Below the pieces are notes generated by a model, which worked only from the letters and a program-made list of their open reading frames with translations, made no database searches and was not told where the DNA came from. From Prosthecomicrobium sp. N25 (GTDB lineage: Bacteria > Pseudomonadota > Alphaproteobacteria > Rhizobiales > Ancalomicrobiaceae), in NCBI RefSeq assembly GCF_037203705.1, contig NZ_JBBCAT010000001.1:1089418-1153417 (forward strand): DNA of 64,000 bases, in the 5' to 3' direction. Shown one piece after another: positions 1 through 64,000 of the stretch. A program made the position numbers and the translations under genes. The first letter of the stretch is position 1. Each line of letters begins with the position of its first letter.

Positions 1-174
1 GTAGGCGCCGGCCTCCGCGTAGGCGAGCCAGCCCTGGATGTCCTCGCCGGCCGGACAGGCGGCGTTGCAGGGCGGCAGCCGGTGGACGTATTCCGGCCTC
101 ACCGTGCGCCAGGAGCCGGTGTGGTTGACCAGCGAGGTGCCGACCTCGAGCGTGATGGCGAAGGGGTGGTCCAT
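1..174 (-). CDS. GltD-like FAD/NAD(P)-dependent Fe-S oxidoreductase (N-terminal fragment)
   Basis: The gene runs off the left edge, so only its first 58 codons are present, starting at the ATG complementary to 172-174. The visible part contains CNAACPAGEDIQ, the cysteine-rich start typical of proteins related to the glutamate synthase small subunit, where cysteines hold [4Fe-4S] clusters ahead of the FAD and NAD(P) domains. It lies 11 bp downstream of the ferredoxin oxidoreductase beta subunit and is surely cotranscribed with it. The oxidoreductase operon has no separate ferredoxin-type delta subunit in the window, so this protein could be its electron-transfer partner; that role is inference. 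The family is clear from the motif, the substrate is not. Confidence 0.7.
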   Translation of the reverse strand, partial: MDHPFAITLEVGTSLVNHTGSWRTVRPEYVHRLPPCNAACPAGEDIQGWLAYAEAGAY

Positions 175-185
175 GCTCCTCTCCC

Positions 186-1226
186 TCACGCGTCGTCGCC
201 GGCCGGGTCGACCAGACCGTACTCGGCGATGTTGGCGTCGCAGATCGCCTGCAGCCGTGCGACCCGGGGGTCGACGGTGTCGCCCTTGAAGAGATGGGCG
301 AAACGGCGCTGAAGCTTGAGATAGTCGGCGACCGGCACCGGCCGGCGGATCTTGCGGACCGCCGTGACCCGCCCGTGCTCGGCCTCGAAGATCGGATAGA
401 GCCCGGTCTCGACCGCGAGCCGCGCGAGCTTGATGGTGTCGCACGAGGCCGCGCCCCAGCCGAGCGGGCAGGGGACGTTGATCTGGATGTAGCGGGCGCC
501 CCGGATCCCCATGGCCCGGGTGACCTTGCGCTCCAGGTCGTGCAGGTCGGCGACCGTGGCGGTCGCCACGTAGGGGATGCGGTGCGCGACCGCGATGCGC
601 GGCACCGACTTGCCCTGGCCGAAGACGTTGCCGGGCTCCGGCCCGACCGCGGGCGTCGTCGCGGTCCGGGCGGCCGGCGGCGTCGCGGAGGAACGCTGCA
701 CGCCGGTGTTCATGTAACCTTCGTTATCGTAGCAGATGTAGAGCACGTCGTCGTTGCGCTCGAACATGCCCGACAGGCACTGGAAGCCGATGTCGGTGGT
801 CCCGCCGTCGCCGCCCTGCGCGATGACCCGCACTTCCGGCCGCTTCTTGACCCGCATCGCCGCCGCCACGCCGGTCGCCACCGCGGCCGCGTTGCCGAAC
901 AGCGAGTGCAGCCACGGCAGCTGCCAGGAGGTCTCGGGGTAGGGCGTGGTGAAGACCTCCAGGCAACCGGTCGCGTTCACGGCGATCAGGTTGTTGCCCG
1001 TCGCCCGCATCGCCGCGTCGATGGCGTAGCGCGCGCCGAGCGCCTCGCCGCAGCCCTGGCAGGCGCGGTGGCCCGAGGTCAGGGCGTTCGACCGGTCGCG
1101 CGAGGCCTGGACGGCGCGCTCGTCCTCGGAGACGAGCCGGTTGCCGACCGTGAACGTGCCCTTCTGGTAGTAGCGGAGCTTCTGGACCGCCTCCTCGGGC
1201 GGCAGCGTGAGCGGGGCGTCGGTCAT
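186..1226 (-). CDS. 2-oxoacid:ferredoxin oxidoreductase, beta (ThDP-binding) subunit
   Basis: This 346-residue protein is the thiamine-diphosphate subunit of a pyruvate/2-ketoisovalerate:ferredoxin oxidoreductase, which decarboxylates a 2-oxoacid to acyl-CoA and reduces ferredoxin in the cytoplasm. CQGCGE near residues 56-61 supplies cluster cysteines, and GGDGG followed by YDNEGYMNTG is the usual Mg/ThDP site. PYPETSW and the NATGC segment are also family features. The reading frame stays open far upstream, but the protein similarity begins at the ATG used here, 11 bp after the alpha subunit stop. Which 2-oxoacid is used cannot be read from the sequence. Confidence 0.9.
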   Translation of the reverse strand: MTDAPLTLPPEEAVQKLRYYQKGTFTVGNRLVSEDERAVQASRDRSNALTSGHRACQGCGEALGARYAIDAAMRATGNNLIAVNATGCLEVFTTPYPETSWQLPWLHSLFGNAAAVATGVAAAMRVKKRPEVRVIAQGGDGGTTDIGFQCLSGMFERNDDVLYICYDNEGYMNTGVQRSSATPPAARTATTPAVGPEPGNVFGQGKSVPRIAVAHRIPYVATATVADLHDLERKVTRAMGIRGARYIQINVPCPLGWGAASCDTIKLARLAVETGLYPIFEAEHGRVTAVRKIRRPVPVADYLKLQRRFAHLFKGDTVDPRVARLQAICDANIAEYGLVDPAGDDA

Positions 1227-1237
1227 GGCGGGGTCCC

Positions 1238-2500
1238 TCACTCGGCGGCCGGGCGGCCGGTGTCGGCCAGATGGCGCAGGATCGCCTCGGCGGTCGGGCC
1301 GGAGCGGCGGTGCTTGCGCGTGCGGTGGATCTCCCGGCCGACCACGCGTTCGTTGAGGTCGAGGAAATGCGTCCCCTCCCAGGGCTCGGCCGCGGCGCGG
1401 GCGAAGAGGCGGGCGAGCGAGGCGCGGGTAATCGCCCGGCCGCCGAGGCCGGCCACGCAGGAGTGCAGCCGCGGCGCCTGCGCGAGGTTGCGCAAGGCCC
1501 CCGCCACGTTGTCGGCGAGCTGGCCGCCCATGCCGACCGCGATGCTCTTCTCCACCACCACCACGTCCCTGGCCCTTGCCAAGGCCGAGCGCAGAGCCTC
1601 GATCGGGAAGGGCCGGTACGACACGATGGTGACGAGCCCGATCCGGTGCCCCGCCTCGCGCATCTCGTCGATCGTGTCCTTGATGGTGCCCGAGACGGAG
1701 CCCATGGCGACCACCATCAGGTCGGCGTCCTCGGCCCGGTAGCTGCGCACCAGCCCGCCGGAGCCGCGGCCGAACATCAGCCGGAACTGGTCGGCGATCT
1801 CCGGGATGAGCCGCAGCGCCTGGGTCTGCCGGTAGTGCGCCAGGAAGCGCACCTCCGTGAACGCGTCCGGCCCCACCATGGCGCCGATCGAGACCGGGTC
1901 GGCCGGGTCGAGCACCTGGACCGGATCGTAGGGCGGCAGGAAGGCGTCGACCGTCTCCTGGTCGGGAACGTCGATCCGCTCCACCGCGTGGGTGAGGATG
2001 AACCCGTCGACGCACACCATCACGGGCATCGACAGCTCCTCGCCGAGCTTGAAGGCCTGGATGTGCAGGTCGACCGCCTCCTGGTTCGTCTCCGCGAAGA
2101 GCTGCAGCCAGCCCGCGTCCCGCATCGACATGGCGTCGGAATGGTCGTTCCAGATGTTGATCGGCGCCCCGATCGCCCGGTTTCCGAGCGTCATCACGAT
2201 GGGCAGCCCGAGCCCGGAGGCGTTGTAGACCGCCTCCGCCATGAAGAGCAGGCCCTGCGAGGCGGTCGCCGTGTAGGCGCGCGCGCCCGCCGCCGACGCC
2301 CCGATCGCGACCGACAGGGCCGCGAACTCGCTCTCCACATTGATGTACTCGCAATTCGTCAGGTGCCCGTCGCGCACCAGTTCGCCGAGGCCCTCCACGA
2401 TGTGGGTCTGCGGCGTGATCGGATAGGCGCAGACGACCTCGGGTCGGCACAGCGCGATCGCCTCCGCCATCGCCCGCGATCCTTCGATCTGCTTCAGCAT
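1238..2500 (-). CDS. 2-oxoacid:ferredoxin oxidoreductase, alpha subunit
   Basis: The 420-residue product is the alpha (pyrimidine-binding) subunit of the same complex. The start MLKQIEGSRAMAEA and the CAYPITPQTHIVE segment near residue 28 are characteristic of PorA/VorA. The frame is open upstream of this ATG into the gamma gene, but the subunit signature starts here and a GGAGG-type ribosome site (in CTGAGGAGGCGTCC on the coding strand) precedes it. It sits 10 bp behind the gamma gene and 11 bp ahead of beta, giving the operon order gamma-alpha-beta. Confidence 0.9.
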   Translation of the reverse strand: MLKQIEGSRAMAEAIALCRPEVVCAYPITPQTHIVEGLGELVRDGHLTNCEYINVESEFAALSVAIGASAAGARAYTATASQGLLFMAEAVYNASGLGLPIVMTLGNRAIGAPINIWNDHSDAMSMRDAGWLQLFAETNQEAVDLHIQAFKLGEELSMPVMVCVDGFILTHAVERIDVPDQETVDAFLPPYDPVQVLDPADPVSIGAMVGPDAFTEVRFLAHYRQTQALRLIPEIADQFRLMFGRGSGGLVRSYRAEDADLMVVAMGSVSGTIKDTIDEMREAGHRIGLVTIVSYRPFPIEALRSALARARDVVVVEKSIAVGMGGQLADNVAGALRNLAQAPRLHSCVAGLGGRAITRASLARLFARAAAEPWEGTHFLDLNERVVGREIHRTRKHRRSGPTAEAILRHLADTGRPAAE

Positions 2501-2510
2501 GGACGCCTCC

Positions 2511-3092
2511 TCAGGCCGCGCTGGCGGCGCGTTCCTGCGCCATGACGAACTCGAAGGCCTCCGAGGCGGCCGCCACGTTGGCGGCGCCGACCCGGCCCGG
2601 GAAGGCCTCGGCGATCGCCTGCTTGACGCTGTCGAAGTGGACGAGGCCCGACAGCGCCGCGAAGGCGCCGAGCAGGGCCGCGTTGGGCACCGGCCGCCCC
2701 ACATGCTTGAGGGCGAGCTCCGTGGCCGGCACCACGACCGCGTGGCCCGGCGGCAGCCGCTCCGCCTGAGCCTGCACGTGCAGGTCCGCGAAAGTCCGGT
2801 TGGTGTTGACGAGCAGGTAGCCGTCCGCCTTCAGTCCCGCGAAGACGTCCACCACCTTGAAGAGCGTCGGGTCCTGCACGATCAGGCAGTCCGGCTCCAG
2901 GACCGGTTCGCGCAGGCGGATCTCGCGGTCGGCGATGCGGCAGAAGGCGACCACTGGAGCCCCGGTGCGCTCCGACCCGAAGCTCGGGAAGGCCTGCGCG
3001 TGCCGCCCCTCCAGGAAGGCCGCGACCGACAGCATCTCGGCGCCGGTCACCACCCCCTGGCCGCCGCGGCCGTGGATGCGGACTTGGAACAT
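2511..3092 (-). CDS. 2-oxoacid:ferredoxin oxidoreductase, gamma subunit
   Basis: The 193-residue gamma subunit of the ferredoxin oxidoreductase. GRGGQGVVTGAEML near the N-terminus and SFGSERTGAPV near residue 45 are the hallmark segments of PorC/VorC proteins. I chose the ATG of MFQVRIHG, because GGAGGACG lies just upstream; an in-frame ATG 14 codons earlier lacks such a site and adds sequence unlike the family. This is the first gene of the minus-strand operon and is divergent from the osmoprotectant importer. Confidence 0.88.
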   Translation of the reverse strand: MFQVRIHGRGGQGVVTGAEMLSVAAFLEGRHAQAFPSFGSERTGAPVVAFCRIADREIRLREPVLEPDCLIVQDPTLFKVVDVFAGLKADGYLLVNTNRTFADLHVQAQAERLPPGHAVVVPATELALKHVGRPVPNAALLGAFAALSGLVHFDSVKQAIAEAFPGRVGAANVAAASEAFEFVMAQERAASAA

Positions 3093-3427
3093 GGGGAACG
3101 TCCTCCGCCCCGCCGGCGCGAGGTCGGGGACCAAACGCCGGCTTCAGGACGCCGCCACCCTGCCGCGAACGCGCCGGCTTGCCGTTGCGCTCGGTCAAAC
3201 CGCGCCGCTCCAGAGGGTTTTTGCGTAGGGCCGCCCGCCCGCGCCAGCGGAAAAAACGAATGAATGCGGATCCCAACCGGTGCTAGGACTATTACGTAGC
3301 TCGGCAACCCGGCGAGCCTTCGACGGTTTAGCTCCAGCTCGGGTCCTGACGCACCCTGTCCGCACGCCGTGCGACGGGGGGCGACCACACCGGAGCCAAC
3401 GTCAGTCCAGGCCAGGGAGAACAGGCC
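3093..3427. other. divergent intergenic region between the oxidoreductase and osmF operons
   Basis: This 335-bp gap must hold promoters for both directions. I see no gene in it. A TTG-N8-CAA match (TTGCGCTCGGTCAA, 3185-3198) lies about 100 bp upstream of the gamma gene; its half-sites are imperfect and it may be a chance match. A short A-run occurs near 3252. Confidence 0.4.
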
Positions 3428-4336
3428 ATGCGTCTACCGGTCCTCATCGCCGCCGCCGTGATCACGGGGCTCCTGTCCACCGCGGCCTCCGCCAAGGTGG
3501 TCGTCTCCTCCAAGATCGATACCGAGGGCGGGGTCCTCGGCAACATTATCCTGCTCGCCCTCAAGGCCAACGGCATCGACACGGAGGACAGGATCCAGCT
3601 CGGCGCCACGCCGGTCGTCCGCAAGGCCATCACGGCGGGCGAGATCGACATCTATCCCGAGTACACCGGCAACGCCGCCTTCTTCTTCAACAAGGCCGAC
3701 GACCCGGTCTGGAAGGATGCGGCGAAGGGCTACGAAACGGCCCGCACCCTCGACTACGACGCCAACAAGATCGTCTGGCTCGCCCCGTCGCCGGCCAACA
3801 ACACCTGGGCGATCGCGCTCCGCAAGGAGGTCGTCGCCGCCAACAAGCTGAAGAGCCTCTCCGACTTCGGCCGCTGGGTGGCCGGCGGCGGCAAGGTGAA
3901 GCTCGCCGGTTCGGCCGAATTCGTGAACTCCGCGGCGGCGCTGCCGGCCTTCCAGACGGCCTACGGCTTCAAGCTGACCCCCGACCAGCTGATCGTGCTC
4001 TCCGGCGGCGACACGGCGGCCACCATCAAGGCCGCCGCCGACCAGACCAATGGCACCAACGCCGCCATGGTGTACGGCACCGACGGCGCGATCCAGGCCT
4101 CGGGCCTCGTCGTACTGGACGACGACAAGGGCGTTCAGCCCGTCTACAGGCCCGCGCCGATCGTCCGCGAGGCGGCGCTGAAGGAGAACCCCAGGATCGC
4201 CGACGTGCTGAAGCCGATCTTCGCCAAGCTCGACCTGGAGACGCTGCAGGACCTGAACGGCCGAGTCCAGGTCGGCGGCGAGCACGCACGCGCGGTTGCC
4301 GAGGACTTCCTGAAGAAGGCCGGTTTCCTGAAGTGA
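3428..4336 (+). CDS. osmF: osmoprotectant ABC transporter, substrate-binding protein (OsmF/YehZ type)
   Basis: A 302-residue exported binding protein for quaternary ammonium osmoprotectants such as glycine betaine. Residues 1-22 are a signal peptide ending in AASA. The mature part has the ProX/OpuC-like pattern, with LGATPVVRKAITAGEIDIYPEYTG around residues 57-80. GGGAGAA precedes the ATG. It is the first gene of a four-gene plus-strand operon in the order binding protein, permease, ATPase, permease, the same as E. coli osmF-yehYXW. Substrate affinity cannot be judged; the E. coli system is a low-affinity, stress-related one. Confidence 0.85.
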   Translation: MRLPVLIAAAVITGLLSTAASAKVVVSSKIDTEGGVLGNIILLALKANGIDTEDRIQLGATPVVRKAITAGEIDIYPEYTGNAAFFFNKADDPVWKDAAKGYETARTLDYDANKIVWLAPSPANNTWAIALRKEVVAANKLKSLSDFGRWVAGGGKVKLAGSAEFVNSAAALPAFQTAYGFKLTPDQLIVLSGGDTAATIKAAADQTNGTNAAMVYGTDGAIQASGLVVLDDDKGVQPVYRPAPIVREAALKENPRIADVLKPIFAKLDLETLQDLNGRVQVGGEHARAVAEDFLKKAGFLK

Positions 4337-4428
4337 CGACCGTCAGGGGCAGCGGGAGCGCGGCGTCTGCTTCGCAGCCCGCGGCGTCCCGTCCCTGCCG
4401 CCCTGTCCGTCCGGTCCGGAGGGTGAGC

Positions 4429-5577
4429 ATGCCGGCTGGAGTGGACAAGCTCGGCGTCGTCGCGGCGGCGCTCCTCGGGCTCGGCGCGGCGGCGCCCTTC
4501 GCGCTCTATCGCGCCAACCGCATCGCCACCGGCGAGGCGAGGGGCGTGCTCGACGCCGTCCCGACGGGGCCGGCTCTCGGCTTCCTGGCCCTCTTGGCCG
4601 CGGTCGCCGTTCTGGCGGCCCTGCGCACCCGCCCCTGGATCCGGCTCGCGGCCGCGTCGCTGCTGCTCGTCGCCGCCGCGCTCCTCGTGGGGGCGACCGC
4701 CGACCACCTCACGCCTCCCGGCGACCGCTACGCACGCGTCTCGCCCGGATCGGGCTTCTGGATCCTGCTCTTCGCCGGCGGCCTGCTCCTCGCCGACGCG
4801 ATTGTGCGCCTGCGGCTGCGGCCGCTCCTGCGCGTCGCCGCGCTCGCGCTGACCGCCGCCGTCCTGGGGCTCGCCCTGCACGCCGGACTCTGGAGCGGGC
4901 TCTCCATACTCAAGGAATACGCCAACCGCGCCGACGTCTTCTGGCGCGAGGCGACCACCCACCTGCTGCTCGCTCTCGGCTCCCTGGCCGCCGCCGCCGC
5001 GGTCGGCCTGCCGCTCGGCATCCTGCTGGCGCGCGCCGCTCCGCTCCGGGCGCCGGTCCTGAACGTCCTCAACATGGTGCAGACCATCCCGTCCATCGCG
5101 CTCTTCGGCATGCTGATCGCGCCGCTCGGCTGGGTGGCGGCCCACGTCCCGGGCGCGGCCGCGCTCGGCATCCGCGGCATCGGCACCGCCCCGGCCTTCG
5201 TGGCGCTCTTCCTCTATTCCCTGCTGCCCGTGGTGGCGAACACCGTCGTCGGGCTCCGGGGCGTGCCCGCCGCGGCCGTCGAGGCGGCGCGCGGCATGGG
5301 CATGACGGTGGGCCAGCGGCTCGTCGCCGTCGACCTGCCCCTGGCGCTCCCCGTCATCCTCACCGGCATCCGGATCGTGCTCGTCCAGAACATCGGCCTC
5401 GCCACCGTCGCGGCGCTGATCGGCGGCGGCGGATTCGGCGTCTTCGTCTTCCTCGGCATCGGCCAGACCGCGCCGGACCTGATCCTGCTCGGGGCCGTCC
5501 CGACCGTGCTCCTCGCCTTCGCGGCCGCCGTGGTGCTCGACGCCGCCGTCGAGGGTGCCAGCGGAGGCCGACCATGA
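4429..5577 (+). CDS. yehY: osmoprotectant ABC transporter permease (YehY type)
   Basis: A 382-residue inner-membrane permease, close in length to E. coli YehY. The N-terminal half holds several hydrophobic segments and the C-terminal half is a BPD-transport domain with the coupling region EAARGMGMTVGQRL and an OpuC-like end. I start at ATG 4429, with GGAGGG five bases upstream; a GTG two codons earlier is possible. The frame stays open back to 3280, but that extension is a shadow of osmF. Its stop overlaps the next start by 4 bp, indicating translational coupling. Confidence 0.85.
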   Translation: MPAGVDKLGVVAAALLGLGAAAPFALYRANRIATGEARGVLDAVPTGPALGFLALLAAVAVLAALRTRPWIRLAAASLLLVAAALLVGATADHLTPPGDRYARVSPGSGFWILLFAGGLLLADAIVRLRLRPLLRVAALALTAAVLGLALHAGLWSGLSILKEYANRADVFWREATTHLLLALGSLAAAAAVGLPLGILLARAAPLRAPVLNVLNMVQTIPSIALFGMLIAPLGWVAAHVPGAAALGIRGIGTAPAFVALFLYSLLPVVANTVVGLRGVPAAAVEAARGMGMTVGQRLVAVDLPLALPVILTGIRIVLVQNIGLATVAALIGGGGFGVFVFLGIGQTAPDLILLGAVPTVLLAFAAAVVLDAAVEGASGGRP

Positions 5578-6512
5578 TCGAGATCGAACACCTCACCAAG
5601 GTCTTCGGCACCGAGACGGCGGTCGACGACGTCTCACTGACCGTCCCGGAGGGCACCATCACGGTGATCGTCGGCACGTCGGGGTCCGGCAAGTCGACCC
5701 TGATCCGCATGGTCAACCGCCTGATCGAGCCGACCTCCGGCCGGGTCCTGATCGACGGCGAGGACACCGCCGGCCTGAAGCCGCACCTGCTCCGGCGGCG
5801 GATCGGCTACGCCATCCAGGACCACGGCCTCTTCCCCCACCGCACCGTCGCGGAGAACATCGGGACCGTTCCGAAGCTGCTCGGCCGCGACCGCGCCGCC
5901 GTCGCGCGCCGGGTCGACGAGCTCCTGACCCTCTTCCAGCTCGATCCGGCGCAGTTCGCCGGGCGCTATCCGCACGAGCTCTCCGGCGGCCAGCAGCAGC
6001 GCGTCGGGGTCGCCCGCGCCCTCGCCGCCGAGCCGCGGCTTCTGCTCATGGACGAGCCCTTCGGCTCGCTCGATCCGATCATCCGCGCCAAGGCCCGGCA
6101 GGACCTCAAGGCGATCCAGCGCAAGCTCGGCACGACGGTCCTGCTGGTCACCCACGACATGGAGGAGGCGATCGATCTCGGCGACCGTCTCGCCGTCATG
6201 GATGCCGGGCGCCTGCTCCAGTACGCCGCGCCCACCGAGGTCCTGCTCCGGCCCGCGACGCCCTTCGTGGCCGACCTCGTGGGGATCGGCGACCGGCCCT
6301 TCCGCGTGCTCTCCCTCCGGACCGCAGGGGAAGCCGCCGAGCCCGGCCCCGCGGAGGGTCCCCCGATACCTGCGGCGACCGACCTGCGCGAGGCGCTCGC
6401 CCAGTTCGTATGGACGCGCCGGCGGGCCGCGCCGGTGGTCGACGCGGACGGGCGCGTCATCGGCCGGCTGACGCTGGAGCGCCTGCTCGAACAGGCCGCG
6501 AGGCCCGCATGA
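5574..6512 (+). CDS. yehX: osmoprotectant ABC transporter ATP-binding protein (YehX type)
   Basis: The 312-residue ATPase of the importer. Walker A is GTSGSGKST (about residues 35-43), the signature is LSGGQQQRVGVARAL and Walker B is LLLMDEPFGSLD, all intact. After about residue 240 there is an extra region resembling the CBS-type tail of OpuCA/ProV-like ATPases, which in relatives senses ionic strength; only a weak likeness is visible here. It overlaps both neighbouring permease genes by 4 bp. Confidence 0.88.
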   Translation: MIEIEHLTKVFGTETAVDDVSLTVPEGTITVIVGTSGSGKSTLIRMVNRLIEPTSGRVLIDGEDTAGLKPHLLRRRIGYAIQDHGLFPHRTVAENIGTVPKLLGRDRAAVARRVDELLTLFQLDPAQFAGRYPHELSGGQQQRVGVARALAAEPRLLLMDEPFGSLDPIIRAKARQDLKAIQRKLGTTVLLVTHDMEEAIDLGDRLAVMDAGRLLQYAAPTEVLLRPATPFVADLVGIGDRPFRVLSLRTAGEAAEPGPAEGPPIPAATDLREALAQFVWTRRRAAPVVDADGRVIGRLTLERLLEQAARPA

Positions 6513-7264
6513 GGGCCGCCCCGATCCTGATGCGCCTCGTCCTGGGGGCAGCGCTCGCGCTCCTCCTGCTGCACCCGGAGGCCTTCCGGCCGCTCCTCGC
6601 CCCGCTCGCCGACCCCGGCCAGCCGGTGATCTACGATCGCGCGAGCCTGCTCGACCTCGCCCTATCGCACCTCGCCACCGTCGCGACGGCGGTCGGCGCC
6701 GCTTCGGTCGTCGGCATCGGGCTGGCGATCTTCGTCACCCGGCCCGTCGGTGTCGAGTTCCTGCCGCTCTCCCGCTCCATCGCCAACATCGGCCAGACCT
6801 TCCCGCCCGTGGCCGTTCTGGCGCTGGCGGTCCCGGCGGTCGGCTTCGGCGAGGCGCCGACCCTGATCGCGCTCTTCCTCTACGGCCTGCTTCCCGTCTT
6901 CGAGAACGCGCTCGCGGGGCTGACCCGGCTGCCGCCCGCCGTCGTCGAGGCGGGACGCGGGATGGGCATGACCGAGACCGAGCGCCTGCGCCTGGTCGAA
7001 CTTCCGCTCGCCCTGCCGGTCATCCTCGAGGGCGTAAGGCTCTCGGCCGTGATCGCGGTCTCCACGGCGACGATCGGCTCGACGGTCGCCGCCCGCGGGC
7101 TCGGCGAGGTGATCATCGCCGGCCTCTCCTCGGCCAACCTCGCCTTCGTGGTGCAGGGCGGCGTGGCGGTCGCAGGCCTGGCGGTTGCCGTCTACGAGGG
7201 CATCGGCGCGATCGAGTCCCGGCTCGCGCGCCGCGCCGGCCGGCACGGGGGGGACGGGTCCTGA
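6509..7264 (+). CDS. yehW: osmoprotectant ABC transporter permease (YehW type)
   Basis: The second permease, 251 residues, close to the E. coli YehW length. It has five or six hydrophobic segments and the cytoplasmic loop EAGRGMGMTETERLRLVELP matching the EAA loop of the first permease. It starts at the ATG overlapping the yehX stop. It ends the operon, 12 bp before the convergent end of a glycosyltransferase gene. Confidence 0.85.
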   Translation: MRAAPILMRLVLGAALALLLLHPEAFRPLLAPLADPGQPVIYDRASLLDLALSHLATVATAVGAASVVGIGLAIFVTRPVGVEFLPLSRSIANIGQTFPPVAVLALAVPAVGFGEAPTLIALFLYGLLPVFENALAGLTRLPPAVVEAGRGMGMTETERLRLVELPLALPVILEGVRLSAVIAVSTATIGSTVAARGLGEVIIAGLSSANLAFVVQGGVAVAGLAVAVYEGIGAIESRLARRAGRHGGDGS

Positions 7265-7276
7265 GCCGCCGGCCGC

Positions 7277-8395
7277 TTACCCCTGCCCTCGGCGATCCGC
7301 CTCCGGCTTGAACGGCCGCAGCAGGGCCCCGAGCCGGGCCGAAGCGGCCTCGATCGAATGCACCGCCAGGACATGCCGCCGGGCCGCCTGCCCGAGGCTG
7401 CGCCGCAGGCCCGCGTCGGCGATCAGCCGGCCAACCGCCGCCGCGTAGGCCGCCACGTCCCCCTCGGGCGTCAGGACACCGGTCCCGCCGTCCCGCACCA
7501 CCGCCGGGATGCCGCCCGTCGCCTGCGCGACGACCGGCAGCCCCGCCGCCTGCGCCTCCAGATACGCGATCCCGAACGCCTCCCCGCAACCCGGCCAGAC
7601 CAGGAGGTCGGCCCCTGCCAGAAGGCCCGGCACCCGCGCCGGATCCGCCTCGCCGAGGAAGCGCACCCGCGACTCCGGGAAGCGCTCGAATCGGGCACGG
7701 ACCCGGGCTCCCGCGGGCCCGTCGCCCACCACGTCGAGCCGCCAGCCGGTCTCGGGGAGCCTCGCCAGCGCCTCGGCCAGCATGGCGTAGCTGCGCAGCT
7801 TGTCGCCCTCGCGCATCATCGCGACCGTCACGAGCCGGACCGGTCCCCCGTGCTCCGCCGCACCCGCGAGCCCGCGATAGGGGGCGACGTCGATGAAGGG
7901 CGCCAATAGGCCGAGCCGGTCCGCCTGGATCACGAGCGCGAGCCCCGCCCGGTCCCGCTCCGTGAAGGCGATGTTGAGGCGGGCCCGCCGCAGGAGCGCC
8001 AGCGTCTCCCGGTGCAGCGCCGCATGGGGACCCTCGGCGCGCTTGGGCGCGAAGGAGGCCTCGAGCGTCACCACCGGCAGGCCGAACCGGTCCGCGAGCC
8101 GCGGTCCGATGAGGTCCGGGGACTTGTAGTAGGGGTGATAGGAGAACCAGACGTCCGGCACGCCCCCGGCGGCCCAGGCCGAGGCGAGCCGGAGCGCCTC
8201 CGCCTCGGCCGCCCGGTCGAGCGCGGCGACCGCTTCCGGCGTCGGGTCCGGGCAGTAGGCGCGCAGCTCCGAGGCGAGTTCGACGGCGTGGCCCGCCTGC
8301 CGGAGCGCCGCCAGGAGATTGCGCCCGATCTGCCGGTCCCCGGACGGGACCGGGTGCAGCGGAGACTTGAGCGGCGCATACAGGGCGACTTTCAT
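7277..8395 (-). CDS. glycosyltransferase, GT-B fold, family 4-like
   Basis: A 372-residue retaining-type glycosyltransferase. The C-terminal half carries the family 4 signature: GADLLVWPGCGEAFGIAYLE with the E-x7-E pair, followed by AGLPVVAQATGGIPAVV. The N-terminus MKVALYAPLKSP and the early GDRQIGRNLL segment are also typical. I use the ATG at 8393-8395; a GTG seven codons upstream has no better ribosome site. The gene stands alone, convergent with the osmoprotectant operon. Donor and acceptor sugars are unknown. Confidence 0.8.
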   Translation of the reverse strand: MKVALYAPLKSPLHPVPSGDRQIGRNLLAALRQAGHAVELASELRAYCPDPTPEAVAALDRAAEAEALRLASAWAAGGVPDVWFSYHPYYKSPDLIGPRLADRFGLPVVTLEASFAPKRAEGPHAALHRETLALLRRARLNIAFTERDRAGLALVIQADRLGLLAPFIDVAPYRGLAGAAEHGGPVRLVTVAMMREGDKLRSYAMLAEALARLPETGWRLDVVGDGPAGARVRARFERFPESRVRFLGEADPARVPGLLAGADLLVWPGCGEAFGIAYLEAQAAGLPVVAQATGGIPAVVRDGGTGVLTPEGDVAAYAAAVGRLIADAGLRRSLGQAARRHVLAVHSIEAASARLGALLRPFKPEADRRGQG

Positions 8396-8471
8396 TCCAA
8401 CAAGCCTAAGTGTCACACTTCCTGGCCGTCAAACGCTCCGGCCGACGGCGCCGATTCGTGGCGAGGCTCGC

Positions 8472-9617
8472 ATGCGACGCTCTGGTTTCTACGGCGGCAT
8501 CGCCGCCTTCGACCGCTTCGAATCCCTCGGCGAGCCCCGGAACTACACGCCGCTTCCGGCCGGCTGGGTGCTCGGCCTCTCGGACATCGTGAACTCCACC
8601 GAGGCGGCGACGCAGGGGCGCTACAAGGCGGTCAACATGGCCGGCGCGGCGCTCATCGCGGCGCTCCAGAACGTCAGCGACGAAGACCTGCCTTTCGTGT
8701 TCGGCGGCGACGGCGCCGTCGTGGCGCTGCCCGGCCATCTCCGGCCGCGCGCCGAGGGCGCCATCGCGGCCGTCGAGGTCTGGGTCGCCGAGGAACTCGG
8801 CCTCCAGCTGCGCGGGGCGGTCGTCCCGCTCGAGGACATCCGCCAGGCCGGCCACGACGTGCTGGTCGGGCGCTACCGGGCGAGCACCCACGTGAGCTAC
8901 GCCATGTTCGCCGGCGGCGGCGCGAGCTGGGCGGAGGCCCAGATGAAGCTCGGCCGCTTCGCCGTCCCGCCCGCCCCGCCGGGAACGCGGCCGGACCTGA
9001 CAGGCCTGTCCTGCCGATGGAGTCCTCTGAAGTCCCGGTCCGGCGTGATTCTCTCGATCATCGCGGTCCCCGCCGCCGGGGCCGACTTCCCTCGTTATCT
9101 CGACCTGGTCCGCGACATCGCCGACCTCTGCCACGGCGCCATCGCGGACGGCAACCCGGTCAGCGTCGAGGGGCTGGCGCTCGGCTATCCCGCCTGGGCG
9201 ATCGGCGCGGAGGTGCGCACGCGCGCCAAGGGGCGCCTCGCCGCCTGGCTGAAGGCGAATTTCGAGGTCGCGGTCGTGAACCTGCTCAAGGTCCTGCCCG
9301 GCTCGGTCGGGGGCTTCGAACTCCTGCCCTACAAGGCCGACACGGCCGCCAACTCGGATTTCCGCAAGTTCGACGACGGCCTCAAGATGACGGTCGACGT
9401 CAGCCCCGCCCTTGCGGACCGGATCGAGGCGCGCCTCGCCGAGGGCGCCCGGCTGGGACTGTGCAAGTACGGCGTGCAGCGCCAGGACGAGGCCCTGATC
9501 ACCTGCCTGGTTCCCACCGCGCGCCAGCGTGACCATATGCACTTCATCGACGGCGCCGCCGGCGGCTATGCGCTCGCCGCCGCGCGGCTCAAGGGCCGGC
9601 TCTCGCACCGGTCCTGA
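8472..9617 (+). CDS. DUF3095 protein with cyclase-like metal motifs
   Basis: A 381-residue cytoplasmic protein of the DUF3095 family, some members of which are labelled adenylate cyclase without proof. Two segments resemble class III cyclase metal sites: LSDIVNSTEA (Asp38) and FGGDGAVVAL (Asp80), like the D-I-x-x-ST and GDG motifs of true cyclases. It is followed 122 bp later by a genuine class III cyclase gene. The frame is open upstream to 8319, but the family start MRRSGFYGGIAAFDRF is at the ATG chosen. The reaction, if any, is not established. Confidence 0.7.
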   Translation: MRRSGFYGGIAAFDRFESLGEPRNYTPLPAGWVLGLSDIVNSTEAATQGRYKAVNMAGAALIAALQNVSDEDLPFVFGGDGAVVALPGHLRPRAEGAIAAVEVWVAEELGLQLRGAVVPLEDIRQAGHDVLVGRYRASTHVSYAMFAGGGASWAEAQMKLGRFAVPPAPPGTRPDLTGLSCRWSPLKSRSGVILSIIAVPAAGADFPRYLDLVRDIADLCHGAIADGNPVSVEGLALGYPAWAIGAEVRTRAKGRLAAWLKANFEVAVVNLLKVLPGSVGGFELLPYKADTAANSDFRKFDDGLKMTVDVSPALADRIEARLAEGARLGLCKYGVQRQDEALITCLVPTARQRDHMHFIDGAAGGYALAAARLKGRLSHRS

Positions 9618-9739
9618 CGGGGACCGACATGCGCTCTCTGCAATGTGTTTAGCGGGGTCCGGACGGGGCTGCTAACCCCTGGGCCCGAGTCGCCGCAGCC
9701 GCCGAGCCGGCGCGGCCCAACGACAGGACGTGACGATCC

Positions 9740-11059
9740 ATGGTGATTTCGAAGAGGGGCGAGTCCCCGGTCCTCGTGGCGAAGCTGAGCGAATGGCTGA
9801 TGCGCTCCTCGCTGCAGGGCCTGGACCTGGAAAGCCTCGTGCGCGGCTTTTGCGACCGCATCTATGCGGCCGGCCTGCCGGTCGACCGCATCAACCTGAC
9901 CTTCTCGATGCTGCATCCCCTCTACCGCGCCATGGGCTTCACCTGGCGGCGCGGCCAGGGGCTGGAGGTGGAGAACTACGCCCACAGCCCGGCCCCCGAG
10001 CGCTTCCTGAAGAGCCCCTACTACTTCATCCTGCAGAACAACCTCGAGTCCCTGCGCCGTCGGCTGGATACCGGCGCGAAGTTCGAGTTTCCGCTCCTCG
10101 ACGAACTGCGCCGCAAGGGCGCGACCGACTACCTCGCCTTCGTGTACTCCTTCGGCGGCGGGCACGACGCCGGCATCGGCCGCGGCGTCATGGGAAGCTG
10201 GACGACGGACAGCAGGGGCGGCTTCTCGGAGCCCGACCTGGAGGCGCTCTTCAGCCTGCAGGCGAGCCTGGCGGTCGCCACCAAGATGGCCATGCAGGAG
10301 AAGCTGGCCGAGAACGTGCTGACCACCTATCTCGGCCAGGAGGCTGGGCGCAACGTCCTGAGCGGGCTCGTCAAGCGCGGCGACGGCGAGACCATCCGGG
10401 CTGCCCTCGTCATCGGCGACCTGCGCGAATCGACCGCCCTCGCCGAGCGCGACGGCCGCCAGCTCTTCACCGAGACGCTGAACCGTTTCTTCGACGCGCT
10501 CGCGCTCCCTTTCAGCAAGAACGGCGGTCAGATCCTGTCCTTCCCCGGCGACGGCTTCCTGGCCATCTTCCCGACCACCCGCTCCAGCGCGGGTTCGCGC
10601 GACGCCTGCCATCGCGCCTACGAGGCCATGATCGCCGGCACCGCACGGATGAACACGCTGAACCGCGAACGCCTGCAGGCCGGCATGGAGCCGCTCGGCT
10701 TCGGCATCGGCATGCATGTGGGCAACGTCATGTTCGGCAACGTCGGCCTGGCCGAGCGGCTGACCTATTCGGCCTTCGGGGCGGCCGTGAACGAGGTCCA
10801 GCGGCTCCAGGCCCTCACCCGCAAGCACGGCCGCAGCGTCATCGCGAGCCGCGAATTCGTCGAGGCCAGCGGCGGCGACTGGGTGCACCTCGGGGAGGAG
10901 CAGCTCCACGGAATCAGCGAGGCGCGGGAGGTCTACACCATCGACGCCTGCGCCCCCGATCTCCTCGCCGAGATGGAGGCGAACGGCCATCCCTGCCACT
11001 CGGAGGGCGAACTGGTCGTTCTCTCCCTGAGGAGAAGCAAGGCCGGCGCCGAAAGCTGA
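9740..11059 (+). CDS. class III adenylyl/guanylyl cyclase with N-terminal sensory region
   Basis: A 439-residue protein whose C-terminal half (about 215-410) is a class III nucleotidyl cyclase. GDLREST contains the first metal Asp (227) and SFPGDGFLAIF the second (271); GFGIGMHVGNVMFGNVG and the LTYSAFGAAVNEVQRL region follow as in the family. The first 200 residues show no membrane segment and look like a GAF-like sensory region. The product is most likely cAMP. It may be paired with the DUF3095 gene just upstream, and it lies about 13 kb from a gene for a cyclic-nucleotide-binding protein. Confidence 0.8.
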   Translation: MVISKRGESPVLVAKLSEWLMRSSLQGLDLESLVRGFCDRIYAAGLPVDRINLTFSMLHPLYRAMGFTWRRGQGLEVENYAHSPAPERFLKSPYYFILQNNLESLRRRLDTGAKFEFPLLDELRRKGATDYLAFVYSFGGGHDAGIGRGVMGSWTTDSRGGFSEPDLEALFSLQASLAVATKMAMQEKLAENVLTTYLGQEAGRNVLSGLVKRGDGETIRAALVIGDLRESTALAERDGRQLFTETLNRFFDALALPFSKNGGQILSFPGDGFLAIFPTTRSSAGSRDACHRAYEAMIAGTARMNTLNRERLQAGMEPLGFGIGMHVGNVMFGNVGLAERLTYSAFGAAVNEVQRLQALTRKHGRSVIASREFVEASGGDWVHLGEEQLHGISEAREVYTIDACAPDLLAEMEANGHPCHSEGELVVLSLRRSKAGAES

Positions 11060-11174
11060 GGAGACCGCCCGCCTCCGCATTGGTCCCGACCAAATTCATA
11101 CATGCGCATCCTTGCGTTTGATTGCCCGCACGTTACCGTAGGCGAACCGGGGCGGTCGCTGGAAGTGGGGGCGT

Positions 11175-13054
<1,880 letters not shown>

Positions 13055-13061
<7 letters not shown>

Positions 13062-14956
13062 CCCGCCGGGACGCACTCGGGCTCATGGCCCTGCCGCTCC
13101 TCACCCGCGTGGCCGGCGCGGCGCCGGTCGAGCCTCCGATCCTCGCCGAGAAGGTTGCCTCAGGCGCTCTGCCGCCCATGGCGGAACGCCTGCCGAAGGT
13201 CCCCAAGGTGGTCGACCTGGTGGCCATGGGCCGGCGCATCGGCCGGCACGGCGGCACGATCCGCACGCTCGTGGGCGGCCAGAAGGACATCCGCCTGATG
13301 ACCATCTACGGCTACGCCCGCCTCGTCGGCTTCGACGAGCGGCTGGAGCTGAAGCCGGACATCCTGGAGAGCTTCGAGGCCGAGGAGGACCGGGTCTTCA
13401 CCTTCCGCCTGCGCCAGGGCCACCGCTGGTCCGACGGCCATCCCCTCACGGCGGAGGACTTCCGTTACGTCTTCGAGGACGTCTACTCGAACCGCGAGCT
13501 CTCCCCGAACGGGCCGGACCAGACCATGCTGGTCGACGGCGAGATGGCGAAGTTCGAGATCCTCGACGAGCTGACCGTGCGCTACAGCTGGTCGAAGCCC
13601 AACCCGGACTTCTTGCTCGACATTGCCGGCGCCCAGCCCCTCCAGCTCGCCCTGCCGGCCCACTACATGCGCCAGTTCCACAAGCGCTACCAGGAGCCGA
13701 AGAAGCTCGAGGCGGCGATGAAGCAGTATCGCGCGCGCAAGTGGACCGAGATGCACATCCGCCTGTCGCGCCAGTATCGGCCCGAGAACCCGGACCTGCC
13801 CGTCCTCGATCCTTGGCGGAACACGACGCCCCCGCCCTCCGATCGCTTCCTCTTCGAGCGCAACCCGTTCTTCCACGAGGTCGACACCGAGGGGCGGCAA
13901 CTCCCCTACGTGGACCGGTTCGAACTGCTCGTCGGCCAGATGACGATCCTGGCCGCCAAGACCGGCGCCGGCGAGAGCGACCTCCAGTCGCTCGGACTCG
14001 ACTTCAGCGACTACACCTTCCTCAAGGACGCCGAGAAGCGTTACCCCATGAAGGTCAAGCTCTGGAAACGCATCCAGGGCTCGCGCATCGCCCTGATGCC
14101 CAATCTCAACTACCGTGACCCCGCCTGGCGCGCCCTCCTGCAGGACGTCCGCTTCCGCCGCGCCCTGTCGGTCGCCATCGACCGGCGCGAAATCAACATG
14201 GCGGTCTTCTTCGGGCTCGGCACCCCGAGTTCCGACACGGTCCTGCCCGCGAGCTCGCTCTACAAGGAGGCCTACGCCAAGGCCTGGGCCCAGTTCGACC
14301 GCGGCCTCGCCAACAGGCTCCTCGACGAGATCGGCCTCAAGGAGCGGGACGACGAGGGCCGCCGCCTGCTGCCCGACGGGCGTTCCGTCACCATGGTGAT
14401 CGAGACGGCCGGCGAGACCAACGTCGAGACCGACATCCTGGAGCTCATCGCCGACTACTGGTCGTCGATCGGCGTCGGGCTCTTCGTGCGCACGTCCCAG
14501 CGCGACATCTTCCGCAGCCGTGCGATCGGCGGCGACATCATGATGGCGGTGTGGTCGGGCGTCGACAACGGCATCCCGACCCCGGACATGAACCCCTCGG
14601 CCTTCGTGCCGACGGCCGAGGACCAGCTCCAGTGGCCGCAATGGGGGATGCACTACCAGTCCTCCGGCCAGCACGGTACCGCGGCCGACCTCCCGGTCGC
14701 GCTGGACCTGCTCGCGGAACTCGAACGCTGGCGAAAGGCGACCAGCACCGATGCGCGCCGCGCCGCCTGGGAGCGCATCCTGTCCATCTATGCCGACAAC
14801 GTCTTCTCGATCGGCCTGGTCAACCAGACCCTGCAGCCGGTGGTCGTCAACCGCCACCTCGTCAACGTGCCCGAGGAAGGTTACTTCGGCTTCAAGCCGA
14901 CCGCCTATTTCGGCGTCTACCGCTCCACGACCTTCTGGCTGGACGGGGAGGCCTGA
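13055..14956 (+). CDS. ABC transporter substrate-binding protein, family 5
   Basis: A 633-residue periplasmic solute-binding protein of the extracellular family 5 (DppA/OppA). It begins [16 protein letters not shown], a twin-arginine-like signal peptide. The domain core includes the [20 protein letters not shown] segment and, around residue 370, the [14 protein letters not shown] segment, both family hallmarks. It is longer than typical dipeptide-binding proteins, suggesting a larger or unusual ligand. It overlaps the ATPase gene upstream and is separated by two bases from the first permease. Confidence 0.88.
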
Positions 14957-14958
14957 CC

Positions 14959-15957
14959 GTGCTGCGCTACATCGTCTGGCGGATCGCCGTGATGATCCCG
15001 ACGCTGCTGCTCATCTCGATGCTGGTCTTCACCATCATCGAGCTGCCGCCGGGGGACTATTTCGAAAGCTACATCGCCGAGCTGCAGGCGCAGAACGAAA
15101 CCGTCAACATGCAGCAGATCAACGAGCTGAAGGCTCAGTACGGTTTCGACCAGCCTCCCGTGATCCGCTACTTCTACTGGGTCGGCGGCCTGCTGACGGG
15201 TGACTTCGGCTACTCGTTCGAGTACCAGCTGCCGGTGTCCGAGGTCGTCGGCAGCCGGCTCTACTTCACGATGCTGGTCTCCTTCGTGACCATCATCTTC
15301 ACCTGGCTGATCGCCTTCCCGATCGGCATCTACTCGGCCACCCACCAGTACAGCTGGGGCGACTACGGCCTGACGCTCCTCGGCCTGATCGGCGTGGCGA
15401 CGCCGAACTTCCTGCTCGCCCTCGTCATGATGTATTTCGCCAACATCTGGTTCGGCACCTCGATCGGCCACCTGGTCGACCCGGCCTATCTCGACCAGCC
15501 GATGAGCTGGGCGAAGGTCAAGTCGATCCTCGAGCATCTCTGGATCCCGGTCATCATCGTCGGGACCGCCGGCACGGCCGGCATGATCCGGCGCCTGCGC
15601 GCCAACCTGCTCGACGAGCTGCACAAACCCTATGTGGTGACCGCGCGCGCCAAGGGGCTCCGGCCCCGCAAGGTCCTGGTCAAGTACCCGCTCCGCATGG
15701 CGCTGAACTTCTTCGTCTCCGACATCGGCTCGATCCTGCCGGCCATCATCTCGGGCGCCGAGATCACCGCCATCGTGCTCTCGCTGGAGACGACCGGCCC
15801 CATGCTCATCAAGGCCCTGCAGAGCCAGGACATGTACCTCGCCGGCTCGTTCCTGATGTTCCTCTCCTTCCTGACCGTGATCGGGGTCCTCATCTCCGAT
15901 CTCGCGCTCGTGCTCCTCGATCCGCGCATCCGCGTCCAGGGAGGAGCCTCCAAATGA
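14959..15957 (+). CDS. ABC transporter permease (DppB-like)
   Basis: A 332-residue inner-membrane permease with the classical N-terminus MLRYIVWRIAVMIPTLLLIS (GTG start) and six predicted membrane segments. The EAA loop is YVVTARAKGL near residue 230. A long periplasmic segment between the first and second membrane spans is as in DppB/YejB. The GTG at 14959 directly follows the stop of the binding-protein gene, and no ATG lies near it. Its stop overlaps the next permease by 4 bp. Confidence 0.88.
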   Translation: MLRYIVWRIAVMIPTLLLISMLVFTIIELPPGDYFESYIAELQAQNETVNMQQINELKAQYGFDQPPVIRYFYWVGGLLTGDFGYSFEYQLPVSEVVGSRLYFTMLVSFVTIIFTWLIAFPIGIYSATHQYSWGDYGLTLLGLIGVATPNFLLALVMMYFANIWFGTSIGHLVDPAYLDQPMSWAKVKSILEHLWIPVIIVGTAGTAGMIRRLRANLLDELHKPYVVTARAKGLRPRKVLVKYPLRMALNFFVSDIGSILPAIISGAEITAIVLSLETTGPMLIKALQSQDMYLAGSFLMFLSFLTVIGVLISDLALVLLDPRIRVQGGASK

Positions 15958-17129
15958 GCCTCGAGCTTCCCGTCTCCGGGGCTCCGCTCGGCCACTTCGT
16001 GCGTCAGGGTGTTTTCGATCCGGAGCGGATCGAGACGGCCTCGCCCGAGCAGGCGCGCCTGGAGCAGGCCTCCCAGCTCCGCCTCATGTGGTGGAAGTTC
16101 CGCCGCCACAAGCTCGCCGTGGTGTCGGGCGTCTTCCTCCTCGCCCTCTACCTCATGATCGTCGTGTCCGAGTTCCTGGCGCCCTACGCGCTGCGGACGC
16201 GCAACATGGACTACATCCACGCGCCGCCCCAGGCCGTGCACCTGTTCCACGAGGGCGCTTTCGTGGGCCCCTTCGTGTACGGCCGCAAGATGAGCCTCGA
16301 CCTCGACCGGCTGAAGCGCGTCTACACCGAGGACACCTCGGACGTGCAGCGCCTGCGCTTCTTCTGCCGGGGCGACCCCTACCACTTCTGGGGCCTGTGG
16401 GCGGCCGACCTGCATCTCGTCTGCCCCGCCGAGGGCGGCCAGTTCTTCCTGCTCGGGACCGACCGGCTCGGCCGCGACGTGCTCTCGCGCATGATCTACG
16501 GCGCGCGCATCTCGCTGACGGTCGGCCTCATCGGCGTCAGCCTCAGCTTCATCCTCGGCATCGTCATCGGCGGGCTCGCCGGCTACTACGGCGGCACTTT
16601 CGACCTGATCGTCCAACGCATCATCGAGGTCCTGCAGTCGCTCCCCAGCCTGCCGCTCTGGATGGCCCTTTCGGCCATCACCCCGGCGACCTGGAGCCCC
16701 CTGCTCATCTACTTCGCCATTACACTCATTCTGAGCCTCCTGGACTGGACGGGCCTCGCCCGGGCGGTCCGCTCCAAGCTCCTGGCCCTGCGCGAGGAGG
16801 ACTACGTCCTTGCCGCCCAGCTCATGGGAGCCTCCGCGCCGCGGATCATCGGCAACCACCTGATCCCCGGATTCATGTCCCACCTGATTGCCACCGCCAC
16901 CCTCACCGTGCCGGGCATGATCCTGGGCGAGACGGCGCTGAGCTTCCTCGGCCTCGGCCTCCGGCCTCCGCTCACCAGCTGGGGGATCTTGCTGACCGAA
17001 GCCAAGAACGTCAGCGCCGTCGCGCTCTACCCCTGGCTTCTCTTCCCCGTGGTCCCGGTCGTCCTCGTCATCCTGGCCTTCAACTTCCTCGGTGACGGGC
17101 TGCGCGACGCTGCCGACCCCTACAAGTGA
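15954..17129 (+). CDS. ABC transporter permease (DppC/YejE-like)
   Basis: A 391-residue partner permease. After a soluble N-terminus of about 45 residues there is a first membrane span, then a long periplasmic stretch containing FLLGTDRLGRDVLSRMIYGARIS, the typical OppC/DppC motif, and five further spans. The EAA-like loop YVLAAQLMGASAPRI is present. The roughly 120-residue segment between span 1 and the GTDRLGRD motif is longer than in DppC and more like YejE. It ends the importer operon, 65 bp before the glycosyltransferase genes. Confidence 0.88.
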   Translation: MSLELPVSGAPLGHFVRQGVFDPERIETASPEQARLEQASQLRLMWWKFRRHKLAVVSGVFLLALYLMIVVSEFLAPYALRTRNMDYIHAPPQAVHLFHEGAFVGPFVYGRKMSLDLDRLKRVYTEDTSDVQRLRFFCRGDPYHFWGLWAADLHLVCPAEGGQFFLLGTDRLGRDVLSRMIYGARISLTVGLIGVSLSFILGIVIGGLAGYYGGTFDLIVQRIIEVLQSLPSLPLWMALSAITPATWSPLLIYFAITLILSLLDWTGLARAVRSKLLALREEDYVLAAQLMGASAPRIIGNHLIPGFMSHLIATATLTVPGMILGETALSFLGLGLRPPLTSWGILLTEAKNVSAVALYPWLLFPVVPVVLVILAFNFLGDGLRDAADPYK

Positions 17130-17194
17130 ACCTGCCCGGCCCGTTCCGGCGGACCGGACTTCTCCAAGATCAGCGACCCTCCGGAGGTCGGACC

Positions 17195-18397
17195 ATGACC
17201 CGCCGCCTCGACCACGCCCGCATCCTCATGTACAGCCACGATACCTTCGGCCTCGGGCACCTTCGCCGATGCCGGACGATCGCCCACTCGCTGGTCGAGG
17301 AATTCCGGGGCCTGAACGTCCTCATCATCTCCGGCGCGCCCATCGCGGGAGCCTTCGACTACCGCGCCCGCGTCGACTTCCTGAAGATCCCGAGCGTCAT
17401 TAAGCGCCGCAACGGCGAGTACACCTCGCTCGCCCAGCATGTCGACCTCGCCGACACCATGGAGATGCGGCGGCGCATGATCTTCAATGCCGCCCAGACC
17501 TTCCAGCCCGACATGATGATCGTCGACAAGGAGCCCCTCGGCTTGGACGGCGAGGTCGAGGACACGCTCGCCTACCTGAAGACGATCGGCACGACCCTGG
17601 TCCTCGGCCTGCGCGAGGTGATGGACGCCCCCGACCTGCTCCGCCGCGAATGGACGCCGAAGGGCATGCTCTCCAAGGTCGCAGCCCTCTACGACGACAT
17701 TTGGGTCTACGGCCCGCCGGACTTCTACAACCCCCTGGTCGGACTCGACGTGCCGGCCTCGGTCTCCGCCAAGCTCGACTTCGTCGGCTTCCTGCAGCGC
17801 GCCGTGCCCGAGGCCGACCTCGCCCGGCCCAAGCCCGATTCCGAGTACATCCTGGTCACCACCGGCGGCGGCGGCGACGGGGCCGACCTCGTCCAGGCGG
17901 TGATCGGCGCCTACGAGGCGGTTCCCGGCATGCCCCGGGCCGTCGTGGTCCTCGGCCCCTACATGCCGATGGAGCAGCGCAAGGCGCTGATGGCGCGCGC
18001 CGCCCCCATAGAGACGCTGTCGGTCGTCGAGTTCGAACCCCACATGGAGGCGCTGATCGCCGGCTCGGCGGCCGTCGTCGCCATGGGCGGCTACAACACC
18101 TATTGCGAGATCCTCTCCTTCGACAAGCCGGCCCTTATCGTGCCGCGCCTGCAGCCGCGCCAGGAGCAGCTCGTCCGCGCCCTGCGCGCCCGCGAACTGG
18201 GTCTGATCGGCATGATGCTCCCCGACGAGGCGGCCGACCCCGTCCGCATGGCCGCCGCCCTGAAGGCGCTTCCGGGCCGCACGCCGCCCTCCAAGGTCAG
18301 GCAGGACCTGCGCCTCGAGGGCCTCTCCCGCATCAACGAGATCGTCGGCGCCCGCCTGGCCCGGCCCGTGCTGAGCATCGTCCAGAGCGCCACATGA
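17195..18397 (+). CDS. MurG-like glycosyltransferase (COG4671 type)
   Basis: A 400-residue GT-B protein. The N-terminal half has HDTFGLGHLRRCRTIAHSL, like the MurG glycine-rich acceptor loop, and the C-terminal half has VVAMGGYNTYCEIL, the conserved nucleotide-sugar segment of family 28-type enzymes. The ATG at 17195 follows GGAGGTC; an ATG 23 codons upstream overlaps the permease stop but adds nothing family-like. It begins a three-gene set coupled by ATGA overlaps. It is not murG itself, because no division or murein genes are near. Substrate unknown. Confidence 0.75.
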   Translation: MTRRLDHARILMYSHDTFGLGHLRRCRTIAHSLVEEFRGLNVLIISGAPIAGAFDYRARVDFLKIPSVIKRRNGEYTSLAQHVDLADTMEMRRRMIFNAAQTFQPDMMIVDKEPLGLDGEVEDTLAYLKTIGTTLVLGLREVMDAPDLLRREWTPKGMLSKVAALYDDIWVYGPPDFYNPLVGLDVPASVSAKLDFVGFLQRAVPEADLARPKPDSEYILVTTGGGGDGADLVQAVIGAYEAVPGMPRAVVVLGPYMPMEQRKALMARAAPIETLSVVEFEPHMEALIAGSAAVVAMGGYNTYCEILSFDKPALIVPRLQPRQEQLVRALRARELGLIGMMLPDEAADPVRMAAALKALPGRTPPSKVRQDLRLEGLSRINEIVGARLARPVLSIVQSAT

Positions 18398-19647
18398 CCG
18401 GCCCCGGCCCCCGCCGCATCGTCGTGGTCCTCAAGGGATACCCGCGCCTCTCCGAGACCTTCGTGGCCCAGGAGCTGCTCGGTCTGGAGCGGTCCGGCTT
18501 CGACCTCGCCATCGTGGCCCTGCGCCGGCCGACCGACAAGCTCGTCCATCCGGTGCACAAGGAGATCCGCGCGCCGGTCCTCTACCTGCCCGAATATCTG
18601 CACGACGAGCCGCTGCGGGTCCTCGGCGCCCTCATGCGGGCGCTGGCCCGGCCGGGCTTCCGGCGCGCCCTCGGCCGGTTCCTCACCGACCTGCGGCACG
18701 ACTTCACACTGAACCGCATCCGGCGCTTCGGCCAGGCGCTCGTGCTCGCCGCCGAATGGCCGGCCGGCGGCGACTGGATCTACGCGCATTTCATCCACAC
18801 GCCGGCCTCGGTCGCCGCCTACGCGAGCGATCTCGTCGGCGTGCCCTGGAGCTGCTCGGCCCACGCCCGCGACATCTGGACCTCCGGCAAGGCCGACCTC
18901 GCCGGCAAGCTCGGTCACGCCCGCTGGGTGGTGACCTGCACGCGCGCCGGGCTCGACCGCCTGCGCGAGCTCACCGGCCGCCCGCAGGCCGTGCACCTCA
19001 GCTATCACGGCTTCGACTTCGCCCGCTTCCCGCCCTTCGCCGGCCGGCGCCCGCCGCGCGACGGCACCGACCCGGCCGATCCGGTCCTGATCCTGAGCGT
19101 TGGGCGGGCGGTCGCCAAGAAGGGCTACGGCGTCCTCCTCGACGCGCTCACCCGCCTGCCCGCCGCGACGGCCTGGCGGATGATCCACGTCGGCTCCGGC
19201 GAGGAACTCGCCGACCTGAAGCGCCGCGCCGAGGCGCTCGGCATCGCGCCCCGCATCGAGTGGCGCGGCGCGCTCGCCCAGGAGGAGGTGCTGCGCCTCT
19301 ACCGCCAGGCGGACCTCTTCACGCTCGCCTGCCGGGTCGCCGAGGACGGCGATCGCGACGGCCTGCCCAACGTCCTCATGGAGGCTTCCAGCCAGCGCCT
19401 CGTCTCGGTCACCACCAATGTCTCCGGCATCCCGGAACTCCTCGCCGACGGCGTCACCGGCCTGATCGTCCCCCCGGACGACCCGGCCGCGCTCGCCGCG
19501 GCGCTCGCCGCCGCCATCGCGGACCCGGCGCTCCGCGCGCGGCTCGGCGCCGCCGCCGAGGAGCGCGTCCGCCGCGCTTTCGACCACAGCCGCAGCATCG
19601 CCGACATCGCCGGACTGTTCCGCGAGACGGCGGGAGCCGGCGCATGA
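18394..19647 (+). CDS. glycosyltransferase family 4
   Basis: A 417-residue GT-B glycosyltransferase resembling colanic-acid-type enzymes. It opens KGYPRLSETFVAQEL, a segment common to this subgroup. The donor-binding half contains LSVGRAVAKKGYGVLLDAL, then DGLPNVLMEASSQ and VTTNVSGIPELL, with the E-x7-E type catalytic region. It overlaps both neighbouring glycosyltransferase genes by 4 bp, so the three products are probably made together and act in sequence on one glycan or glycolipid. Confidence 0.8.
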   Translation: MTGPGPRRIVVVLKGYPRLSETFVAQELLGLERSGFDLAIVALRRPTDKLVHPVHKEIRAPVLYLPEYLHDEPLRVLGALMRALARPGFRRALGRFLTDLRHDFTLNRIRRFGQALVLAAEWPAGGDWIYAHFIHTPASVAAYASDLVGVPWSCSAHARDIWTSGKADLAGKLGHARWVVTCTRAGLDRLRELTGRPQAVHLSYHGFDFARFPPFAGRRPPRDGTDPADPVLILSVGRAVAKKGYGVLLDALTRLPAATAWRMIHVGSGEELADLKRRAEALGIAPRIEWRGALAQEEVLRLYRQADLFTLACRVAEDGDRDGLPNVLMEASSQRLVSVTTNVSGIPELLADGVTGLIVPPDDPAALAAALAAAIADPALRARLGAAAEERVRRAFDHSRSIADIAGLFRETAGAGA

Positions 19648-20804
19648 GCGGCCCGTCCCTCTTCTTCTATGTCCAGCACCTGCTCGGGGTCGGCCACCTG
19701 GCGCGGGCAAGCCGCATCGCGGAGGCCGCCGGGCGGAAGGGGATGGCCGTCACGCTCGCCCTCGGCGGCATGCCCGTCCCGGGCTTCCCGCCGGCCGGCG
19801 CCGCGACCGTCCGCCTGCCGCCGATCCGCTCGCGGGACGCCGCCTTCTCGGTGATGGTGGACGAGGACGACCGGCCCCTCGACGCCGCCTTCGAGGCCCG
19901 CCGCCGCGACATCCTGCTCGACGCCTTCGACCGCTCCGGCGCCGACGTGCTGATGATCGAGGCCTGGCCCTTCGGCCGGCGCAAGCTCGCCTTCGAACTG
20001 GTCCCGCTCCTCGAGCGTGCCGCCGCCCGCCGCCCGCGGCCGTTGGTCGTCTGCTCGGTCCGCGACATCGTCCAGGCGAACCGCCGCCCCGATCGCCTCG
20101 CCGAGACCGTCGACCTGATCCGCAGCCGCTTTGACCTGGTGCTCGTCCACGGCGACCCCGCCTTCGCGCGGCTCGAGGCGGGCTTCCCGCGGGCGCGCGA
20201 TTTCGAGGACCGCATCCGCTACACCGGGCTCGTCGCCGCGACCCCCGAGCCGCCTGCCGCGGAGGCCTGGGACGTCGTCGTCTCCGCCGGCGGCGGCGCC
20301 TTCGGCAGGGGGCTCGTCGAGGCCGCCCTGGCGGCGGCGCGCAGGCTGCCCCCGGACCTGCGCATGCTCGTGCTGACCGGCCCCAATCTCCGCGAGGCCG
20401 ATCGGTCCGCGCTCGCCGCCGGCGCGCCCGCCAACGTCCGCGTGGAGGCTTTCCGGCCGGATTTCCGCGCCCTTCTGGCCGCGGCGCGCGTCTCCGTCTC
20501 GCAAGCCGGCTACAACACGGTCTGCGACCTCCTCCAGACCCGCTGCGAGATCATCCTGGTCCCCTTCCGCGGCGATCACGAAACCGAGCAGGCCGACCGC
20601 GCCGAGCGCCTGCGCAAGCTCGGCGCCGCGCGGGTGGTCGAGGAGGCGCGGCTCGGCACGGAGAGCCTGGCGGGCGCCATCCGGGCGGCCCTCGCCGGCC
20701 CGCCGATCCCCCGTCCGCACATCGACCTCGGCGGCGCGGACCGCACCATCGACATTCTCGCGGAGGCGGCCGGCCGGGCGGCTAGGTCGTCCCGATCAGC
20801 ATGA
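19644..20804 (+). CDS. second MurG-like glycosyltransferase
   Basis: A 386-residue protein distantly paralogous to the product of the gene two positions upstream. It starts YVQHLLGVGHLARASRIAEA, the same glycine-rich loop as MurG, and carries VSQAGYNTVCDLL followed by ILVPFRGDHETEQADRAERL, the sugar-nucleotide site. The last 23 bases overlap the end of the convergent methyltransferase gene. The pair of related enzymes around a family 4 enzyme suggests alternating transfer of two sugars; this is inference. Confidence 0.75.
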   Translation: MSGPSLFFYVQHLLGVGHLARASRIAEAAGRKGMAVTLALGGMPVPGFPPAGAATVRLPPIRSRDAAFSVMVDEDDRPLDAAFEARRRDILLDAFDRSGADVLMIEAWPFGRRKLAFELVPLLERAAARRPRPLVVCSVRDIVQANRRPDRLAETVDLIRSRFDLVLVHGDPAFARLEAGFPRARDFEDRIRYTGLVAATPEPPAAEAWDVVVSAGGGAFGRGLVEAALAAARRLPPDLRMLVLTGPNLREADRSALAAGAPANVRVEAFRPDFRALLAAARVSVSQAGYNTVCDLLQTRCEIILVPFRGDHETEQADRAERLRKLGAARVVEEARLGTESLAGAIRAALAGPPIPRPHIDLGGADRTIDILAEAAGRAARSSRSA

Positions 20805-21429
20805 AGCGGGTGTAGTTGCGGGTCGGCAGCGCGCCCGCGAAGCGTACCTCGGAGAGGCCGGCAAGCGCCTGGAAATCGGCCAGGGACGGCACGGAGGCGA
20901 TATGGGTGGGTTCGCGGAAGTAATCGTTCGACTGCAGGAGCACCCGGCTCCCGGACGGCAGCAGGTCGAGCCAGCCGCGCAGGTCAGCGATGTGCTCGCA
21001 GCTCGTGTTGACGACGAGGTCCGCCGGCGCGCTCTGGTAGTCGGCCGCGTACATGTCCCCCGTCCGCGCCGAGAAGCGATCGCCCGCCCGCCCGTTGAGC
21101 GTCGTCGCCACTGCGGCGACCTCCGGGTCGATGTCCAGGCTCTCGATGCGTTCGACCTCGAAGCGCGGATCGTCGAACAGCATCGCGGCGAGCACCCCGT
21201 ACCAGCCGCCGACGATCAGGATCGTGCCGAAGCGCCCGCCGAGGGTCGCCAACAGCGAGTCGCGCGCCCAGAGCTTGCTGGCGACCTGCTTACGGTTGAA
21301 CGCCGTCCCGATCCGGACCTGAGGGTGGCGCCCCACGGTGCGCGCGAGGTCGCGGACGAGCGCGTTGCCCGTATAGGCCGCGATGCCCCTGGTGAGATCG
21401 AAGCAGACGTCGCGCCAGTCCTCGGCCAT
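20782..21429 (-). CDS. class I SAM-dependent methyltransferase-like protein
   Basis: A 215-residue protein with a Rossmann-type SAM-binding pattern: ILIVGGWYGVLAAMLF (motif I-like), then RIESLDIDPE with the acidic residue after strand 2, and ADLVVNTSCEHI in place of motif IV. I start at the ATG with GGAGG six bases upstream, not at the more distal one. It converges on the glycosyltransferase cluster, overlapping its end by 23 bp, and is divergent from the ABC-like gene. It might modify the same glycan or a lipid precursor; the substrate is not evident. Confidence 0.65.
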   Translation of the reverse strand: MAEDWRDVCFDLTRGIAAYTGNALVRDLARTVGRHPQVRIGTAFNRKQVASKLWARDSLLATLGGRFGTILIVGGWYGVLAAMLFDDPRFEVERIESLDIDPEVAAVATTLNGRAGDRFSARTGDMYAADYQSAPADLVVNTSCEHIADLRGWLDLLPSGSRVLLQSNDYFREPTHIASVPSLADFQALAGLSEVRFAGALPTRNYTRFMLIGTT

Positions 21430-21539
21430 GCCGGTCCTCCAGCCCACAATTCAGATATTCGTATCTGTATTGCCAGCCGTCGCGATAATCTATGTTCGAC
21501 CGGCGCCGAGCCTGCCGCTCGGGCACACAGGACGTGACC

Positions 21540-21641
21540 GTGACCGACGAGACCCACCCGGACGGCATCCCGCATCTTGCCGCACCCGCCGCCACCGCCC
21601 GGCAGGGGATGGCCGCGCCGTGGCCCGCCGGGAGGGGCTGA
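21540..21641 (+). CDS. possible 33-residue leader ORF before the ABC-like gene
   Basis: A short GTG-initiated frame (with another GTG two codons upstream) ends four bases before the GTG start of the degenerate ABC gene. An AGGA lies seven bases upstream of the GTG. The peptide, beginning MTDETHPDGIPHLAAP, resembles nothing I know. It could be translated to couple with the ABC-like gene, or simply be open by chance in GC-rich DNA. No second line of evidence is visible. Confidence 0.2.
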   Translation: MTDETHPDGIPHLAAPAATARQGMAAPWPAGRG

Positions 21642-21644
21642 TCC

Positions 21645-24356
21645 GTGGAGCCGGTCCTCGCCCGCTACATCTGGCGTCACACCAGGCCACAGCAGCTCTG
21701 GATCCTGAGCGTCGTGGCGCTTTCGATGATCCCCTACTTCCTGTCCTTCGACCTGCCGAAGCAGATCATCAGCGGCCCGCTGCAGGGCAAGGGCTTCCCG
21801 GACCCGACCTCCACCGCCACGATGTTCCGGATCGCCTTCGACCTGCCGCTGGTCGGGCATGTCGTGCTGTTCGACGGCGTCGCCCTCGACCGCATGCAGG
21901 CGCTGCTCGGGCTCAGCATCGTCTTCCTGCTGCTGGTCGTCGTGAACGGCGCCTTCAAGTTCTACATCAACACCTACAAGGGCCGCCTCGGCGAGCGCAT
22001 GCTCCGCCGCATCCGCTTCGAGCTCGTCGACCGGGTCCTGCGCCACGGCCCCAGCTACTTCAAGCGCGTCAAGCCGGCCGAGGTCGCCACGATGGTCAAG
22101 GACGAGGTGGAGCCGCTCGGCGGCTTCATCGGCGACGCCTTCGTGCTACCGCTGCTCCTCGCCGGGCAGGCGCTGACGGCCCTCATCTTCATCGTCGTCC
22201 AGAACCACTGGCTCGGCATCGTCGCGACCTCCGTGGTCACGCTTCAGGTCCTGATCATCCCGAAGATGCGCAAGCGGCTCCTGCGGCTCGGCCGGGAACG
22301 CCAGCTGACCGCCCGCGAACTCTCGGGCCGCGTCGCCGAGATCGTCGAGAGCATCAACGCGATCCAAACCAACGACACGTCAAACTGGGAACGGGCCGAG
22401 ATCGGCGCTCGCCTGGCCCGCATCTTCCACATCCGCTACGACCTCTACCAGTGGAAGTTCCTGGTCAAGTTCCTGAACAACTTCCTGGCCCAGCTGACGC
22501 CTTTCCTCTTCTACCTGATCGGCGGCTACCTCGTCGTGAAGGGACGCCTCGACGTCGGCCAGCTCGTCGCCGTCATCGCCGCCTACAAGGACCTTCCGGG
22601 CCCGCTCAAGGACCTGATCGACTGGGACCAGAATCGCCAGGACGTACAGGTCAAGTACGCCCAGGTGGTCGAGCAGTTCGACGTCCGGGACATCCTGCCG
22701 CCCGAGAGCCAGGCGCTGACCACGGAGCCCCGCCCGCTCGGCCGGCCCCTGGCGGTCGAGAACCTGACCCTCATCGACGAAACCGGCGCCCGCCTGCTCG
22801 ACAGCACCTCGCTCGCCTTCCGGCCCGGCCAGACCGTCGCGGTCGTCGGCACGCCCGGGAGCGGCGGGGAGGCGCTGGTCGATGCCCTGGCCCGGGTGAT
22901 CTGGCCCACCACCGGCCGGGTTGTGGCCGGGTCCGAGGATTTGCAGAGGCTCCCGCAGTCGGTCACCGGCCGCCGCATCGCCTATGCGGGGCCGGAAGCC
23001 CATCTCTTCGCGGGCAGCATACTCGAGAACCTCGTCTACGGCCTGAAGCATGCGCCCGTCGCCGAGCCCATCTACGACGCCGCCGAGGCCAGGCGCCGGA
23101 AATGGGAGATGGCCGAGGCCATGAAAGCCGGGAACCCGGTGCTCGACGTGCGCGCCGACTGGATCGACTACCGGCTCGCCGGAGTCGAGGATGCAGGCCG
23201 CCTCTTCGACGCGCTCGAGCCGCTGCTCGAGACGGTCGGCATGGCCGGCGACGTCTTCGAGATCGGCCTCAGGACCTCCATCGACCCGGAGCACCACCTC
23301 GACATCCCGCCCCGGGTCGTCGCCGCCCGCGCCAAGCTGCGCCGTCGCATGGAGGAGCTCGGCATGGCCGAGCTGGTCATCCCGTTCCAGGAGGGCGCCT
23401 ACAATCCGGAGGCGACGGTCGCCGAGAACCTGCTCTTCGGCACGGCCACCGGCCCGGAGCTGGAGACCTCGACCCTCGCCGCGAATCCCTACCTGCGCGG
23501 CATCCTGGAGACCTCCGGTCTCGACCGGCGCCTCTACGACCTCGGCTTCGAGGTCGCCGAGAACGCCGTCGAACTCTTCCGCGACGTTGCGATCGACCAT
23601 TCCATGCTCCAGCAGCTCTCCATCGCCGGCGAGCAGGACCTGCAGGCGCTGCGCGCCATCGTGCAGCGCCGCGACGGCCGCGATATGGACCGCGCCGACG
23701 AAGCCGATCGCCGGCAGCTCCTGCAGCTCGCCTTCGCGTATATCGAGCCCCGGCTCCGCTTCGGCCTGCTCGACGACGACCTGATGGCGCGTATCGTCGA
23801 GGCTCGCGAGATCTTCCACGCCGACCTGCCCACCCCCCTCGCCAACGGGCTGGAGCGCTACGACTCGGAACGCTTCAACCGCTCGGCGACGCTCCTGGAC
23901 AACGCGCTCTTCGGGCGCGTCGGCCACCACTACTCGGACGCGAGCCGGCGCGTGACCGCGCTGGTGTTGGAGATCTTCCGCGAACTCGGCCTCTACCGGA
24001 TGGTCGTCGGCGTGGGGCTCCGCTTCGGCATCGGGCCGGGCGGGCGGCGCGTCACGCTGGGCCTCCGGCAGAAGATCAATCTCGCCCGAGCCTTGTTGAA
24101 ACGGCCTGACTACCTGCTGCTCAACCGGCCGCTCGCGGCGCTGGACGGTCGCGTCCAGGAACAGATCCTGGCGAACGTGCTCGCCTACCGACGCTCGACC
24201 GGAGCCGATGGCGGTGTCGTCTGGGCCCTATCCATGCCGAGCCTCGCGAAACATTTCGACCGTGTTATCGTCTTCGACGGGGCGAGCCTGGCGGAGGACG
24301 GCGAATACGACGATCTGGTGCAGACAGAGGGCGTTCTGAAACGCCTGGTGAGCTGA
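21645..24356 (+). CDS. ABC-exporter-shaped protein with degenerate nucleotide-binding domain
   Basis: A 903-residue protein, GTG start after GGAGGGG. Residues 15-330 form an ABC exporter-type transmembrane domain. The nucleotide-binding region (365-903) is abnormal. Walker A reads GTPGSGGEA (402-410), without the lysine. The signature is GLRQKINLARAL (805-816), Walker B is YLLLNRP (823-829) with Asp and Glu changed to Asn and Arg, and the H-loop histidine is replaced (ALSMP). About 340 extra residues separate Walker A from the signature and contain three ENLLFG-like segments (461, 594, 752). ATP hydrolysis is therefore unlikely. It is followed 25 bp later by a cyclic-nucleotide-binding protein, which suggests a shared function. 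Standard tools would probably call it an ABC transporter. Confidence 0.75.
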   Translation: MEPVLARYIWRHTRPQQLWILSVVALSMIPYFLSFDLPKQIISGPLQGKGFPDPTSTATMFRIAFDLPLVGHVVLFDGVALDRMQALLGLSIVFLLLVVVNGAFKFYINTYKGRLGERMLRRIRFELVDRVLRHGPSYFKRVKPAEVATMVKDEVEPLGGFIGDAFVLPLLLAGQALTALIFIVVQNHWLGIVATSVVTLQVLIIPKMRKRLLRLGRERQLTARELSGRVAEIVESINAIQTNDTSNWERAEIGARLARIFHIRYDLYQWKFLVKFLNNFLAQLTPFLFYLIGGYLVVKGRLDVGQLVAVIAAYKDLPGPLKDLIDWDQNRQDVQVKYAQVVEQFDVRDILPPESQALTTEPRPLGRPLAVENLTLIDETGARLLDSTSLAFRPGQTVAVVGTPGSGGEALVDALARVIWPTTGRVVAGSEDLQRLPQSVTGRRIAYAGPEAHLFAGSILENLVYGLKHAPVAEPIYDAAEARRRKWEMAEAMKAGNPVLDVRADWIDYRLAGVEDAGRLFDALEPLLETVGMAGDVFEIGLRTSIDPEHHLDIPPRVVAARAKLRRRMEELGMAELVIPFQEGAYNPEATVAENLLFGTATGPELETSTLAANPYLRGILETSGLDRRLYDLGFEVAENAVELFRDVAIDHSMLQQLSIAGEQDLQALRAIVQRRDGRDMDRADEADRRQLLQLAFAYIEPRLRFGLLDDDLMARIVEAREIFHADLPTPLANGLERYDSERFNRSATLLDNALFGRVGHHYSDASRRVTALVLEIFRELGLYRMVVGVGLRFGIGPGGRRVTLGLRQKINLARALLKRPDYLLLNRPLAALDGRVQEQILANVLAYRRSTGADGGVVWALSMPSLAKHFDRVIVFDGASLAEDGEYDDLVQTEGVLKRLVS

Positions 24357-24381
24357 CCGGCAAGGAGAGGAACGGGCGGAC

Positions 24382-24843
24382 GTGAGCATGACTCTGAAGG
24401 ACGAAGTCGAACTCCTCAGGCGAGTCCCGCTCTTCGCGGGCATAGAGCCGGCGAAGCTCAAGCTTCTCGCCTTCTCGTCGCGCCGCCTGCGTTTCCAGCC
24501 TGGCGAGGTGGTGTTCCGGCAGGGCGACACCGGCGATGCGGCCTATGTGGTGCTGAGCGGATCGGCGGACGTGATCGTCGACACGCCGGCCGGCGAGATC
24601 CATGTGGCGACCATCGCGTCGAACGACATCGTCGGCGAGATCTCGATCCTGTGCGACGTCACCCGCACCGCGACCGTCCGCGCCCATGGCGCCCTCGAGG
24701 TGTTGCGCATCCAGAAGGACGACTTCCTGCGCCTGCTGGAGGGCTTCCCGTCGCTCGCCCTGAAGATCATCAAGGTGCTGGCCGACCGCCTCGCCGATAC
24801 CACCGCGGAACTGATCGACGCCCGCTCCGTCCGCAGGTCCTGA
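24382..24843 (+). CDS. stand-alone cyclic-nucleotide-binding domain protein
   Basis: A 153-residue protein consisting of one CNB domain with no DNA-binding domain. The phosphate-binding cassette VGEISILCDVTRTATV keeps the key Glu86 and Arg95 that hold the cyclic phosphate in cAMP-binding relatives, so it should still bind nucleotide. FQPGEVVFRQGDTGDAAYVVLSG is the usual beta-barrel start. I use GTG 24382; an ATG two codons in is equally possible. It lies just after the degenerate ABC gene and 25 bp from the convergent cyclase-FHA gene, so it may carry a cAMP signal to the membrane protein. Confidence 0.8.
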   Translation: MSMTLKDEVELLRRVPLFAGIEPAKLKLLAFSSRRLRFQPGEVVFRQGDTGDAAYVVLSGSADVIVDTPAGEIHVATIASNDIVGEISILCDVTRTATVRAHGALEVLRIQKDDFLRLLEGFPSLALKIIKVLADRLADTTAELIDARSVRRS

Positions 24844-24868
24844 GAGGATCGGGCCCCAAGCCGCCGCC

Positions 24869-25780
24869 TCAGGCGAGCTGGAAGGACAGGAGCTCGGCAG
24901 GGTCAGCGTCCGCCGCCGGATGCCCGAAGCTGATCCGGCCGGACCCGATCAGGATGAGGTCTTCGCGGCAAAGTTCGATCTCGTCGGCGTCCGCGAGCGT
25001 CACGTAGGTGCCGTTGGTGCTGTGGTCCGTCAGCACCCACTGCCCGCGCCGCCGCTCCAGGGTGGCGTGCCGGCGTGATGCGTTGGCGTCGGCGAGCGGC
25101 ACCTCGCAGGCCCGGTCGCGCCCGAGCTCGATCCGGCCGTGGTTGTCGTCGAACACCCAGCGCCGGTCCCCGATGGTCAGGACGAGCTTGCGATTCGAGC
25201 CCGGGCCGATCGACCGCTCGCCCGCCATCCGGACCACGTGGGTGAGGTCGCGCTCCTTCTGCCACAGCATCTCCACGACGCTGAGCTCCTCGCTGCGCCC
25301 CTTCACGAACTGGTCGGCGAGCTGCCGCGTCGCCGCCCGGTGCGGCGGCGGCAGCAGCGCCACGGTGTCCAGCGTCGTCATGATCTGCCCAGGCCGGGCG
25401 ATCCGCACCAGCCGCGAGGCGACGTTCACGGTATCGCCGAAATAGTCGCCCCGGTCCTCGATCACCGGGCCGAACACGAAGCCGATCCGCAGCCGCAGCT
25501 TGGCCGTGCTGTCCGGCGCCCTGAGCGGCGGCAGCCCCTCGACCCGCTCCTGCACGGCCCGCGCTGCCAGCGACCCGCCGAGGGCGTCCGGAAAAGCGGC
25601 CATCAACTCGTCGCCGATCGTCTTGACGACGGTGCCGTCGAACCGACGCACCACCTCGCCGATCGCGCCGAGGCAGCCGTCGATCGCGTCGAGCGCCGCC
25701 CTGTCGCCGAACGTCTCGTAGAGCTGCATGCTGTCGACGATGTCGCCGAACAGGATCCCGGCGTTGTGCCCGCCCGTCAT
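24869..25780 (-). CDS. class III nucleotidyl cyclase fused to an FHA domain
   Basis: A 303-residue cytoplasmic protein. Residues 5-175 are a class III cyclase: FGDIVDS (Asp13), KTIGDELMAAF (Asp57) and the transition-state segment GDTVNVASRL (Asn119, Arg123) are all present. Residues 198-300 are an FHA phosphothreonine-binding domain with ELGRD, SRRHATL and STNGTYV. The start is MTGGHNAGILF; the frame is open 76 codons further upstream but that sequence is arginine-rich and unlike the family. It converges on the CNB gene, and its product could be the signal for that protein. FHA implies recruitment by a Ser/Thr-phosphorylated partner, none of which is in the window. Confidence 0.82.
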   Translation of the reverse strand: MTGGHNAGILFGDIVDSMQLYETFGDRAALDAIDGCLGAIGEVVRRFDGTVVKTIGDELMAAFPDALGGSLAARAVQERVEGLPPLRAPDSTAKLRLRIGFVFGPVIEDRGDYFGDTVNVASRLVRIARPGQIMTTLDTVALLPPPHRAATRQLADQFVKGRSEELSVVEMLWQKERDLTHVVRMAGERSIGPGSNRKLVLTIGDRRWVFDDNHGRIELGRDRACEVPLADANASRRHATLERRRGQWVLTDHSTNGTYVTLADADEIELCREDLILIGSGRISFGHPAADADPAELLSFQLA

Positions 25781-26135
25781 CGAAACCCGTCCCGCCGCCA
25801 CCGACGCTTGTCCCGTCGGCGACCGCTTCCTCTCCTGCGCAATGACCCCGTCCGGCCGCCTGCGCCGCCCGCCGGGGACCCGTGTCCCCGCGGCCGGATC
25901 GCAGTGTGCGGACCGGCTGCCACGAATGCAATGAACACGATCCTCGAAGCGCGCACTGTTAACCGACGCACCCCGTCGGGGGGAATGACATCGGCGTGTA
26001 TGACGCAACGGGCGGCGGCGGCCTCGCGCTCTTGTGACGGTCCGTGAATCGGGCGCGACGGCGCGCGGGGGGCGGGGCAGGGGAGGCGCAAGGCGTAGCC
26101 GGACGCCCTTGGGGGGGCGCCCGGCCCGGACCGGG
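25781..26135. other. intergenic region upstream of the cyclase-FHA gene
   Basis: A 355-bp gap between the start of the cyclase-FHA gene and the end of the amidohydrolase gene, both on the minus strand. It should hold the cyclase promoter. I see GC-rich short inverted repeats (for example CCCCGTCGGGG near 25972) but no gene and no convincing terminator. Confidence 0.4.
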
Positions 26136-27674
26136 TCAGACCGACGAGGAGGCCTCGTAGAAGGGCTTGCGCGGCTCGTCCCGGATGTAGCCTTCGTAGA
26201 ACTTCTTCACATGCGGGAATACGTCGAAGCCGAGCTGGCGGCGGGCGACCTCTTCGGGCGTGCGCGGCCTGGCGAGCAGGTCGTGGATCTCGGCCAGCAC
26301 CGCGTCGCGGTCGACCTTGGTGAACTTGCCGTCCGCATAGACGACCTCGCCGTCCACGTAGACCGCGGAGACGTGCCGGCTGTGCGCACGCTGCACGAGC
26401 GCGTCGAGCATCGGGATGTCGGCGTCCTGGTAGGGGTAGAAGGCCTGGTCGACGTCGATCAGGACCGCGTCGAAGAAGCGGCCTGGGTCGAGCCGGCCGA
26501 TCGACGACCCGAAGGCGGTCGTCTTGGCGCCGCCCTCGCTCGCCATGCGGAAGATCTGGGTCGGCGTCGGCACGTCGTCGTCGAAGCCCGGCGTACGGTG
26601 GACCCGAAGCGCCAGCTTCAGCTCCTGCAGCATGTCCCGGTCCTCGTTGATGCCGGCCTCGTCGAGCCCCATCCCGACGTTGATGCCCTTCGCCTCCCAG
26701 ACGTTGAGCGGCGCGAGCCCGGAGCGCAGGCGGAAGTTGGAAGAGCAGTTGTGGCAGATGCAGGTGCCCGTGTCGGCCGCGATGTCGATGTCCTCGGCGG
26801 TCAGCCAGACGCCGTGGCCGAGCGTCATGTGTGGACCGAGGAGGCCGAGGTCGTGGAGGTGCCGGACGGCGGTCTTGCCGGTCCGCCGGTAGGCGTATTC
26901 CTTCTGGAGCGCGGTCTCCAGGAGGTGCATGTGCATGGGCGCGCCGGTCGCCTTGGACTTCTCCTGCATGGCGAGCAGGCCGTCGTCTGACACCCAGTGC
27001 AGGTTCGCGGGCGCCAGCTGGACCCGGGTGAGGCGCTGCCCGGCATTCTCGGCGGTGAGCTGGTCGAAGAGCCGCATGAAGTCCGCGAAGGGCATCACCT
27101 GCGTGGTCAGGTAGGCCTGGAGCCGTGCCCCGAGCTCCTTCGGCAGGCTCGCGCAGAATTCCTCGTCGGCCTGGTAGACGAGCCGGTTCTGCTCGCGCAC
27201 CGCGTAGCAGTAGGAGGCCCGCATCCCGATCGTCCGGTAGCCGGTCAGGACCTTGGTGGCCGCTTCGTGGATCGCCCCGTAGCCGCCCGGCATCCAGCCG
27301 TGGATGTGCTGCACCGTGGTGATGCCCGAGGCGATCATCTCGAAGGCGGAGTAGAGCGTGTCCAGGTAGAGGTCGATCCGCCGCGCCGGGATGCGGCTCG
27401 CGAACCACAGCTCCAGCGGATGGTCTGGCGACCCGTGCTGCAGCGGCGTGATCCCCACGTGGTGGTGCGAGTTCACAAAGCCCGGCAGCATCGCGTGCTT
27501 CGGATATTTCTTCACCGGCGCCGTAGGCGCGAGCTTCACCATCTCGTCGAGCGAGCCGGTCGCCACCACCACGCCGTCGCGCGCCAGCACGGCGCCGTCG
27601 TCGACCACGATGGGCGTGTGGCGGTCCGCGGCGCCGGTCACGAGGTGGCGGGCCTGGACGATCAGTTCTGCCAT
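26136..27674 (-). CDS. metal-dependent amidohydrolase (cytosine deaminase/TrzA-AtzB-like)
   Basis: A 512-residue amidohydrolase-superfamily enzyme that probably deaminates or hydrolyses a ring C-N bond. The zinc site is complete: NSHHHVG (His70/His72), HMHLLE (His248/250), LGHGVWL (His287) and GLDEAGIN (Asp338). The small N-terminal beta-sandwich MAELIVQARHLVTG is standard. It is the last gene of a minus-strand operon with an ABC importer and a nitrilase, overlapping the nitrilase gene by 13 bp. The substrate is unknown; the neighbourhood suggests a small imported nitrogen compound. Confidence 0.82.
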   Translation of the reverse strand: MAELIVQARHLVTGAADRHTPIVVDDGAVLARDGVVVATGSLDEMVKLAPTAPVKKYPKHAMLPGFVNSHHHVGITPLQHGSPDHPLELWFASRIPARRIDLYLDTLYSAFEMIASGITTVQHIHGWMPGGYGAIHEAATKVLTGYRTIGMRASYCYAVREQNRLVYQADEEFCASLPKELGARLQAYLTTQVMPFADFMRLFDQLTAENAGQRLTRVQLAPANLHWVSDDGLLAMQEKSKATGAPMHMHLLETALQKEYAYRRTGKTAVRHLHDLGLLGPHMTLGHGVWLTAEDIDIAADTGTCICHNCSSNFRLRSGLAPLNVWEAKGINVGMGLDEAGINEDRDMLQELKLALRVHRTPGFDDDVPTPTQIFRMASEGGAKTTAFGSSIGRLDPGRFFDAVLIDVDQAFYPYQDADIPMLDALVQRAHSRHVSAVYVDGEVVYADGKFTKVDRDAVLAEIHDLLARPRTPEEVARRQLGFDVFPHVKKFYEGYIRDEPRKPFYEASSSV

Positions 27675-28546
27675 GGCGTTTCTCCTTGGAAGGCAGGGTC
27701 TTGTGTGGGGGCGCCGCCGACGCGCAGGCGCCGGGCGGTGGGATTTCCGTCCCGCGCGGCGGCGAGCCGGCCCGCGTCGACGTCGAGGAGGACGAGCGGC
27801 TCGCCGGGCGGCGCCGCGGCCAGGACCACGTGCCCGTCCGGCCGGACCGCGACCGTCTCGCCGTCATGCGCGACGGGCCGGCCCGTCACGGTCTCGGTGC
27901 CGAAGCGCGCCGCCGCGATCGCGTAGACGGCGTTCGAGCGGGCATGGGTGGCGAGTTCGCCGCGGAAGAAGCCGGGCGGGTCGCCGGGCGCCGGACCCGC
28001 GACCAGGACCGCCACCACGTCCGCGCCGGCGGCCGCGGCCGCGCCCCAGCATTCGGGGAAGCGCCGGTCGTAGCAGACGAGCGGCGCGACCCTGACGGGG
28101 CCGAACGTGAAGGCGGTGACGCGCGGCGGACCTGCCGAGAAGTGGTCCGCCTCGCCGTACAGGTCTTCCCGCGACGCGGGCGGCAGGTGGATCTTGGCCG
28201 CGACCGTCTCGACCCGCCCGTCCGGCCGGGCGAGGCGGGCGGCGTTCACCGGCAGCCCGCCGGTCCGCTCGATGGCGGCGCCCCACAGGATGCCGACCTC
28301 GTGCTGGATCGCCAGTCGGGCCGCCCAGCGGCTGGTCGGGCCGTCGCCCGGCTCAGCCACCGGCCACGCCGCCGGATCCTCCGCCGCCGCATAGGGCCAG
28401 GCGAAAAGCTCCGGCAGGACGACGAGGCGCGCGCCGGCCCCGGCCGCACGGCGGATGCCGGCTTCCGCCTCGGCGCGCAGGGGCGCGGGGTCTCGTCCGG
28501 CGGGGCCGATGGCGACCGCGCCGATCCGGAAGGGTTCGCTCGTCAT
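27662..28546 (-). CDS. carbon-nitrogen hydrolase (nitrilase superfamily)
   Basis: A 294-residue amidase of the nitrilase superfamily with its catalytic triad in place: LPELF (Glu46), KIHLP (Lys118) and PLVCYDRRFPE (Cys158). Such enzymes hydrolyse linear amides or N-carbamoyl compounds, often after ring opening by an amidohydrolase. It overlaps the downstream amidohydrolase gene and follows the ABC ATPase by 16 bp, consistent with a short catabolic pathway. Omega-amidase or carbamoylase activity are both possible. Confidence 0.82.
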   Translation of the reverse strand: MTSEPFRIGAVAIGPAGRDPAPLRAEAEAGIRRAAGAGARLVVLPELFAWPYAAAEDPAAWPVAEPGDGPTSRWAARLAIQHEVGILWGAAIERTGGLPVNAARLARPDGRVETVAAKIHLPPASREDLYGEADHFSAGPPRVTAFTFGPVRVAPLVCYDRRFPECWGAAAAAGADVVAVLVAGPAPGDPPGFFRGELATHARSNAVYAIAAARFGTETVTGRPVAHDGETVAVRPDGHVVLAAAPPGEPLVLLDVDAGRLAAARDGNPTARRLRVGGAPTQDPAFQGETPWQN

Positions 28547-28562
28547 GGCCTCGAGGGTCGCG

Positions 28563-29366
28563 TCAGGCGGCTTCCTGCTCGGCGAAGGCGCGGTCCACCT
28601 CGGCCGCCAGCAGCTCGGTGAAGAGGTCGCGGTATTCGTGGTAGCGCGGGTCGCGGCTTGGCCGCGGCCTCGGCAGGTCGATCGGCACGATGGTCTTCAC
28701 CCGCCCGGGCCGGGCCGTGAACACCACCACCCGGTCGGCGAGCGAGATCGCCTCGTCGATCGAGTGGGTGACGAGCAGGATCGAGGCGCCGCTGTCGCGC
28801 CAGATCTGCAGCAGGAAGTCCTGCATGCGCGAGCGAGTCTGCACGTCGAGCGCCGCGAAGGGCTCGTCCATCATCAGCACCTTGGGCTTCATCGCCAGGG
28901 CGCGCGCGCAGGCCGCCCGCTGCCGCATGCCGCCCGAGAGCTCGTCGGGCTTCTTGTCGAGCATGTCGCCGAGCCCCACGCGCTTCAGCATCTCCACGGC
29001 GATCTCGCGTCGGCGCGCCACCTGGATGCCCTGGATGGAAAGCCCGAAGGCCACGTTGTCGGCGATGGTCAGCCACGGGAACAGCGAGGCCTCCTGGAAG
29101 ATCAGCCCCCGCTCCGCGGAGGGTTCCGTGACCGGCAGCCCGTCGCACACGATCGTGCCGGCGCTGACCGGCTCGAGCCCGGCGATCATGTAGAGGAGCG
29201 TGGACTTGCCGCAGCCCGAGGGTCCGAGCAGCACCACGAACTCGCCGGGCGCGACCTCGAAGTCGAGGCCGCGGATGGCCTCCACGGGGGAGCGCCCCTC
29301 CGGGGTCCAGATCTTGTCGACGTTCCGGACGGCGACCGCGGGGCGGGACGTGCGGGGCTGGTTCAT
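28563..29366 (-). CDS. NitT/TauT-type ABC transporter ATPase
   Basis: A 267-residue ATPase of the nitrate/sulfonate/taurine importer group. Motifs are intact: GPSGCGKST, FQEASLFPW (Q-loop with the LFPW signature of this group), LSGGMRQRAACARAL and VLMMDEPFAALD. The ATG overlaps the permease stop by 4 bp. The frame continues upstream but that part is a shadow of the permease gene. It energises the importer whose permease and binding protein are the two genes upstream. Confidence 0.88.
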   Translation of the reverse strand: MNQPRTSRPAVAVRNVDKIWTPEGRSPVEAIRGLDFEVAPGEFVVLLGPSGCGKSTLLYMIAGLEPVSAGTIVCDGLPVTEPSAERGLIFQEASLFPWLTIADNVAFGLSIQGIQVARRREIAVEMLKRVGLGDMLDKKPDELSGGMRQRAACARALAMKPKVLMMDEPFAALDVQTRSRMQDFLLQIWRDSGASILLVTHSIDEAISLADRVVVFTARPGRVKTIVPIDLPRPRPSRDPRYHEYRDLFTELLAAEVDRAFAEQEAA

Positions 29367-30283
29367 CGGGAGGCTCCCTCGCCGGGGGCGACCCACCAGA
29401 GCGTCTTGTGCTGGAATTCGCGCAGGGCCCAGTCCGAAAGGAAACCGAGCGCTCCGATGACCGCCATGTTGAAGAACACGAGTTTGGCGTTGAAGGTGGC
29501 GCGCGCCATGTTGGTGATCTGCCCGAGCCCGGTGCCGACGCCCACGGTCTCGGCCACGAGCACCACCATCCAGGCGCCGAGCAGGTTGAGCCGGACGGTG
29601 AGGAACAGGCTCGGCAGGATGGCGGGCAGGATCACGCGCCAGAAGGTCTGCCGTTCGGTCGCGCCCATGATGCGCGCCACGTGCAGGTAGTTCTTCGGCA
29701 CGCTGGCGATCTGCGCGCCGGTCGACAGCACGATCGCGAAGAACACCGTGATGAACACCAGGAAGATGGCCGGCACGTCTCCGATGCCGAACACGAAGAT
29801 GGCGACCGGCAGCCACGCCACCGGCGAGATCGGCGCGAGCAGCAGCACCGTGCCGAGGAGCAGGTTGCGCGCCGCCTTGACGTAGTGGATGAGCGCCCCG
29901 ACCGCCGTCCCGATCACGAGGCCGAGCATCAGCCCGGTGAACACCCGGAAGACCGTCCAGGCGGCCGTGATGGCGAGCGCGTCGATGCCACCGCCGGTCC
30001 CCACGTGCCCGACCTTGTTGGACCGGTCGAAGAACTTCAGCGTCCCCGGAATGTCCTGGAGGAAGAGATGTGGCGGCGGCAGCAGGAGCGGGTTGGCGAG
30101 TTCCACGTACCAGAGCAGCTCCCAGATCGCGCCGAACAGCCCGACCGAGACGAGGCCCCAGACGAGCGCCGAGATCCTGCGCTTCGCCGCCGGGGACAGG
30201 AAGCCGGTCGGTCCCGGCGGGGCCTTGGCGGGGGAAGGCCCTCCGGCCGCGCCGGCGCGCCCCAGCTCTGCACTCATGGTCAT
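29363..30283 (-). CDS. NitT/TauT-type ABC transporter permease
   Basis: A 306-residue inner-membrane permease with a proline-rich N-terminal tail of about 30 residues and six membrane spans. The EAA loop is ARIMGATERQTFWRVILPA, typical of SsuC/TauC relatives. I begin at the first of two ATGs (MTMSAEL), with GAGGA just upstream; the second, two codons on, is possible. It lies 89 bp behind the binding-protein gene. Confidence 0.85.
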   Translation of the reverse strand: MTMSAELGRAGAAGGPSPAKAPPGPTGFLSPAAKRRISALVWGLVSVGLFGAIWELLWYVELANPLLLPPPHLFLQDIPGTLKFFDRSNKVGHVGTGGGIDALAITAAWTVFRVFTGLMLGLVIGTAVGALIHYVKAARNLLLGTVLLLAPISPVAWLPVAIFVFGIGDVPAIFLVFITVFFAIVLSTGAQIASVPKNYLHVARIMGATERQTFWRVILPAILPSLFLTVRLNLLGAWMVVLVAETVGVGTGLGQITNMARATFNAKLVFFNMAVIGALGFLSDWALREFQHKTLWWVAPGEGASR

Positions 30284-30372
30284 GGCGTCCTCGTCCTCGT
30301 CGCCGTTCCCGATGGGGGCCGGGCGGCCGGGGCGGATCGCCGCCCGGTCGCCCGGTCGTAGCCCTTGGCCGG

Positions 30373-31425
30373 TCAGGCCGACTTCAGCTTCAGCCCGTCG
30401 TAGAGCGCCTTGTTGTCGGCGATCACGGACTCCAGCAGGGACCAGTCGAAGGCGCCCTTGTCGGGCAGCTTCTTGACGTAGCCGAGCTCCTGCATGGAGA
30501 CGCCGCGGTCGATGATGAACTGCGTCTGGTTGCGCTGGTCGACCACGATCGGCTGCTTGGTCGAGGCGTCGATCGCCGCGTCCATGGAGGTCTTGTAGTA
30601 CTTGCCGACCGTGTCCTTCAGCGCCGCGGCCTTGTCCGCCTCGGCCTGGCTCTGCGCCACCATGAGCGCCTTGATGACGGCCTTCACGGCGGCCGGGTTC
30701 TTCTCGATGAGCGGTGTGCGGGCGGCGAGCACGCAGTCCGAATAGCCCTTGCCGTAGAGGTCGGTGCCGTCGGAGAGCACGGTCGCGCCCTTGCGGCCGA
30801 GGACGCACTGGGTGGCGTAGGGCTCGATGTGGCAGATGGCGTCCACGGCCCCGGCGATGAAGGCCTGCGCCAGCTCCGGCGAGGTGTCGAGATACTTGAT
30901 CTGGACGTCCTTGAAGGTCAGGCCGGCCTTCTTCAGGTAGTCGTAGGGAAGCACCTCCAGCGTGTCGGCCTGGAACGTGCCGAAGGTCTTGCCCTTCAGG
31001 TCCGCGGCCGACTTGATGCCCTCCTTGGCGACGATGATGCAGCCCTGCACGCCGCCGCCGGCGACGATCTTCACCGGCGCGCCGGCATCGTAGAGCGTCA
31101 TGAAGTTGGAGTAGGGGATCATCGAGATGTCGACGAGGCCGGCGCCGAACATCGTGGTGATCTCGGTGTTGGACGGCGTCACCACGAACTCGAGGTCGAC
31201 CCCGTCCGCCTTGGTCAGCCCGCGCTCCTTGGCGAGGAAGATGCCCATGTTGCAGAAGCCGGAGCCGTGCGTCGCCTTGACGGTCGTGGCCGCGAAGGCC
31301 GGTTCGGGCATCAGCAGGCCGGCGAGCGAGGGCGGCAGGGCCAGTGTGGCGGCCGCAGTCGCGGACGACTTCAGGAAGTTGCGGCGGGAGAAATTGCGGT
31401 AGAAAGTCCCATCACGATCGCACAT
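30373..31425 (-). CDS. NitT/TauT-type substrate-binding protein (NMT1/SsuA-like), Tat-exported
   Basis: A 350-residue periplasmic binding protein. SRRNFLKSSATAAATLALPP near the N-terminus is a clear twin-arginine signal, pointing to folded export. The mature domain follows the NMT1/SsuA pattern, e.g. ADLKGKTFGTF around residue 140 and the PELAQAFIAGAVDA segment. It is the first gene of the operon binding protein-permease-ATPase-nitrilase-amidohydrolase. The ligand is probably the substrate of those two hydrolases. Confidence 0.85.
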   Translation of the reverse strand: MCDRDGTFYRNFSRRNFLKSSATAAATLALPPSLAGLLMPEPAFAATTVKATHGSGFCNMGIFLAKERGLTKADGVDLEFVVTPSNTEITTMFGAGLVDISMIPYSNFMTLYDAGAPVKIVAGGGVQGCIIVAKEGIKSAADLKGKTFGTFQADTLEVLPYDYLKKAGLTFKDVQIKYLDTSPELAQAFIAGAVDAICHIEPYATQCVLGRKGATVLSDGTDLYGKGYSDCVLAARTPLIEKNPAAVKAVIKALMVAQSQAEADKAAALKDTVGKYYKTSMDAAIDASTKQPIVVDQRNQTQFIIDRGVSMQELGYVKKLPDKGAFDWSLLESVIADNKALYDGLKLKSA

Positions 31426-31894
31426 GGTCCCCTCCGGTCCTCATACTGGAACCGAACGGACCCCGTCCTGGCTCTAACCACCGTTGAGCCGGCGAGCCGA
31501 CCGGACATGGGCGCACGCCCACGACCGGAAGCCCCTACGGGATCCCGACGATGGGCACGCCAACCCGAAAGAGCCTGACGCTCTGCGCTGGAATACATTC
31601 AGCAAACCCCGTGCCATGCAGGGCCTGCCGCCGGGACCCGCGCAATTCTGCCGAAGTGCCGGCGAGCATGGCGCAGTGCCCGTCGATCCGTTCCGGCGAA
31701 TGCCTAGCGAACAGTCACCGCGCCTGCCGTAGCTGCCTGCAAGTTGGGCTTCTCGCTGACCAAGAGGCGTGCAAACCATAGGTCACGTCACCCGCCGCGG
31801 CCCGCCCGGCCGCCGATCTTCCGCCGCGCCCCCACCAGCGCCTTCGGCATCGACAGGGACGACGCCCCCCGCCTTTCCGAAGGAGCGCCCGCGC
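31426..31894. other. divergent intergenic region between the importer operon and the second amidohydrolase
   Basis: A 469-bp gap with somewhat lower GC than the flanking genes. It must contain promoters in both directions. A near-perfect hairpin TGGGCGCACGCCCA lies near 31507. No open frame here looks like a gene, and I could not identify a regulator site with confidence. Confidence 0.4.
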
Positions 31895-33403
31895 ATGCCC
31901 GCGCCGAGACCCATCCTCATCCGTGGTGCGACCGTGCTCGCCGATACGCCGGACGGCCGCCGGCCGGTCCCCGCCGACCTCCTGGTCGAGAACGGCCTCG
32001 TCGCCGCGATCGGGCCCGGGCTCCGGGCCGGCCCCGAAGCCGAGGTCGTCGAGGCGGGCGGCCACCTGGTCGCTCCGGGCCTGATCAACGCCCACTTCCA
32101 CTCGCCGGGCAACTTCATGAAGGGAATGCTCGACGGCCTGCCGCTCGAACTCTTCATGCTCTACGAGGTGCCGCCCCTCGCCGAAGGGGCGGCCTCCGGC
32201 CGGCTCGCCTACGTGCGCACCATGCTGGGCGCGCTGGAGATGCTGAAGCTCGGCGTCACCAGCGTGATGGACGACGCCTTCCACGTGCCGGTCGCCACGC
32301 CGGAGAGCGTCGACGGCATCATGGAGGCCTACCGCGACGCCGGCATCCGCGCCCGCGTGGCGATCGACCAGCCGAACGTCGTCGAATACGAGAAATTCCC
32401 CTTCCTGGCCGACCTGCTCCCCGCCTCTTTCCGGCGCGAGATGGACGCCGCCCCCCGCCAGTCCGCCGGGGAATTGCTCGACCTCTACGACCACCTGATC
32501 GGCCGCTGGCACGGCGCGGAGGACGGGCGTCTCGCGGCCGCCCTGTCCTGCTCGGCGCCCCAGCGCGTGACGGTCCCCTACCTCCATGCCCTCGCGCGCC
32601 TCTCGCGCGAACGCCACCTGCCCTTCAACGTCCATATCCTGGAGACCAAGGTCCAGCGCGTGCTCGGCGACGAGAAGTACGGCCGGTCCCTGGTGCGCTA
32701 CGCCCGCGACGAGGGCGCGCTCTCGCCCGACACCGTCGTCATCCACGCCATCTGGGTCGACGACGCCGACATGGCGATCCTGGCGGACACCGGCGTCACC
32801 GTCGCCCACAACCCGGTCTGCAACCTGCGCCTGGGCAGCGGCATCGCGCCCTTCCGGGCCTGGCGGCGCGCCGGCATTCACGTGTGCCTCGGCACGGACG
32901 AGCTCATCGCCGACGACGGCGCCAACCTCTGGGCCGCCGCCAAGACCGCCGGCCTCGTCCATACCCTCGCCGATCCGGACCCCGCCACCTGGCCGACCGC
33001 CGGCGAGGTCCTCGACACGCTCTGGGACGGCGGCGCCCGTGCGCTCGGCCTTCAGGGCCGCATCGGCCGCCTCGCGCCCGGGGCCCTGGCGGACCTGATG
33101 CTGATCGACCTCGACACGCTCGCCTTCACCCCGCTGAACGACCTGGAGCGCCAGCTCGTCTATTGCGAGACGGGCTCCTCGGTGCGCCACGTCATGGTCG
33201 GCGGACGCTGGGTCGTCCGCGACGGCCGGGTCCTGACGGTCGACGAGGCCGCGCTTCGGCGGGAGGCGCGCGAGATCATGCGCATCGCCGAACCCGACAT
33301 GGCCGCCGCGCGGGCCGCCGCCAGGCGCCTCGAGCCCTACTATGCCGAGATGGTCCGCCGCGCCCACGCCCGCGACGTGGGCCTGCGCCGCCGGCTCGAC
33401 TGA
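31895..33403 (+). CDS. second metal-dependent amidohydrolase (deaminase-like)
   Basis: A 502-residue amidohydrolase-superfamily enzyme, only distantly similar to the one at the end of the divergent operon. Metal-site residues are visible in NAHFHS (His67/69), NVHILE, VIHAIWV and CLGTDEL (Asp). AAGGAG precedes the ATG; an open frame upstream is not family-like. Members act on 8-oxoguanine, cytosine, guanine or related heterocycles. Its placement opposite the NitT-type operon suggests it acts in the same pathway. Confidence 0.82.
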   Translation: MPAPRPILIRGATVLADTPDGRRPVPADLLVENGLVAAIGPGLRAGPEAEVVEAGGHLVAPGLINAHFHSPGNFMKGMLDGLPLELFMLYEVPPLAEGAASGRLAYVRTMLGALEMLKLGVTSVMDDAFHVPVATPESVDGIMEAYRDAGIRARVAIDQPNVVEYEKFPFLADLLPASFRREMDAAPRQSAGELLDLYDHLIGRWHGAEDGRLAAALSCSAPQRVTVPYLHALARLSRERHLPFNVHILETKVQRVLGDEKYGRSLVRYARDEGALSPDTVVIHAIWVDDADMAILADTGVTVAHNPVCNLRLGSGIAPFRAWRRAGIHVCLGTDELIADDGANLWAAAKTAGLVHTLADPDPATWPTAGEVLDTLWDGGARALGLQGRIGRLAPGALADLMLIDLDTLAFTPLNDLERQLVYCETGSSVRHVMVGGRWVVRDGRVLTVDEAALRREAREIMRIAEPDMAAARAAARRLEPYYAEMVRRAHARDVGLRRRLD

Positions 33404-33467
33404 GGCCGCCACGGACCGTTCGTCCGGGGAGCATCGTCCGGAGCCGGACCGGTGCCCGGCGTCCGGT

Positions 33468-33485
33468 CTTTGTCCGCCCGCAAAG
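33468..33485 (+). promoter_or_regulatory. Crp/Fnr-type box upstream of the DUF1858 gene
   Basis: CTTTGTCCGCCCGCAAAG is a TTG-N8-CAA site with a perfect 5-bp dyad (CTTTG/CAAAG). Its centre is about 64 bp before the GTG of the DUF1858 gene, similar to the nir boxes further on. Functional assignment to the nearby Crp/Fnr regulator is inference. Confidence 0.5.
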
Positions 33486-33540
33486 ACGCGCGCCACCGGG
33501 GCGCTAGGGTCTCCATGGGACAGCCCCGGGGAGAACGATC

Positions 33541-33765
33541 GTGACGATCGAAGCCACCACCCTCGTCGACACCGTCATGCGGTCGGCCCCGGAGACGATC
33601 CGCGTCTTCCTGGACCACCGGTTCCACTGCGTCGGTTGTCCGATCGCCTGCTTCCACACGGTCGAGGACGCGTGCCGGGAGCACCGCGCCGACCTCGCCC
33701 CGTTCCTGTCGGCGCTCCGGTCCGCCTCGGCCGAGCCGCGCCCCGCGCCTGCCGACCCCTGGTGA
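33541..33765 (+). CDS. DUF1858 domain protein (redox-disulfide type)
   Basis: A 74-residue protein with a GTG start. It matches the DUF1858 family of small redox-disulfide proteins, with HCVGCPIACFHT carrying Cys30, Cys33 and Cys37. Such proteins often appear next to denitrification and Crp/Fnr genes, where they may sense or transfer electrons. It precedes a convergent Crp/Fnr gene, and an Fnr-type box lies upstream. The exact role is unknown in the family. Confidence 0.75.
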   Translation: MTIEATTLVDTVMRSAPETIRVFLDHRFHCVGCPIACFHTVEDACREHRADLAPFLSALRSASAEPRPAPADPW

Positions 33766-33868
33766 GCCGAGGCAAGATCCCCCGACCTCGAGGCACCCCC
33801 TCTCCCCCGCATCCCCGGCCGGAGCGAAGCGGAGGGCAGGGGCCCGCCACCCCATCGGCGCGCCGCGG

Positions 33869-34573
33869 TCAGTCTCCGTCCGCCTCGCCCTCCGCCAGCA
33901 GCATGAGGCGGTGCGGGTCGCGGAGCGTGATCCGCTGCCGGCCGCCCTCGACCAGCCCCTTCTCCTCCCAGGCGCTCAGGATGCGGCTGACCGTGTGGAG
34001 CGTGGTGCCGGTCATCTCCGCCACGTCCTGCCGGCTGATCGGGAAGTCGATGCGCACGCCGGCCTCCACCTTGCGCCCGGCCTGGCCGGCGAGCCGCAGG
34101 AGCGCGTGCGCCACCCGCCGTTCGACCTGTTCGGTCGACATCTCCACCACCCGCGTGTTCGCCTCCTGCAGACGCGACCCGACGGTCTGGAGCGTGTTGG
34201 CGGCAAGCGCGGGATGCCTGGACACGAGCCTCGGCCACGCCGCGGACGGCCAGGCCAGCGCGATGCTGTCGACCACCGCGTTGGCGGTCGCCGGATAGGT
34301 GGTCCGGCCGATCGCCATGGCGACCCCGAAGACCTCGCCCTGCGAGACGTAGCGGACCACGACCTGCTGCCCGTCGGGGGTCAGGCGGTAGACCCGCAGA
34401 TGTCCGTGGAGGAGGACGAAGAAGGAATGGGCCGCCTCGTCTTGCTGGAAGACGTTCGCCCCCTTCGGATAGCGCAGCACCTGCGCCTCCCGCAGCACCT
34501 CGTCGATCTGCTCCGCCGACAGTCCCGCGAAGGAGGGCAATCCCGCTACCAACGATCGATCTATGTTCGCCAT
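33869..34573 (-). CDS. Crp/Fnr-family regulator, NnrR/DNR-like
   Basis: A 234-residue regulator: cyclic-nucleotide-type sensory domain (about 15-125), dimer helix and a winged helix-turn-helix (ISRQDVAEMTGTTLHTVSRI). It contains no cysteine, so it cannot bind an Fe-S cluster like Fnr; with its position beside the nir cluster this suggests an NO-responsive NnrR/DNR-type activator. The Glu that Fnr uses in ETxSR to read TTGAT is His here (HTVSR), fitting the TTGAC and TTGCG half-sites seen nearby. It starts at the ATG of MANIDRS. Confidence 0.8.
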   Translation of the reverse strand: MANIDRSLVAGLPSFAGLSAEQIDEVLREAQVLRYPKGANVFQQDEAAHSFFVLLHGHLRVYRLTPDGQQVVVRYVSQGEVFGVAMAIGRTTYPATANAVVDSIALAWPSAAWPRLVSRHPALAANTLQTVGSRLQEANTRVVEMSTEQVERRVAHALLRLAGQAGRKVEAGVRIDFPISRQDVAEMTGTTLHTVSRILSAWEEKGLVEGGRQRITLRDPHRLMLLAEGEADGD

Positions 34574-34676
34574 GCGCCCGGTCCTGTGCAACCCCGCACG
34601 CATAGCGCAGCGGGCCGGCATCGGCCAGTGTCCGCCGCGAGACCGCGCGCCCCGGCGATGTCCGGTCGCCCGATCC

Positions 34677-34690
34677 TTGCGCCGGCGCAA
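34677..34690. promoter_or_regulatory. palindromic Crp/Fnr-type box between the regulator and the DUF2249 gene
   Basis: TTGCGCCGGCGCAA is a perfect 14-bp palindrome of the TTG-N8-CAA class. It lies 110 bp from the Crp/Fnr gene start and 80 bp from the DUF2249 gene start, so it could serve either, including autoregulation. The GC-rich background makes chance palindromes more likely than usual. Confidence 0.4.
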
Positions 34691-34763
34691 CGAGCCGGCC
34701 GGGCCCCCCGGGTAGGGATGGTCCGGCGGCGAACCGGCCGCCCACGAACCCGGAACGGCACCC

Positions 34764-35078
34764 ATGAGCGACACCTGCGACGACTGCGTCATCGACGTCC
34801 GTACCCTGCCGCGGCCCCAGCGCCACGTCCTCGTCTTCCGCCGCTTCGAGGCGCTCGCGCCCGGCGAGGCCATCGAGATCGTCAACGACCACGACCCGGT
34901 CGGTCTCCTCTACGGCTTCGGGGAGGTCTATCCCGGCGCCTTCCGCTGGGAGTATCTGAAGCGCGGTCCCGCGGACTGGCACGTGCGCATCGGCCGCGAG
35001 GCGGCGCCTGTCGACGAGGCCGCCGCGACGCACGTGCACGGCTGCGCCTGCGGGTCCCGCACGGGAAGCTGCGGCTGA
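34764..35078 (+). CDS. DUF2249 domain protein with cysteine/histidine-rich tail
   Basis: A 104-residue protein. Residues 10-78 match DUF2249 (LPRPQRHVLVFRRFEALAPG, then NDHDPVGLLYGF), a domain often found near NO-related and hemerythrin-like genes. The C-terminus adds HVHGCACGSRTGSCG, a compact His/Cys-rich metal-binding-like tail; the N-terminus also has a CDDC pair. It is 30 bp upstream of the mogA-like gene and probably cotranscribed with it. Function unknown. Confidence 0.72.
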   Translation: MSDTCDDCVIDVRTLPRPQRHVLVFRRFEALAPGEAIEIVNDHDPVGLLYGFGEVYPGAFRWEYLKRGPADWHVRIGREAAPVDEAAATHVHGCACGSRTGSCG

Positions 35079-35108
35079 CCGGCGGGCCGCCGGAACGTGG
35101 AGGAACCC

Positions 35109-35636
35109 ATGGACGCACCGGTCCGCATCGGAATCCTGGTCAGCTCCGACCGCGCCGCGGCCGGCCTCTACGAAGATCGGGGCGGCCCCGCCGTCGAGGC
35201 CTATCTGGGGCGGGTGCTGGTCACCCCCTGGACGGCGGAACTGCGCGTTATCCCCGACGACCGGGCGCTCCTCGCCGCCACCCTGGTCGAGCTGGCGGCC
35301 CTCTGCCCGCTCGTGCTGACCACCGGCGGCACCGGGCCGGCGCCCCGGGATGTCACCCCGGAGGCGACCGCGGACGTCTGCCAGCGGATCCTGCCGGGCT
35401 TCGGCGAGGCCATGCGCCTCGCCAGCCTGCGCGAGGTGCCGACCGCCATCCTGTCGCGCCAGGTCGCCGGCACGCGCGGATCCACGCTCATCGTGAACCT
35501 GCCCGGCAAGCCGACCTCCATCGCCACCTGCCTCGACGCCGTCTTTCCCGCGATCCCCTACTGCATCGATCTCATCGGCGGTCCGCGCCTGGAGACCGAC
35601 CCCGCCGTCTGCCGGGCTTTCCGGCCCCCCGGCTGA
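35109..35636 (+). CDS. mogA: molybdopterin adenylyltransferase (MogA/MoaB-like)
   Basis: A 175-residue protein of the MogA/MoaB family, which adenylates molybdopterin during molybdenum-cofactor synthesis in the cytoplasm. The segment LTTGGTGPAPRDVTPEAT (about residues 70-87) and the NLPGKP loop near 136 are the substrate-binding hallmarks. I start at the ATG after GGAGG; a GTG four codons earlier lacks a ribosome site. A molybdenum cofactor is needed by nitrate reductases, so its place in the denitrification block makes sense, though no nitrate reductase is in the window. Confidence 0.85.
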   Translation: MDAPVRIGILVSSDRAAAGLYEDRGGPAVEAYLGRVLVTPWTAELRVIPDDRALLAATLVELAALCPLVLTTGGTGPAPRDVTPEATADVCQRILPGFGEAMRLASLREVPTAILSRQVAGTRGSTLIVNLPGKPTSIATCLDAVFPAIPYCIDLIGGPRLETDPAVCRAFRPPG

Positions 35637-35654
35637 GGCGCCCCTCGAGAACCT

Positions 35655-36059
35655 CTAGAGGGCGGCGCCGGCGCGGACCCGCCTGCCCAGATAGGCGGCG
35701 ACGAACAGCCAGAAGCCGGACCGCAGCGCCATGGCGCCCACGGTCCGCATCTCGTAGGCGCCGCCCTGGAGCACGTGGAGGCCGAAGAGCGCGAAGACGA
35801 GGATCGTCGCGCCCGCGATCGCGACCGCGGCCTTCAGGCTCCACGGCCGCCCCGCGACGATGCCGGCGCCGGTCGCCACATACGCGAAGCCGGCCAGGAA
35901 GTTGAACCACAGCACGAACGGTACCGCGTTGCCCACCGCCGCCCGGCTCTCGGCCGAGCCGAACAGGGCCATGCCGCCCGACGCGATGGTCAGGAGCCCG
36001 AACAGCACCGCGATCGCCCCGACCCCGGTCCGGGCGGGATGGCTCGTAAGGGCGGTCAT
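35655..36059 (-). CDS. small four-span membrane protein
   Basis: A 134-residue protein made mostly of four hydrophobic segments (about 12-32, 45-68, 75-97, 105-125) with short loops and no recognised catalytic motif. It follows nirN by 65 bp on the same strand, so it may be the last gene of the nirJ-nirN unit. I know no function for it. Confidence 0.6.
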   Translation of the reverse strand: MTALTSHPARTGVGAIAVLFGLLTIASGGMALFGSAESRAAVGNAVPFVLWFNFLAGFAYVATGAGIVAGRPWSLKAAVAIAGATILVFALFGLHVLQGGAYEMRTVGAMALRSGFWLFVAAYLGRRVRAGAAL

Positions 36060-36124
36060 GGGCTCCTCCTGTGTGCTTCGGCCCTGTCGGGGCCCTGCCG
36101 GCCTCCATCGACCGCGAACCGGCC

Positions 36125-37699
36125 TCAGTGGCTGGTGCCTTCCGAGAAGGTGATCTTGTTGTAGACGTTGTACTTGCCGACCGGCTTGCGCATCGGGATC
36201 CGCTTCACCGGCTCCAGTGTCTCGGCGTCGTAGACGACGAGCGCCCCGGGGTCCTCCCAGACGGAGACGAGCGCGAAGCGTCCCGTCCGGTCGAACTCGG
36301 TATGCGCAGCCGTCTTGCCGGGCTCCGGCACGATCGTCTTCACGATCTCCAGGGTCCGCTTGTCGATGATCTGCATGCCGTCGCGCGCCTTGCCCAGCAT
36401 GGCGTCGGCCCAGATGTAGGGCGTGCGCTCGTGCGAGCGCAGGAAGAAGCCAGGCCCTGCCGTCTCGATGGTCTTGATCACGGTCCAGTCGGTCGCGTCG
36501 ATGAAGGAGAGCTTCGCCTGGTTGAGGTGAGGCGCCGCGATGACCCGGCGGCCCTGCCAGTCGAACGAGATCCCGGAGCCGAGATGCGGCATGCCGGGCA
36601 GCGGGATGGTGGCGATCGTCCGGCCGACGTTGAGGTTGACCACCACGCCCTTGTCGCCGTCGCGCGACGCGCCGAGCAGATGCCGGTAGCCGGTATCGAA
36701 GAAGAAGTCGTCGATCGGCTGCTCGACCGCGATGCGGCGGAGCGCGAAGAGGCCCTTCGAGGTCGCGAGCGCCTCGACCATGCCCTTCTCGTGGCTGTGC
36801 ACGAGCCCGCTGAAGACCGGCGGTGCGTTCGGGTCCGTGGCGATCTCCCAGACCTCCGGCACGTCCTTCAGCGCCGCGATGAAGCTCGACCGGTTGGGCG
36901 CCTGGTAGATCGCCGAGACGCGCGAGGGCGTGCCCCGCAGGTCCGCCACCGGGAAGAGCCTGGCCGGCTCGAGCGTCTCAGCCGACAGGATCGCGATGGT
37001 GGAGGGCAGGTAGTTCGCCGCCGCGATCCAGCGCCCGTCCGCCGACAGCGCGATGTTGCGCATGTTGAGCCCGGCGCGCGCCTCCGCGACGATCCGGAAG
37101 GTCTTCAGGTCGAACTTGGTGATCCAGCCGTCGCGCGAGCCGAAGAACACGAAGCGTCCGTCCGGGGTGAACTTCGGGCCGCCGTGCAGCGCGTAGCGGG
37201 ACGGGAACCGGGCGACCGGCTCCATGCGGTCGCCGTCGAGGATCGTCACATGGTGGTCGCCCGCCTCGACGACCACGAAGAGATTGAGCGGGTCGGCCAC
37301 CGGCGGCGGCGTCGCCACGGGCTCGGCCGGGCCCTCCACCCGGCTCGCCCGGATGTCGGCCTCGGTCCAGTCCGGCCGCACCTCGGGCTCCCGGAGCACG
37401 AAGGCGGCGAGCGCCGAGACCGCATCCGCGCCGAGCGCCTCGCCGAAGGCCGGCATCTGGGTCGCGGGCCGCCCCTCGGCGATCACCTTGGCGATGTCGG
37501 CCGGCTTCACGCGCCCGAGCGAGACCGGCAGCAGTGCCGGCCCCTGGCCGCCGAGCCGGGCCTCGCCGTGGCAGGTCGCGCAGGTGTCGCGGTAGATCGC
37601 GGCCGCGTCCGGCCCGGCGAGGGCCGGTCCGGCCGACATCGTGGCCGCGACGGCGAGGAGCGCCGAGACGAGGGCGTCAGAGGAGCGAGGGCGCTTCAT
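36125..37699 (-). CDS. nirN: NirN-like c-type cytochrome with heme d1 propeller
   Basis: A 524-residue exported protein: signal peptide (1-29), a cytochrome c domain with CATCH (Cys40, Cys43, His44), then an eight-blade propeller related to NirS (about 130-524). In known systems NirN oxidises dihydro-heme d1 to heme d1 in the last step of cofactor synthesis in the periplasm. It is shorter than the NirS of this cluster and lies next to nirJ, which supports NirN rather than a second nitrite reductase. It overlaps nirJ by 23 bp. Confidence 0.8.
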   Translation of the reverse strand: MKRPRSSDALVSALLAVAATMSAGPALAGPDAAAIYRDTCATCHGEARLGGQGPALLPVSLGRVKPADIAKVIAEGRPATQMPAFGEALGADAVSALAAFVLREPEVRPDWTEADIRASRVEGPAEPVATPPPVADPLNLFVVVEAGDHHVTILDGDRMEPVARFPSRYALHGGPKFTPDGRFVFFGSRDGWITKFDLKTFRIVAEARAGLNMRNIALSADGRWIAAANYLPSTIAILSAETLEPARLFPVADLRGTPSRVSAIYQAPNRSSFIAALKDVPEVWEIATDPNAPPVFSGLVHSHEKGMVEALATSKGLFALRRIAVEQPIDDFFFDTGYRHLLGASRDGDKGVVVNLNVGRTIATIPLPGMPHLGSGISFDWQGRRVIAAPHLNQAKLSFIDATDWTVIKTIETAGPGFFLRSHERTPYIWADAMLGKARDGMQIIDKRTLEIVKTIVPEPGKTAAHTEFDRTGRFALVSVWEDPGALVVYDAETLEPVKRIPMRKPVGKYNVYNKITFSEGTSH

Positions 37700-38885
37700 G
37701 GCGTTGTCCCCGGAAGGGCGTGACGGCGAGGCGCTCGGCGCCGGGCGAGGCGCCGATCTCGGCGTCGTCGAGATAGCAGGCGGGATCCTCCGCGAAGGCG
37801 TCGCCGGTCAGCCGCCAGGCGCGCACCCGCGTGTTACCCCCGCACATGTCGAAGAACCGGCAGGTCGCGCAGCGCCCGCCGATCTTGCGCGGCCGCGCCT
37901 TGAGGCCCGCCATCAGCGGATCGGATCGGTCTGCCCAGATCTCCCCGAAGGGCCTGTCCTTCACGTTGCCGAGGCTCCGGTCCCACCAGAAGGTGTCGGG
38001 ATGCACCGCGCCGAGGTTGTCGATGTTGGCGACGTTGACCCCCGAGGCGTTGCCGCCCCATTCGGCGAGCTTGGCCCGCAGGTGCTCGGCCCGGTCCGGG
38101 GCCACCTCGCGCGCCCAGAGATACAGGTAGGCGCCGTCGGCGTCGTTGTTGCCGGTCACGTATTCGCGCTCCGAGCCGGCGAGCACGTCCGCCCAGGCGA
38201 CCGCGAAGAGCCGCCGCATGGCGTCGCGCGTGACGTCGAGCCGCGCGTCGTCGCCCCGGTTCTTGTTGCCGCGCCCCGAATAGTTGAGATGCGACAGGTA
38301 GAACTTGGTGCAGCCCTCGGCCTTCATGAGGTCGAGAAGCGCCGGGAACTGGTCGCGGTTGTCCATCGTCATGGTGAAGCGGAGGCCCACCTTCACGCCG
38401 CGCCCGACCAGGAGCCGCACGCCGCGCAGCGACGCCCGGAAGGCCCCGTCCTCGCCGCGGAAGCGGTCGTGGGTGTCGCCGATGCCGTCGAGGCTGACCC
38501 CGACATAGTCGAACCCCGCCGCCGCGATCCGGTCGGCCATGGCCTCGTCGATCAGCGCGCCGTTCGAGGAGAGCGAGGTCGAGAAGCCGAGGCTCCGCGA
38601 CCGCTCCGCGATCGCGAAGATGTCGGGCCTCATCAGCGGCTCGCCGCCGGAGAGGATCAAGGCCGGCACGCGCGCGGCCTTCAGGTCGTCCATCGTCCGG
38701 AACACCTCCGCGGTCGTCAGTTCGCCGGGGAAGTCGACGTCGGCGGAGATCGAATAGCAGTGCTTGCACTTCAGGTTGCAGCGGCGGACGAGGTTCCAGA
38801 TCACCACGGGCCCCGGCAGGTCGCGCCGCGGGCGGACGGGGGTCGGCTCGGTGAGTTCTTTCAGGAAGCGCGTCAGACGGAACAT
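37677..38885 (-). CDS. nirJ: NirJ, radical SAM enzyme of heme d1 biosynthesis
   Basis: A 402-residue radical SAM protein. CNLKCKHCY (Cys36, Cys40, Cys43) binds the SAM cluster, and the C-terminal CATCRFFDMCGGNTRVR with a later cysteine forms the SPASM-like auxiliary cluster region. NirJ replaces propionate groups of didecarboxysiroheme with oxo groups. A Crp/Fnr-type box lies 63 bp upstream of the start, so nirJ-nirN and the small membrane gene may have their own promoter. Confidence 0.9.
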   Translation of the reverse strand: MFRLTRFLKELTEPTPVRPRRDLPGPVVIWNLVRRCNLKCKHCYSISADVDFPGELTTAEVFRTMDDLKAARVPALILSGGEPLMRPDIFAIAERSRSLGFSTSLSSNGALIDEAMADRIAAAGFDYVGVSLDGIGDTHDRFRGEDGAFRASLRGVRLLVGRGVKVGLRFTMTMDNRDQFPALLDLMKAEGCTKFYLSHLNYSGRGNKNRGDDARLDVTRDAMRRLFAVAWADVLAGSEREYVTGNNDADGAYLYLWAREVAPDRAEHLRAKLAEWGGNASGVNVANIDNLGAVHPDTFWWDRSLGNVKDRPFGEIWADRSDPLMAGLKARPRKIGGRCATCRFFDMCGGNTRVRAWRLTGDAFAEDPACYLDDAEIGASPGAERLAVTPFRGQRHEAPSLL

Positions 38886-38941
38886 GGGCGTCCTCGAAGG
38901 TCCGGCAGCCCAACGGTTACCCCGTCCGTGCCCGCCGGCGC

Positions 38942-38955
38942 TTGACGATTGTCAG
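38942..38955 (-). promoter_or_regulatory. Crp/Fnr-type box upstream of nirJ
   Basis: Read on the minus strand the site is CTGACAATCGTCAA, one mismatch from the TTGAC-N4-GTCAA pattern. Its centre is 63 bp upstream of the nirJ start and it overlaps the stop codon of nirH. Spacing equals that of the other nir boxes. Confidence 0.5.
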
Positions 38956-39467
38956 CCGGCGATCCTCAGGCCGGTCTTCTTCAGGATGCGGGTGGAGTAG
39001 AGAACCTCCCCGCGCCGCGCCGCGGCGCCCAGCACCGCTGCGACCTCCGCCCGCTTGGCCTCCACCTCGTCGCGCGTCGTCCCGTGCACCATGGCGAAGA
39101 GGTTGTAGGGCCAGGCCGGCAGGGCGCGCGGCCGCCGGTAGCAGTGCGTGACGAAGGGCAGCGCGCCGACCGCCGCGCCGAGCCGGTCCACCACTGCGTC
39201 GTCCACGTCCCAGACCGTCATGCCGTTCGCCACCAGCCCGAGCCGGTAGTGGTTGGGCACGGCCCCGATGCGCCGGATGATCCCCGCGTCGAGCATCCGC
39301 CCGAGCCGCGCGATGACCTCGCGCTCCTCCAGGCCGAGCCGGTCGGCGACCGCCCGGTACGGCTCCGGCACCAGCGGCAGCCCGTCCTGGGTGGCCGCGA
39401 CGATCCGCCGATCGGTGGCGTCGAGCCCCGCGGCGGGGCGGGGGGGCGCGAGCGTCGCCTGCGTCAT
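38952..39467 (-). CDS. nirH: siroheme decarboxylase subunit, NirH-like
   Basis: A 171-residue protein of the Lrp/AsnC-like siroheme decarboxylase family, matching Pseudomonas NirH in length. LDATDRRIVAATQDGLPLVPEPY is the winged-helix-like start, and HCYRRPRALPAWPYNLFAMVHG holds the histidine and arginine region typical of the H/L type. Together with NirD, NirL and NirG it removes two acetate carboxyls from siroheme. It overlaps nirG by 4 bp. Which paralog is NirH or NirL is set mainly by gene order. Confidence 0.82.
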   Translation of the reverse strand: MTQATLAPPRPAAGLDATDRRIVAATQDGLPLVPEPYRAVADRLGLEEREVIARLGRMLDAGIIRRIGAVPNHYRLGLVANGMTVWDVDDAVVDRLGAAVGALPFVTHCYRRPRALPAWPYNLFAMVHGTTRDEVEAKRAEVAAVLGAAARRGEVLYSTRILKKTGLRIAG

Positions 39468-39910
39468 GCCTCGACCCTCATGCCGATGAAGAACTCCCGC
39501 TCCTTCGGGAACCGGTACACCGGGAGCCCCGTCGCGGCCTCGATCCGCGCCGCCGCCGCCGCGATGCCGTCCGCCGTCTCCGTGGCGAGCACGAACCACA
39601 TGTTGAGCGCGTGCCGCCGCTCGTAATTGTGCGCGACCTCCGGAAAGGCCCCGACCACGGCGGCGACGGCCTCGAACCGGTCCTCCGGCACCGCCGTCGC
39701 GCAGAGGCAGACGGCGCCGCCCATCCGCTCGGCGTCGAACATCGGGCCGAAGCGCGACAGGACCCCCGTCTCGGTGAGAGCCTGGACTCGGCCGATCACG
39801 TCCGCCTCGGCGAGGCCGAGCGCGGCCGCCACGGCCGCGAAGGGACGCGGCACGAGCGGGAAGCCGCCCTGGAGGGCGTTGACGAGAAGACGGTCGGTGG
39901 CGTCGAGCAT
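39464..39910 (-). CDS. nirG: siroheme decarboxylase subunit, NirG-like
   Basis: A 148-residue protein, the same length as Pseudomonas NirG/NirD. It starts LDATDRLLVNALQGGFPLVPRPF and contains HNYERRHALNMWFVLATE, the D/G-type substrate-binding histidine region, followed by FPKEREFFIG. It sits between the NirDL fusion and NirH with a 12-bp gap and a 4-bp overlap, so the genes are translated together. Confidence 0.82.
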   Translation of the reverse strand: MLDATDRLLVNALQGGFPLVPRPFAAVAAALGLAEADVIGRVQALTETGVLSRFGPMFDAERMGGAVCLCATAVPEDRFEAVAAVVGAFPEVAHNYERRHALNMWFVLATETADGIAAAAARIEAATGLPVYRFPKEREFFIGMRVEA

Positions 39911-39921
39911 CGTGGTCCTCC

Positions 39922-40902
39922 TCAGGCCGAGAGCCTTGCGCCGGTCTGCTTGAAGCAGGTCGTCGAGAAGAGAACCTCGTAGTGCAGCGGCGGGCCGGCG
40001 AGCGCGACCAGGCGGTCCACCTCGGCGAGCACCTCCCCGCGCTCCCGCCCGTGGATCATGGCGTAGAGCCGGTACGGCCAGACCGGCGGTGCCGGCCGGC
40101 GGGCGTAGAGAAGCGTGACGGACGGCACCGGCAGGAAGCGCTGCGCCAAGGTGTCGACCGGTCGGTCTCCCGGATCGAACACCACCATGGCGTTGGATCC
40201 GAACCCCAGCGTGCGGTGCCGGACGACGAGGCCGAGGCGCTTCACCACGCCGCCGAGCAGGAGCCGCGCCAGCCGGCCGCGCACCGCCTCCGGACGGAGT
40301 CCGAGGGTTTCCGCCAGCGCCCCGTAGGGCTCCGCGACGAGCGGCAGCCCGTTCTCGATCGCCGCCAGGATGCGCCGGTCGATCGGCAGGACCGCGAAGG
40401 CGGAGCGGGCCGGATCGCAGCGCAGCTCGCGCCGCCCCGGATCGGTGCCGAAGCCGAGGTCGATCCGGTATTCCCGCTCCAGCGGGAAGGAGAAGACCCG
40501 CTGGCGCGTGCGCACCCGGATACGGCGCAAGGTCGCCTCCACGGCGGTCCGGTTGGCCCCCGTCACCACGAACCAGAGCGGCAGGGTCGCGTGTTCGCGC
40601 GCGTAGTTGTGGGTCACGCCGGCCTCCGCGGAGACGAGGCGGCCGACGCGCTCGACCTCGTCCGGCGTGCAGGCCAGCGCCGCCAGCGTGCTGGCGCCGG
40701 CGGTGTTCGGACGAACCACGGCCCCGAGACGGGTCGCCACCCCCTGGCCGATCAGGTCGCGCACTGACTCGATCACGGCTTCCGGGGTCACGCCCTCGGC
40801 CGCCGCGATGGCCTCGAAGGGCCGGGCCACGAGCGGAAACCCGCGCTGGAGGCCGTCGACGAGCCTCGCCTGCAACGGTGACAGGATGCGGTCGGCCGTC
40901 AT
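39922..40902 (-). CDS. NirD-NirL fusion siroheme decarboxylase
   Basis: A 326-residue protein with two tandem decarboxylase modules: residues 5-150 are NirD/G-like (HNYAREHATLPLWFVVTG, then FPLEREYRIDLGF) and residues 165-326 are NirL/H-like (LLYARRPAPPVWPYRLYAMIHG, then LFSTTCFKQTGARL). In Pseudomonas these are separate nirD and nirL genes; fused nirDL genes are known in other denitrifiers such as Paracoccus relatives. The start ATG lies one base after the nirF stop. Confidence 0.85.
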   Translation of the reverse strand: MTADRILSPLQARLVDGLQRGFPLVARPFEAIAAAEGVTPEAVIESVRDLIGQGVATRLGAVVRPNTAGASTLAALACTPDEVERVGRLVSAEAGVTHNYAREHATLPLWFVVTGANRTAVEATLRRIRVRTRQRVFSFPLEREYRIDLGFGTDPGRRELRCDPARSAFAVLPIDRRILAAIENGLPLVAEPYGALAETLGLRPEAVRGRLARLLLGGVVKRLGLVVRHRTLGFGSNAMVVFDPGDRPVDTLAQRFLPVPSVTLLYARRPAPPVWPYRLYAMIHGRERGEVLAEVDRLVALAGPPLHYEVLFSTTCFKQTGARLSA

Positions 40903-40903
40903 G

Positions 40904-42118
40904 TCACACCCCGATCCGGTGGGCGCGCGGGGTGAAGAAGATCCCGGACGGCTTGGCCGCCGCGATCTCGGCCACCTTGGTGAAGCCGCGCGTCTCGTGC
41001 ACGTCGATCCGGTCGGCGTCGCGCACCGAGATCCAGACCTCGTGCCCACGCGGCGTGAACTCCATGTGGAGCACCGCCGGCCCCGGCGTCAGGCGGTGGA
41101 CGATCGCGAGGCTCGGCACGTCGATCACCTCGACCGTGTCGTTGTCCGGGTGCGCATAGTTGACCCAGGCCTGCCGCCCGTCCGGCCGGGCCACGACGAA
41201 CACCGGCTGGCCGTGGACGGGAAGCGCCGCCACCGGCCGGAACGTCTCGCGGTCCACCACCAGCACCTCGTGGCGCCCGACTGCCGGGATGAGAAGCCGG
41301 TCCCCGACCGCGGCCCAGCCCTCCATGTGCGGCATCTTGTAGACCGGCAGCGGCGCGTCGCCCTTGCCGTAGCCGGCGAGGACCCGTTCCGGCCGGAGCG
41401 AGTCGGCCCAGAGGTCGAGCCGCACCAGCGCGTCCTCGCCGAAGAGGCCCGCCACGTACCAGCGCCCGTCGGCGGTCACGACCCCGTCGTAGGGCTGCCG
41501 GCCGATGTCGAAGATGCGGGTGACGAGCGGCTTGGTGCCGCGGCCGTAGAAGTCGGCGAGCCAGATCTCGCCGCCGTCGTAGAGCGACCAGGCGAAGCGC
41601 CCGAACGGAAGGTCGACGAGACCGACCGTCTTCGACTTCGCCCCGTTCCGGTCCACCGCGGGGACTTCGGCCACCGGTTCGAGGCTCGCCGAGTCGAAGA
41701 AGCGCACTCCTCCAGGTTCGTAGTTGGACACCGCCACGAGCCGCCCGTCGTCCGAGATCGCGCCCCCGATGGCATTGCCGGCCTGGACGATGCGCTTCTC
41801 GACGGCCATTCCCAGGAGGTCGACCTTGGTCAGGCCGCCGTCCCGTCCGAACACGAAGGCGTAGCGTTCGTCGCGGGAGAAGACCACCGAGGCGTGCGAG
41901 AGGTCGCCGAGCCCTTCGATCCGGCCGAGCGCGCTGCGCCCGCTGGTCTCCACGACCAGCAGCGAGCCCGACGCCCGCTCGACGATGACGCCGAGATCGC
42001 CGGTCCCGCGCGGCGCGAGCGTGGCGGCGGCGGCCCGTCCGGGCAGGCCGGCCCCGAGCGACAGGCCCGCGGCGGCGGCGATGAGGCCGCGGCGGGAGGG
42101 AAGGGGGGAGGTCGTCAT
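40904..42118 (-). CDS. nirF: NirF, heme d1 biosynthesis dehydrogenase-like propeller
   Basis: A 404-residue periplasmic propeller protein similar to the heme d1 domain of NirS but without a heme c domain. The N-terminal SRRGLIAAAAGLSLG is a twin-arginine signal peptide. Segments such as YKMPHMEGWAAVGDRLLIPAVG and VNYAHPDNDTVEVIDV match NirF. It acts late in heme d1 assembly. The gene overlaps nirC by 4 bp and nearly abuts nirDL. Confidence 0.88.
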   Translation of the reverse strand: MTTSPLPSRRGLIAAAAGLSLGAGLPGRAAAATLAPRGTGDLGVIVERASGSLLVVETSGRSALGRIEGLGDLSHASVVFSRDERYAFVFGRDGGLTKVDLLGMAVEKRIVQAGNAIGGAISDDGRLVAVSNYEPGGVRFFDSASLEPVAEVPAVDRNGAKSKTVGLVDLPFGRFAWSLYDGGEIWLADFYGRGTKPLVTRIFDIGRQPYDGVVTADGRWYVAGLFGEDALVRLDLWADSLRPERVLAGYGKGDAPLPVYKMPHMEGWAAVGDRLLIPAVGRHEVLVVDRETFRPVAALPVHGQPVFVVARPDGRQAWVNYAHPDNDTVEVIDVPSLAIVHRLTPGPAVLHMEFTPRGHEVWISVRDADRIDVHETRGFTKVAEIAAAKPSGIFFTPRAHRIGV

Positions 42119-42486
42119 CGGATGTGGCCTCGCTTGATGATGTCGGCGATGGTGAGCGCCTCCTCGGGCGTGAGGAGGCCGCGCCAGGGCGGCATGGGCG
42201 TGCCCGGCACGCCGTCCAGGATGATCGCCGCGAGCGCCTCGGCGCTGCGGTCGGCGACCGCATCGGGCGTCAGCGGCCGCCCGAGGCCGCCCTTCAGGGT
42301 CAGTCCGTGGCAGGACCCGCAGTCCTGCACGAGAAGGTTGCGCAAGGCCTCCCGGCGCGCTGGCCCCGGCTCGGCCGCCTGCACGGCCGGCGCGGCCAGC
42401 ATCAGCGCCAGGATCGCGGCCCGTCCGGCCGCCCGCCGGTGCCGCGGCCCGTCACTGGGCCGCGACGGCGAAGACGGTCGCGTCAT
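42115..42486 (-). CDS. nirC: NirC, small periplasmic cytochrome c
   Basis: A 123-residue exported monoheme cytochrome c. A signal peptide covers about residues 18-37 and the heme site is CGSCH (Cys56, Cys59, His60); PMPPWRGLL supplies the distal methionine. NirC passes electrons to NirS or helps in d1 assembly in known systems. I use the ATG preceded by GGGGAGGAT; this makes it overlap the nirE gene by 35 bp, a rather large overlap for this operon. Confidence 0.8.
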   Translation of the reverse strand: MTRPSSPSRPSDGPRHRRAAGRAAILALMLAAPAVQAAEPGPARREALRNLLVQDCGSCHGLTLKGGLGRPLTPDAVADRSAEALAAIILDGVPGTPMPPWRGLLTPEEALTIADIIKRGHIR

Positions 42487-43231
42487 CGCGGATCCTCCCC
42501 AGGCGCCCGGCGAGCCCGGCCACCGCCCCGATGACGAAAAGGCAGGGCCCCTCGAGGGCACTCGCCGCCACGTCCTCGGCGATCTCCGCCAGGGTCGACA
42601 ACAGATGGCGCTCGCGGTCGGTGGTCGCACGGTTGACGACCAGCACCGGCGTGGCGGACGGCAGCCCGTGGGCGAGCAGTTGGCCCGCGATCTCCGCGAT
42701 GGTGGCGAGGCCCATGTAGACGACGAGCGTGCCGTCCGAGTCCGCGAGCTTGGAGAAGTCCACGTCGAGTGGCTGGTCGGCGCGGCAATGGCCGGTCAGG
42801 TAGGTGACGTGCTCGGCGACGCCCCGGTGGGTGAGTGGGATGCCGACGCTCGCCGCGGCCCCTTGGGCGGCCGTGATGCCCGGAACGATCTCGCAGGCGA
42901 TGCCCGCCTCGGCGAGCGCCAGGGCCTCCTCGCCGCCGCGGCCGAAGATGAACGGATCGCCACCCTTCAGGCGGACGACGTCGTGGCCGGCCTTCGCCTG
43001 GGCGATCAGGATCTCGTTGATGGCCTCCTGCGGCACGGGGTGCCGCTTCGGGCTCTTGCCCACGTCGATCAGGACCGCGTCCGGCCGGGCCATCGCCAGG
43101 ATGGCGTCCGAGACGAGGCGGTCGTGCACCAGCACCCGCGCGCTGGCGATCAGTCGCGCCGCCTTGAGGGTGAGGAGTTCGGGGTCTCCCGGACCCGCGC
43201 CGACGAGGTGAACCTTGCCCTTGGGCATCAT
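42452..43231 (-). CDS. nirE: NirE, uroporphyrinogen-III C-methyltransferase
   Basis: A 259-residue SAM-dependent methyltransferase that makes precorrin-2, the entry step of heme d1 synthesis. VHLVGAGPGDPELLTLKA, RLKGGDPFIFGRGGEE and PGITAAQGAAASVGIPLTHRG, in pieces, are the classic CobA/SUMT motifs. It has no CysG-type dehydrogenase domain. Location between nirS and nirC identifies it as the dedicated nirE. Two adjacent ATGs (43231 and 43228) are possible starts. Confidence 0.88.
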   Translation of the reverse strand: MMPKGKVHLVGAGPGDPELLTLKAARLIASARVLVHDRLVSDAILAMARPDAVLIDVGKSPKRHPVPQEAINEILIAQAKAGHDVVRLKGGDPFIFGRGGEEALALAEAGIACEIVPGITAAQGAAASVGIPLTHRGVAEHVTYLTGHCRADQPLDVDFSKLADSDGTLVVYMGLATIAEIAGQLLAHGLPSATPVLVVNRATTDRERHLLSTLAEIAEDVAASALEGPCLFVIGAVAGLAGRLGRIRDDATVFAVAAQ

Positions 43232-43257
43232 CCCGGACCTCTCTCGAAGGATCGGAG

Positions 43258-43303
43258 AAAAAGCTCCCGCCGCGGGGGAGGAAGGGGGATCCCGCGGCGG
43301 GAG
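43258..43303 (-). terminator. intrinsic terminator/attenuator between nirS and nirE
   Basis: A perfect 13-bp inverted repeat (CTCCCGCCGCGGG at 43264-43276, its complement at 43291-43303, 14-base loop) begins 13 bp after the nirS stop. On the minus strand the stem is followed by C and five T residues, the form of a rho-independent terminator. It probably makes nirS mRNA more abundant than the downstream nirE-H genes, which would be read by partial readthrough. Confidence 0.8.
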
Positions 43304-43315
43304 AAGCGCGCAGCC

Positions 43316-45088
<1,773 letters not shown>

Positions 45089-45145
45089 TTACCCTCCGAA
45101 GGGTTGCTGCGCGGGGGACGGTTGACCAAGGGGCGGTGCGGTTCC

Positions 45146-45159
45146 TTGACGATTGACAA
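45146..45159 (-). promoter_or_regulatory. Crp/Fnr-type box upstream of nirS
   Basis: On the minus strand TTGTCAATCGTCAA, a TTG-N8-CAA site with one imperfect half, centred 67 bp upstream of the nirS ATG. It is well placed for activation of nirS by an NO- or oxygen-responsive Crp/Fnr protein such as the one encoded at 33869-34573. Confidence 0.6.
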
Positions 45160-45192
45160 GACCGGAGCTTAGGCGTGCCCGCCGGCCGCGGG

Positions 45193-45206
45193 TTGACGAT
45201 CGTCAA
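45193..45206 (+). promoter_or_regulatory. perfect TTGAC-N4-GTCAA box upstream of nirI
   Basis: TTGACGATCGTCAA is a fully symmetric 14-bp site centred 60 bp upstream of the nirI ATG. It is the strongest of the boxes here and lies 47 bp from the nirS box, so the two divergent promoters probably respond together. Confidence 0.7.
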
Positions 45207-45259
45207 GAGCTCCCACGCGCCTGCCGCTAGGGTTTCCGGGCTCCAACCGGGACGTCCGA

Positions 45260-47311
45260 ATGCGCTGCCTGGCCCGCGTTCTCCTCCTGCTGGCCCTCTT
45301 GGTCGCCGGCCTCTCGCCGACACCCGCCCGCACCGCCGAGCTCGCGGCGCTGTTCTTCGGCGCCGGCGCGGCCGCCGGCCCCGTGGAGGGCGACCCGCCC
45401 GCCCGCCCCGTGACGCGCGACGGCGTCCTCCTCGGCTACCTCCTGTCCACCCACGAGGTCTCCGGCTCGCTCGGCTACTCCGGCAAGCCGATCGACGTTC
45501 AGGTCGGACTGGACACCGCGGGCCGGATCGCCGGGGCGCGCCTCGTCCGCCACGAGGAACCCATCCTGGTCGTGGGCATCTCCCAGGAGCGGCTGGCCGC
45601 CTTCGTGGAGGCGCTGGCCGGAGCCGATCCGAGCCGGCCGCTCACGTTCCGGGGCGAATCCTCGCGCTCTGCGGAGGGCATCGACCGGATCGCCGGCGCC
45701 ACCGTGTCCTCCACCGTCATCGCCGAGGCCGTCCTGCGCTCCGCGCGCGCCGTCGCCCTGTCGCGCGGCCTGCTCGGGACGGGCCCCGGACGGCCCCGCC
45801 TCGACCGCGAACGATACGCGGTCCGGACCTGGCCCGAGCTCCAGGCCGAGGGGGCCGTCACCCGTCTGACCCTCCGGCCAGCCGACGTCGCCGCCCGCCT
45901 CGGCCTGCCCGCGGACGACCAGGACGGCACCTTCCTGGATCTCGCCGTCGCGCTCGCGACGCCGCCGACCATCGGCCAGAACCTCGTCGGACGACGCCTC
46001 TTCGAGAGCGCCCTGGCGGGCGCCGGGCCGGAGGACAGCCACCTCTTCGTGGCCGGCGACGGCCTCTATTCCTTCAAGGGCACCGCCTGGCGCCAGTCCG
46101 GCACCTTCGACCGCATCGAGCTGCGCCAGGGCGCGCTGACCCTGAAGCTCGCCGCCGACCATCACCAGGGCCTGACAGGACTGCCCGCCGCGCTCGGCGC
46201 GCCCGCCTTCCGCGAATACGCCCTGTTCCGGATCGACGCCGCGTCCGGATTCGACCCCACGGCGCCCTTCTCGCTCGCCGTCCTCGTCACGCGCGAGCGG
46301 CCGGACGGCACGGTGGCGACGGGCGAATGGCTCCTGCCCTACCGTGTCCCCGACGCCTATGTGGTCCGCCCCCCGCCCGCCGTCGCGCCGTCCGCCGATG
46401 CCCCCGCCTGGCATGGCATCTGGTGGTCCCGCCGCGGCGAGCTGGCCGGCCTCGGTGTCATGCTGACCGTCCTCACGGGCATCCTGCTCTTCCAGGATGC
46501 GGTCGTCCGGAATCCGACCCGCTATAAGGTCGTCCGCCTCGGCTTCCTAGCGGCGACGGTCGGCTTCCTGGGCCTCTACGCGGGCGCGCAGCTCTCCGTC
46601 GTCAATGTCGTCACCTTCGCGCAGGCCTTGCTGGCCGGCTTCCGCTGGGACCTCTTCCTCGTCGACCCGCTGGTCTTCGTCCTCTGGTCCTTCGTGGCGG
46701 TCGCCCTGGTGTTCTGGGGGCGCGGCGTGTTCTGCGGCTGGCTCTGCCCCTTCGGCGCCCTGCAGGAACTCGCCAACGCCGCCGCCCGCCGGCTCGGCAT
46801 CCGCCAGGTTCGCATGCCCTGGGCCCTGCACGAGCGGCTCTGGATGCTCAAGTACATCGGCTTCCTGGCCATCATGGCGCTGTCGCTGCAATCGGTGGCG
46901 GACGCCTTCCGGCTCGCCGAGATCGAGCCGTTCAAGACGGTCGTGATCCTGAAGTTCGCCCGCGACTGGCCCTTCGTCCTCTACGCCCTCGCGCTCCTCG
47001 CCGCCGGCCTCTTCGTCGAGCGCTTCTACTGCCGCTATCTCTGCCCGCTCGGCGCCGGGCTCGCCCTGCCGGCCAAGCTGAAGCTCTTCGACTGGCTGCA
47101 CCGGCGCCCGCAATGCGGCCGGGAATGCCACGTCTGCGAGACCACCTGCACCGTCGAGGCGATCGACCCGATCGGCCGCATCAGCGCCAACGAATGCATC
47201 TACTGCCTGCGCTGCCAGGCGAACTACCACGACGCCGACACCTGCCTGGTGCTGAAGCAGCGGGCCCGTCGACGCGCGCCCGAGGCCGGCGAAGGAGCGT
47301 CCCATGGCTGA
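45260..47311 (+). CDS. nirI: NirI, NosR/NirI-family flavinylated membrane Fe-S protein
   Basis: A 683-residue inner-membrane protein with: signal/anchor (1-25), periplasmic FMN-binding domain with AGATVS at 145-150 (Thr148 the probable covalent FMN site), an unassigned segment, about five membrane spans (385-620) with CGWLCPFGAL and CRYLCPLGAG cytoplasmic motifs, and a C-terminal ferredoxin-type part (CGRECHVCETTC, CIYCLRCQANYHDADTC). In Paracoccus NirI is required for nirS expression and electron supply. The next gene is an FMN transferase and overlaps by 8 bp. Confidence 0.88.
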   Translation: MRCLARVLLLLALLVAGLSPTPARTAELAALFFGAGAAAGPVEGDPPARPVTRDGVLLGYLLSTHEVSGSLGYSGKPIDVQVGLDTAGRIAGARLVRHEEPILVVGISQERLAAFVEALAGADPSRPLTFRGESSRSAEGIDRIAGATVSSTVIAEAVLRSARAVALSRGLLGTGPGRPRLDRERYAVRTWPELQAEGAVTRLTLRPADVAARLGLPADDQDGTFLDLAVALATPPTIGQNLVGRRLFESALAGAGPEDSHLFVAGDGLYSFKGTAWRQSGTFDRIELRQGALTLKLAADHHQGLTGLPAALGAPAFREYALFRIDAASGFDPTAPFSLAVLVTRERPDGTVATGEWLLPYRVPDAYVVRPPPAVAPSADAPAWHGIWWSRRGELAGLGVMLTVLTGILLFQDAVVRNPTRYKVVRLGFLAATVGFLGLYAGAQLSVVNVVTFAQALLAGFRWDLFLVDPLVFVLWSFVAVALVFWGRGVFCGWLCPFGALQELANAAARRLGIRQVRMPWALHERLWMLKYIGFLAIMALSLQSVADAFRLAEIEPFKTVVILKFARDWPFVLYALALLAAGLFVERFYCRYLCPLGAGLALPAKLKLFDWLHRRPQCGRECHVCETTCTVEAIDPIGRISANECIYCLRCQANYHDADTCLVLKQRARRRAPEAGEGASHG

Positions 47312-48257
47312 GCCCGACCGGCCTCCGACCCGCCGCCGCGTCCTGGCCCTCCTCGCCGCCGCGCCGGTGCTCGCCTCCGCCCCGGCCCCCGCCGGTGCCC
47401 TCCGCCGGACCTGGCGCGGCACGGCCCTCGGCGCCGACGCCGAGATCGTCCTGGAGGGCGGGGAGGCGGAGACCGCCCGCGCCGCTGTCGAGGCCGTCCG
47501 CCTGGAGGTGGAGCGCCTCGAGGCGGTCTTCAGCCTGTTCCGCGCCGACAGCGCCCTCTCCAGGCTCAACCGCACCGGCCGGCTCGACGCCCCGCCCCAC
47601 GACCTCGTCGCCTGCCTCGCGATGGCCCGCGACGTCCACCGGCGCACGGGCGGGCGCTTCGACCCGACCGTCCAGCCCCTCTTCGAGGCGACCGCCGCCT
47701 GGTTCGCCGACCACGACGGCCCGCCCCCGCCGGCGGCGCTGGCCGAGGCCCGCGCGGCGATCGGCTTCGGCCGCGTCGCGGCGGACGGCGCGGCGGTCGT
47801 CCTGCCGCCCGGCGTCCGGCTGACCCTCAACGGCGTCGCCCAGGGGTGGATCGCCGACCGCGCCGCCGGGATTCTGGCGGCCCACGGTTTCGCCGCCGTC
47901 CTCGCCGACCTCGGCGAGATCCGCGCCGGAGGCCCCCCGGCCCGAGGCCTCTGGCGCGTCGGGCTACGCGGCGGCGGCGAGCGGACCCTGGCCGCCGGCG
48001 CCCTCGCGGTCTCTGCCCCCGACGGGCTGCGCTTCCGCGGCGGCCCCTACCACCACCTCTTCGACCCCCTGACCGGCCGCCCCGCCGACCTCTGGCAGCG
48101 CATCGTCGTCACCGCCCCCACCGCCGCCGAAGCCGACGCCCTGGCCACCGGCCTGGCATCGGCCCCCCCGGAGGTCATCGCCGAGATCGTGAAGGACAGG
48201 AACGACCTCACGGTCGCCGTCCGCGACCAGGCCGGCCGCGAGTTCGTGTTCGGGTGA
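47304..48257 (+). CDS. nirX: NirX, ApbE-type FAD:protein FMN transferase
   Basis: A 317-residue periplasmic enzyme of the ApbE family that attaches FMN to a threonine of target proteins. A twin-arginine-like signal (TRRRVLALLAAAP) leads it, followed by LFRADSALSRLNRTG, TGGRFDPTVQPLF and the LNGVAQGWIADRAA region typical of the fold. It overlaps nirI, the obvious substrate, by 8 bp, so the pair is translationally coupled. Called NirX when next to nirI. Confidence 0.85.
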   Translation: MAEPDRPPTRRRVLALLAAAPVLASAPAPAGALRRTWRGTALGADAEIVLEGGEAETARAAVEAVRLEVERLEAVFSLFRADSALSRLNRTGRLDAPPHDLVACLAMARDVHRRTGGRFDPTVQPLFEATAAWFADHDGPPPPAALAEARAAIGFGRVAADGAAVVLPPGVRLTLNGVAQGWIADRAAGILAAHGFAAVLADLGEIRAGGPPARGLWRVGLRGGGERTLAAGALAVSAPDGLRFRGGPYHHLFDPLTGRPADLWQRIVVTAPTAAEADALATGLASAPPEVIAEIVKDRNDLTVAVRDQAGREFVFG

Positions 48258-48368
48258 GGGGAGGGGCAGGGCGGACCGGATCGCCGGCGCGACGGCCGAC
48301 GGCATGACCTTGCGCAGGCCGCAGTCCCTTACCCGCACCCTCTCGACCGCACGCGCACGCGCCGCCAG

Positions 48369-48398
48369 GGTCCGCAAGGGCGTCTTCCCCTGCGGACC
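48369..48398. repeat. strong hairpin between nirX and the multiheme cytochrome gene
   Basis: GGTCCGCA at 48369-48376 and TGCGGACC at 48391-48398 form a perfect 8-bp stem that extends inward by three more G-C pairs after one mismatch. There is no T-run on either strand, so it is not a clear intrinsic terminator. The 296-bp gap around it has no gene; two TTGAC half-sites occur near 48469 and 48500. Confidence 0.45.
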
Positions 48399-48553
48399 GA
48401 CGAGGTTGCGCAGACCCACAAACGGGGAAAACATGCCCGACATCGCATGTGGGACCCCCACAAGCCCTTGACGGCCCGTGAAGACCGTGTCGCCTACGGT
48501 TGACGATGCGAATGGGCGTCGTGGATGAGCCTTGCAAGGGAGCCGGATCGCCC

Positions 48554-50959
48554 ATGACCAGACCCGACGGCGAACCCGGTGCGCGCCGCGGTCCGGGAGC
48601 CGGGCCCGATGGCGTCCGTCCGGGGCGAAGCGCCGGCCGCGGCCTGCGGCTCTGGTCCGCGGCCGCCCTGCTCGTCGCGTTCGCGCTTCTCGCGCCCGTC
48701 GCCTTCGAGGCGTCCTCCGCCCAGGGGCCGGAACCCGCGGCGACCTACGTCGGCAGCGAGACCTGCGCCGGCTGCCACAAGACCGAAGCCGACCTCTGGC
48801 GACGCTCGCAGCACCGGCACGCGATGGAGCCCGCGACGGAGGCCTCCGTGAAGGGCGACTTCGCCGGGGCCCGCTTAGAGCACCACGGCGTCGCGACCCG
48901 CTTCTTTCGGGACGGCCCGCGGTTCATGGTCGAGACGGACGGTCCCGACGGCAAGCCGACCGTCTACGAGATCGCCTACACGTTCGGCGTCGAGCCGCTG
49001 CAGCAATACCTGATCGCCTTCCCGGACGGGCGCATCCAGGCCCTCTCCGTCGCCTGGGACACGAGGCCGGCGGACCGGGGCGGGCAGCGCTGGTTCCACC
49101 TCTACCCGAACGAACCGATCCCGCACACGGACGAGCTCCACTGGACCAAGCCCAGCCAGAACTGGAACTTCATGTGCGCCGAATGCCACTCGACTGGCCT
49201 CCGGCGGAACTACGACGCCGCGGCGGACCGTTTCGCGAGCACCTGGGCGGAAATCAGCGTCGGCTGCGAGAGCTGCCACGGTCAGGGGTCGCGACACGTC
49301 GCCTGGGCCGAGGCCCGGCAGAGCGGGCGGCCCTCGGCCCTGGCCGACGACCCCGCTCTCGGCCTTCTCGTGGCCTATGCCGAGCGCAACGGTATCACCT
49401 GGTCGCTCGACCCCGGGACCGGCAACGCCCGGCGCAGCGGTGCGCCCGCCACCCTGCGCAAGGAGGTCGAGACTTGCGGGCTCTGCCACGCCCGCCGCCT
49501 GCAGCAATCGGAGGATTGGGTGCCGGGCCGGTGGCTCTCCGAGACCCACCGCGTGACCCCGCTCTCCCGCGGCCTCTACCATGCCGACGGGCAGATGCAG
49601 GACGAGGTCTATACCTATGGCTCCTTCAAGCAGAGCCGGATGTACGCGGCCGGAGTGACCTGCAGCGACTGCCACGATCCGCATGGCGGCAAGCTGCGCC
49701 TCGCCGGCGACGCGACCTGCCTGCAATGCCATGCGGGGGACAAGTATGCCGTTGCCACTCACCACCGCCACGAGAGCGCTGCCACGCCGCCCTCCTGTGC
49801 CTCGTGCCATATGCCGGTCGTCACCTACATGGTCGTGGACCCGCGCCACGATCACGGCTTCCGCGTCCCCCGGCCGGACTTGACCGTCGCGATCGGCACG
49901 CCCAACGCCTGCAATGCGTGCCACAAGGACAAGCCGGCCCAATGGGCGGCTGATGCCGTCCAGGCCTGGCACGGACCGGATCGGAAGGGATTCCAGGCCT
50001 ACGGGCCCGCCTTCAATGCCGCCTGGACCGATCGGCCCGACGCCGCACGGCTCCTCGCCGCCGTGGCGGGCGACGGGGCGGTCCCCGCCTTCGCGCGCGC
50101 CGGCGCCCTCGCGGCCCTGAACGGCCTGCCCACCCCGCAGACCCTCGGCCTGGCGCGTGCGGGCGCCGGCAGCCCCGATCCGATGCTGCGGATCGGCGCG
50201 CTCGACCTCATCGAGGGCGCCCCGCTGCGCGACGTCTGGCCGATCGCGGCACCGCTCCTGGCCGATCCGGTCCGGGGCGTTCGCATCCGGGCCGTCTCGC
50301 TCCTCGCCGAGGTTCCCACGGCGCAACTGTCGCCCGGGGATCGGGAGCGTTTCGAACGCGCCGCCGCCGACTTGGTCGCCGCGCAGCGGCTCATCGCCGA
50401 GCGTCCGGAAGCGCGCATGGAACTCGGGAACTTCCTGGCCCGCCGCGGGTCTGCGACCGAGGCCGAGGCCGAGTTCAAGGCCGCGCTCCGCCTCGACCCG
50501 CAGTTCGCCCCCGCGGCCGTCAACCTCGCCGATCTCTACCGGGCCCTCCGGCGGGACGGCGAGGGCGAGGCGGTGCTGCGATCCGCGCTCGCCGTGAACC
50601 CCGGAGCGGCAGCCCTGCATCACGCCCTCGGGCTCGCCCTGGTCCGCGCGAAACGCATCGGCGAGGCCGTCGAGGCCCTGGCCCGGGCCGCCGAGACGGA
50701 CCCGGCCAACCCGCGCTACGGCTACACCTACGCGGTCGCGCTCCATTCGACGGGGCAGCGCGTCGAGGCCATGGCGGCCCTCAGGCGCAATCTCGAGCGG
50801 CATCCGCGCCACCGCGAGACGCTGATGGCGCTGGTCGGCTTCAGCCGGGACGCCGGCGACCTGGCCGGCGCGCTGCGCTACGCGGAGGAACTCGCCGGAT
50901 TAGGCCCGGTCGATCCCGCGCTCGCCCGCCTCATCCAGGAGCTTCGGGCACGCCGGTGA
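48554..50959 (+). CDS. octaheme c-type cytochrome with TPR domain
   Basis: An 801-residue exported protein. A single hydrophobic signal/anchor lies near residues 33-55. Eight CxxCH heme sites follow (CAGCH, CAECH, CESCH, CGLCH, CSDCH, CLQCH, CASCH, CNACH) between residues 71 and about 456, then a HEAT-like middle (about 480-590) and three or four TPR repeats (600-800). Related multiheme-TPR proteins are known but not well characterised. I use the ATG at 48554 because the signal peptide starts right after it; ATG 48506 or TTG 48500 upstream are also in frame. It follows nirX and may move electrons in respiration. Confidence 0.8.
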   Translation: MTRPDGEPGARRGPGAGPDGVRPGRSAGRGLRLWSAAALLVAFALLAPVAFEASSAQGPEPAATYVGSETCAGCHKTEADLWRRSQHRHAMEPATEASVKGDFAGARLEHHGVATRFFRDGPRFMVETDGPDGKPTVYEIAYTFGVEPLQQYLIAFPDGRIQALSVAWDTRPADRGGQRWFHLYPNEPIPHTDELHWTKPSQNWNFMCAECHSTGLRRNYDAAADRFASTWAEISVGCESCHGQGSRHVAWAEARQSGRPSALADDPALGLLVAYAERNGITWSLDPGTGNARRSGAPATLRKEVETCGLCHARRLQQSEDWVPGRWLSETHRVTPLSRGLYHADGQMQDEVYTYGSFKQSRMYAAGVTCSDCHDPHGGKLRLAGDATCLQCHAGDKYAVATHHRHESAATPPSCASCHMPVVTYMVVDPRHDHGFRVPRPDLTVAIGTPNACNACHKDKPAQWAADAVQAWHGPDRKGFQAYGPAFNAAWTDRPDAARLLAAVAGDGAVPAFARAGALAALNGLPTPQTLGLARAGAGSPDPMLRIGALDLIEGAPLRDVWPIAAPLLADPVRGVRIRAVSLLAEVPTAQLSPGDRERFERAAADLVAAQRLIAERPEARMELGNFLARRGSATEAEAEFKAALRLDPQFAPAAVNLADLYRALRRDGEGEAVLRSALAVNPGAAALHHALGLALVRAKRIGEAVEALARAAETDPANPRYGYTYAVALHSTGQRVEAMAALRRNLERHPRHRETLMALVGFSRDAGDLAGALRYAEELAGLGPVDPALARLIQELRARR

Positions 50960-51014
50960 CGCCTGGTCCCGGGCGGGAGGTGCGGGACAGGATCCGTCTC
51001 CCGCCCCGTCGTCC

Positions 51015-52019
51015 TCAGGGCTTGACCGGCGCGAAGATCGTCTTCCAGTCCCGCTTCATGTCGACGACCGTCCATCTGTTCGCCGCCGCTGCATCGAGGG
51101 CCTTGTCCAGGTGGCCGAACGGCGAGGCGCGGTCATAGGCGAACTCCCGCTCGCCATCCGTGTGATGCACGATCACGCCGAGACGCCGTCCGCCCGACAT
51201 GGTCGTCCACTGCAGCATCTGCAGGTCGCCGTCCGAGTTCCCGAAGGCCGCGATCGGGCGGGCGCCCATCTGCCTGTCGATCCCGACCGGCTTGCCGGGG
51301 CCGTCGTCCACGAAGTCCACCTCCGGCAGGCGGAAGAGCTCCGGCCGGCCGTCGCGCATCTCGAAGCGCGTCTTGATGGTCGACCCGATGACGCGTTCCT
51401 TCGCCACGCCGTAGACCCGCTCGGTCCAGGGCCGCATGAACTCCAGGCCGCCCCCCGATACGATCGCGGTGGTGAAGCCATTGGCTCCGAGATAGGCGAG
51501 CACCTCGCGCATGGGCTGATAGGCGAGGTCCGTGTAGGGAGTGCCGAAGCGCGGATGGCGGGCGCTGGCCAGCCAGGCGGTCACGATCGCGGTGAACTGG
51601 GACGAGGTCATGCCCGCATGGCTCGCCGTCACGAGGTCGGCGATCGCCCGGTTGCCGCCCGACGCCAGCGTCCTGAGGTCGCCCTCGAGGGCCGCCTTGA
51701 ACGGCTGGCGGTCCTTCCAGTCGGGATTCATCGGCGCGAGCGCCTTGATCCGGTCGAGCGCGAAGGCGAGCTGCACATACATCGGCTGCTCGGGCCAGAG
51801 CGTGCCGTCGTTGTCGAAGACGGCGAGGCGATCGGCCGGTGCGACGAAGTCCGGCGATCCCTCGCGCGTCACCGTGGTCACGAACTCGATGATCGAGCGC
51901 TTGGCGGGACCGTCGTTCCAGGACGGGAGCGGGTCGGATTGCTGGGCGGCCGCACCGCCGAGCCAGAGGGGGCCGGCCACCACGAGGGCTAGGCCGATCT
52001 TCAGCATGGTCTTCAGCAT
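51015..52019 (-). CDS. exported HAD-family phosphatase
   Basis: A 334-residue periplasmic HAD-superfamily hydrolase. Residues 1-26 are a signal peptide (ending AAAQ). FDNDGTLWPE holds the nucleophile Asp69 and Asp71, IVSGGG is motif II, and GNSDGDLQML is motif IV. It resembles SerB-like phosphatases but is longer and secreted. It lies 67 bp downstream of the sulfatase gene on the same strand. Phosphate-ester substrate unknown. Confidence 0.8.
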   Translation of the reverse strand: MLKTMLKIGLALVVAGPLWLGGAAAQQSDPLPSWNDGPAKRSIIEFVTTVTREGSPDFVAPADRLAVFDNDGTLWPEQPMYVQLAFALDRIKALAPMNPDWKDRQPFKAALEGDLRTLASGGNRAIADLVTASHAGMTSSQFTAIVTAWLASARHPRFGTPYTDLAYQPMREVLAYLGANGFTTAIVSGGGLEFMRPWTERVYGVAKERVIGSTIKTRFEMRDGRPELFRLPEVDFVDDGPGKPVGIDRQMGARPIAAFGNSDGDLQMLQWTTMSGGRRLGVIVHHTDGEREFAYDRASPFGHLDKALDAAAANRWTVVDMKRDWKTIFAPVKP

Positions 52020-52052
52020 GATGGACGCCCGGGAGGTTCGGATGGAAGGTCA

Positions 52053-52074
52053 CGGCCCGGCGAGTGCCGGGCCG
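52053..52074 (-). repeat. GC-rich hairpin between the sulfatase and HAD genes
   Basis: CGGCCCGGC (52053-52061) and GCCGGGCCG (52066-52074) make a perfect 9-bp stem with the loop GAGT, in the 67-bp space between the two genes. No T-run follows, so it may be an attenuating or stabilising element rather than a terminator. Confidence 0.5.
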
Positions 52075-52086
52075 CTTCATCATCGA

Positions 52087-53727
52087 TCAGTTGCCGCTCG
52101 GAAGGGCGATGCTCACGCCTTCCTTGGCGAGCTGCTCGCGCACCCACTGGAACCGCTGGTAGCTGGTCAGGGTCACCGGACCCGTATAGCCCTCGCTCTG
52201 CAACTTGCGCGGCGGATACTGGACGTAGGTCTTCATCAGATCCTTGATGGCTTCGCTGATGGTGACCAACGTCCACGTGTGCTCGGTGTAATTGTTCATG
52301 AAGACGTCGTAGCGCTCCTGCGGATCCTGCCACAGGTCGAAGACCTGGGGCACGATGGCGACGTACTTCTCCGGGCCCTTCCAGCCGAGGTTGGTATCGA
52401 CCGCCAGGCCGCCGGTGGGCTGACCGTTGTCGCCGCGCAGGTTGAACACCGCCTTGTAGTGTCCGACGCGGGCGGCGCCGGGGGTCAACTCGTTCTCCGT
52501 GAAGTAGAACCAGGCCTTGCGGGGCGTCTTGCCGGAGCCGGTCAGCACCGGGGTCAGGTCGTAGCTGTCGAAGATGATCGGCTGACCCTCGCGGTCTTTC
52601 TCCGGCAGCTTGACGCCGGCCGCGCTCGCGAACGTGGCCATCAGGTCGAGGCCGCCGACGATTTCGTGGTTCTTCGTGGCGGGTTTGGTCTTGCCCGGCC
52701 AGACCGCGATCGCCGGGACACGGTTGCCGCCCTCGCGCAGCGTGCCCTTGGTGCCCCGGAAGGGCGTATAGCCGGCATCCGGATAGACGTCCTGCCAGGC
52801 GCCGTTGTCGGTCGTGTAGAAGACGAGCGTGTTCTTGTCCAAGCCGCTCGCCCGCAGCTTGTCCATGATGCGCCCGATGCGCGAGTCGAGCTCGACCACG
52901 CTGTCGGCGTATTTGGTCTTCGACATGGACTTCAGCTGATACTCCGGAGCCGGCATGTTCGGCTGGTGCACCTTCATGAAGTTCACGTTGATGAAGAAGG
53001 GCTTCGACGGATCAGCCGCCGCCTTGTCGAGGAATTCGAGCGCCGCCTTCTCCACATAGCCGTCGAAATACGGGATGCCGACCACGCCCTTTTCCGGTGT
53101 GTCGACATATTGCCCGTTGATCTTGAAGTCCTCCTTGGCCTTCTCGCCGGCCTTCCCGGACAGCGCGCCGACCGTGACCTTCTGGAACATGGCCCGAAGC
53201 TCCGGATCCATGTCCGGGAACCAGGTCGGATCGGCATACGTGTAGGCGTTCAGATGGTAGAGCCCGACATACTTCATCTCGTCGTAGCCCTGCGCGGTGG
53301 GGAGCGCGTAGTCCGCCTCGCCGAGATGCCACTTGCCGGTGAAGTAGGTCTGGTACCCCACCTGCTTGAGCACGGAGGCGAGCGTCCATTCCGCCGCCGG
53401 CAGCCCGCCGCCCTGGCCTTGGAAGGCCACTGTCGTCATGCCGCTGCGGTTCGGGATGCGTCCCGTCTGCATGGCGGCGCGACCCGGCGTGCAGCTCGGC
53501 TGCGCGTAGAAAGAGAAGAACGTCATGCCGTCGCTGGCGAGCCGATCGATGTTCGGCGTCGGCATGCCCCGGCCCTCGCCGCCGCCATAGGGTCCGAGAT
53601 CGCCATATCCTGTATCGTCTGAGACGATGAACAGGATATTGGGCTTCGCGTTCTGCGCCGAGGCGGGCGTATACGCCGAAGCAAGTAGACCCGCTGCGAA
53701 CGAAACTAGAATTCTTGTCGAATACAT
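52087..53727 (-). CDS. exported arylsulfatase-type sulfatase
   Basis: A 546-residue periplasmic sulfatase. A signal peptide spans residues 1-25. The active site CTPGRAAMQTGR (Cys79) fits C-x-P-x-R-x4-TGR, so Cys79 should be converted to formylglycine. Asp37/Asp38 and TTDNGAW supply the calcium ligands, and TGKWHLG the conserved lysine. GGGGGGAT precedes the ATG. It releases sulfate from an ester, probably in the periplasm. The maturation enzyme is not in the window. The HAD gene follows. Confidence 0.88.
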   Translation of the reverse strand: MYSTRILVSFAAGLLASAYTPASAQNAKPNILFIVSDDTGYGDLGPYGGGEGRGMPTPNIDRLASDGMTFFSFYAQPSCTPGRAAMQTGRIPNRSGMTTVAFQGQGGGLPAAEWTLASVLKQVGYQTYFTGKWHLGEADYALPTAQGYDEMKYVGLYHLNAYTYADPTWFPDMDPELRAMFQKVTVGALSGKAGEKAKEDFKINGQYVDTPEKGVVGIPYFDGYVEKAALEFLDKAAADPSKPFFINVNFMKVHQPNMPAPEYQLKSMSKTKYADSVVELDSRIGRIMDKLRASGLDKNTLVFYTTDNGAWQDVYPDAGYTPFRGTKGTLREGGNRVPAIAVWPGKTKPATKNHEIVGGLDLMATFASAAGVKLPEKDREGQPIIFDSYDLTPVLTGSGKTPRKAWFYFTENELTPGAARVGHYKAVFNLRGDNGQPTGGLAVDTNLGWKGPEKYVAIVPQVFDLWQDPQERYDVFMNNYTEHTWTLVTISEAIKDLMKTYVQYPPRKLQSEGYTGPVTLTSYQRFQWVREQLAKEGVSIALPSGN

Positions 53728-54192
53728 TGATCCCCCCGTAAATGCTCGAAGGCATGTCGCCGAGCTGGTTGCTGTAATACATGAAGCAGCAGCGGCAGAG
53801 AATCGGGAAATTTGCGAAGCCAGGCGACATAGACATCAAGTAGAGGGAGATAATTTAAGTAGTGATACTTACCATAAGCCCTGCTGCATAAAGGGGCAGA
53901 AGAGCCGTTTGGTCGCCCGCGGCACCGTAAGCTCGGTTTGACGCTATCGCGGGCCCGTGTAAATTTGTCAGCGGATTGTTCCGAGGATTTCGCGACCGCT
54001 CATTTGCGGTGCACCACACCCCTATCGCCGGCCCCGATTTGCGCCGCTCGGAACCTGACACCGACTGAGTACGTCGTGTGTGCCAGTTGCGGCGGCACCG
54101 GCGAATGCAGGCGTCGGCTCTCCCGCGACCTCGCAGATCTGTGCCCGTCGGAGGAGCGGGGCCCGCTTCGCCATCACACCCGAGTTGATCCC
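53728..54192. other. AT-richer divergent region before the sulfatase and hybrid kinase genes
   Basis: This 465-bp stretch is visibly richer in A and T than its neighbours, above all around 53800-53900. It must carry the promoters of the sulfatase gene (minus) and the hybrid kinase gene (plus). AAGTAG occurs twice about 21 bp apart (53838, 53859). Short open frames cross it but none looks like a gene. The composition could reflect a promoter zone or recent acquisition. Confidence 0.5.
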
Positions 54193-57100
54193 ATGTCCCC
54201 CACGACCGAACCGGCCGAGACCCCGAACTTTCTCGCCGCAGGCGGCGGCGTCGGGGCGCTGATGCGTGCCCACGATTGGTCCGGTTCGCCGCTCGGCCCG
54301 CCTGACGGCTGGCCGCAGTCGCTGCGCTCGGTCGTCGGGCTGCTGCTCCATTCGAAGTTCCCGATGTTCGTGGCGTGGGGTGCCGAGCTCGGCTTTCTCT
54401 ACAACGATCCCTATGCGGAAATCCTCGGCGCCAAGCACCCCCGGGCTCTCGGCCGGCGCTTCGTCGAGATCTGGCCGGAGATCTGGCCCGACATCCTGCC
54501 GCTGATCGACGCCGCCATGGCGGGCGAGGCGATCTACCGGGAGAACCTGCCCCTCAGGATGAACCGGCGGGGCCGCGACGAGGACACCTGGTTCACCTTC
54601 TCGTATTCTCCGGTGCGCGACGAGACCGGCAAGGTCGCCGGCATGTTCTGCGCCGTGGCCGAAACCACCGCGCAGGTCTTGGCCGCTCGCCGCCGCGACG
54701 CCCTCCTGCGGCTGGACGAGCGGCTGCGCGACGTCGTCAACACGGCGGATCTGTCCTTTGTCGCGTCGGAACTGCTCGGCGAGGCGCTCGGAGCCTCGCG
54801 CGTCGGCTACGGGGCGATCGACCACGACGCGGGAACCACCCGGGTCGAAAGAAGCTGGTTCGCGCCCGGATACGACGACCTGGCCGGCCTGCACCGCTTC
54901 TCCGACTACGGATCCTACCTCGATGATCTGCGGGTGGGCAGGATCGTCGCGAACGCGAATGTCGAGACGGACCCGCGGACCGCTGCGAACGCCGGTTCGT
55001 TTCAGAAGCTTCGGATCAAGGCCCACCTCGACGTGCCCGTGGTCGAGAATGGGCGCACGGTCGGGCAGTTGTTCGTTCACTCGCCCGTCCCTCGCGTTTG
55101 GGCGGACGAGGAGATCGCCTTCGTGCGCGACTTCGCTGAACGCACCCACGCGGCGATCGCCCGCCGCACCGCCGAGCAGGAGCTGCGGGAGAGCGAGGAG
55201 TTCAACCGCCGCATTCTCGGCGCCTCCGCCGACTGCATCAAGGTGCTCGGCCTGGACGCCCGGCTCGAGTTCATGTCGGAAGGCGGGCTCTGCGCGATGG
55301 AGGTCGACGACGTCGCGTCCATCAGGGGTGCCCTCTGGCCCCGGTTCTGGGACAGGGAGGGTCGAGCCAGGGCGCAGGCCGCCGTGGACGACGCGAAGCG
55401 CGGCGGCACCGGAAGGTTTCAGGGCCTCGCCCCGACCATGAAGGGAAACCCGCGTTGGTGGGACGTGATCGTCACGCCGATCGCTGGTCCGGACGGTCGC
55501 CCGGAGAAGCTCCTGTCCGTCTCGCGCGACATGACCGCGACGAAGCAGGCCGAGCAGGCTCTGCGGGTGAGCGAGGAGCGGCTCCGCACCGCCCTGACGA
55601 TCGAGACGGCGGGTGCGATCTACTTCGACATGACCGGCACGCTGACCGACGCCAACGACGCCTTTCTGAAGATGAGCGGGTACACGCGTGCTGATCTCGC
55701 GACAGGTCAGGTGACGTGGCAGCGGCTGACCCCGCCCGAGCATAGGCACACGTCAGAGCGGGCCTTTGCGGAACTGAAGGCGCGTGGCGTCACCACGCCC
55801 TACGAGAAGGAATACGTCCGCAAGGACGGGTCGCGCTGGTGGGCGCTCTTCGCGGCCAAGCTCCTGCCCGACGGGACCGGCTTCGAGTTCGTTCTCGACA
55901 TCACCGATCGAAAGAGCGCCGAGGCCCGCCTGAGGGAGTTGAACGAGACCCTCGAGGCTCAGGTCGCGGCACGCTCGGCGGAACGCGACCGTCTCTGGAA
56001 TCTTTCCCAGGACATGCTCGCCCGTGCCGACTACAGCGGCATGATGTCGGCCGTCAGCCCCGCATGGACTCATGTTCTGGGCTGGAGCGAAGCCGAACTG
56101 CTGAGCCGCGGCTACGGGACCTTCATGCATCCGGACGACATGCCCCCCACTTTGGCGGCCATCGCCACGATGGCGGAAACGATGAAGCCGAGCCGGTTCG
56201 AGAACCGCATCGCCACGAAGGAGGGAGGCTTCAAGCACATCGAGTGGACGGTCGCTCCCGAATCCGACGGGATCAATTTCATCGCCGTCGGGCGCGACCT
56301 CAGCCACTCCAAGGCGCGCGAAGCCGAGCTGGAGGCGGCCCGGGAAGCCCTGCGCCAGAGCCAGAAGATGGAGGCGATGGGCCAGCTTACCGGCGGCGTC
56401 GCCCACGACTTCAACAACCTGCTGACGCCGATCGTGGGCGCGCTCGACATGCTCCAGCGCAACGGACTGGGCGATGACCGCCAGCAGAGGCTGATCGCCG
56501 GCGCCGCCCAATCCGCCGACCGGGCGAAGCTCCTCGTCCAACGCCTTCTCGCATTCGCGCGGCGCCAGCCCCTTCAGCCGGTTGCGGTGGACATCACCAG
56601 GCTGGTGAGGAACATGGCGGAGTTGGTGGCGAGCACGACCGGTCCGCAGATCAGGGTCGTGGTGGATGCCGAGCCCGATTTGCCGCCCGCCACGGCGGAC
56701 CCGAACCAACTCGAGATGGCGCTCCTGAACCTCGCCGTGAATGCCCGGGACGCCATGCCGGACGGCGGGACGCTTCGGATCAGCGCGGCGGCGGACAGGA
56801 TCGAGCGGGACGGAGGTCTCGAGCTCAGGCCCGGACGGTACATCCGACTTTCTGTCGCCGATACGGGCGCGGGGATGGACGAGGCGACGCTGTCCCGTGC
56901 CGTGGAGCCGTTCTTCTCGACGAAAGGGGTCGGAAAGGGCACGGGGCTCGGCCTCAGCATGGTCCACGGGCTGGCCTCCCAGCTCGGCGGCGCCCTGACC
57001 ATCGCGAGCAAGCTAGGGCTGGGCACCGACATCGAGCTCTGGTTGCCGCAGGCCGAGGCGATGCCGGCCGAGCCGCCCGCTCCTTCCGATTCGGCGTCGG

Positions 57101-57471
57101 TCCGCGGACGCGGCAAGGCGTTGATCGTCGACGACGAGGATCTGGTTCGCCTGAGCACGGCGGACATGCTGAGCGAACTCGGCTACGGGGTCGTCGAGGC
57201 GGCCTCGGCGGAGGAAGCGCTCCGCCTGATGGGGAGCGGCGCGCGCGTGGACCTGGTGGTGACCGATCACCTGATGCCGGGCCTGAGCGGCGCCGAACTC
57301 ACGCGCATCATCCGCGATCGCAGCCCCGGCCTGCCGGTCTTGATCGTGTCGGGCTATGCCGAGGCGGACGGCATCGCGCCCGACCTGCCCCGCCTCACCA
57401 AGCCCTTCCGAAAGGACGAACTCGCCCTGGCACTGGCAGCCGTCGCGAAGCCTCACACCGCACATGAATGA
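54193..57471 (+). CDS. hybrid sensor histidine kinase (PAS-GAF-PAS-PAS-PAS-HisKA-HATPase-REC)
   Basis: A 1092-residue soluble hybrid kinase. The order is PAS (about 25-150), GAF (175-325), three PAS domains (330-720), HisKA with GGVAHDFNNLL (His about 737), HATPase with NARDAMPDGG, DTGAGMDE and GKGTGLGLSM, and a receiver domain with VDDED, VVTDHLMPG (Asp about 1023) and TKPFRK. No membrane span is seen, so it senses a cytoplasmic cue. The frame is open 85 codons upstream, but the PAS domain starts after MSPTTEP; the ribosome site is weak. No response regulator gene is next to it. Confidence 0.88.
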   Translation: MSPTTEPAETPNFLAAGGGVGALMRAHDWSGSPLGPPDGWPQSLRSVVGLLLHSKFPMFVAWGAELGFLYNDPYAEILGAKHPRALGRRFVEIWPEIWPDILPLIDAAMAGEAIYRENLPLRMNRRGRDEDTWFTFSYSPVRDETGKVAGMFCAVAETTAQVLAARRRDALLRLDERLRDVVNTADLSFVASELLGEALGASRVGYGAIDHDAGTTRVERSWFAPGYDDLAGLHRFSDYGSYLDDLRVGRIVANANVETDPRTAANAGSFQKLRIKAHLDVPVVENGRTVGQLFVHSPVPRVWADEEIAFVRDFAERTHAAIARRTAEQELRESEEFNRRILGASADCIKVLGLDARLEFMSEGGLCAMEVDDVASIRGALWPRFWDREGRARAQAAVDDAKRGGTGRFQGLAPTMKGNPRWWDVIVTPIAGPDGRPEKLLSVSRDMTATKQAEQALRVSEERLRTALTIETAGAIYFDMTGTLTDANDAFLKMSGYTRADLATGQVTWQRLTPPEHRHTSERAFAELKARGVTTPYEKEYVRKDGSRWWALFAAKLLPDGTGFEFVLDITDRKSAEARLRELNETLEAQVAARSAERDRLWNLSQDMLARADYSGMMSAVSPAWTHVLGWSEAELLSRGYGTFMHPDDMPPTLAAIATMAETMKPSRFENRIATKEGGFKHIEWTVAPESDGINFIAVGRDLSHSKAREAELEAAREALRQSQKMEAMGQLTGGVAHDFNNLLTPIVGALDMLQRNGLGDDRQQRLIAGAAQSADRAKLLVQRLLAFARRQPLQPVAVDITRLVRNMAELVASTTGPQIRVVVDAEPDLPPATADPNQLEMALLNLAVNARDAMPDGGTLRISAAADRIERDGGLELRPGRYIRLSVADTGAGMDEATLSRAVEPFFSTKGVGKGTGLGLSMVHGLASQLGGALTIASKLGLGTDIELWLPQAEAMPAEPPAPSDSASVRGRGKALIVDDEDLVRLSTADMLSELGYGVVEAASAEEALRLMGSGARVDLVVTDHLMPGLSGAELTRIIRDRSPGLPVLIVSGYAEADGIAPDLPRLTKPFRKDELALALAAVAKPHTAHE

Positions 57472-57565
57472 CTTGGCTGGGTTTGTTGGGTAGCTCTTCG
57501 CGTCGGCCACCTGAGGACGACACCAGCGCGCCAGTCAGAATGCTGTAGCCATTCGGCTCGTGAGA

Positions 57566-57642
57566 TGGCGCACCCGACAGGATTCGAACCTGTGACCTCT
57601 GCCTTCGGAGGGCAACGCTCTATCCAGCTGAGCTACGGGTGC
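57566..57642 (-). tRNA. tRNA-Arg (anticodon CCG)
   Basis: On the minus strand the sequence folds into a full tRNA: acceptor GCACCCG pairs with CGGGTGC, the anticodon loop is CTCCGAA giving anticodon CCG, the T-arm contains GTTCGAATC, and the 3-prime CCA is encoded at 57566-57568. CCG reads the arginine codon CGG, common in this GC-rich DNA. It lies between the convergently arranged hybrid kinase gene and the ThDP-enzyme gene. Confidence 0.95.
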
Positions 57643-57744
57643 GTCGGTGTTTCCGCCGGGCCCTGCTGGATGGCGCCGGCGAGGTCTGAATAGCCGATCC
57701 GGGGGGCGTCGGCAACCGGGAAGGCGGGCGCCTCGGCGATCGTC

Positions 57745-59424
57745 TCACCCCCGCGCCCGGTTGCGCAAGGCCGAGATCGTCGTCGTCGGGGTGATGCCCT
57801 CCGGGTCGACCTTGAGGTGGACGAGGGCCGGCCGCCCGGCCGCGAGCGCCTCGTCGAGGGCGGCGGGGATCTGCTCGGTGCGGTCCACGGTGAGGCCGAG
57901 GCCGCCATAGGCGCGCGCCAGGGCCGCGAAGTCGGGGTTGAGCAGGTCCGTGCCGTGGACGCGCGCCGGATATTCCCGCTCCTGGTGCATGCGGATCGTG
58001 CCGTAGATGCCGTTGTCGACCAGCACCACCACCACCGCGGCGCCGTATTGGACCGCGGTGCCGAACTCTTGCATGGTCATCTGGTAGCAGCCGTCGCCCG
58101 CGAAGCAGACGACCGGGCGGTCCGGAAACTGAAGCTTCGCCCCGATCGCAGCCGGCAGGCCGTAGCCCATGGAGCCGGAGGTCGGCGAGGCCTGCGTCCC
58201 ATAGCGCCGGAAGCGCCAGAAGCGGTGCACCCAGGTGGCGTAGTTGCCGGCCCCGGTGGTCAGGATGGCGTCGTCGGGCAGCACCCGGCGCAGATGCTCG
58301 ATAACCGCGCCGGTCTGCACCGGCCCGGGAATCGTCGGCAGGGCCTCCGACCAGGCCCTGTAGTCGGCATGCGCCTCCCGCGTCCAGCCGCGCCAGCGGA
58401 TCTCCCCGTGCGGCGGCTGCAGGCTCTCGGCCGCGGCCGCGAAGGCCGCCGGGCTGGCGTTGACGGCGACCGCCGGCCGGTAGACCCGGCCGAGTTCCTC
58501 CGCACCCGGATGCACATGCACGAGCGTCTGCCGTGGGTTCGGGATGCCGAGGAGCGTGTAGCTCTGGCTCGGCATCTCGGAGAGTCGGCCGCCGACCATC
58601 AGCAGCAGATCGGCCGCGTCGATGCGCGCCTTGAGTTTCGGGTTGAGGCCGATGCCGACGTCGCCGGCATAGCGCGGGTCGAGGTGGTCGAACAGCATCT
58701 GGCGCCGGAACGAGCAGGCGACCGGCAGGTCGAAGGCCTCGGCGAAGCGGGCGAAGCGGCGGACCGCCGTCTCGCTCCAGCGGGAGCCGCCGAGAATGGC
58801 GAGCGGCCGTTCCGCCGCCCACAGCCGCTTCTGCAGGTCCCACATCTGGTTCAGGCCCGGATGCGTCTCCACCGGTTCGCACGGCTCCGCCGCCACCGCC
58901 GCGGCGGTCTCCACCAGCATGTCCTCGGGAAGCGCCAGGACGACCGGGCCAGGCCGCCCCGCGGTCGCCGTGTGGAAGGCGTGCGAGATCATCTCGGGCA
59001 CCCGGTCGGCGCTGTCGATCTCCGCCACCCACTTGGCGACGGACCCGAACACCGCCCCGTAATCCATCTCCTGGAAGGCTTCGCGATGGCGGAAGCCGCG
59101 CTCGATCTGGCCGATGAAGAGGATCATCGGCGTCGAATCCTGGCGCGCCACGTGCAGACCGGCGGCCGCGTTGGTGGCGCCGGGGCCGCGCGTCACGAAG
59201 GCGATCCCCGGCCGCCCCGTCAGCTTGCCCGTCGCCTCGGCCATCATGGCGGCCCCCGACTCGTGCCGGCAGACGACGGTCGCCACCGGGCTGTCGTGCA
59301 GCGCGTCGAGAACCGCGAGATAGCTCTCGCCCGGCACGCAGAAGACCCGCTCGACGCCGTTCCGCTCAAGCGCTTCCACGAGCAGCCGCGCGCCCGTCGT
59401 CCTGTTCGTCGCCTCGTCGGTCAC
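57745..59424 (-). CDS. thiamine-diphosphate-dependent enzyme (acetolactate-synthase-like)
   Basis: A 559-residue ThDP enzyme. CRHESGAAMMAEATGKL near residue 52 holds the catalytic Glu that activates thiamine; GDGCYQMTMQEFGTAV and DNGIYGTI near residue 440 are the ThDP/Mg site. It lacks neighbours of branched-chain amino-acid synthesis and has no regulatory subunit gene nearby, so it is more likely a catabolic member (benzoylformate or sulfopyruvate-decarboxylase-like) than an anabolic acetolactate synthase. GTG start after a GGGAGAGGG ribosome site. Confidence 0.75.
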   Translation of the reverse strand: MTDEATNRTTGARLLVEALERNGVERVFCVPGESYLAVLDALHDSPVATVVCRHESGAAMMAEATGKLTGRPGIAFVTRGPGATNAAAGLHVARQDSTPMILFIGQIERGFRHREAFQEMDYGAVFGSVAKWVAEIDSADRVPEMISHAFHTATAGRPGPVVLALPEDMLVETAAAVAAEPCEPVETHPGLNQMWDLQKRLWAAERPLAILGGSRWSETAVRRFARFAEAFDLPVACSFRRQMLFDHLDPRYAGDVGIGLNPKLKARIDAADLLLMVGGRLSEMPSQSYTLLGIPNPRQTLVHVHPGAEELGRVYRPAVAVNASPAAFAAAAESLQPPHGEIRWRGWTREAHADYRAWSEALPTIPGPVQTGAVIEHLRRVLPDDAILTTGAGNYATWVHRFWRFRRYGTQASPTSGSMGYGLPAAIGAKLQFPDRPVVCFAGDGCYQMTMQEFGTAVQYGAAVVVVLVDNGIYGTIRMHQEREYPARVHGTDLLNPDFAALARAYGGLGLTVDRTEQIPAALDEALAAGRPALVHLKVDPEGITPTTTISALRNRARG

Positions 59425-59485
59425 GTCCGGCCCTCTCCCGCGCCGGTCCGCGGCGCCCGTCTCCCATATCCGGTTCGGCCGGCGG

Positions 59486-59503
59486 AAAAAAGCGCCGCGG
59501 CGC
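59486..59503 (-). terminator. possible terminator after the Hsp20 gene
   Basis: On the minus strand the palindrome GCGCCGCGGCGC is followed at once by six T residues. The stem with a normal loop is only about four base pairs, so the call rests mainly on the T-run and its place 46 bp after the stop codon. Confidence 0.4.
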
Positions 59504-59549
59504 GGACGAGGCCCGCCCACGCCGAGCAAGCGCCTCGGAAACGGAGCCG

Positions 59550-60017
59550 CTACGCCGTCTTGATGGCGATCTTCTCCACCGGCTTCTTCGCCTCCGCCGG
59601 CTTCGGCACGTGGATCTTCAGGACGCCGTTCCGGAAGGTCGCCTCGACGGCCTTCGGATCGGCCGCGAAGGGGAGGGGAACGGTCCGCGAGAAGGAGCCG
59701 TAGCTGCGCTCGACGAGGTGGACGTTCTTGTCCGTCTCCTCGTGCTCGGACTTCTTCTCGCCCCGGATCGTCAGCGCATCCGAGGTGACCGTGAGGTCGA
59801 CGTCCTTCTCGTCGACCCCCGGCAGTTCCGCCGTCACCTCCAGCGCCTCCGCGGTCTCCGCCACGTCGACGGCCGGGAACTTCGGTCCGGCGAAGGCCTT
59901 GAGGCTGGCCGGCAGGCCCTTGCCGAAGCTGTCGAAGACCTGGTCGATCTCCTCGCGCAGGCTCTTGAACGGGTCGCGCGGGTCGTTGCCCCAGAGCGTC
60001 GGGAAAAGCGATTTCAT
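59550..60017 (-). CDS. Hsp20/alpha-crystallin small heat shock protein
   Basis: A 155-residue holdase chaperone. Residues 45-140 form the alpha-crystallin domain, with EVTAELPGVDEKDVDLTV, the YGSFSRTVPLP segment and FRNGVLKIHVPKP, the A-x-x-x-N-G-V-L type motif. The C-terminal tail is lysine- and alanine-rich. AAGGAGAGGAC precedes the ATG. It protects proteins from aggregation in the cytoplasm. It probably has its own promoter in the 123-bp gap upstream. Confidence 0.88.
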   Translation of the reverse strand: MKSLFPTLWGNDPRDPFKSLREEIDQVFDSFGKGLPASLKAFAGPKFPAVDVAETAEALEVTAELPGVDEKDVDLTVTSDALTIRGEKKSEHEETDKNVHLVERSYGSFSRTVPLPFAADPKAVEATFRNGVLKIHVPKPAEAKKPVEKIAIKTA

Positions 60018-60084
60018 GGTCGTCCTCTCCTTGGACCGTGGTGGATCGGCGCGGTCCGGCCGACCCGGGGAGGGCTCGGCCAGC

Positions 60085-60112
60085 AACACATTTGTAGTAT
60101 GCGATATAAAAT
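60085..60112 (-). promoter_or_regulatory. AT-rich promoter-like stretch upstream of the Hsp20 gene
   Basis: The only AT-rich run in this gap. Read on the minus strand it is GATTTTATATCGCATACTAC and further A/T bases, with candidate -10 elements, about 70-95 bp upstream of the Hsp20 ATG. No heat-shock sigma -35 box is clear. Confidence 0.35.
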
Positions 60113-60140
60113 CGGCGCGGCTTTGACCTGCCGCAAGCCG

Positions 60141-60518
60141 TCAGACGGTCGTGACGGTGACGACCTGGAACGTGTTCAACTCCCCGTCCTCGTCCCGGAT
60201 CGAGACGTATTCGCCGGGGTTGAAGGCATGGCTGCCGAACCGGTAGCCCGCCTCGTCGTCCTCGTCTCCCGCCACGTCGTAGTGGAAGGCCCAGCTTCCG
60301 CCCGGCCGGTGCACCAGATGGCCGATGTCCTCGTCCTCGTCGCCCCAGAAACGGCGGACGCGACAATGCTCGCGCGCCTTGCGCCACGCTTCGGCATCGA
60401 TGTGGCCGGACCCGTCGAGCGGCGCCAGGAACTCGTAGCCGTGGCGCGCCGACCCGTTCGGATGCTCCCGCGTGCGGGCGAGGTTCAGGCGAATCTTCTT
60501 CAAAGCGATCGGGCCCAT
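60141..60518 (-). CDS. conserved-looking 125-residue protein of unknown function
   Basis: An acidic, histidine-containing small protein beginning MGPIALKKIRLNLAR and containing HCRVRRFWGDEDEDIGHLVH and an FNPGEYVSIRDEDGE segment. No known domain is recognised, although the sequence looks like a well-behaved soluble protein. GGAGGA lies just before the ATG. It is divergent from the phosphotransferase-kinase gene, and both share a central TTGAC-N4-GTCAA box about 60-70 bp from each start, which links it to low oxygen or NO response. Confidence 0.65.
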   Translation of the reverse strand: MGPIALKKIRLNLARTREHPNGSARHGYEFLAPLDGSGHIDAEAWRKAREHCRVRRFWGDEDEDIGHLVHRPGGSWAFHYDVAGDEDDEAGYRFGSHAFNPGEYVSIRDEDGELNTFQVVTVTTV

Positions 60519-60570
60519 CCGTATCCTCCGGGTCGTTCGGGCGATCATGGCCGGTGCCGGGCGGCCGGCA

Positions 60571-60584
60571 TTGACCTCCGTCAA
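60571..60584. promoter_or_regulatory. perfect TTGAC-N4-GTCAA box shared by divergent genes
   Basis: TTGACCTCCGTCAA has the same half-sites as the nirI box. Its centre is 59 bp upstream of the small unknown gene and 70 bp upstream of the phosphotransferase-kinase gene, so one dimer could activate both. It is outside the nir cluster by 12 kb. Confidence 0.65.
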
Positions 60585-60647
60585 CGCGGATCCCCGCGGC
60601 CTGGCATTCGAGATGGGGATCGCCGCCGCCAACGTCACGAGGGGCCG

Positions 60648-62270
60648 ATGTCCGCACACGAATCGTCCGTTCCCGGCGGCCAGGACGCCGTCCGGCGCTG
60701 GCTGGCGGATCCCGCGACCCATGGGCTCGAGGGACCCGTGCAGGTCGTCGAGACCCACGCCAACCTCGTGTTCCTCGCCGGCCCCACCGCCTGGAAGCTG
60801 AAGAAGGCCGTCCGCTTCCCCTTCCTGGACTATTCCACGCTCGAGCGCCGGGAGGCTGCCTGCCGCCGCGAGGTCGAGCGCAACGCGCCCGCCGCCCCGG
60901 AGATCTACCGGCGCGCCGTCCCGGTCACCGCGCCGGCCGGCGGCGGCTTCGCCCTCGGCGGCGACGGCCCGGCCGTCGAATGGCTCGTCGAGATGGCCCG
61001 TTTCGACGAGACCCGCACGCTCGACCGCGTCCTCGCGGAGGGGCCCCTGCCGGAGCCCCTCGTGGCCGATCTCGCCCGCTCCGTCGCCGCCGCCCAGGCG
61101 CTCGCGCCGCCCCGCGACGCCGGGCCCTGGATCGACGACCTCGCCCGCTACGTCGAGCAGAACGACGCCGCCTTCCGGGCCGAGCCGGACCTCTTTCCGC
61201 CCGCCGCCGTCGCCGGCCTCGCCGCCGCCGCGCGCGCCTGGCACGGTCGCATCGCCGACCTCCTCGCCGAACGCGGCCGCCTCGGCACCGTCCGCCTCCT
61301 GCACGGCGACCTGCACGCCGGCAACGTCGTGCTGGTCGACGGCCGGCCCGTCGTCTTCGACGGCATCGAGTTCGACGACGCGATCGCCACCGCCGACCTC
61401 CTGTACGACGCCGGCTTCCTGGTCATGGACCTCGACGAGCGCGGCCACCGGGCCGAAGCCGCGCTGCTCCTGAACCGCTTCCTGGTCGAGACCGTCCGCC
61501 ACGAGGCACGCCGCGGCGGCGACGTGGCGGACCTGCTCCGGCGCGAGACCGAAGCCCTCGCGGCCCTGCCGTTCTTCCTGATGATGCGCGCCGCCATCCG
61601 CGCCAAGGTGACGGCCGCCCGCGCCGCCGCTGTCGGCGGGCCGGACGCCGCGGCCCTGCGCCGGAGCGCGCTGGGCTACTTCGACGCCGCCCGGCGCTAC
61701 CTGGACCCGGCCGAGCCCGTGCTGGTCGCCGTCGGTGGGCTCTCCGGCACCGGCAAGTCGACCCTCGCCCGCCGGCTCGCGCCCCTCCTCGGCCGCGCCC
61801 CCGGCGCCCTGCATCTCAGGACCGACGTCATCCGCAAGCTCCTGCAACGCGCCCCCGAGCATGAGCCGCTGCCGCCGGAGGCCTACGCGCCCGAGCGCCG
61901 GGCCGAGGTCTTCGACCTCATCGCCCGCCTCGCCCGCACCGGGCTGGCGGCCGGCCGGGCCGTGGTGGTGGACGCGGTCGCGGCGCGCCCGGAGGAGCGG
62001 CAGGCCTTCGCGCGGGCGGCCGGCGCCGCGCAGGCGCGCTTCGCCGGCCTCTGGCTGGAGGCCCCCCTGGACACCCGCCTAGGCCGGGTCGAGCGGCGGA
62101 CCGCCGACGCGTCCGATGCCGACGGTTCGGTGGTGCGCGTGCAGGACGGCTACGACCTCGGTCCGCTCGACTGGATCCGCGTCGGCTCGGGCGGCAGCCC
62201 CGGGGAGACCTTCGCGACCGCCCGCGCCGCCCTGGCCAGGGTCGGCGTCCCGCTGTCAGAGCCCGAATGA
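60648..62270 (+). CDS. fusion of aminoglycoside-phosphotransferase-like and P-loop kinase domains
   Basis: A 540-residue protein with two domains. Residues 15-330 are a phosphotransferase of the APH type, with LHGDLHAGNV (catalytic Asp about 220) and VFDGIEFDDAI. Residues 355-535 are a P-loop kinase with GGLSGTGKSTLARRL as Walker A. The pair occurs fused in many proteobacteria, but the substrate is unknown; resistance is not implied. It starts at the ATG 64 bp downstream of the shared Fnr-type box. It overlaps the azlD end by 15 bp. Confidence 0.82.
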   Translation: MSAHESSVPGGQDAVRRWLADPATHGLEGPVQVVETHANLVFLAGPTAWKLKKAVRFPFLDYSTLERREAACRREVERNAPAAPEIYRRAVPVTAPAGGGFALGGDGPAVEWLVEMARFDETRTLDRVLAEGPLPEPLVADLARSVAAAQALAPPRDAGPWIDDLARYVEQNDAAFRAEPDLFPPAAVAGLAAAARAWHGRIADLLAERGRLGTVRLLHGDLHAGNVVLVDGRPVVFDGIEFDDAIATADLLYDAGFLVMDLDERGHRAEAALLLNRFLVETVRHEARRGGDVADLLRRETEALAALPFFLMMRAAIRAKVTAARAAAVGGPDAAALRRSALGYFDAARRYLDPAEPVLVAVGGLSGTGKSTLARRLAPLLGRAPGALHLRTDVIRKLLQRAPEHEPLPPEAYAPERRAEVFDLIARLARTGLAAGRAVVVDAVAARPEERQAFARAAGAAQARFAGLWLEAPLDTRLGRVERRTADASDADGSVVRVQDGYDLGPLDWIRVGSGGSPGETFATARAALARVGVPLSEPE

Positions 62271-62561
62271 CCGCGCCAGCGCCGCCACGCCGACCGCGGC
62301 CGCGACCGCCAGGGTGTCCTTGCGGCTGAGCGCCATGACGGCCGCCGTCACCGCCAGAGCGGCGAGCGCGACGCCGCCGCCCCGCAGCGCGACCGGCGCC
62401 ACCGTGGCGATCAGGATGGCGCCCGGCAGGGCCTCCAGGGCGCGGCGCACGGGCGGGGTCAGGGTGACTCGGCCCATCACCAGGTAGCCGCCGGCGCGCA
62501 GCCCGTAGGTCACGGCCGCCATGGCGAGGATGACGAGCCAGGCCGGGACGCTGTCAGGCAT
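62256..62561 (-). CDS. azlD: AzlD-type branched-chain amino acid exporter subunit
   Basis: A 101-residue membrane protein with three hydrophobic spans, beginning WLVILAMAAVTYGLRAGGYL and containing PPVRRALEALPGAILIATV, the AzlD family core. It works with AzlC to export branched-chain or related amino acids. It overlaps azlC by 8 bp and converges with the phosphotransferase-kinase gene. Confidence 0.85.
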   Translation of the reverse strand: MPDSVPAWLVILAMAAVTYGLRAGGYLVMGRVTLTPPVRRALEALPGAILIATVAPVALRGGGVALAALAVTAAVMALSRKDTLAVAAAVGVAALARSFGL

Positions 62562-63273
62562 CGCCGCCGTCCCTCGGTCCCAGGATCGCGCCCGCGAGCG
62601 ATCCGGTGACGGCGCCGGTCACGATGAACCAGTAGCCCGCCACGAGCTCCGCGGTGGCGAGCGAGACCACGCCCGAGACGATCCAGGGCAGCGACCGGCG
62701 CGGCCCCCGCCAGAGCGGCACCAGCATGGCGACGAAGAAGGCCGGCATCATCAGGTCGAGCCCCCAGCGGCGCGGGTCCGCGACCAGGGCCCCGAACAGG
62801 TAGCCGGGGATCGCCGCCCCCGCCCAGACCATCCAGATCACCAGGCCCGACCCGACCAGGACCGCCCAGTCGTTGCCGCCCTCCGCCCGGTAGCGCAGTG
62901 CGATCACCCAGTTGGCGTCGGTGAGGATGCCGAGCGCCGGGTAGACCTGCCGGGCCGGGACGCCGCCGAGCCAGGGCCTGAGCGCCGCGCCCATCAGGAT
63001 GAGCCGCAGGTTGATGGCCGCCACGACGCCGACGACCGCCACCGCTGCCGCCGGCGTCAGCGGGGTCGTCCAGATCTCAAGCCCGACGAGTTGGGACGCG
63101 CCTGCGTAGACGAGCGCGCTCATCACCGCCGCCTCGGCGAGCGTCAGCCCCTTCTGGACCGCGACCGTGCCGTAGGCCAGCGCGAAGGCCGCGATGCCGG
63201 GCAGGATCGGCAGGGAGAGGCGCACCCCGAGCAGGAACCCGGCGCGTGTGAACTGCGGCATGGCATCCGACAT
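62554..63273 (-). CDS. azlC: AzlC-type branched-chain amino acid exporter
   Basis: A 239-residue inner-membrane protein with about five spans. FALAYGTVAVQKGLTLAEAAVMSALVYAGASQLVG, in parts, is the AzlC hallmark near residues 30-65, and ALRPWLGGVP follows in the middle. It is the larger subunit of the AzlCD exporter and overlaps azlD. No regulatory gene is adjacent. Confidence 0.88.
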   Translation of the reverse strand: MSDAMPQFTRAGFLLGVRLSLPILPGIAAFALAYGTVAVQKGLTLAEAAVMSALVYAGASQLVGLEIWTTPLTPAAAVAVVGVVAAINLRLILMGAALRPWLGGVPARQVYPALGILTDANWVIALRYRAEGGNDWAVLVGSGLVIWMVWAGAAIPGYLFGALVADPRRWGLDLMMPAFFVAMLVPLWRGPRRSLPWIVSGVVSLATAELVAGYWFIVTGAVTGSLAGAILGPRDGGDA

Positions 63274-63373
63274 GGCGGCTCCGGCGGCGACGCCGACCGA
63301 CGTAGCATGCCTTGGCGCCCGCGAGAGCGCCCCCGGCCCGCATGGCGCGCATGCCGGCTCGGCGGCGTGCGCC

Positions 63374-64000
63374 TCAGAGGACGAGCACGGCCCGGAAATC
63401 GTTGACGTTGGTGAGGGTCGGCCCGGTCACGAGGCGGTCGCCGAGGGCCTCGAAGAAGCCGTGGCCGTCGTTGTCGGCGAGGCTCGCCGCCGCATCGATG
63501 CCGAGCGCACGGGCCCGCTCCAGCGTCTCGGGCGACAGGAAGGCGCCAGCCACCTCCTCGGCGCCGTCGACCCCGTCCGTGTCGCCCGCCACCGCATGCA
63601 CGCCGGGAAGCCCCCGCAAGGCGACCGCCAGGCCGAGCAGGTATTCGACGTTGCGCCCGCCACGGCCCTTGCCGCGCACCGTTACGGTCGTCTCGCCGCC
63701 CGAGATGAGGACGGCCGGCGCGCCGATCGGCTGCCCGTAGGCGCGCACCTGCCGGGCAACGCCGGCCATGACGCGCGCCACCTCACGCGCCTCGCCCTCG
63801 ATGCAGTCCGAGAGGATCAGGGGGGCGACGCCGGCCTCCCGGGCGACGGCCGCCGCCGCCTCGAGTGACATCTGCGGCGTGGCGATCATCGCCACCGTAT
63901 TGCGGGCGAAGACCGGGTCGCCCGGCTTCGGCGTCTCCGCCTCGGCCCTTTCGAGATGCCGGATGACCGCGTCGGGCCCGTCGATGCCGTAGCGGGCGAG
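63374..64000 (-). CDS. glycerate 2-kinase / hydroxypyruvate reductase (MOFRL family), C-terminal part
   Basis: The gene enters from the right edge and its start lies outside the window; 208 codons and a stop are visible. VLISGGETTVTVRGKGRGGRN and GDTDGVDGAEEVAGAFL are the core of the MOFRL family, followed by DNDGHGFFEALGDRLVTGPT near the end. Family members are glycerate 2-kinases, often mislabelled as hydroxypyruvate reductase. It lies 100 bp upstream of azlC, probably as a separate unit. Confidence 0.85.
   Translation of the reverse strand, partial: LARYGIDGPDAVIRHLERAEAETPKPGDPVFARNTVAMIATPQMSLEAAAAVAREAGVAPLILSDCIEGEAREVARVMAGVARQVRAYGQPIGAPAVLISGGETTVTVRGKGRGGRNVEYLLGLAVALRGLPGVHAVAGDTDGVDGAEEVAGAFLSPETLERARALGIDAAASLADNDGHGFFEALGDRLVTGPTLTNVNDFRAVLVL

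Follow-up and report, generated by a model that had tools for sequence, protein, structure and literature searches.

The window, which is the whole stretch of 64,000 nucleotides analysed here from Prosthecomicrobium sp. N25, contains a gene for an ABC-exporter-like protein, a gene for a cyclic nucleotide-binding (CNB) domain protein, and a gene for a class III cyclase fused to an FHA domain (Table 1). The ORF list confirmed the coordinates that the initial annotation had given for these three genes. All three are intact and both gaps are 25 bp, and the cyclase-FHA fusion converges on the ABC–CNB pair, as described there. The longest open reading frame of the FHA-cyclase extends to 26008. The pair is preceded by a co-directional block, absent from the initial annotation, which includes a second class III cyclase gene. 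The order cyclase, Opp importer (four genes), three glycosyltransferases, ABC, and CNB is the same on Rhizobium etli p42e and Sinorhizobium meliloti pSymB, and the synteny with p42e covers 10 genes at 53–79% identity. The methyltransferase-like gene occupies the same place in S. meliloti and Mesorhizobium (58–63% identity). Transcriptional control by way of a CRP-type site was considered and rejected, as TGTGA-N6-TCACA with at most 2 mismatches matched once in the window against 8.3 matches expected by chance, and this sole match lies inside the importer ATPase gene.

Table 1. Genes of the locus, with positions counted from the first letter of the window
Feature	Coordinates	Strand	Basis
Second class III cyclase (439 aa), at the head of the block common to R. 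etli and S. meliloti	9740..11059	+	Pfam, alignment, synteny
Opp-type importer, double ATPase	11175..13061	+	ABC_tran x2 + oligo_HPY, synteny
Opp-type solute-binding protein (SBP_bac_5)	13055..14956	+	Pfam, synteny
Opp-type permease B	14959..15957	+	Pfam, synteny
Opp-type permease C	15954..17129	+	ORF list, Pfam, synteny
Glycosyltransferase, GT28-C-like (longest ORF starts 17126)	17195..18397	+	ORF list, Pfam, synteny
Glycosyltransferase, GT4 type	18394..19647	+	Pfam, synteny
Glycosyltransferase, GT28-C-like	19644..20804	+	Pfam, synteny
SAM-dependent methyltransferase-like protein	20782..21447	-	Weak Pfam match under cut-off; synteny
Pseudo-ABC exporter, 903 aa	21645..24356	+	ORF list, Pfam, family alignment, motif counts, AF2 model, repeats
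CNB domain protein, stand-alone, 153 aa, phosphate-binding cassette intact	24382..24843	+	ORF list, Pfam, alignment
Class III cyclase + FHA domain, 303 aa from ATG at 25780	24869..25780	-	ORF list, Pfam, alignment

The ABC-like protein matched ABC_membrane at 73 bits and ABC_tran partially at 46 bits. Its Walker A position reads GTPGSGGE, Walker B reads LLLNR, the signature reads VTLGL, and the H-loop carries Ser (the ATPase-motif score was a plain count of 7 motif features, devised for this purpose). All four motifs are degenerate, and the earlier description of a "dead" ABC protein is therefore right for the window protein. One segment of the degenerate nucleotide-binding domain (NBD) is present three times. 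The AF2 model (mean pLDDT 82.4, pTM 0.75) predicts an ABC-exporter fold and matches exporter chains in structure comparison, including the heterodimers TmrAB and TM287/288; 6rai_B gave a TM-score of 0.65 by target length and 0.42 by query length. Set beside active exporters of the MsbA/ABCB type, the protein has the fold of the transmembrane domain (TMD) and lacks the four intact ATPase motifs.

The CNB protein matched cNMP_binding at 76 bits, and Pfam found no DNA-binding domain in it. Its phosphate-binding cassette, that of PF00027, reads GEISILCDVTRTATV and is intact, as the initial annotation had stated. Among 192 homologues, the cassette residues are conserved as G 100%, E 96%, R 100%, T 94%, and A 97%. 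By alignment, the canonical cyclic-nucleotide cassette is intact and nearly invariant.

The two cyclases of the locus differ at the substrate-specifying positions. The FHA-cyclase matched Guanylate_cyc at 53 bits and FHA at 47 bits, and the alignment places D, K, D, D, N, and R at all six canonical positions, as in class III adenylyl cyclases. We take these positions to be two metal-binding Asp, the substrate-specifying Lys and Asp/Thr, and the transition-state Asn and Arg. The second cyclase matched Guanylate_cyc at 26 bits (cut-off 22) and has the metal Asp, Asn, and Arg; Ser/Ser replaces the Lys and Asp/Thr by which adenylyl cyclases specify their substrate. It heads the co-directional block 10.6 kb upstream, and its syntenic counterparts in R. 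etli, S. meliloti, and Mesorhizobium are 51–54% identical to it.

To follow the pair beyond this genome, 198 loci were compared, namely 80 named loci (the best 80 of 577, mostly Rhizobiaceae and Phyllobacteriaceae), 97 loci from 94 genomes drawn from the class, 20 from order-level relatives, and the window. Fragment matches of G183 and G198, small fragments of other class-drawn genomes, G016, G059, and a set of extra genomes were left out. Three loci of G213 and two of G102 are non-independent, and L032 and L073, on contigs of equal length, probably belong to one genome. Some counts refer to the 117 loci outside the 80 named ones, without L032. The ABC gene was present, mostly in single copy, in 97 of 289 alphaproteobacterial genomes drawn from the class, about a third.

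A separate CNB gene lies just 3' of the ABC gene at 182 of the 198 loci, and the two share a single open frame at 10 others, so they are adjoining or fused at 192, which goes beyond chance. At the remaining 6, CNB was not detected, and at least one of these (L158) is on a short contig. The median gap is 35 bp, with 155 of the 162 gaps measured among the 182 separate pairs at 150 bp or less. Single proteins of Ruegeria (1035 aa) and Azospirillum (1074 aa) contain both ABC_membrane and cNMP_binding by Pfam, and the CNB domain of the fused proteins is C-terminal. The record of a Methylobacterium plasmid lists no CNB gene and leaves about 235 bp between the ABC gene and the next listed gene. From gene order and fusion, it is well supported that ABC and CNB form one unit.

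The ATPase motifs are eroded family-wide by motif counts. Canonical Walker A occurs in 2 of 196 family members and LSGGQ in none; K, D, E, and H are all kept in 3, and none of the four is kept in 108. The family is not uniformly dead, because a minority retains part of the ATPase motifs, with the Walker A Lys kept in 31% of the 196. The family alignment has numerous invariant columns in the TMD.

Glycan genes commonly accompany the pair. In the examined flanks of the 117 and the 80 named loci, respectively, GT28-like genes were found at 80 and 70, GT4-like genes at 82 and 73, and deacetylase-like genes at 58 and 38. The annotated genes of R. etli, S. meliloti, Mesorhizobium, Azospirillum, and Sulfitobacter show the same context, and the glycan locus of some genomes also holds a nucleotide-sugar dehydrogenase and an Opp-type importer. 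Against a glycan role, Ruegeria and the Methylobacterium plasmid have no glycosyltransferases among the nearby listed genes (plasmid gene tables are incomplete, and absences there hold for listed genes), and Phyllobacterium T1293 has only one glycosyltransferase nearby, plus a deacetylase. An MBL-fold neighbor in relatives was rejected as a proven cyclic nucleotide phosphodiesterase, since one representative matched NF041851 at 28.5 bits against a curated cut-off of 400.

Cyclases are over-represented 3' of the pair. Between 2.7 and 6.7 kb past the ABC start, an interval picked after the cyclase positions were seen, 17 cyclases were observed against 1.36 expected, and 5 against 2.7 in the 8.4 kb upstream, in statistics that ignore the kinship of the loci and the difference between the profiles used for loci and background. 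Cyclases at the loci were found with a purpose-built profile drawn from ten domains, of which two came from these same loci, and background density came from PF00211 at E<=1e-3 in 113 genomes (without G045) with rounded genome sizes. On a FastTree phylogeny of the ABC TMD columns, covering 115 of the 117 plus 7 of the 80 named loci, presence of a cyclase near the 3' side changed state 10 times. These 3' cyclases, together with the near-invariant CNB cassette, make a cyclic-nucleotide theme for the pair likely. It counts against this theme that a cyclase lies within this 3' interval at only a minority of loci, 16 of 117, and that the Azospirillum, Ruegeria, and Sulfitobacter stretches show no cyclase among the genes listed. 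At least one PF00211 match is present in 111 of 112 genomes with the ABC gene.

The FHA-cyclase does not share this recurrence. A search of 100 other genomes gave no match to it at E<=1e-20, and among the 198 loci a profile built on the window FHA region matched only at the window itself. It was rejected as a conserved constituent. Several cyclase types occur beside the pair, and this one is best explained as having been recruited locally in this genome.

The pairing, the fusions, the eroded ATPase motifs, the intact cassette, the glycan context, and the 3' cyclase excess are read directly from the sequences; from them we infer the ligand, the docking on the NBD, the substrate, and the direction of control. 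The ABC-like and CNB proteins would together make up a single inner-membrane unit that responds to a cyclic nucleotide. Its ABC half would have kept the exporter fold and lost the motifs for ATP hydrolysis. The ligand of the CNB half would be a cyclic nucleotide, most likely cAMP, and any of the cell's several class III cyclases could supply it; docked on the degenerate NBD, the CNB half would shift the membrane part into another state. This unit would serve a surface-glycan locus of glycosyltransferases and, often, a polysaccharide deacetylase, and would most likely gate or license a membrane step for that glycan. Our confidence is evenly balanced in this reading of the pair as a pseudo-ABC exporter that works for a glycan locus under cyclic-nucleotide control. 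A wider proposal goes beyond it and is tentative, being rather doubtful as a whole. The pair may represent a bacterial class of ligand-gated pseudo-ABC proteins that gave up ATP pumping for a cyclic-nucleotide switch operated by a CNB partner of their own. Such proteins would determine whether a glycan or its lipid carrier crosses the inner membrane, and different lineages would supply different cyclases.

The dead ATPase motifs, the many invariant TMD columns, and the conserved CNB would also suit a pseudo-enzyme that acts as a signaling receptor or scaffold rather than a transporter, its membrane domain passing the signal of cyclic nucleotide binding on to the glycosyltransferases or the periplasm. 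This is unlikely; an output domain other than the TMD and the NBD-like part was not found, and the same observations would fit gating equally well.

The initial annotation had proposed a three-gene unit, to be checked by co-occurrence across genomes, in which phospho-threonine recruits the FHA-cyclase, local cAMP is sensed by the CNB protein, and CNB acts on the ABC-like protein. The tight packing of the three genes, the canonical adenylyl-type residues of the FHA-cyclase, and the recurrence of cyclases beside the pair are consistent with it, and the host genome has 11 Pkinase matches, so phospho-Thr is possible. However, a further 15 PF00211 and 17 cNMP_binding matches occur in the same genome, and specific wiring is therefore not implied; the FHA-cyclase gene is also convergent and outside the operon. 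Across genomes, the CNB neighbor proved constant and the FHA-cyclase neighbor variable. The FHA-cyclase is absent from the 100 other genomes searched, and phospho-threonine recruitment is therefore not a general feature. The complete three-part arrangement is thus improbable; what survives of the earlier proposal is the ABC–CNB unit and its likely cyclic-nucleotide theme.

The pseudo-ABC protein might instead belong to an ATP-driven heterodimer as its inactive half; the active ABC half-transporter would then be encoded elsewhere, and CNB would tune the complex. Partly degenerate partners are normal in ABC heterodimers, and the exporter fold and the structural matches to TmrAB and TM287/288 point in this direction. 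However, Walker A, Walker B, the signature, and the H-loop are eroded together, beyond the need of a one-site heterodimer, and the NBD also has the triplicated segment. Within the examined flanks, 4 of 198 loci hold a further ORF that matches the TMD portion of the family model, and a second half-transporter was rejected as an obligate neighbor. We consider this arrangement quite unlikely.

A Pycsar-like immune unit, in which a cyclase product, a cyclic mononucleotide, would open a membrane effector under CNB control and so bring about the death of the infected cell, is very improbable and was rejected as a defense system: PADLOC matched CNB to PycTIR (52 bits) and the upstream cyclase, which lacks the adenine-specifying Lys and Asp/Thr, to PycC (51 bits), but this cyclase lies 10.6 kb from the receptor, the FHA-cyclase matched PycC at just 19 bits, the ABC protein had no PADLOC match, and the family is widespread, mostly single-copy, and syntenic with a glycan cluster, unlike patchy defense genes.

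The preferred reading, a cyclic-nucleotide-controlled unit at a glycan locus, bears on how these genes are labeled. Rhizobial annotations name the ABC gene "ABC transporter ATP-binding protein" and the CNB gene "cyclic nucleotide-binding protein" or "Crp/Fnr regulator". These names probably mislead in both cases, because the ABC protein lost most ATPase motifs and the window CNB has no DNA-binding domain in Pfam. To our knowledge, rhizobia have many adenylate cyclases and few known targets besides Clr-type regulators. If the pair is a membrane target of cyclic nucleotides beside a glycan locus, it would give some rhizobial cyclases a non-transcriptional output. Well-studied rhizobia carry the pair, and the output is testable in model strains. 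The ABC–CNB pairing, often beside genes for building a sugar polymer, points to a so far unstudied form of control over a surface-glycan step.

In the open-access literature, where longer result lists were judged by title and the start of the abstract, no description of the ABC–CNB family or locus was found. MsbA, TmrAB, and TM287/288 have the same fold and domain order as the ABC-like protein, which differs in its lost ATPase motifs and extra NBD repeats. SUR, a pseudo-ABC regulator, and CFTR, an ABC-derived channel, also use the exporter fold for gating or sensing and not for simple pumping; they are eukaryotic and controlled by ATP or kinases, and, unlike the pair, they have no CNB partner. 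The bacteriocin-transport-associated CNB family TIGR03896 is tied to ABC export by name and matches the window CNB at 48 bits, far below the family cut-off of 161; its proteins have a two-CNB layout and a cyanobacterial range. Pycsar systems, as outlined in the excerpted text of PMC11224242, resemble the locus in combining a cyclase (PycC) with a CNB-controlled effector (PycTM or PycTIR), one type of which is membranous. In contrast to such a pyrimidine cyclase encoded with its effector, the locus has no compact cyclase-effector gene pair, its membrane part is a 900-residue pseudo-ABC protein, and the neighboring FHA-cyclase has adenylyl-type Lys and Asp. HetC of Nostoc PCC 7120 is, in the excerpted text of PMC10986499, a peptidase-containing ABC exporter with six TM helices and an attached CNB domain, which its function requires. 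That domain bound ppGpp and not cAMP in the same account, and the CNB fold alone therefore leaves the ligand unsettled. HetC as described there depends on the glutamate of its ATPase and carries a C39 peptidase and an N-terminal CNB, whereas Pfam scans and motif counts of the window protein and its family give eroded ATPase motifs, no peptidase, and a CNB with a canonical cassette as a separate 3' gene or a C-terminal fusion. HetC and the Pycsar effectors are the nearest described analogues, and both differ from the pair.

The ABC-like gene and the adjacent cyclic nucleotide-binding (CNB) gene most likely form a cyclic-nucleotide-responsive pseudo-ABC unit that serves a surface-glycan locus. 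The initial annotation had joined both to an FHA-cyclase gene in one module, and all three genes lie where it placed them, with 25 bp separating each neighbouring pair. The ABC-like protein was modelled with AlphaFold2 from a 20-row alignment (mean pLDDT 82.4, pTM 0.75), and the model resembles ABC exporters in the PDB, such as TmrAB chain 6rai_B (TM-score 0.65 when scaled to target length, 0.42 when scaled to query length). The proposal that ABC and CNB act as a unit was borne out across 198 loci (the best 80 of 577, 97 drawn from the class, 20 at order level and the window): at 182 the CNB gene stands by itself 3' of the ABC gene on the same strand, at 10 it shares one open frame with the ABC gene, and at 6 it was undetected. 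The fusion was confirmed by Pfam in two more records, from Ruegeria sp. AD91A (1035 aa) and Azospirillum oryzae (1074 aa), and strongly suggests physical cooperation of the two proteins. Because one change on the ABC tree suffices to explain it (branch support only 21), the fusion may be a single old event.

Features of the window and cyclases found 3' of the pair at related loci (L numbers)
Feature	Location	Strand	Size	Domains or basis
DUF3095 protein, just upstream of the block's first cyclase	8472-9617	+		384 bits
Upstream cyclase	9740-11059	+		class III
ABC-like protein	21645-24356	+	903 residues	ABC_membrane, partial ABC_tran (Pfam)
Triplicated NBD segment	about 22962-23924		ABC residues 440-760	
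CNB protein	24382-24843	+	153 residues	cNMP_binding (Pfam)
FHA-cyclase	24869-25780	-	303 residues	Guanylate_cyc, FHA (Pfam)
Amidohydrolase, then nitrilase-like and nitrate/sulfonate-type ABC importer genes	26136-31425	-		Pfam for amidohydrolase; rest by eye from translations
Second CNB-domain ORF	about 33869-34885	-	about 338 aa	
Near-3' cyclase, FHA type	window			
Near-3' cyclase, 2Fe-2S ferredoxin type	L033, L229, L035, L039			Fer2, Pfam (L033, L229); cluster with L033 (L035, L039)
Near-3' cyclase, hydrophobic N-terminal part	L041, L043, L044, L045, L050, L139			cluster; by eye (L139)
Near-3' cyclase, GAF type	L147			Pfam
Other near-3' cyclases	L046, L206, L207, L176, second of L147			

Residue patterns show that the CNB ligand site was retained and the ABC ATPase site was let go. 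As first proposed, the CNB cassette is intact across 192 sequences (G 100%, E 96%, R 100%, T 94%, A 97%) and the ABC protein is a dead one, with canonical GxxGxGK[ST] in 2 and LSGGQ in none of 196 sequences. Lys, Asp, Glu and His are all present in 3 of the 196, and none of them in 108, including the whole 80-locus set. Erosion is uneven between members, and the Walker A Lys is retained in 31% of ABC sequences. The CNB-less members are richer in ATPase residues (mean 3.2/7 vs 1.2/7; Mann-Whitney P 0.003, which covers six sequences only and ignores relatedness), which gives a hint that ATP-driven and CNB-linked forms could be alternatives. L137, L156 and L158 are ABC members with undetected CNB and better kept ATPase motifs; among the 196 sequences, canonical Walker A belongs to L156 and L158 only. 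In the 20-row family alignment, the nucleotide-binding domain (NBD) contains three copies of a segment with an ENLxFG-like motif (Asn at residues 462, 595 and 753). Comparing the copies with one another as profiles gave probabilities of 91, 93 and 97%, and two control comparisons with columns of the transmembrane domain gave 0.1 and 0.3%.

In the proposed mechanism, a cyclic nucleotide, the presumed ligand, would bind the CNB protein, which would be docked on the degenerate NBD as its putative site. The ligand-bound CNB protein would shift the membrane part, and this shift would gate or license a glycan step. Sequence evidence establishes the pairing, the intact cassette, the eroded ATPase and the genomic context; ligand, docking site, substrate and sign of control are inferred from these. 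Alternatively, the pair may be a receptor or scaffold that performs no transport, or a half-transporter whose active partner is encoded far off.

In the window, the glycan context of the pair is found upstream. The block in the window comprises, on one strand, a cyclase, a double importer ATPase, a solute-binding protein, two permeases and three glycosyltransferases, after which come an opposite-strand methyltransferase and then ABC and CNB. Comparison with relatives indicates that this block is conserved context, which the initial annotation had overlooked. Rhizobium etli CFN 42 p42e keeps ten genes in order and strand without the methyltransferase (53-79% identity). S. meliloti ml46 pSymB keeps the block including the methyltransferase, with a polysaccharide lyase inserted; two glycosyltransferase frames there are absent from the gene listing and were matched only partly. 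The block genes of Mesorhizobium WSM1497 are split in two blocks, with a DUF3095 gene like that of the window. The importer and glycosyltransferases of Azospirillum are located after the fused ABC-CNB gene, and in Sulfitobacter a nucleotide-sugar dehydrogenase, four glycosyltransferases, a histidine phosphatase and a polysaccharide deacetylase precede the 1035-residue ABC gene. GT28-like genes occur in the flanks of 80 and GT4-like genes in those of 82 of 117 loci (class-drawn and order-level loci and the window, minus L032). Counter-examples are Ruegeria and a small Methylobacterium plasmid, the latter also without a listed CNB gene.

Among 20 chosen ABC-carrying genomes, the host included, the best match of the upstream cyclase lies within 12 kb, on the same contig and strand, in 8 and on another contig in 9; 2 had no match at E<=1e-25 and 1 was not judgeable. 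In the alignment, this cyclase has Ser and Ser at the substrate-specifying positions, normally Lys and Asp/Thr, and keeps the metal Asp, the Asn and the Arg; the FHA-cyclase carries the canonical adenylyl residue set. The DUF3095 protein has GDG and DIVNST stretches that look cyclase-like by eye, and no account of DUF3095 was found in the open-access literature searched. Across the host genome, cNMP_binding matches 18 times and Guanylate_cyc 16 times. The amidohydrolase, nitrilase-like and importer genes downstream are apparently unrelated to the pair.

Cyclases were counted with our own profile, built from ten class III catalytic domains, and the background density was derived from 113 genomes (1,497 PF00211 matches in 480 Mb). 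Seventeen cyclase genes lie 2.7-6.7 kb past the ABC start (1.36 expected), an interval picked post hoc with positions already known; they occur at 16 of the 117 loci, and 101 have no cyclase there. The 8.4 kb upstream of ABC hold 5 (2.7 expected) and the stretch 6.7-11 kb after its start holds 2 (1.3 expected). The 97 class-drawn loci alone give 7 near-3' cyclases vs 1.1 expected (P 2e-4), and 5 are left when two of common type are removed (P 0.006). These cyclases differ in build, and the trait takes 10 changes on the ABC tree, so cyclases have arrived 3' of the pair repeatedly. Within the 80-locus set, cyclases are in the flanks at 33, on either side and at varied distances, which is a raw count without a background expectation. 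Five loci (L113, L115, L118, L119 and L126; Agrobacterium vitis, Allorhizobium and similar) have two different cyclases within 4 kb upstream of ABC, one of those of L113 being of ferredoxin type by eye. An MBL-fold hydrolase of WGVRGS type (e.g. L044:6717-7553) is in the flanks of 14/117 and 43/80 loci, 57 in all, often directly 3' of CNB.

The three-part module, with the FHA-cyclase as a working member, is a rival reading that comparison with other genomes did not support. The FHA-cyclase had no match at E<=1e-20 in 100 other genomes, two of the same genus included, and its FHA-region profile matched 1 of 198 loci, the window alone. Since it is unmatched in these genomes and loci, it is a local neighbour.

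The ABC protein search was positive in 23 of 61 genomes, the host included (E<=1e-60). The 20-row family profile A1 was positive in 97 of 289 class-drawn genomes, the host included, and in 22 of 299 phylum-drawn genomes, 21 of them within the class; the other match is partial (profile positions 15-336). The family is also on 262 plasmid records, including 144 from Rhizobium and 80 from Sinorhizobium. The gene was not found by protein search (E<=1e-60) in the 14 other genomes of the host's taxonomic family that were covered, nor by profile (E<=1e-20) in 8 of these. The nearest sequences on the tree are from Mesorhizobium, Agrobacterium and Rhizobium (7-row set, local support 99). This pattern probably reflects horizontal acquisition of the locus, or else its loss from sister genomes.

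No description of the ABC-CNB family was found in the open-access literature searched. A Pycsar-like immune unit is an unlikely alternative: PADLOC matches of the CNB protein (52 bits) and the upstream cyclase (51 bits) speak for it, but the locus layout is unlike Pycsar. Among described proteins, the closest one found is the Nostoc ABC exporter HetC, whose CNB domain bound ppGpp and not cAMP (PMC10986499); thus, the CNB fold alone would leave the ligand unfixed. Unlike the pair, HetC has an essential ATPase, a peptidase and an N-terminal CNB domain (PMC10986499). Pycsar receptors share the cyclase-CNB logic with the pair (PMC11224242), and in S. meliloti the transcription factor Clr controls polysaccharide genes in a cAMP-dependent manner (PMC5498481).
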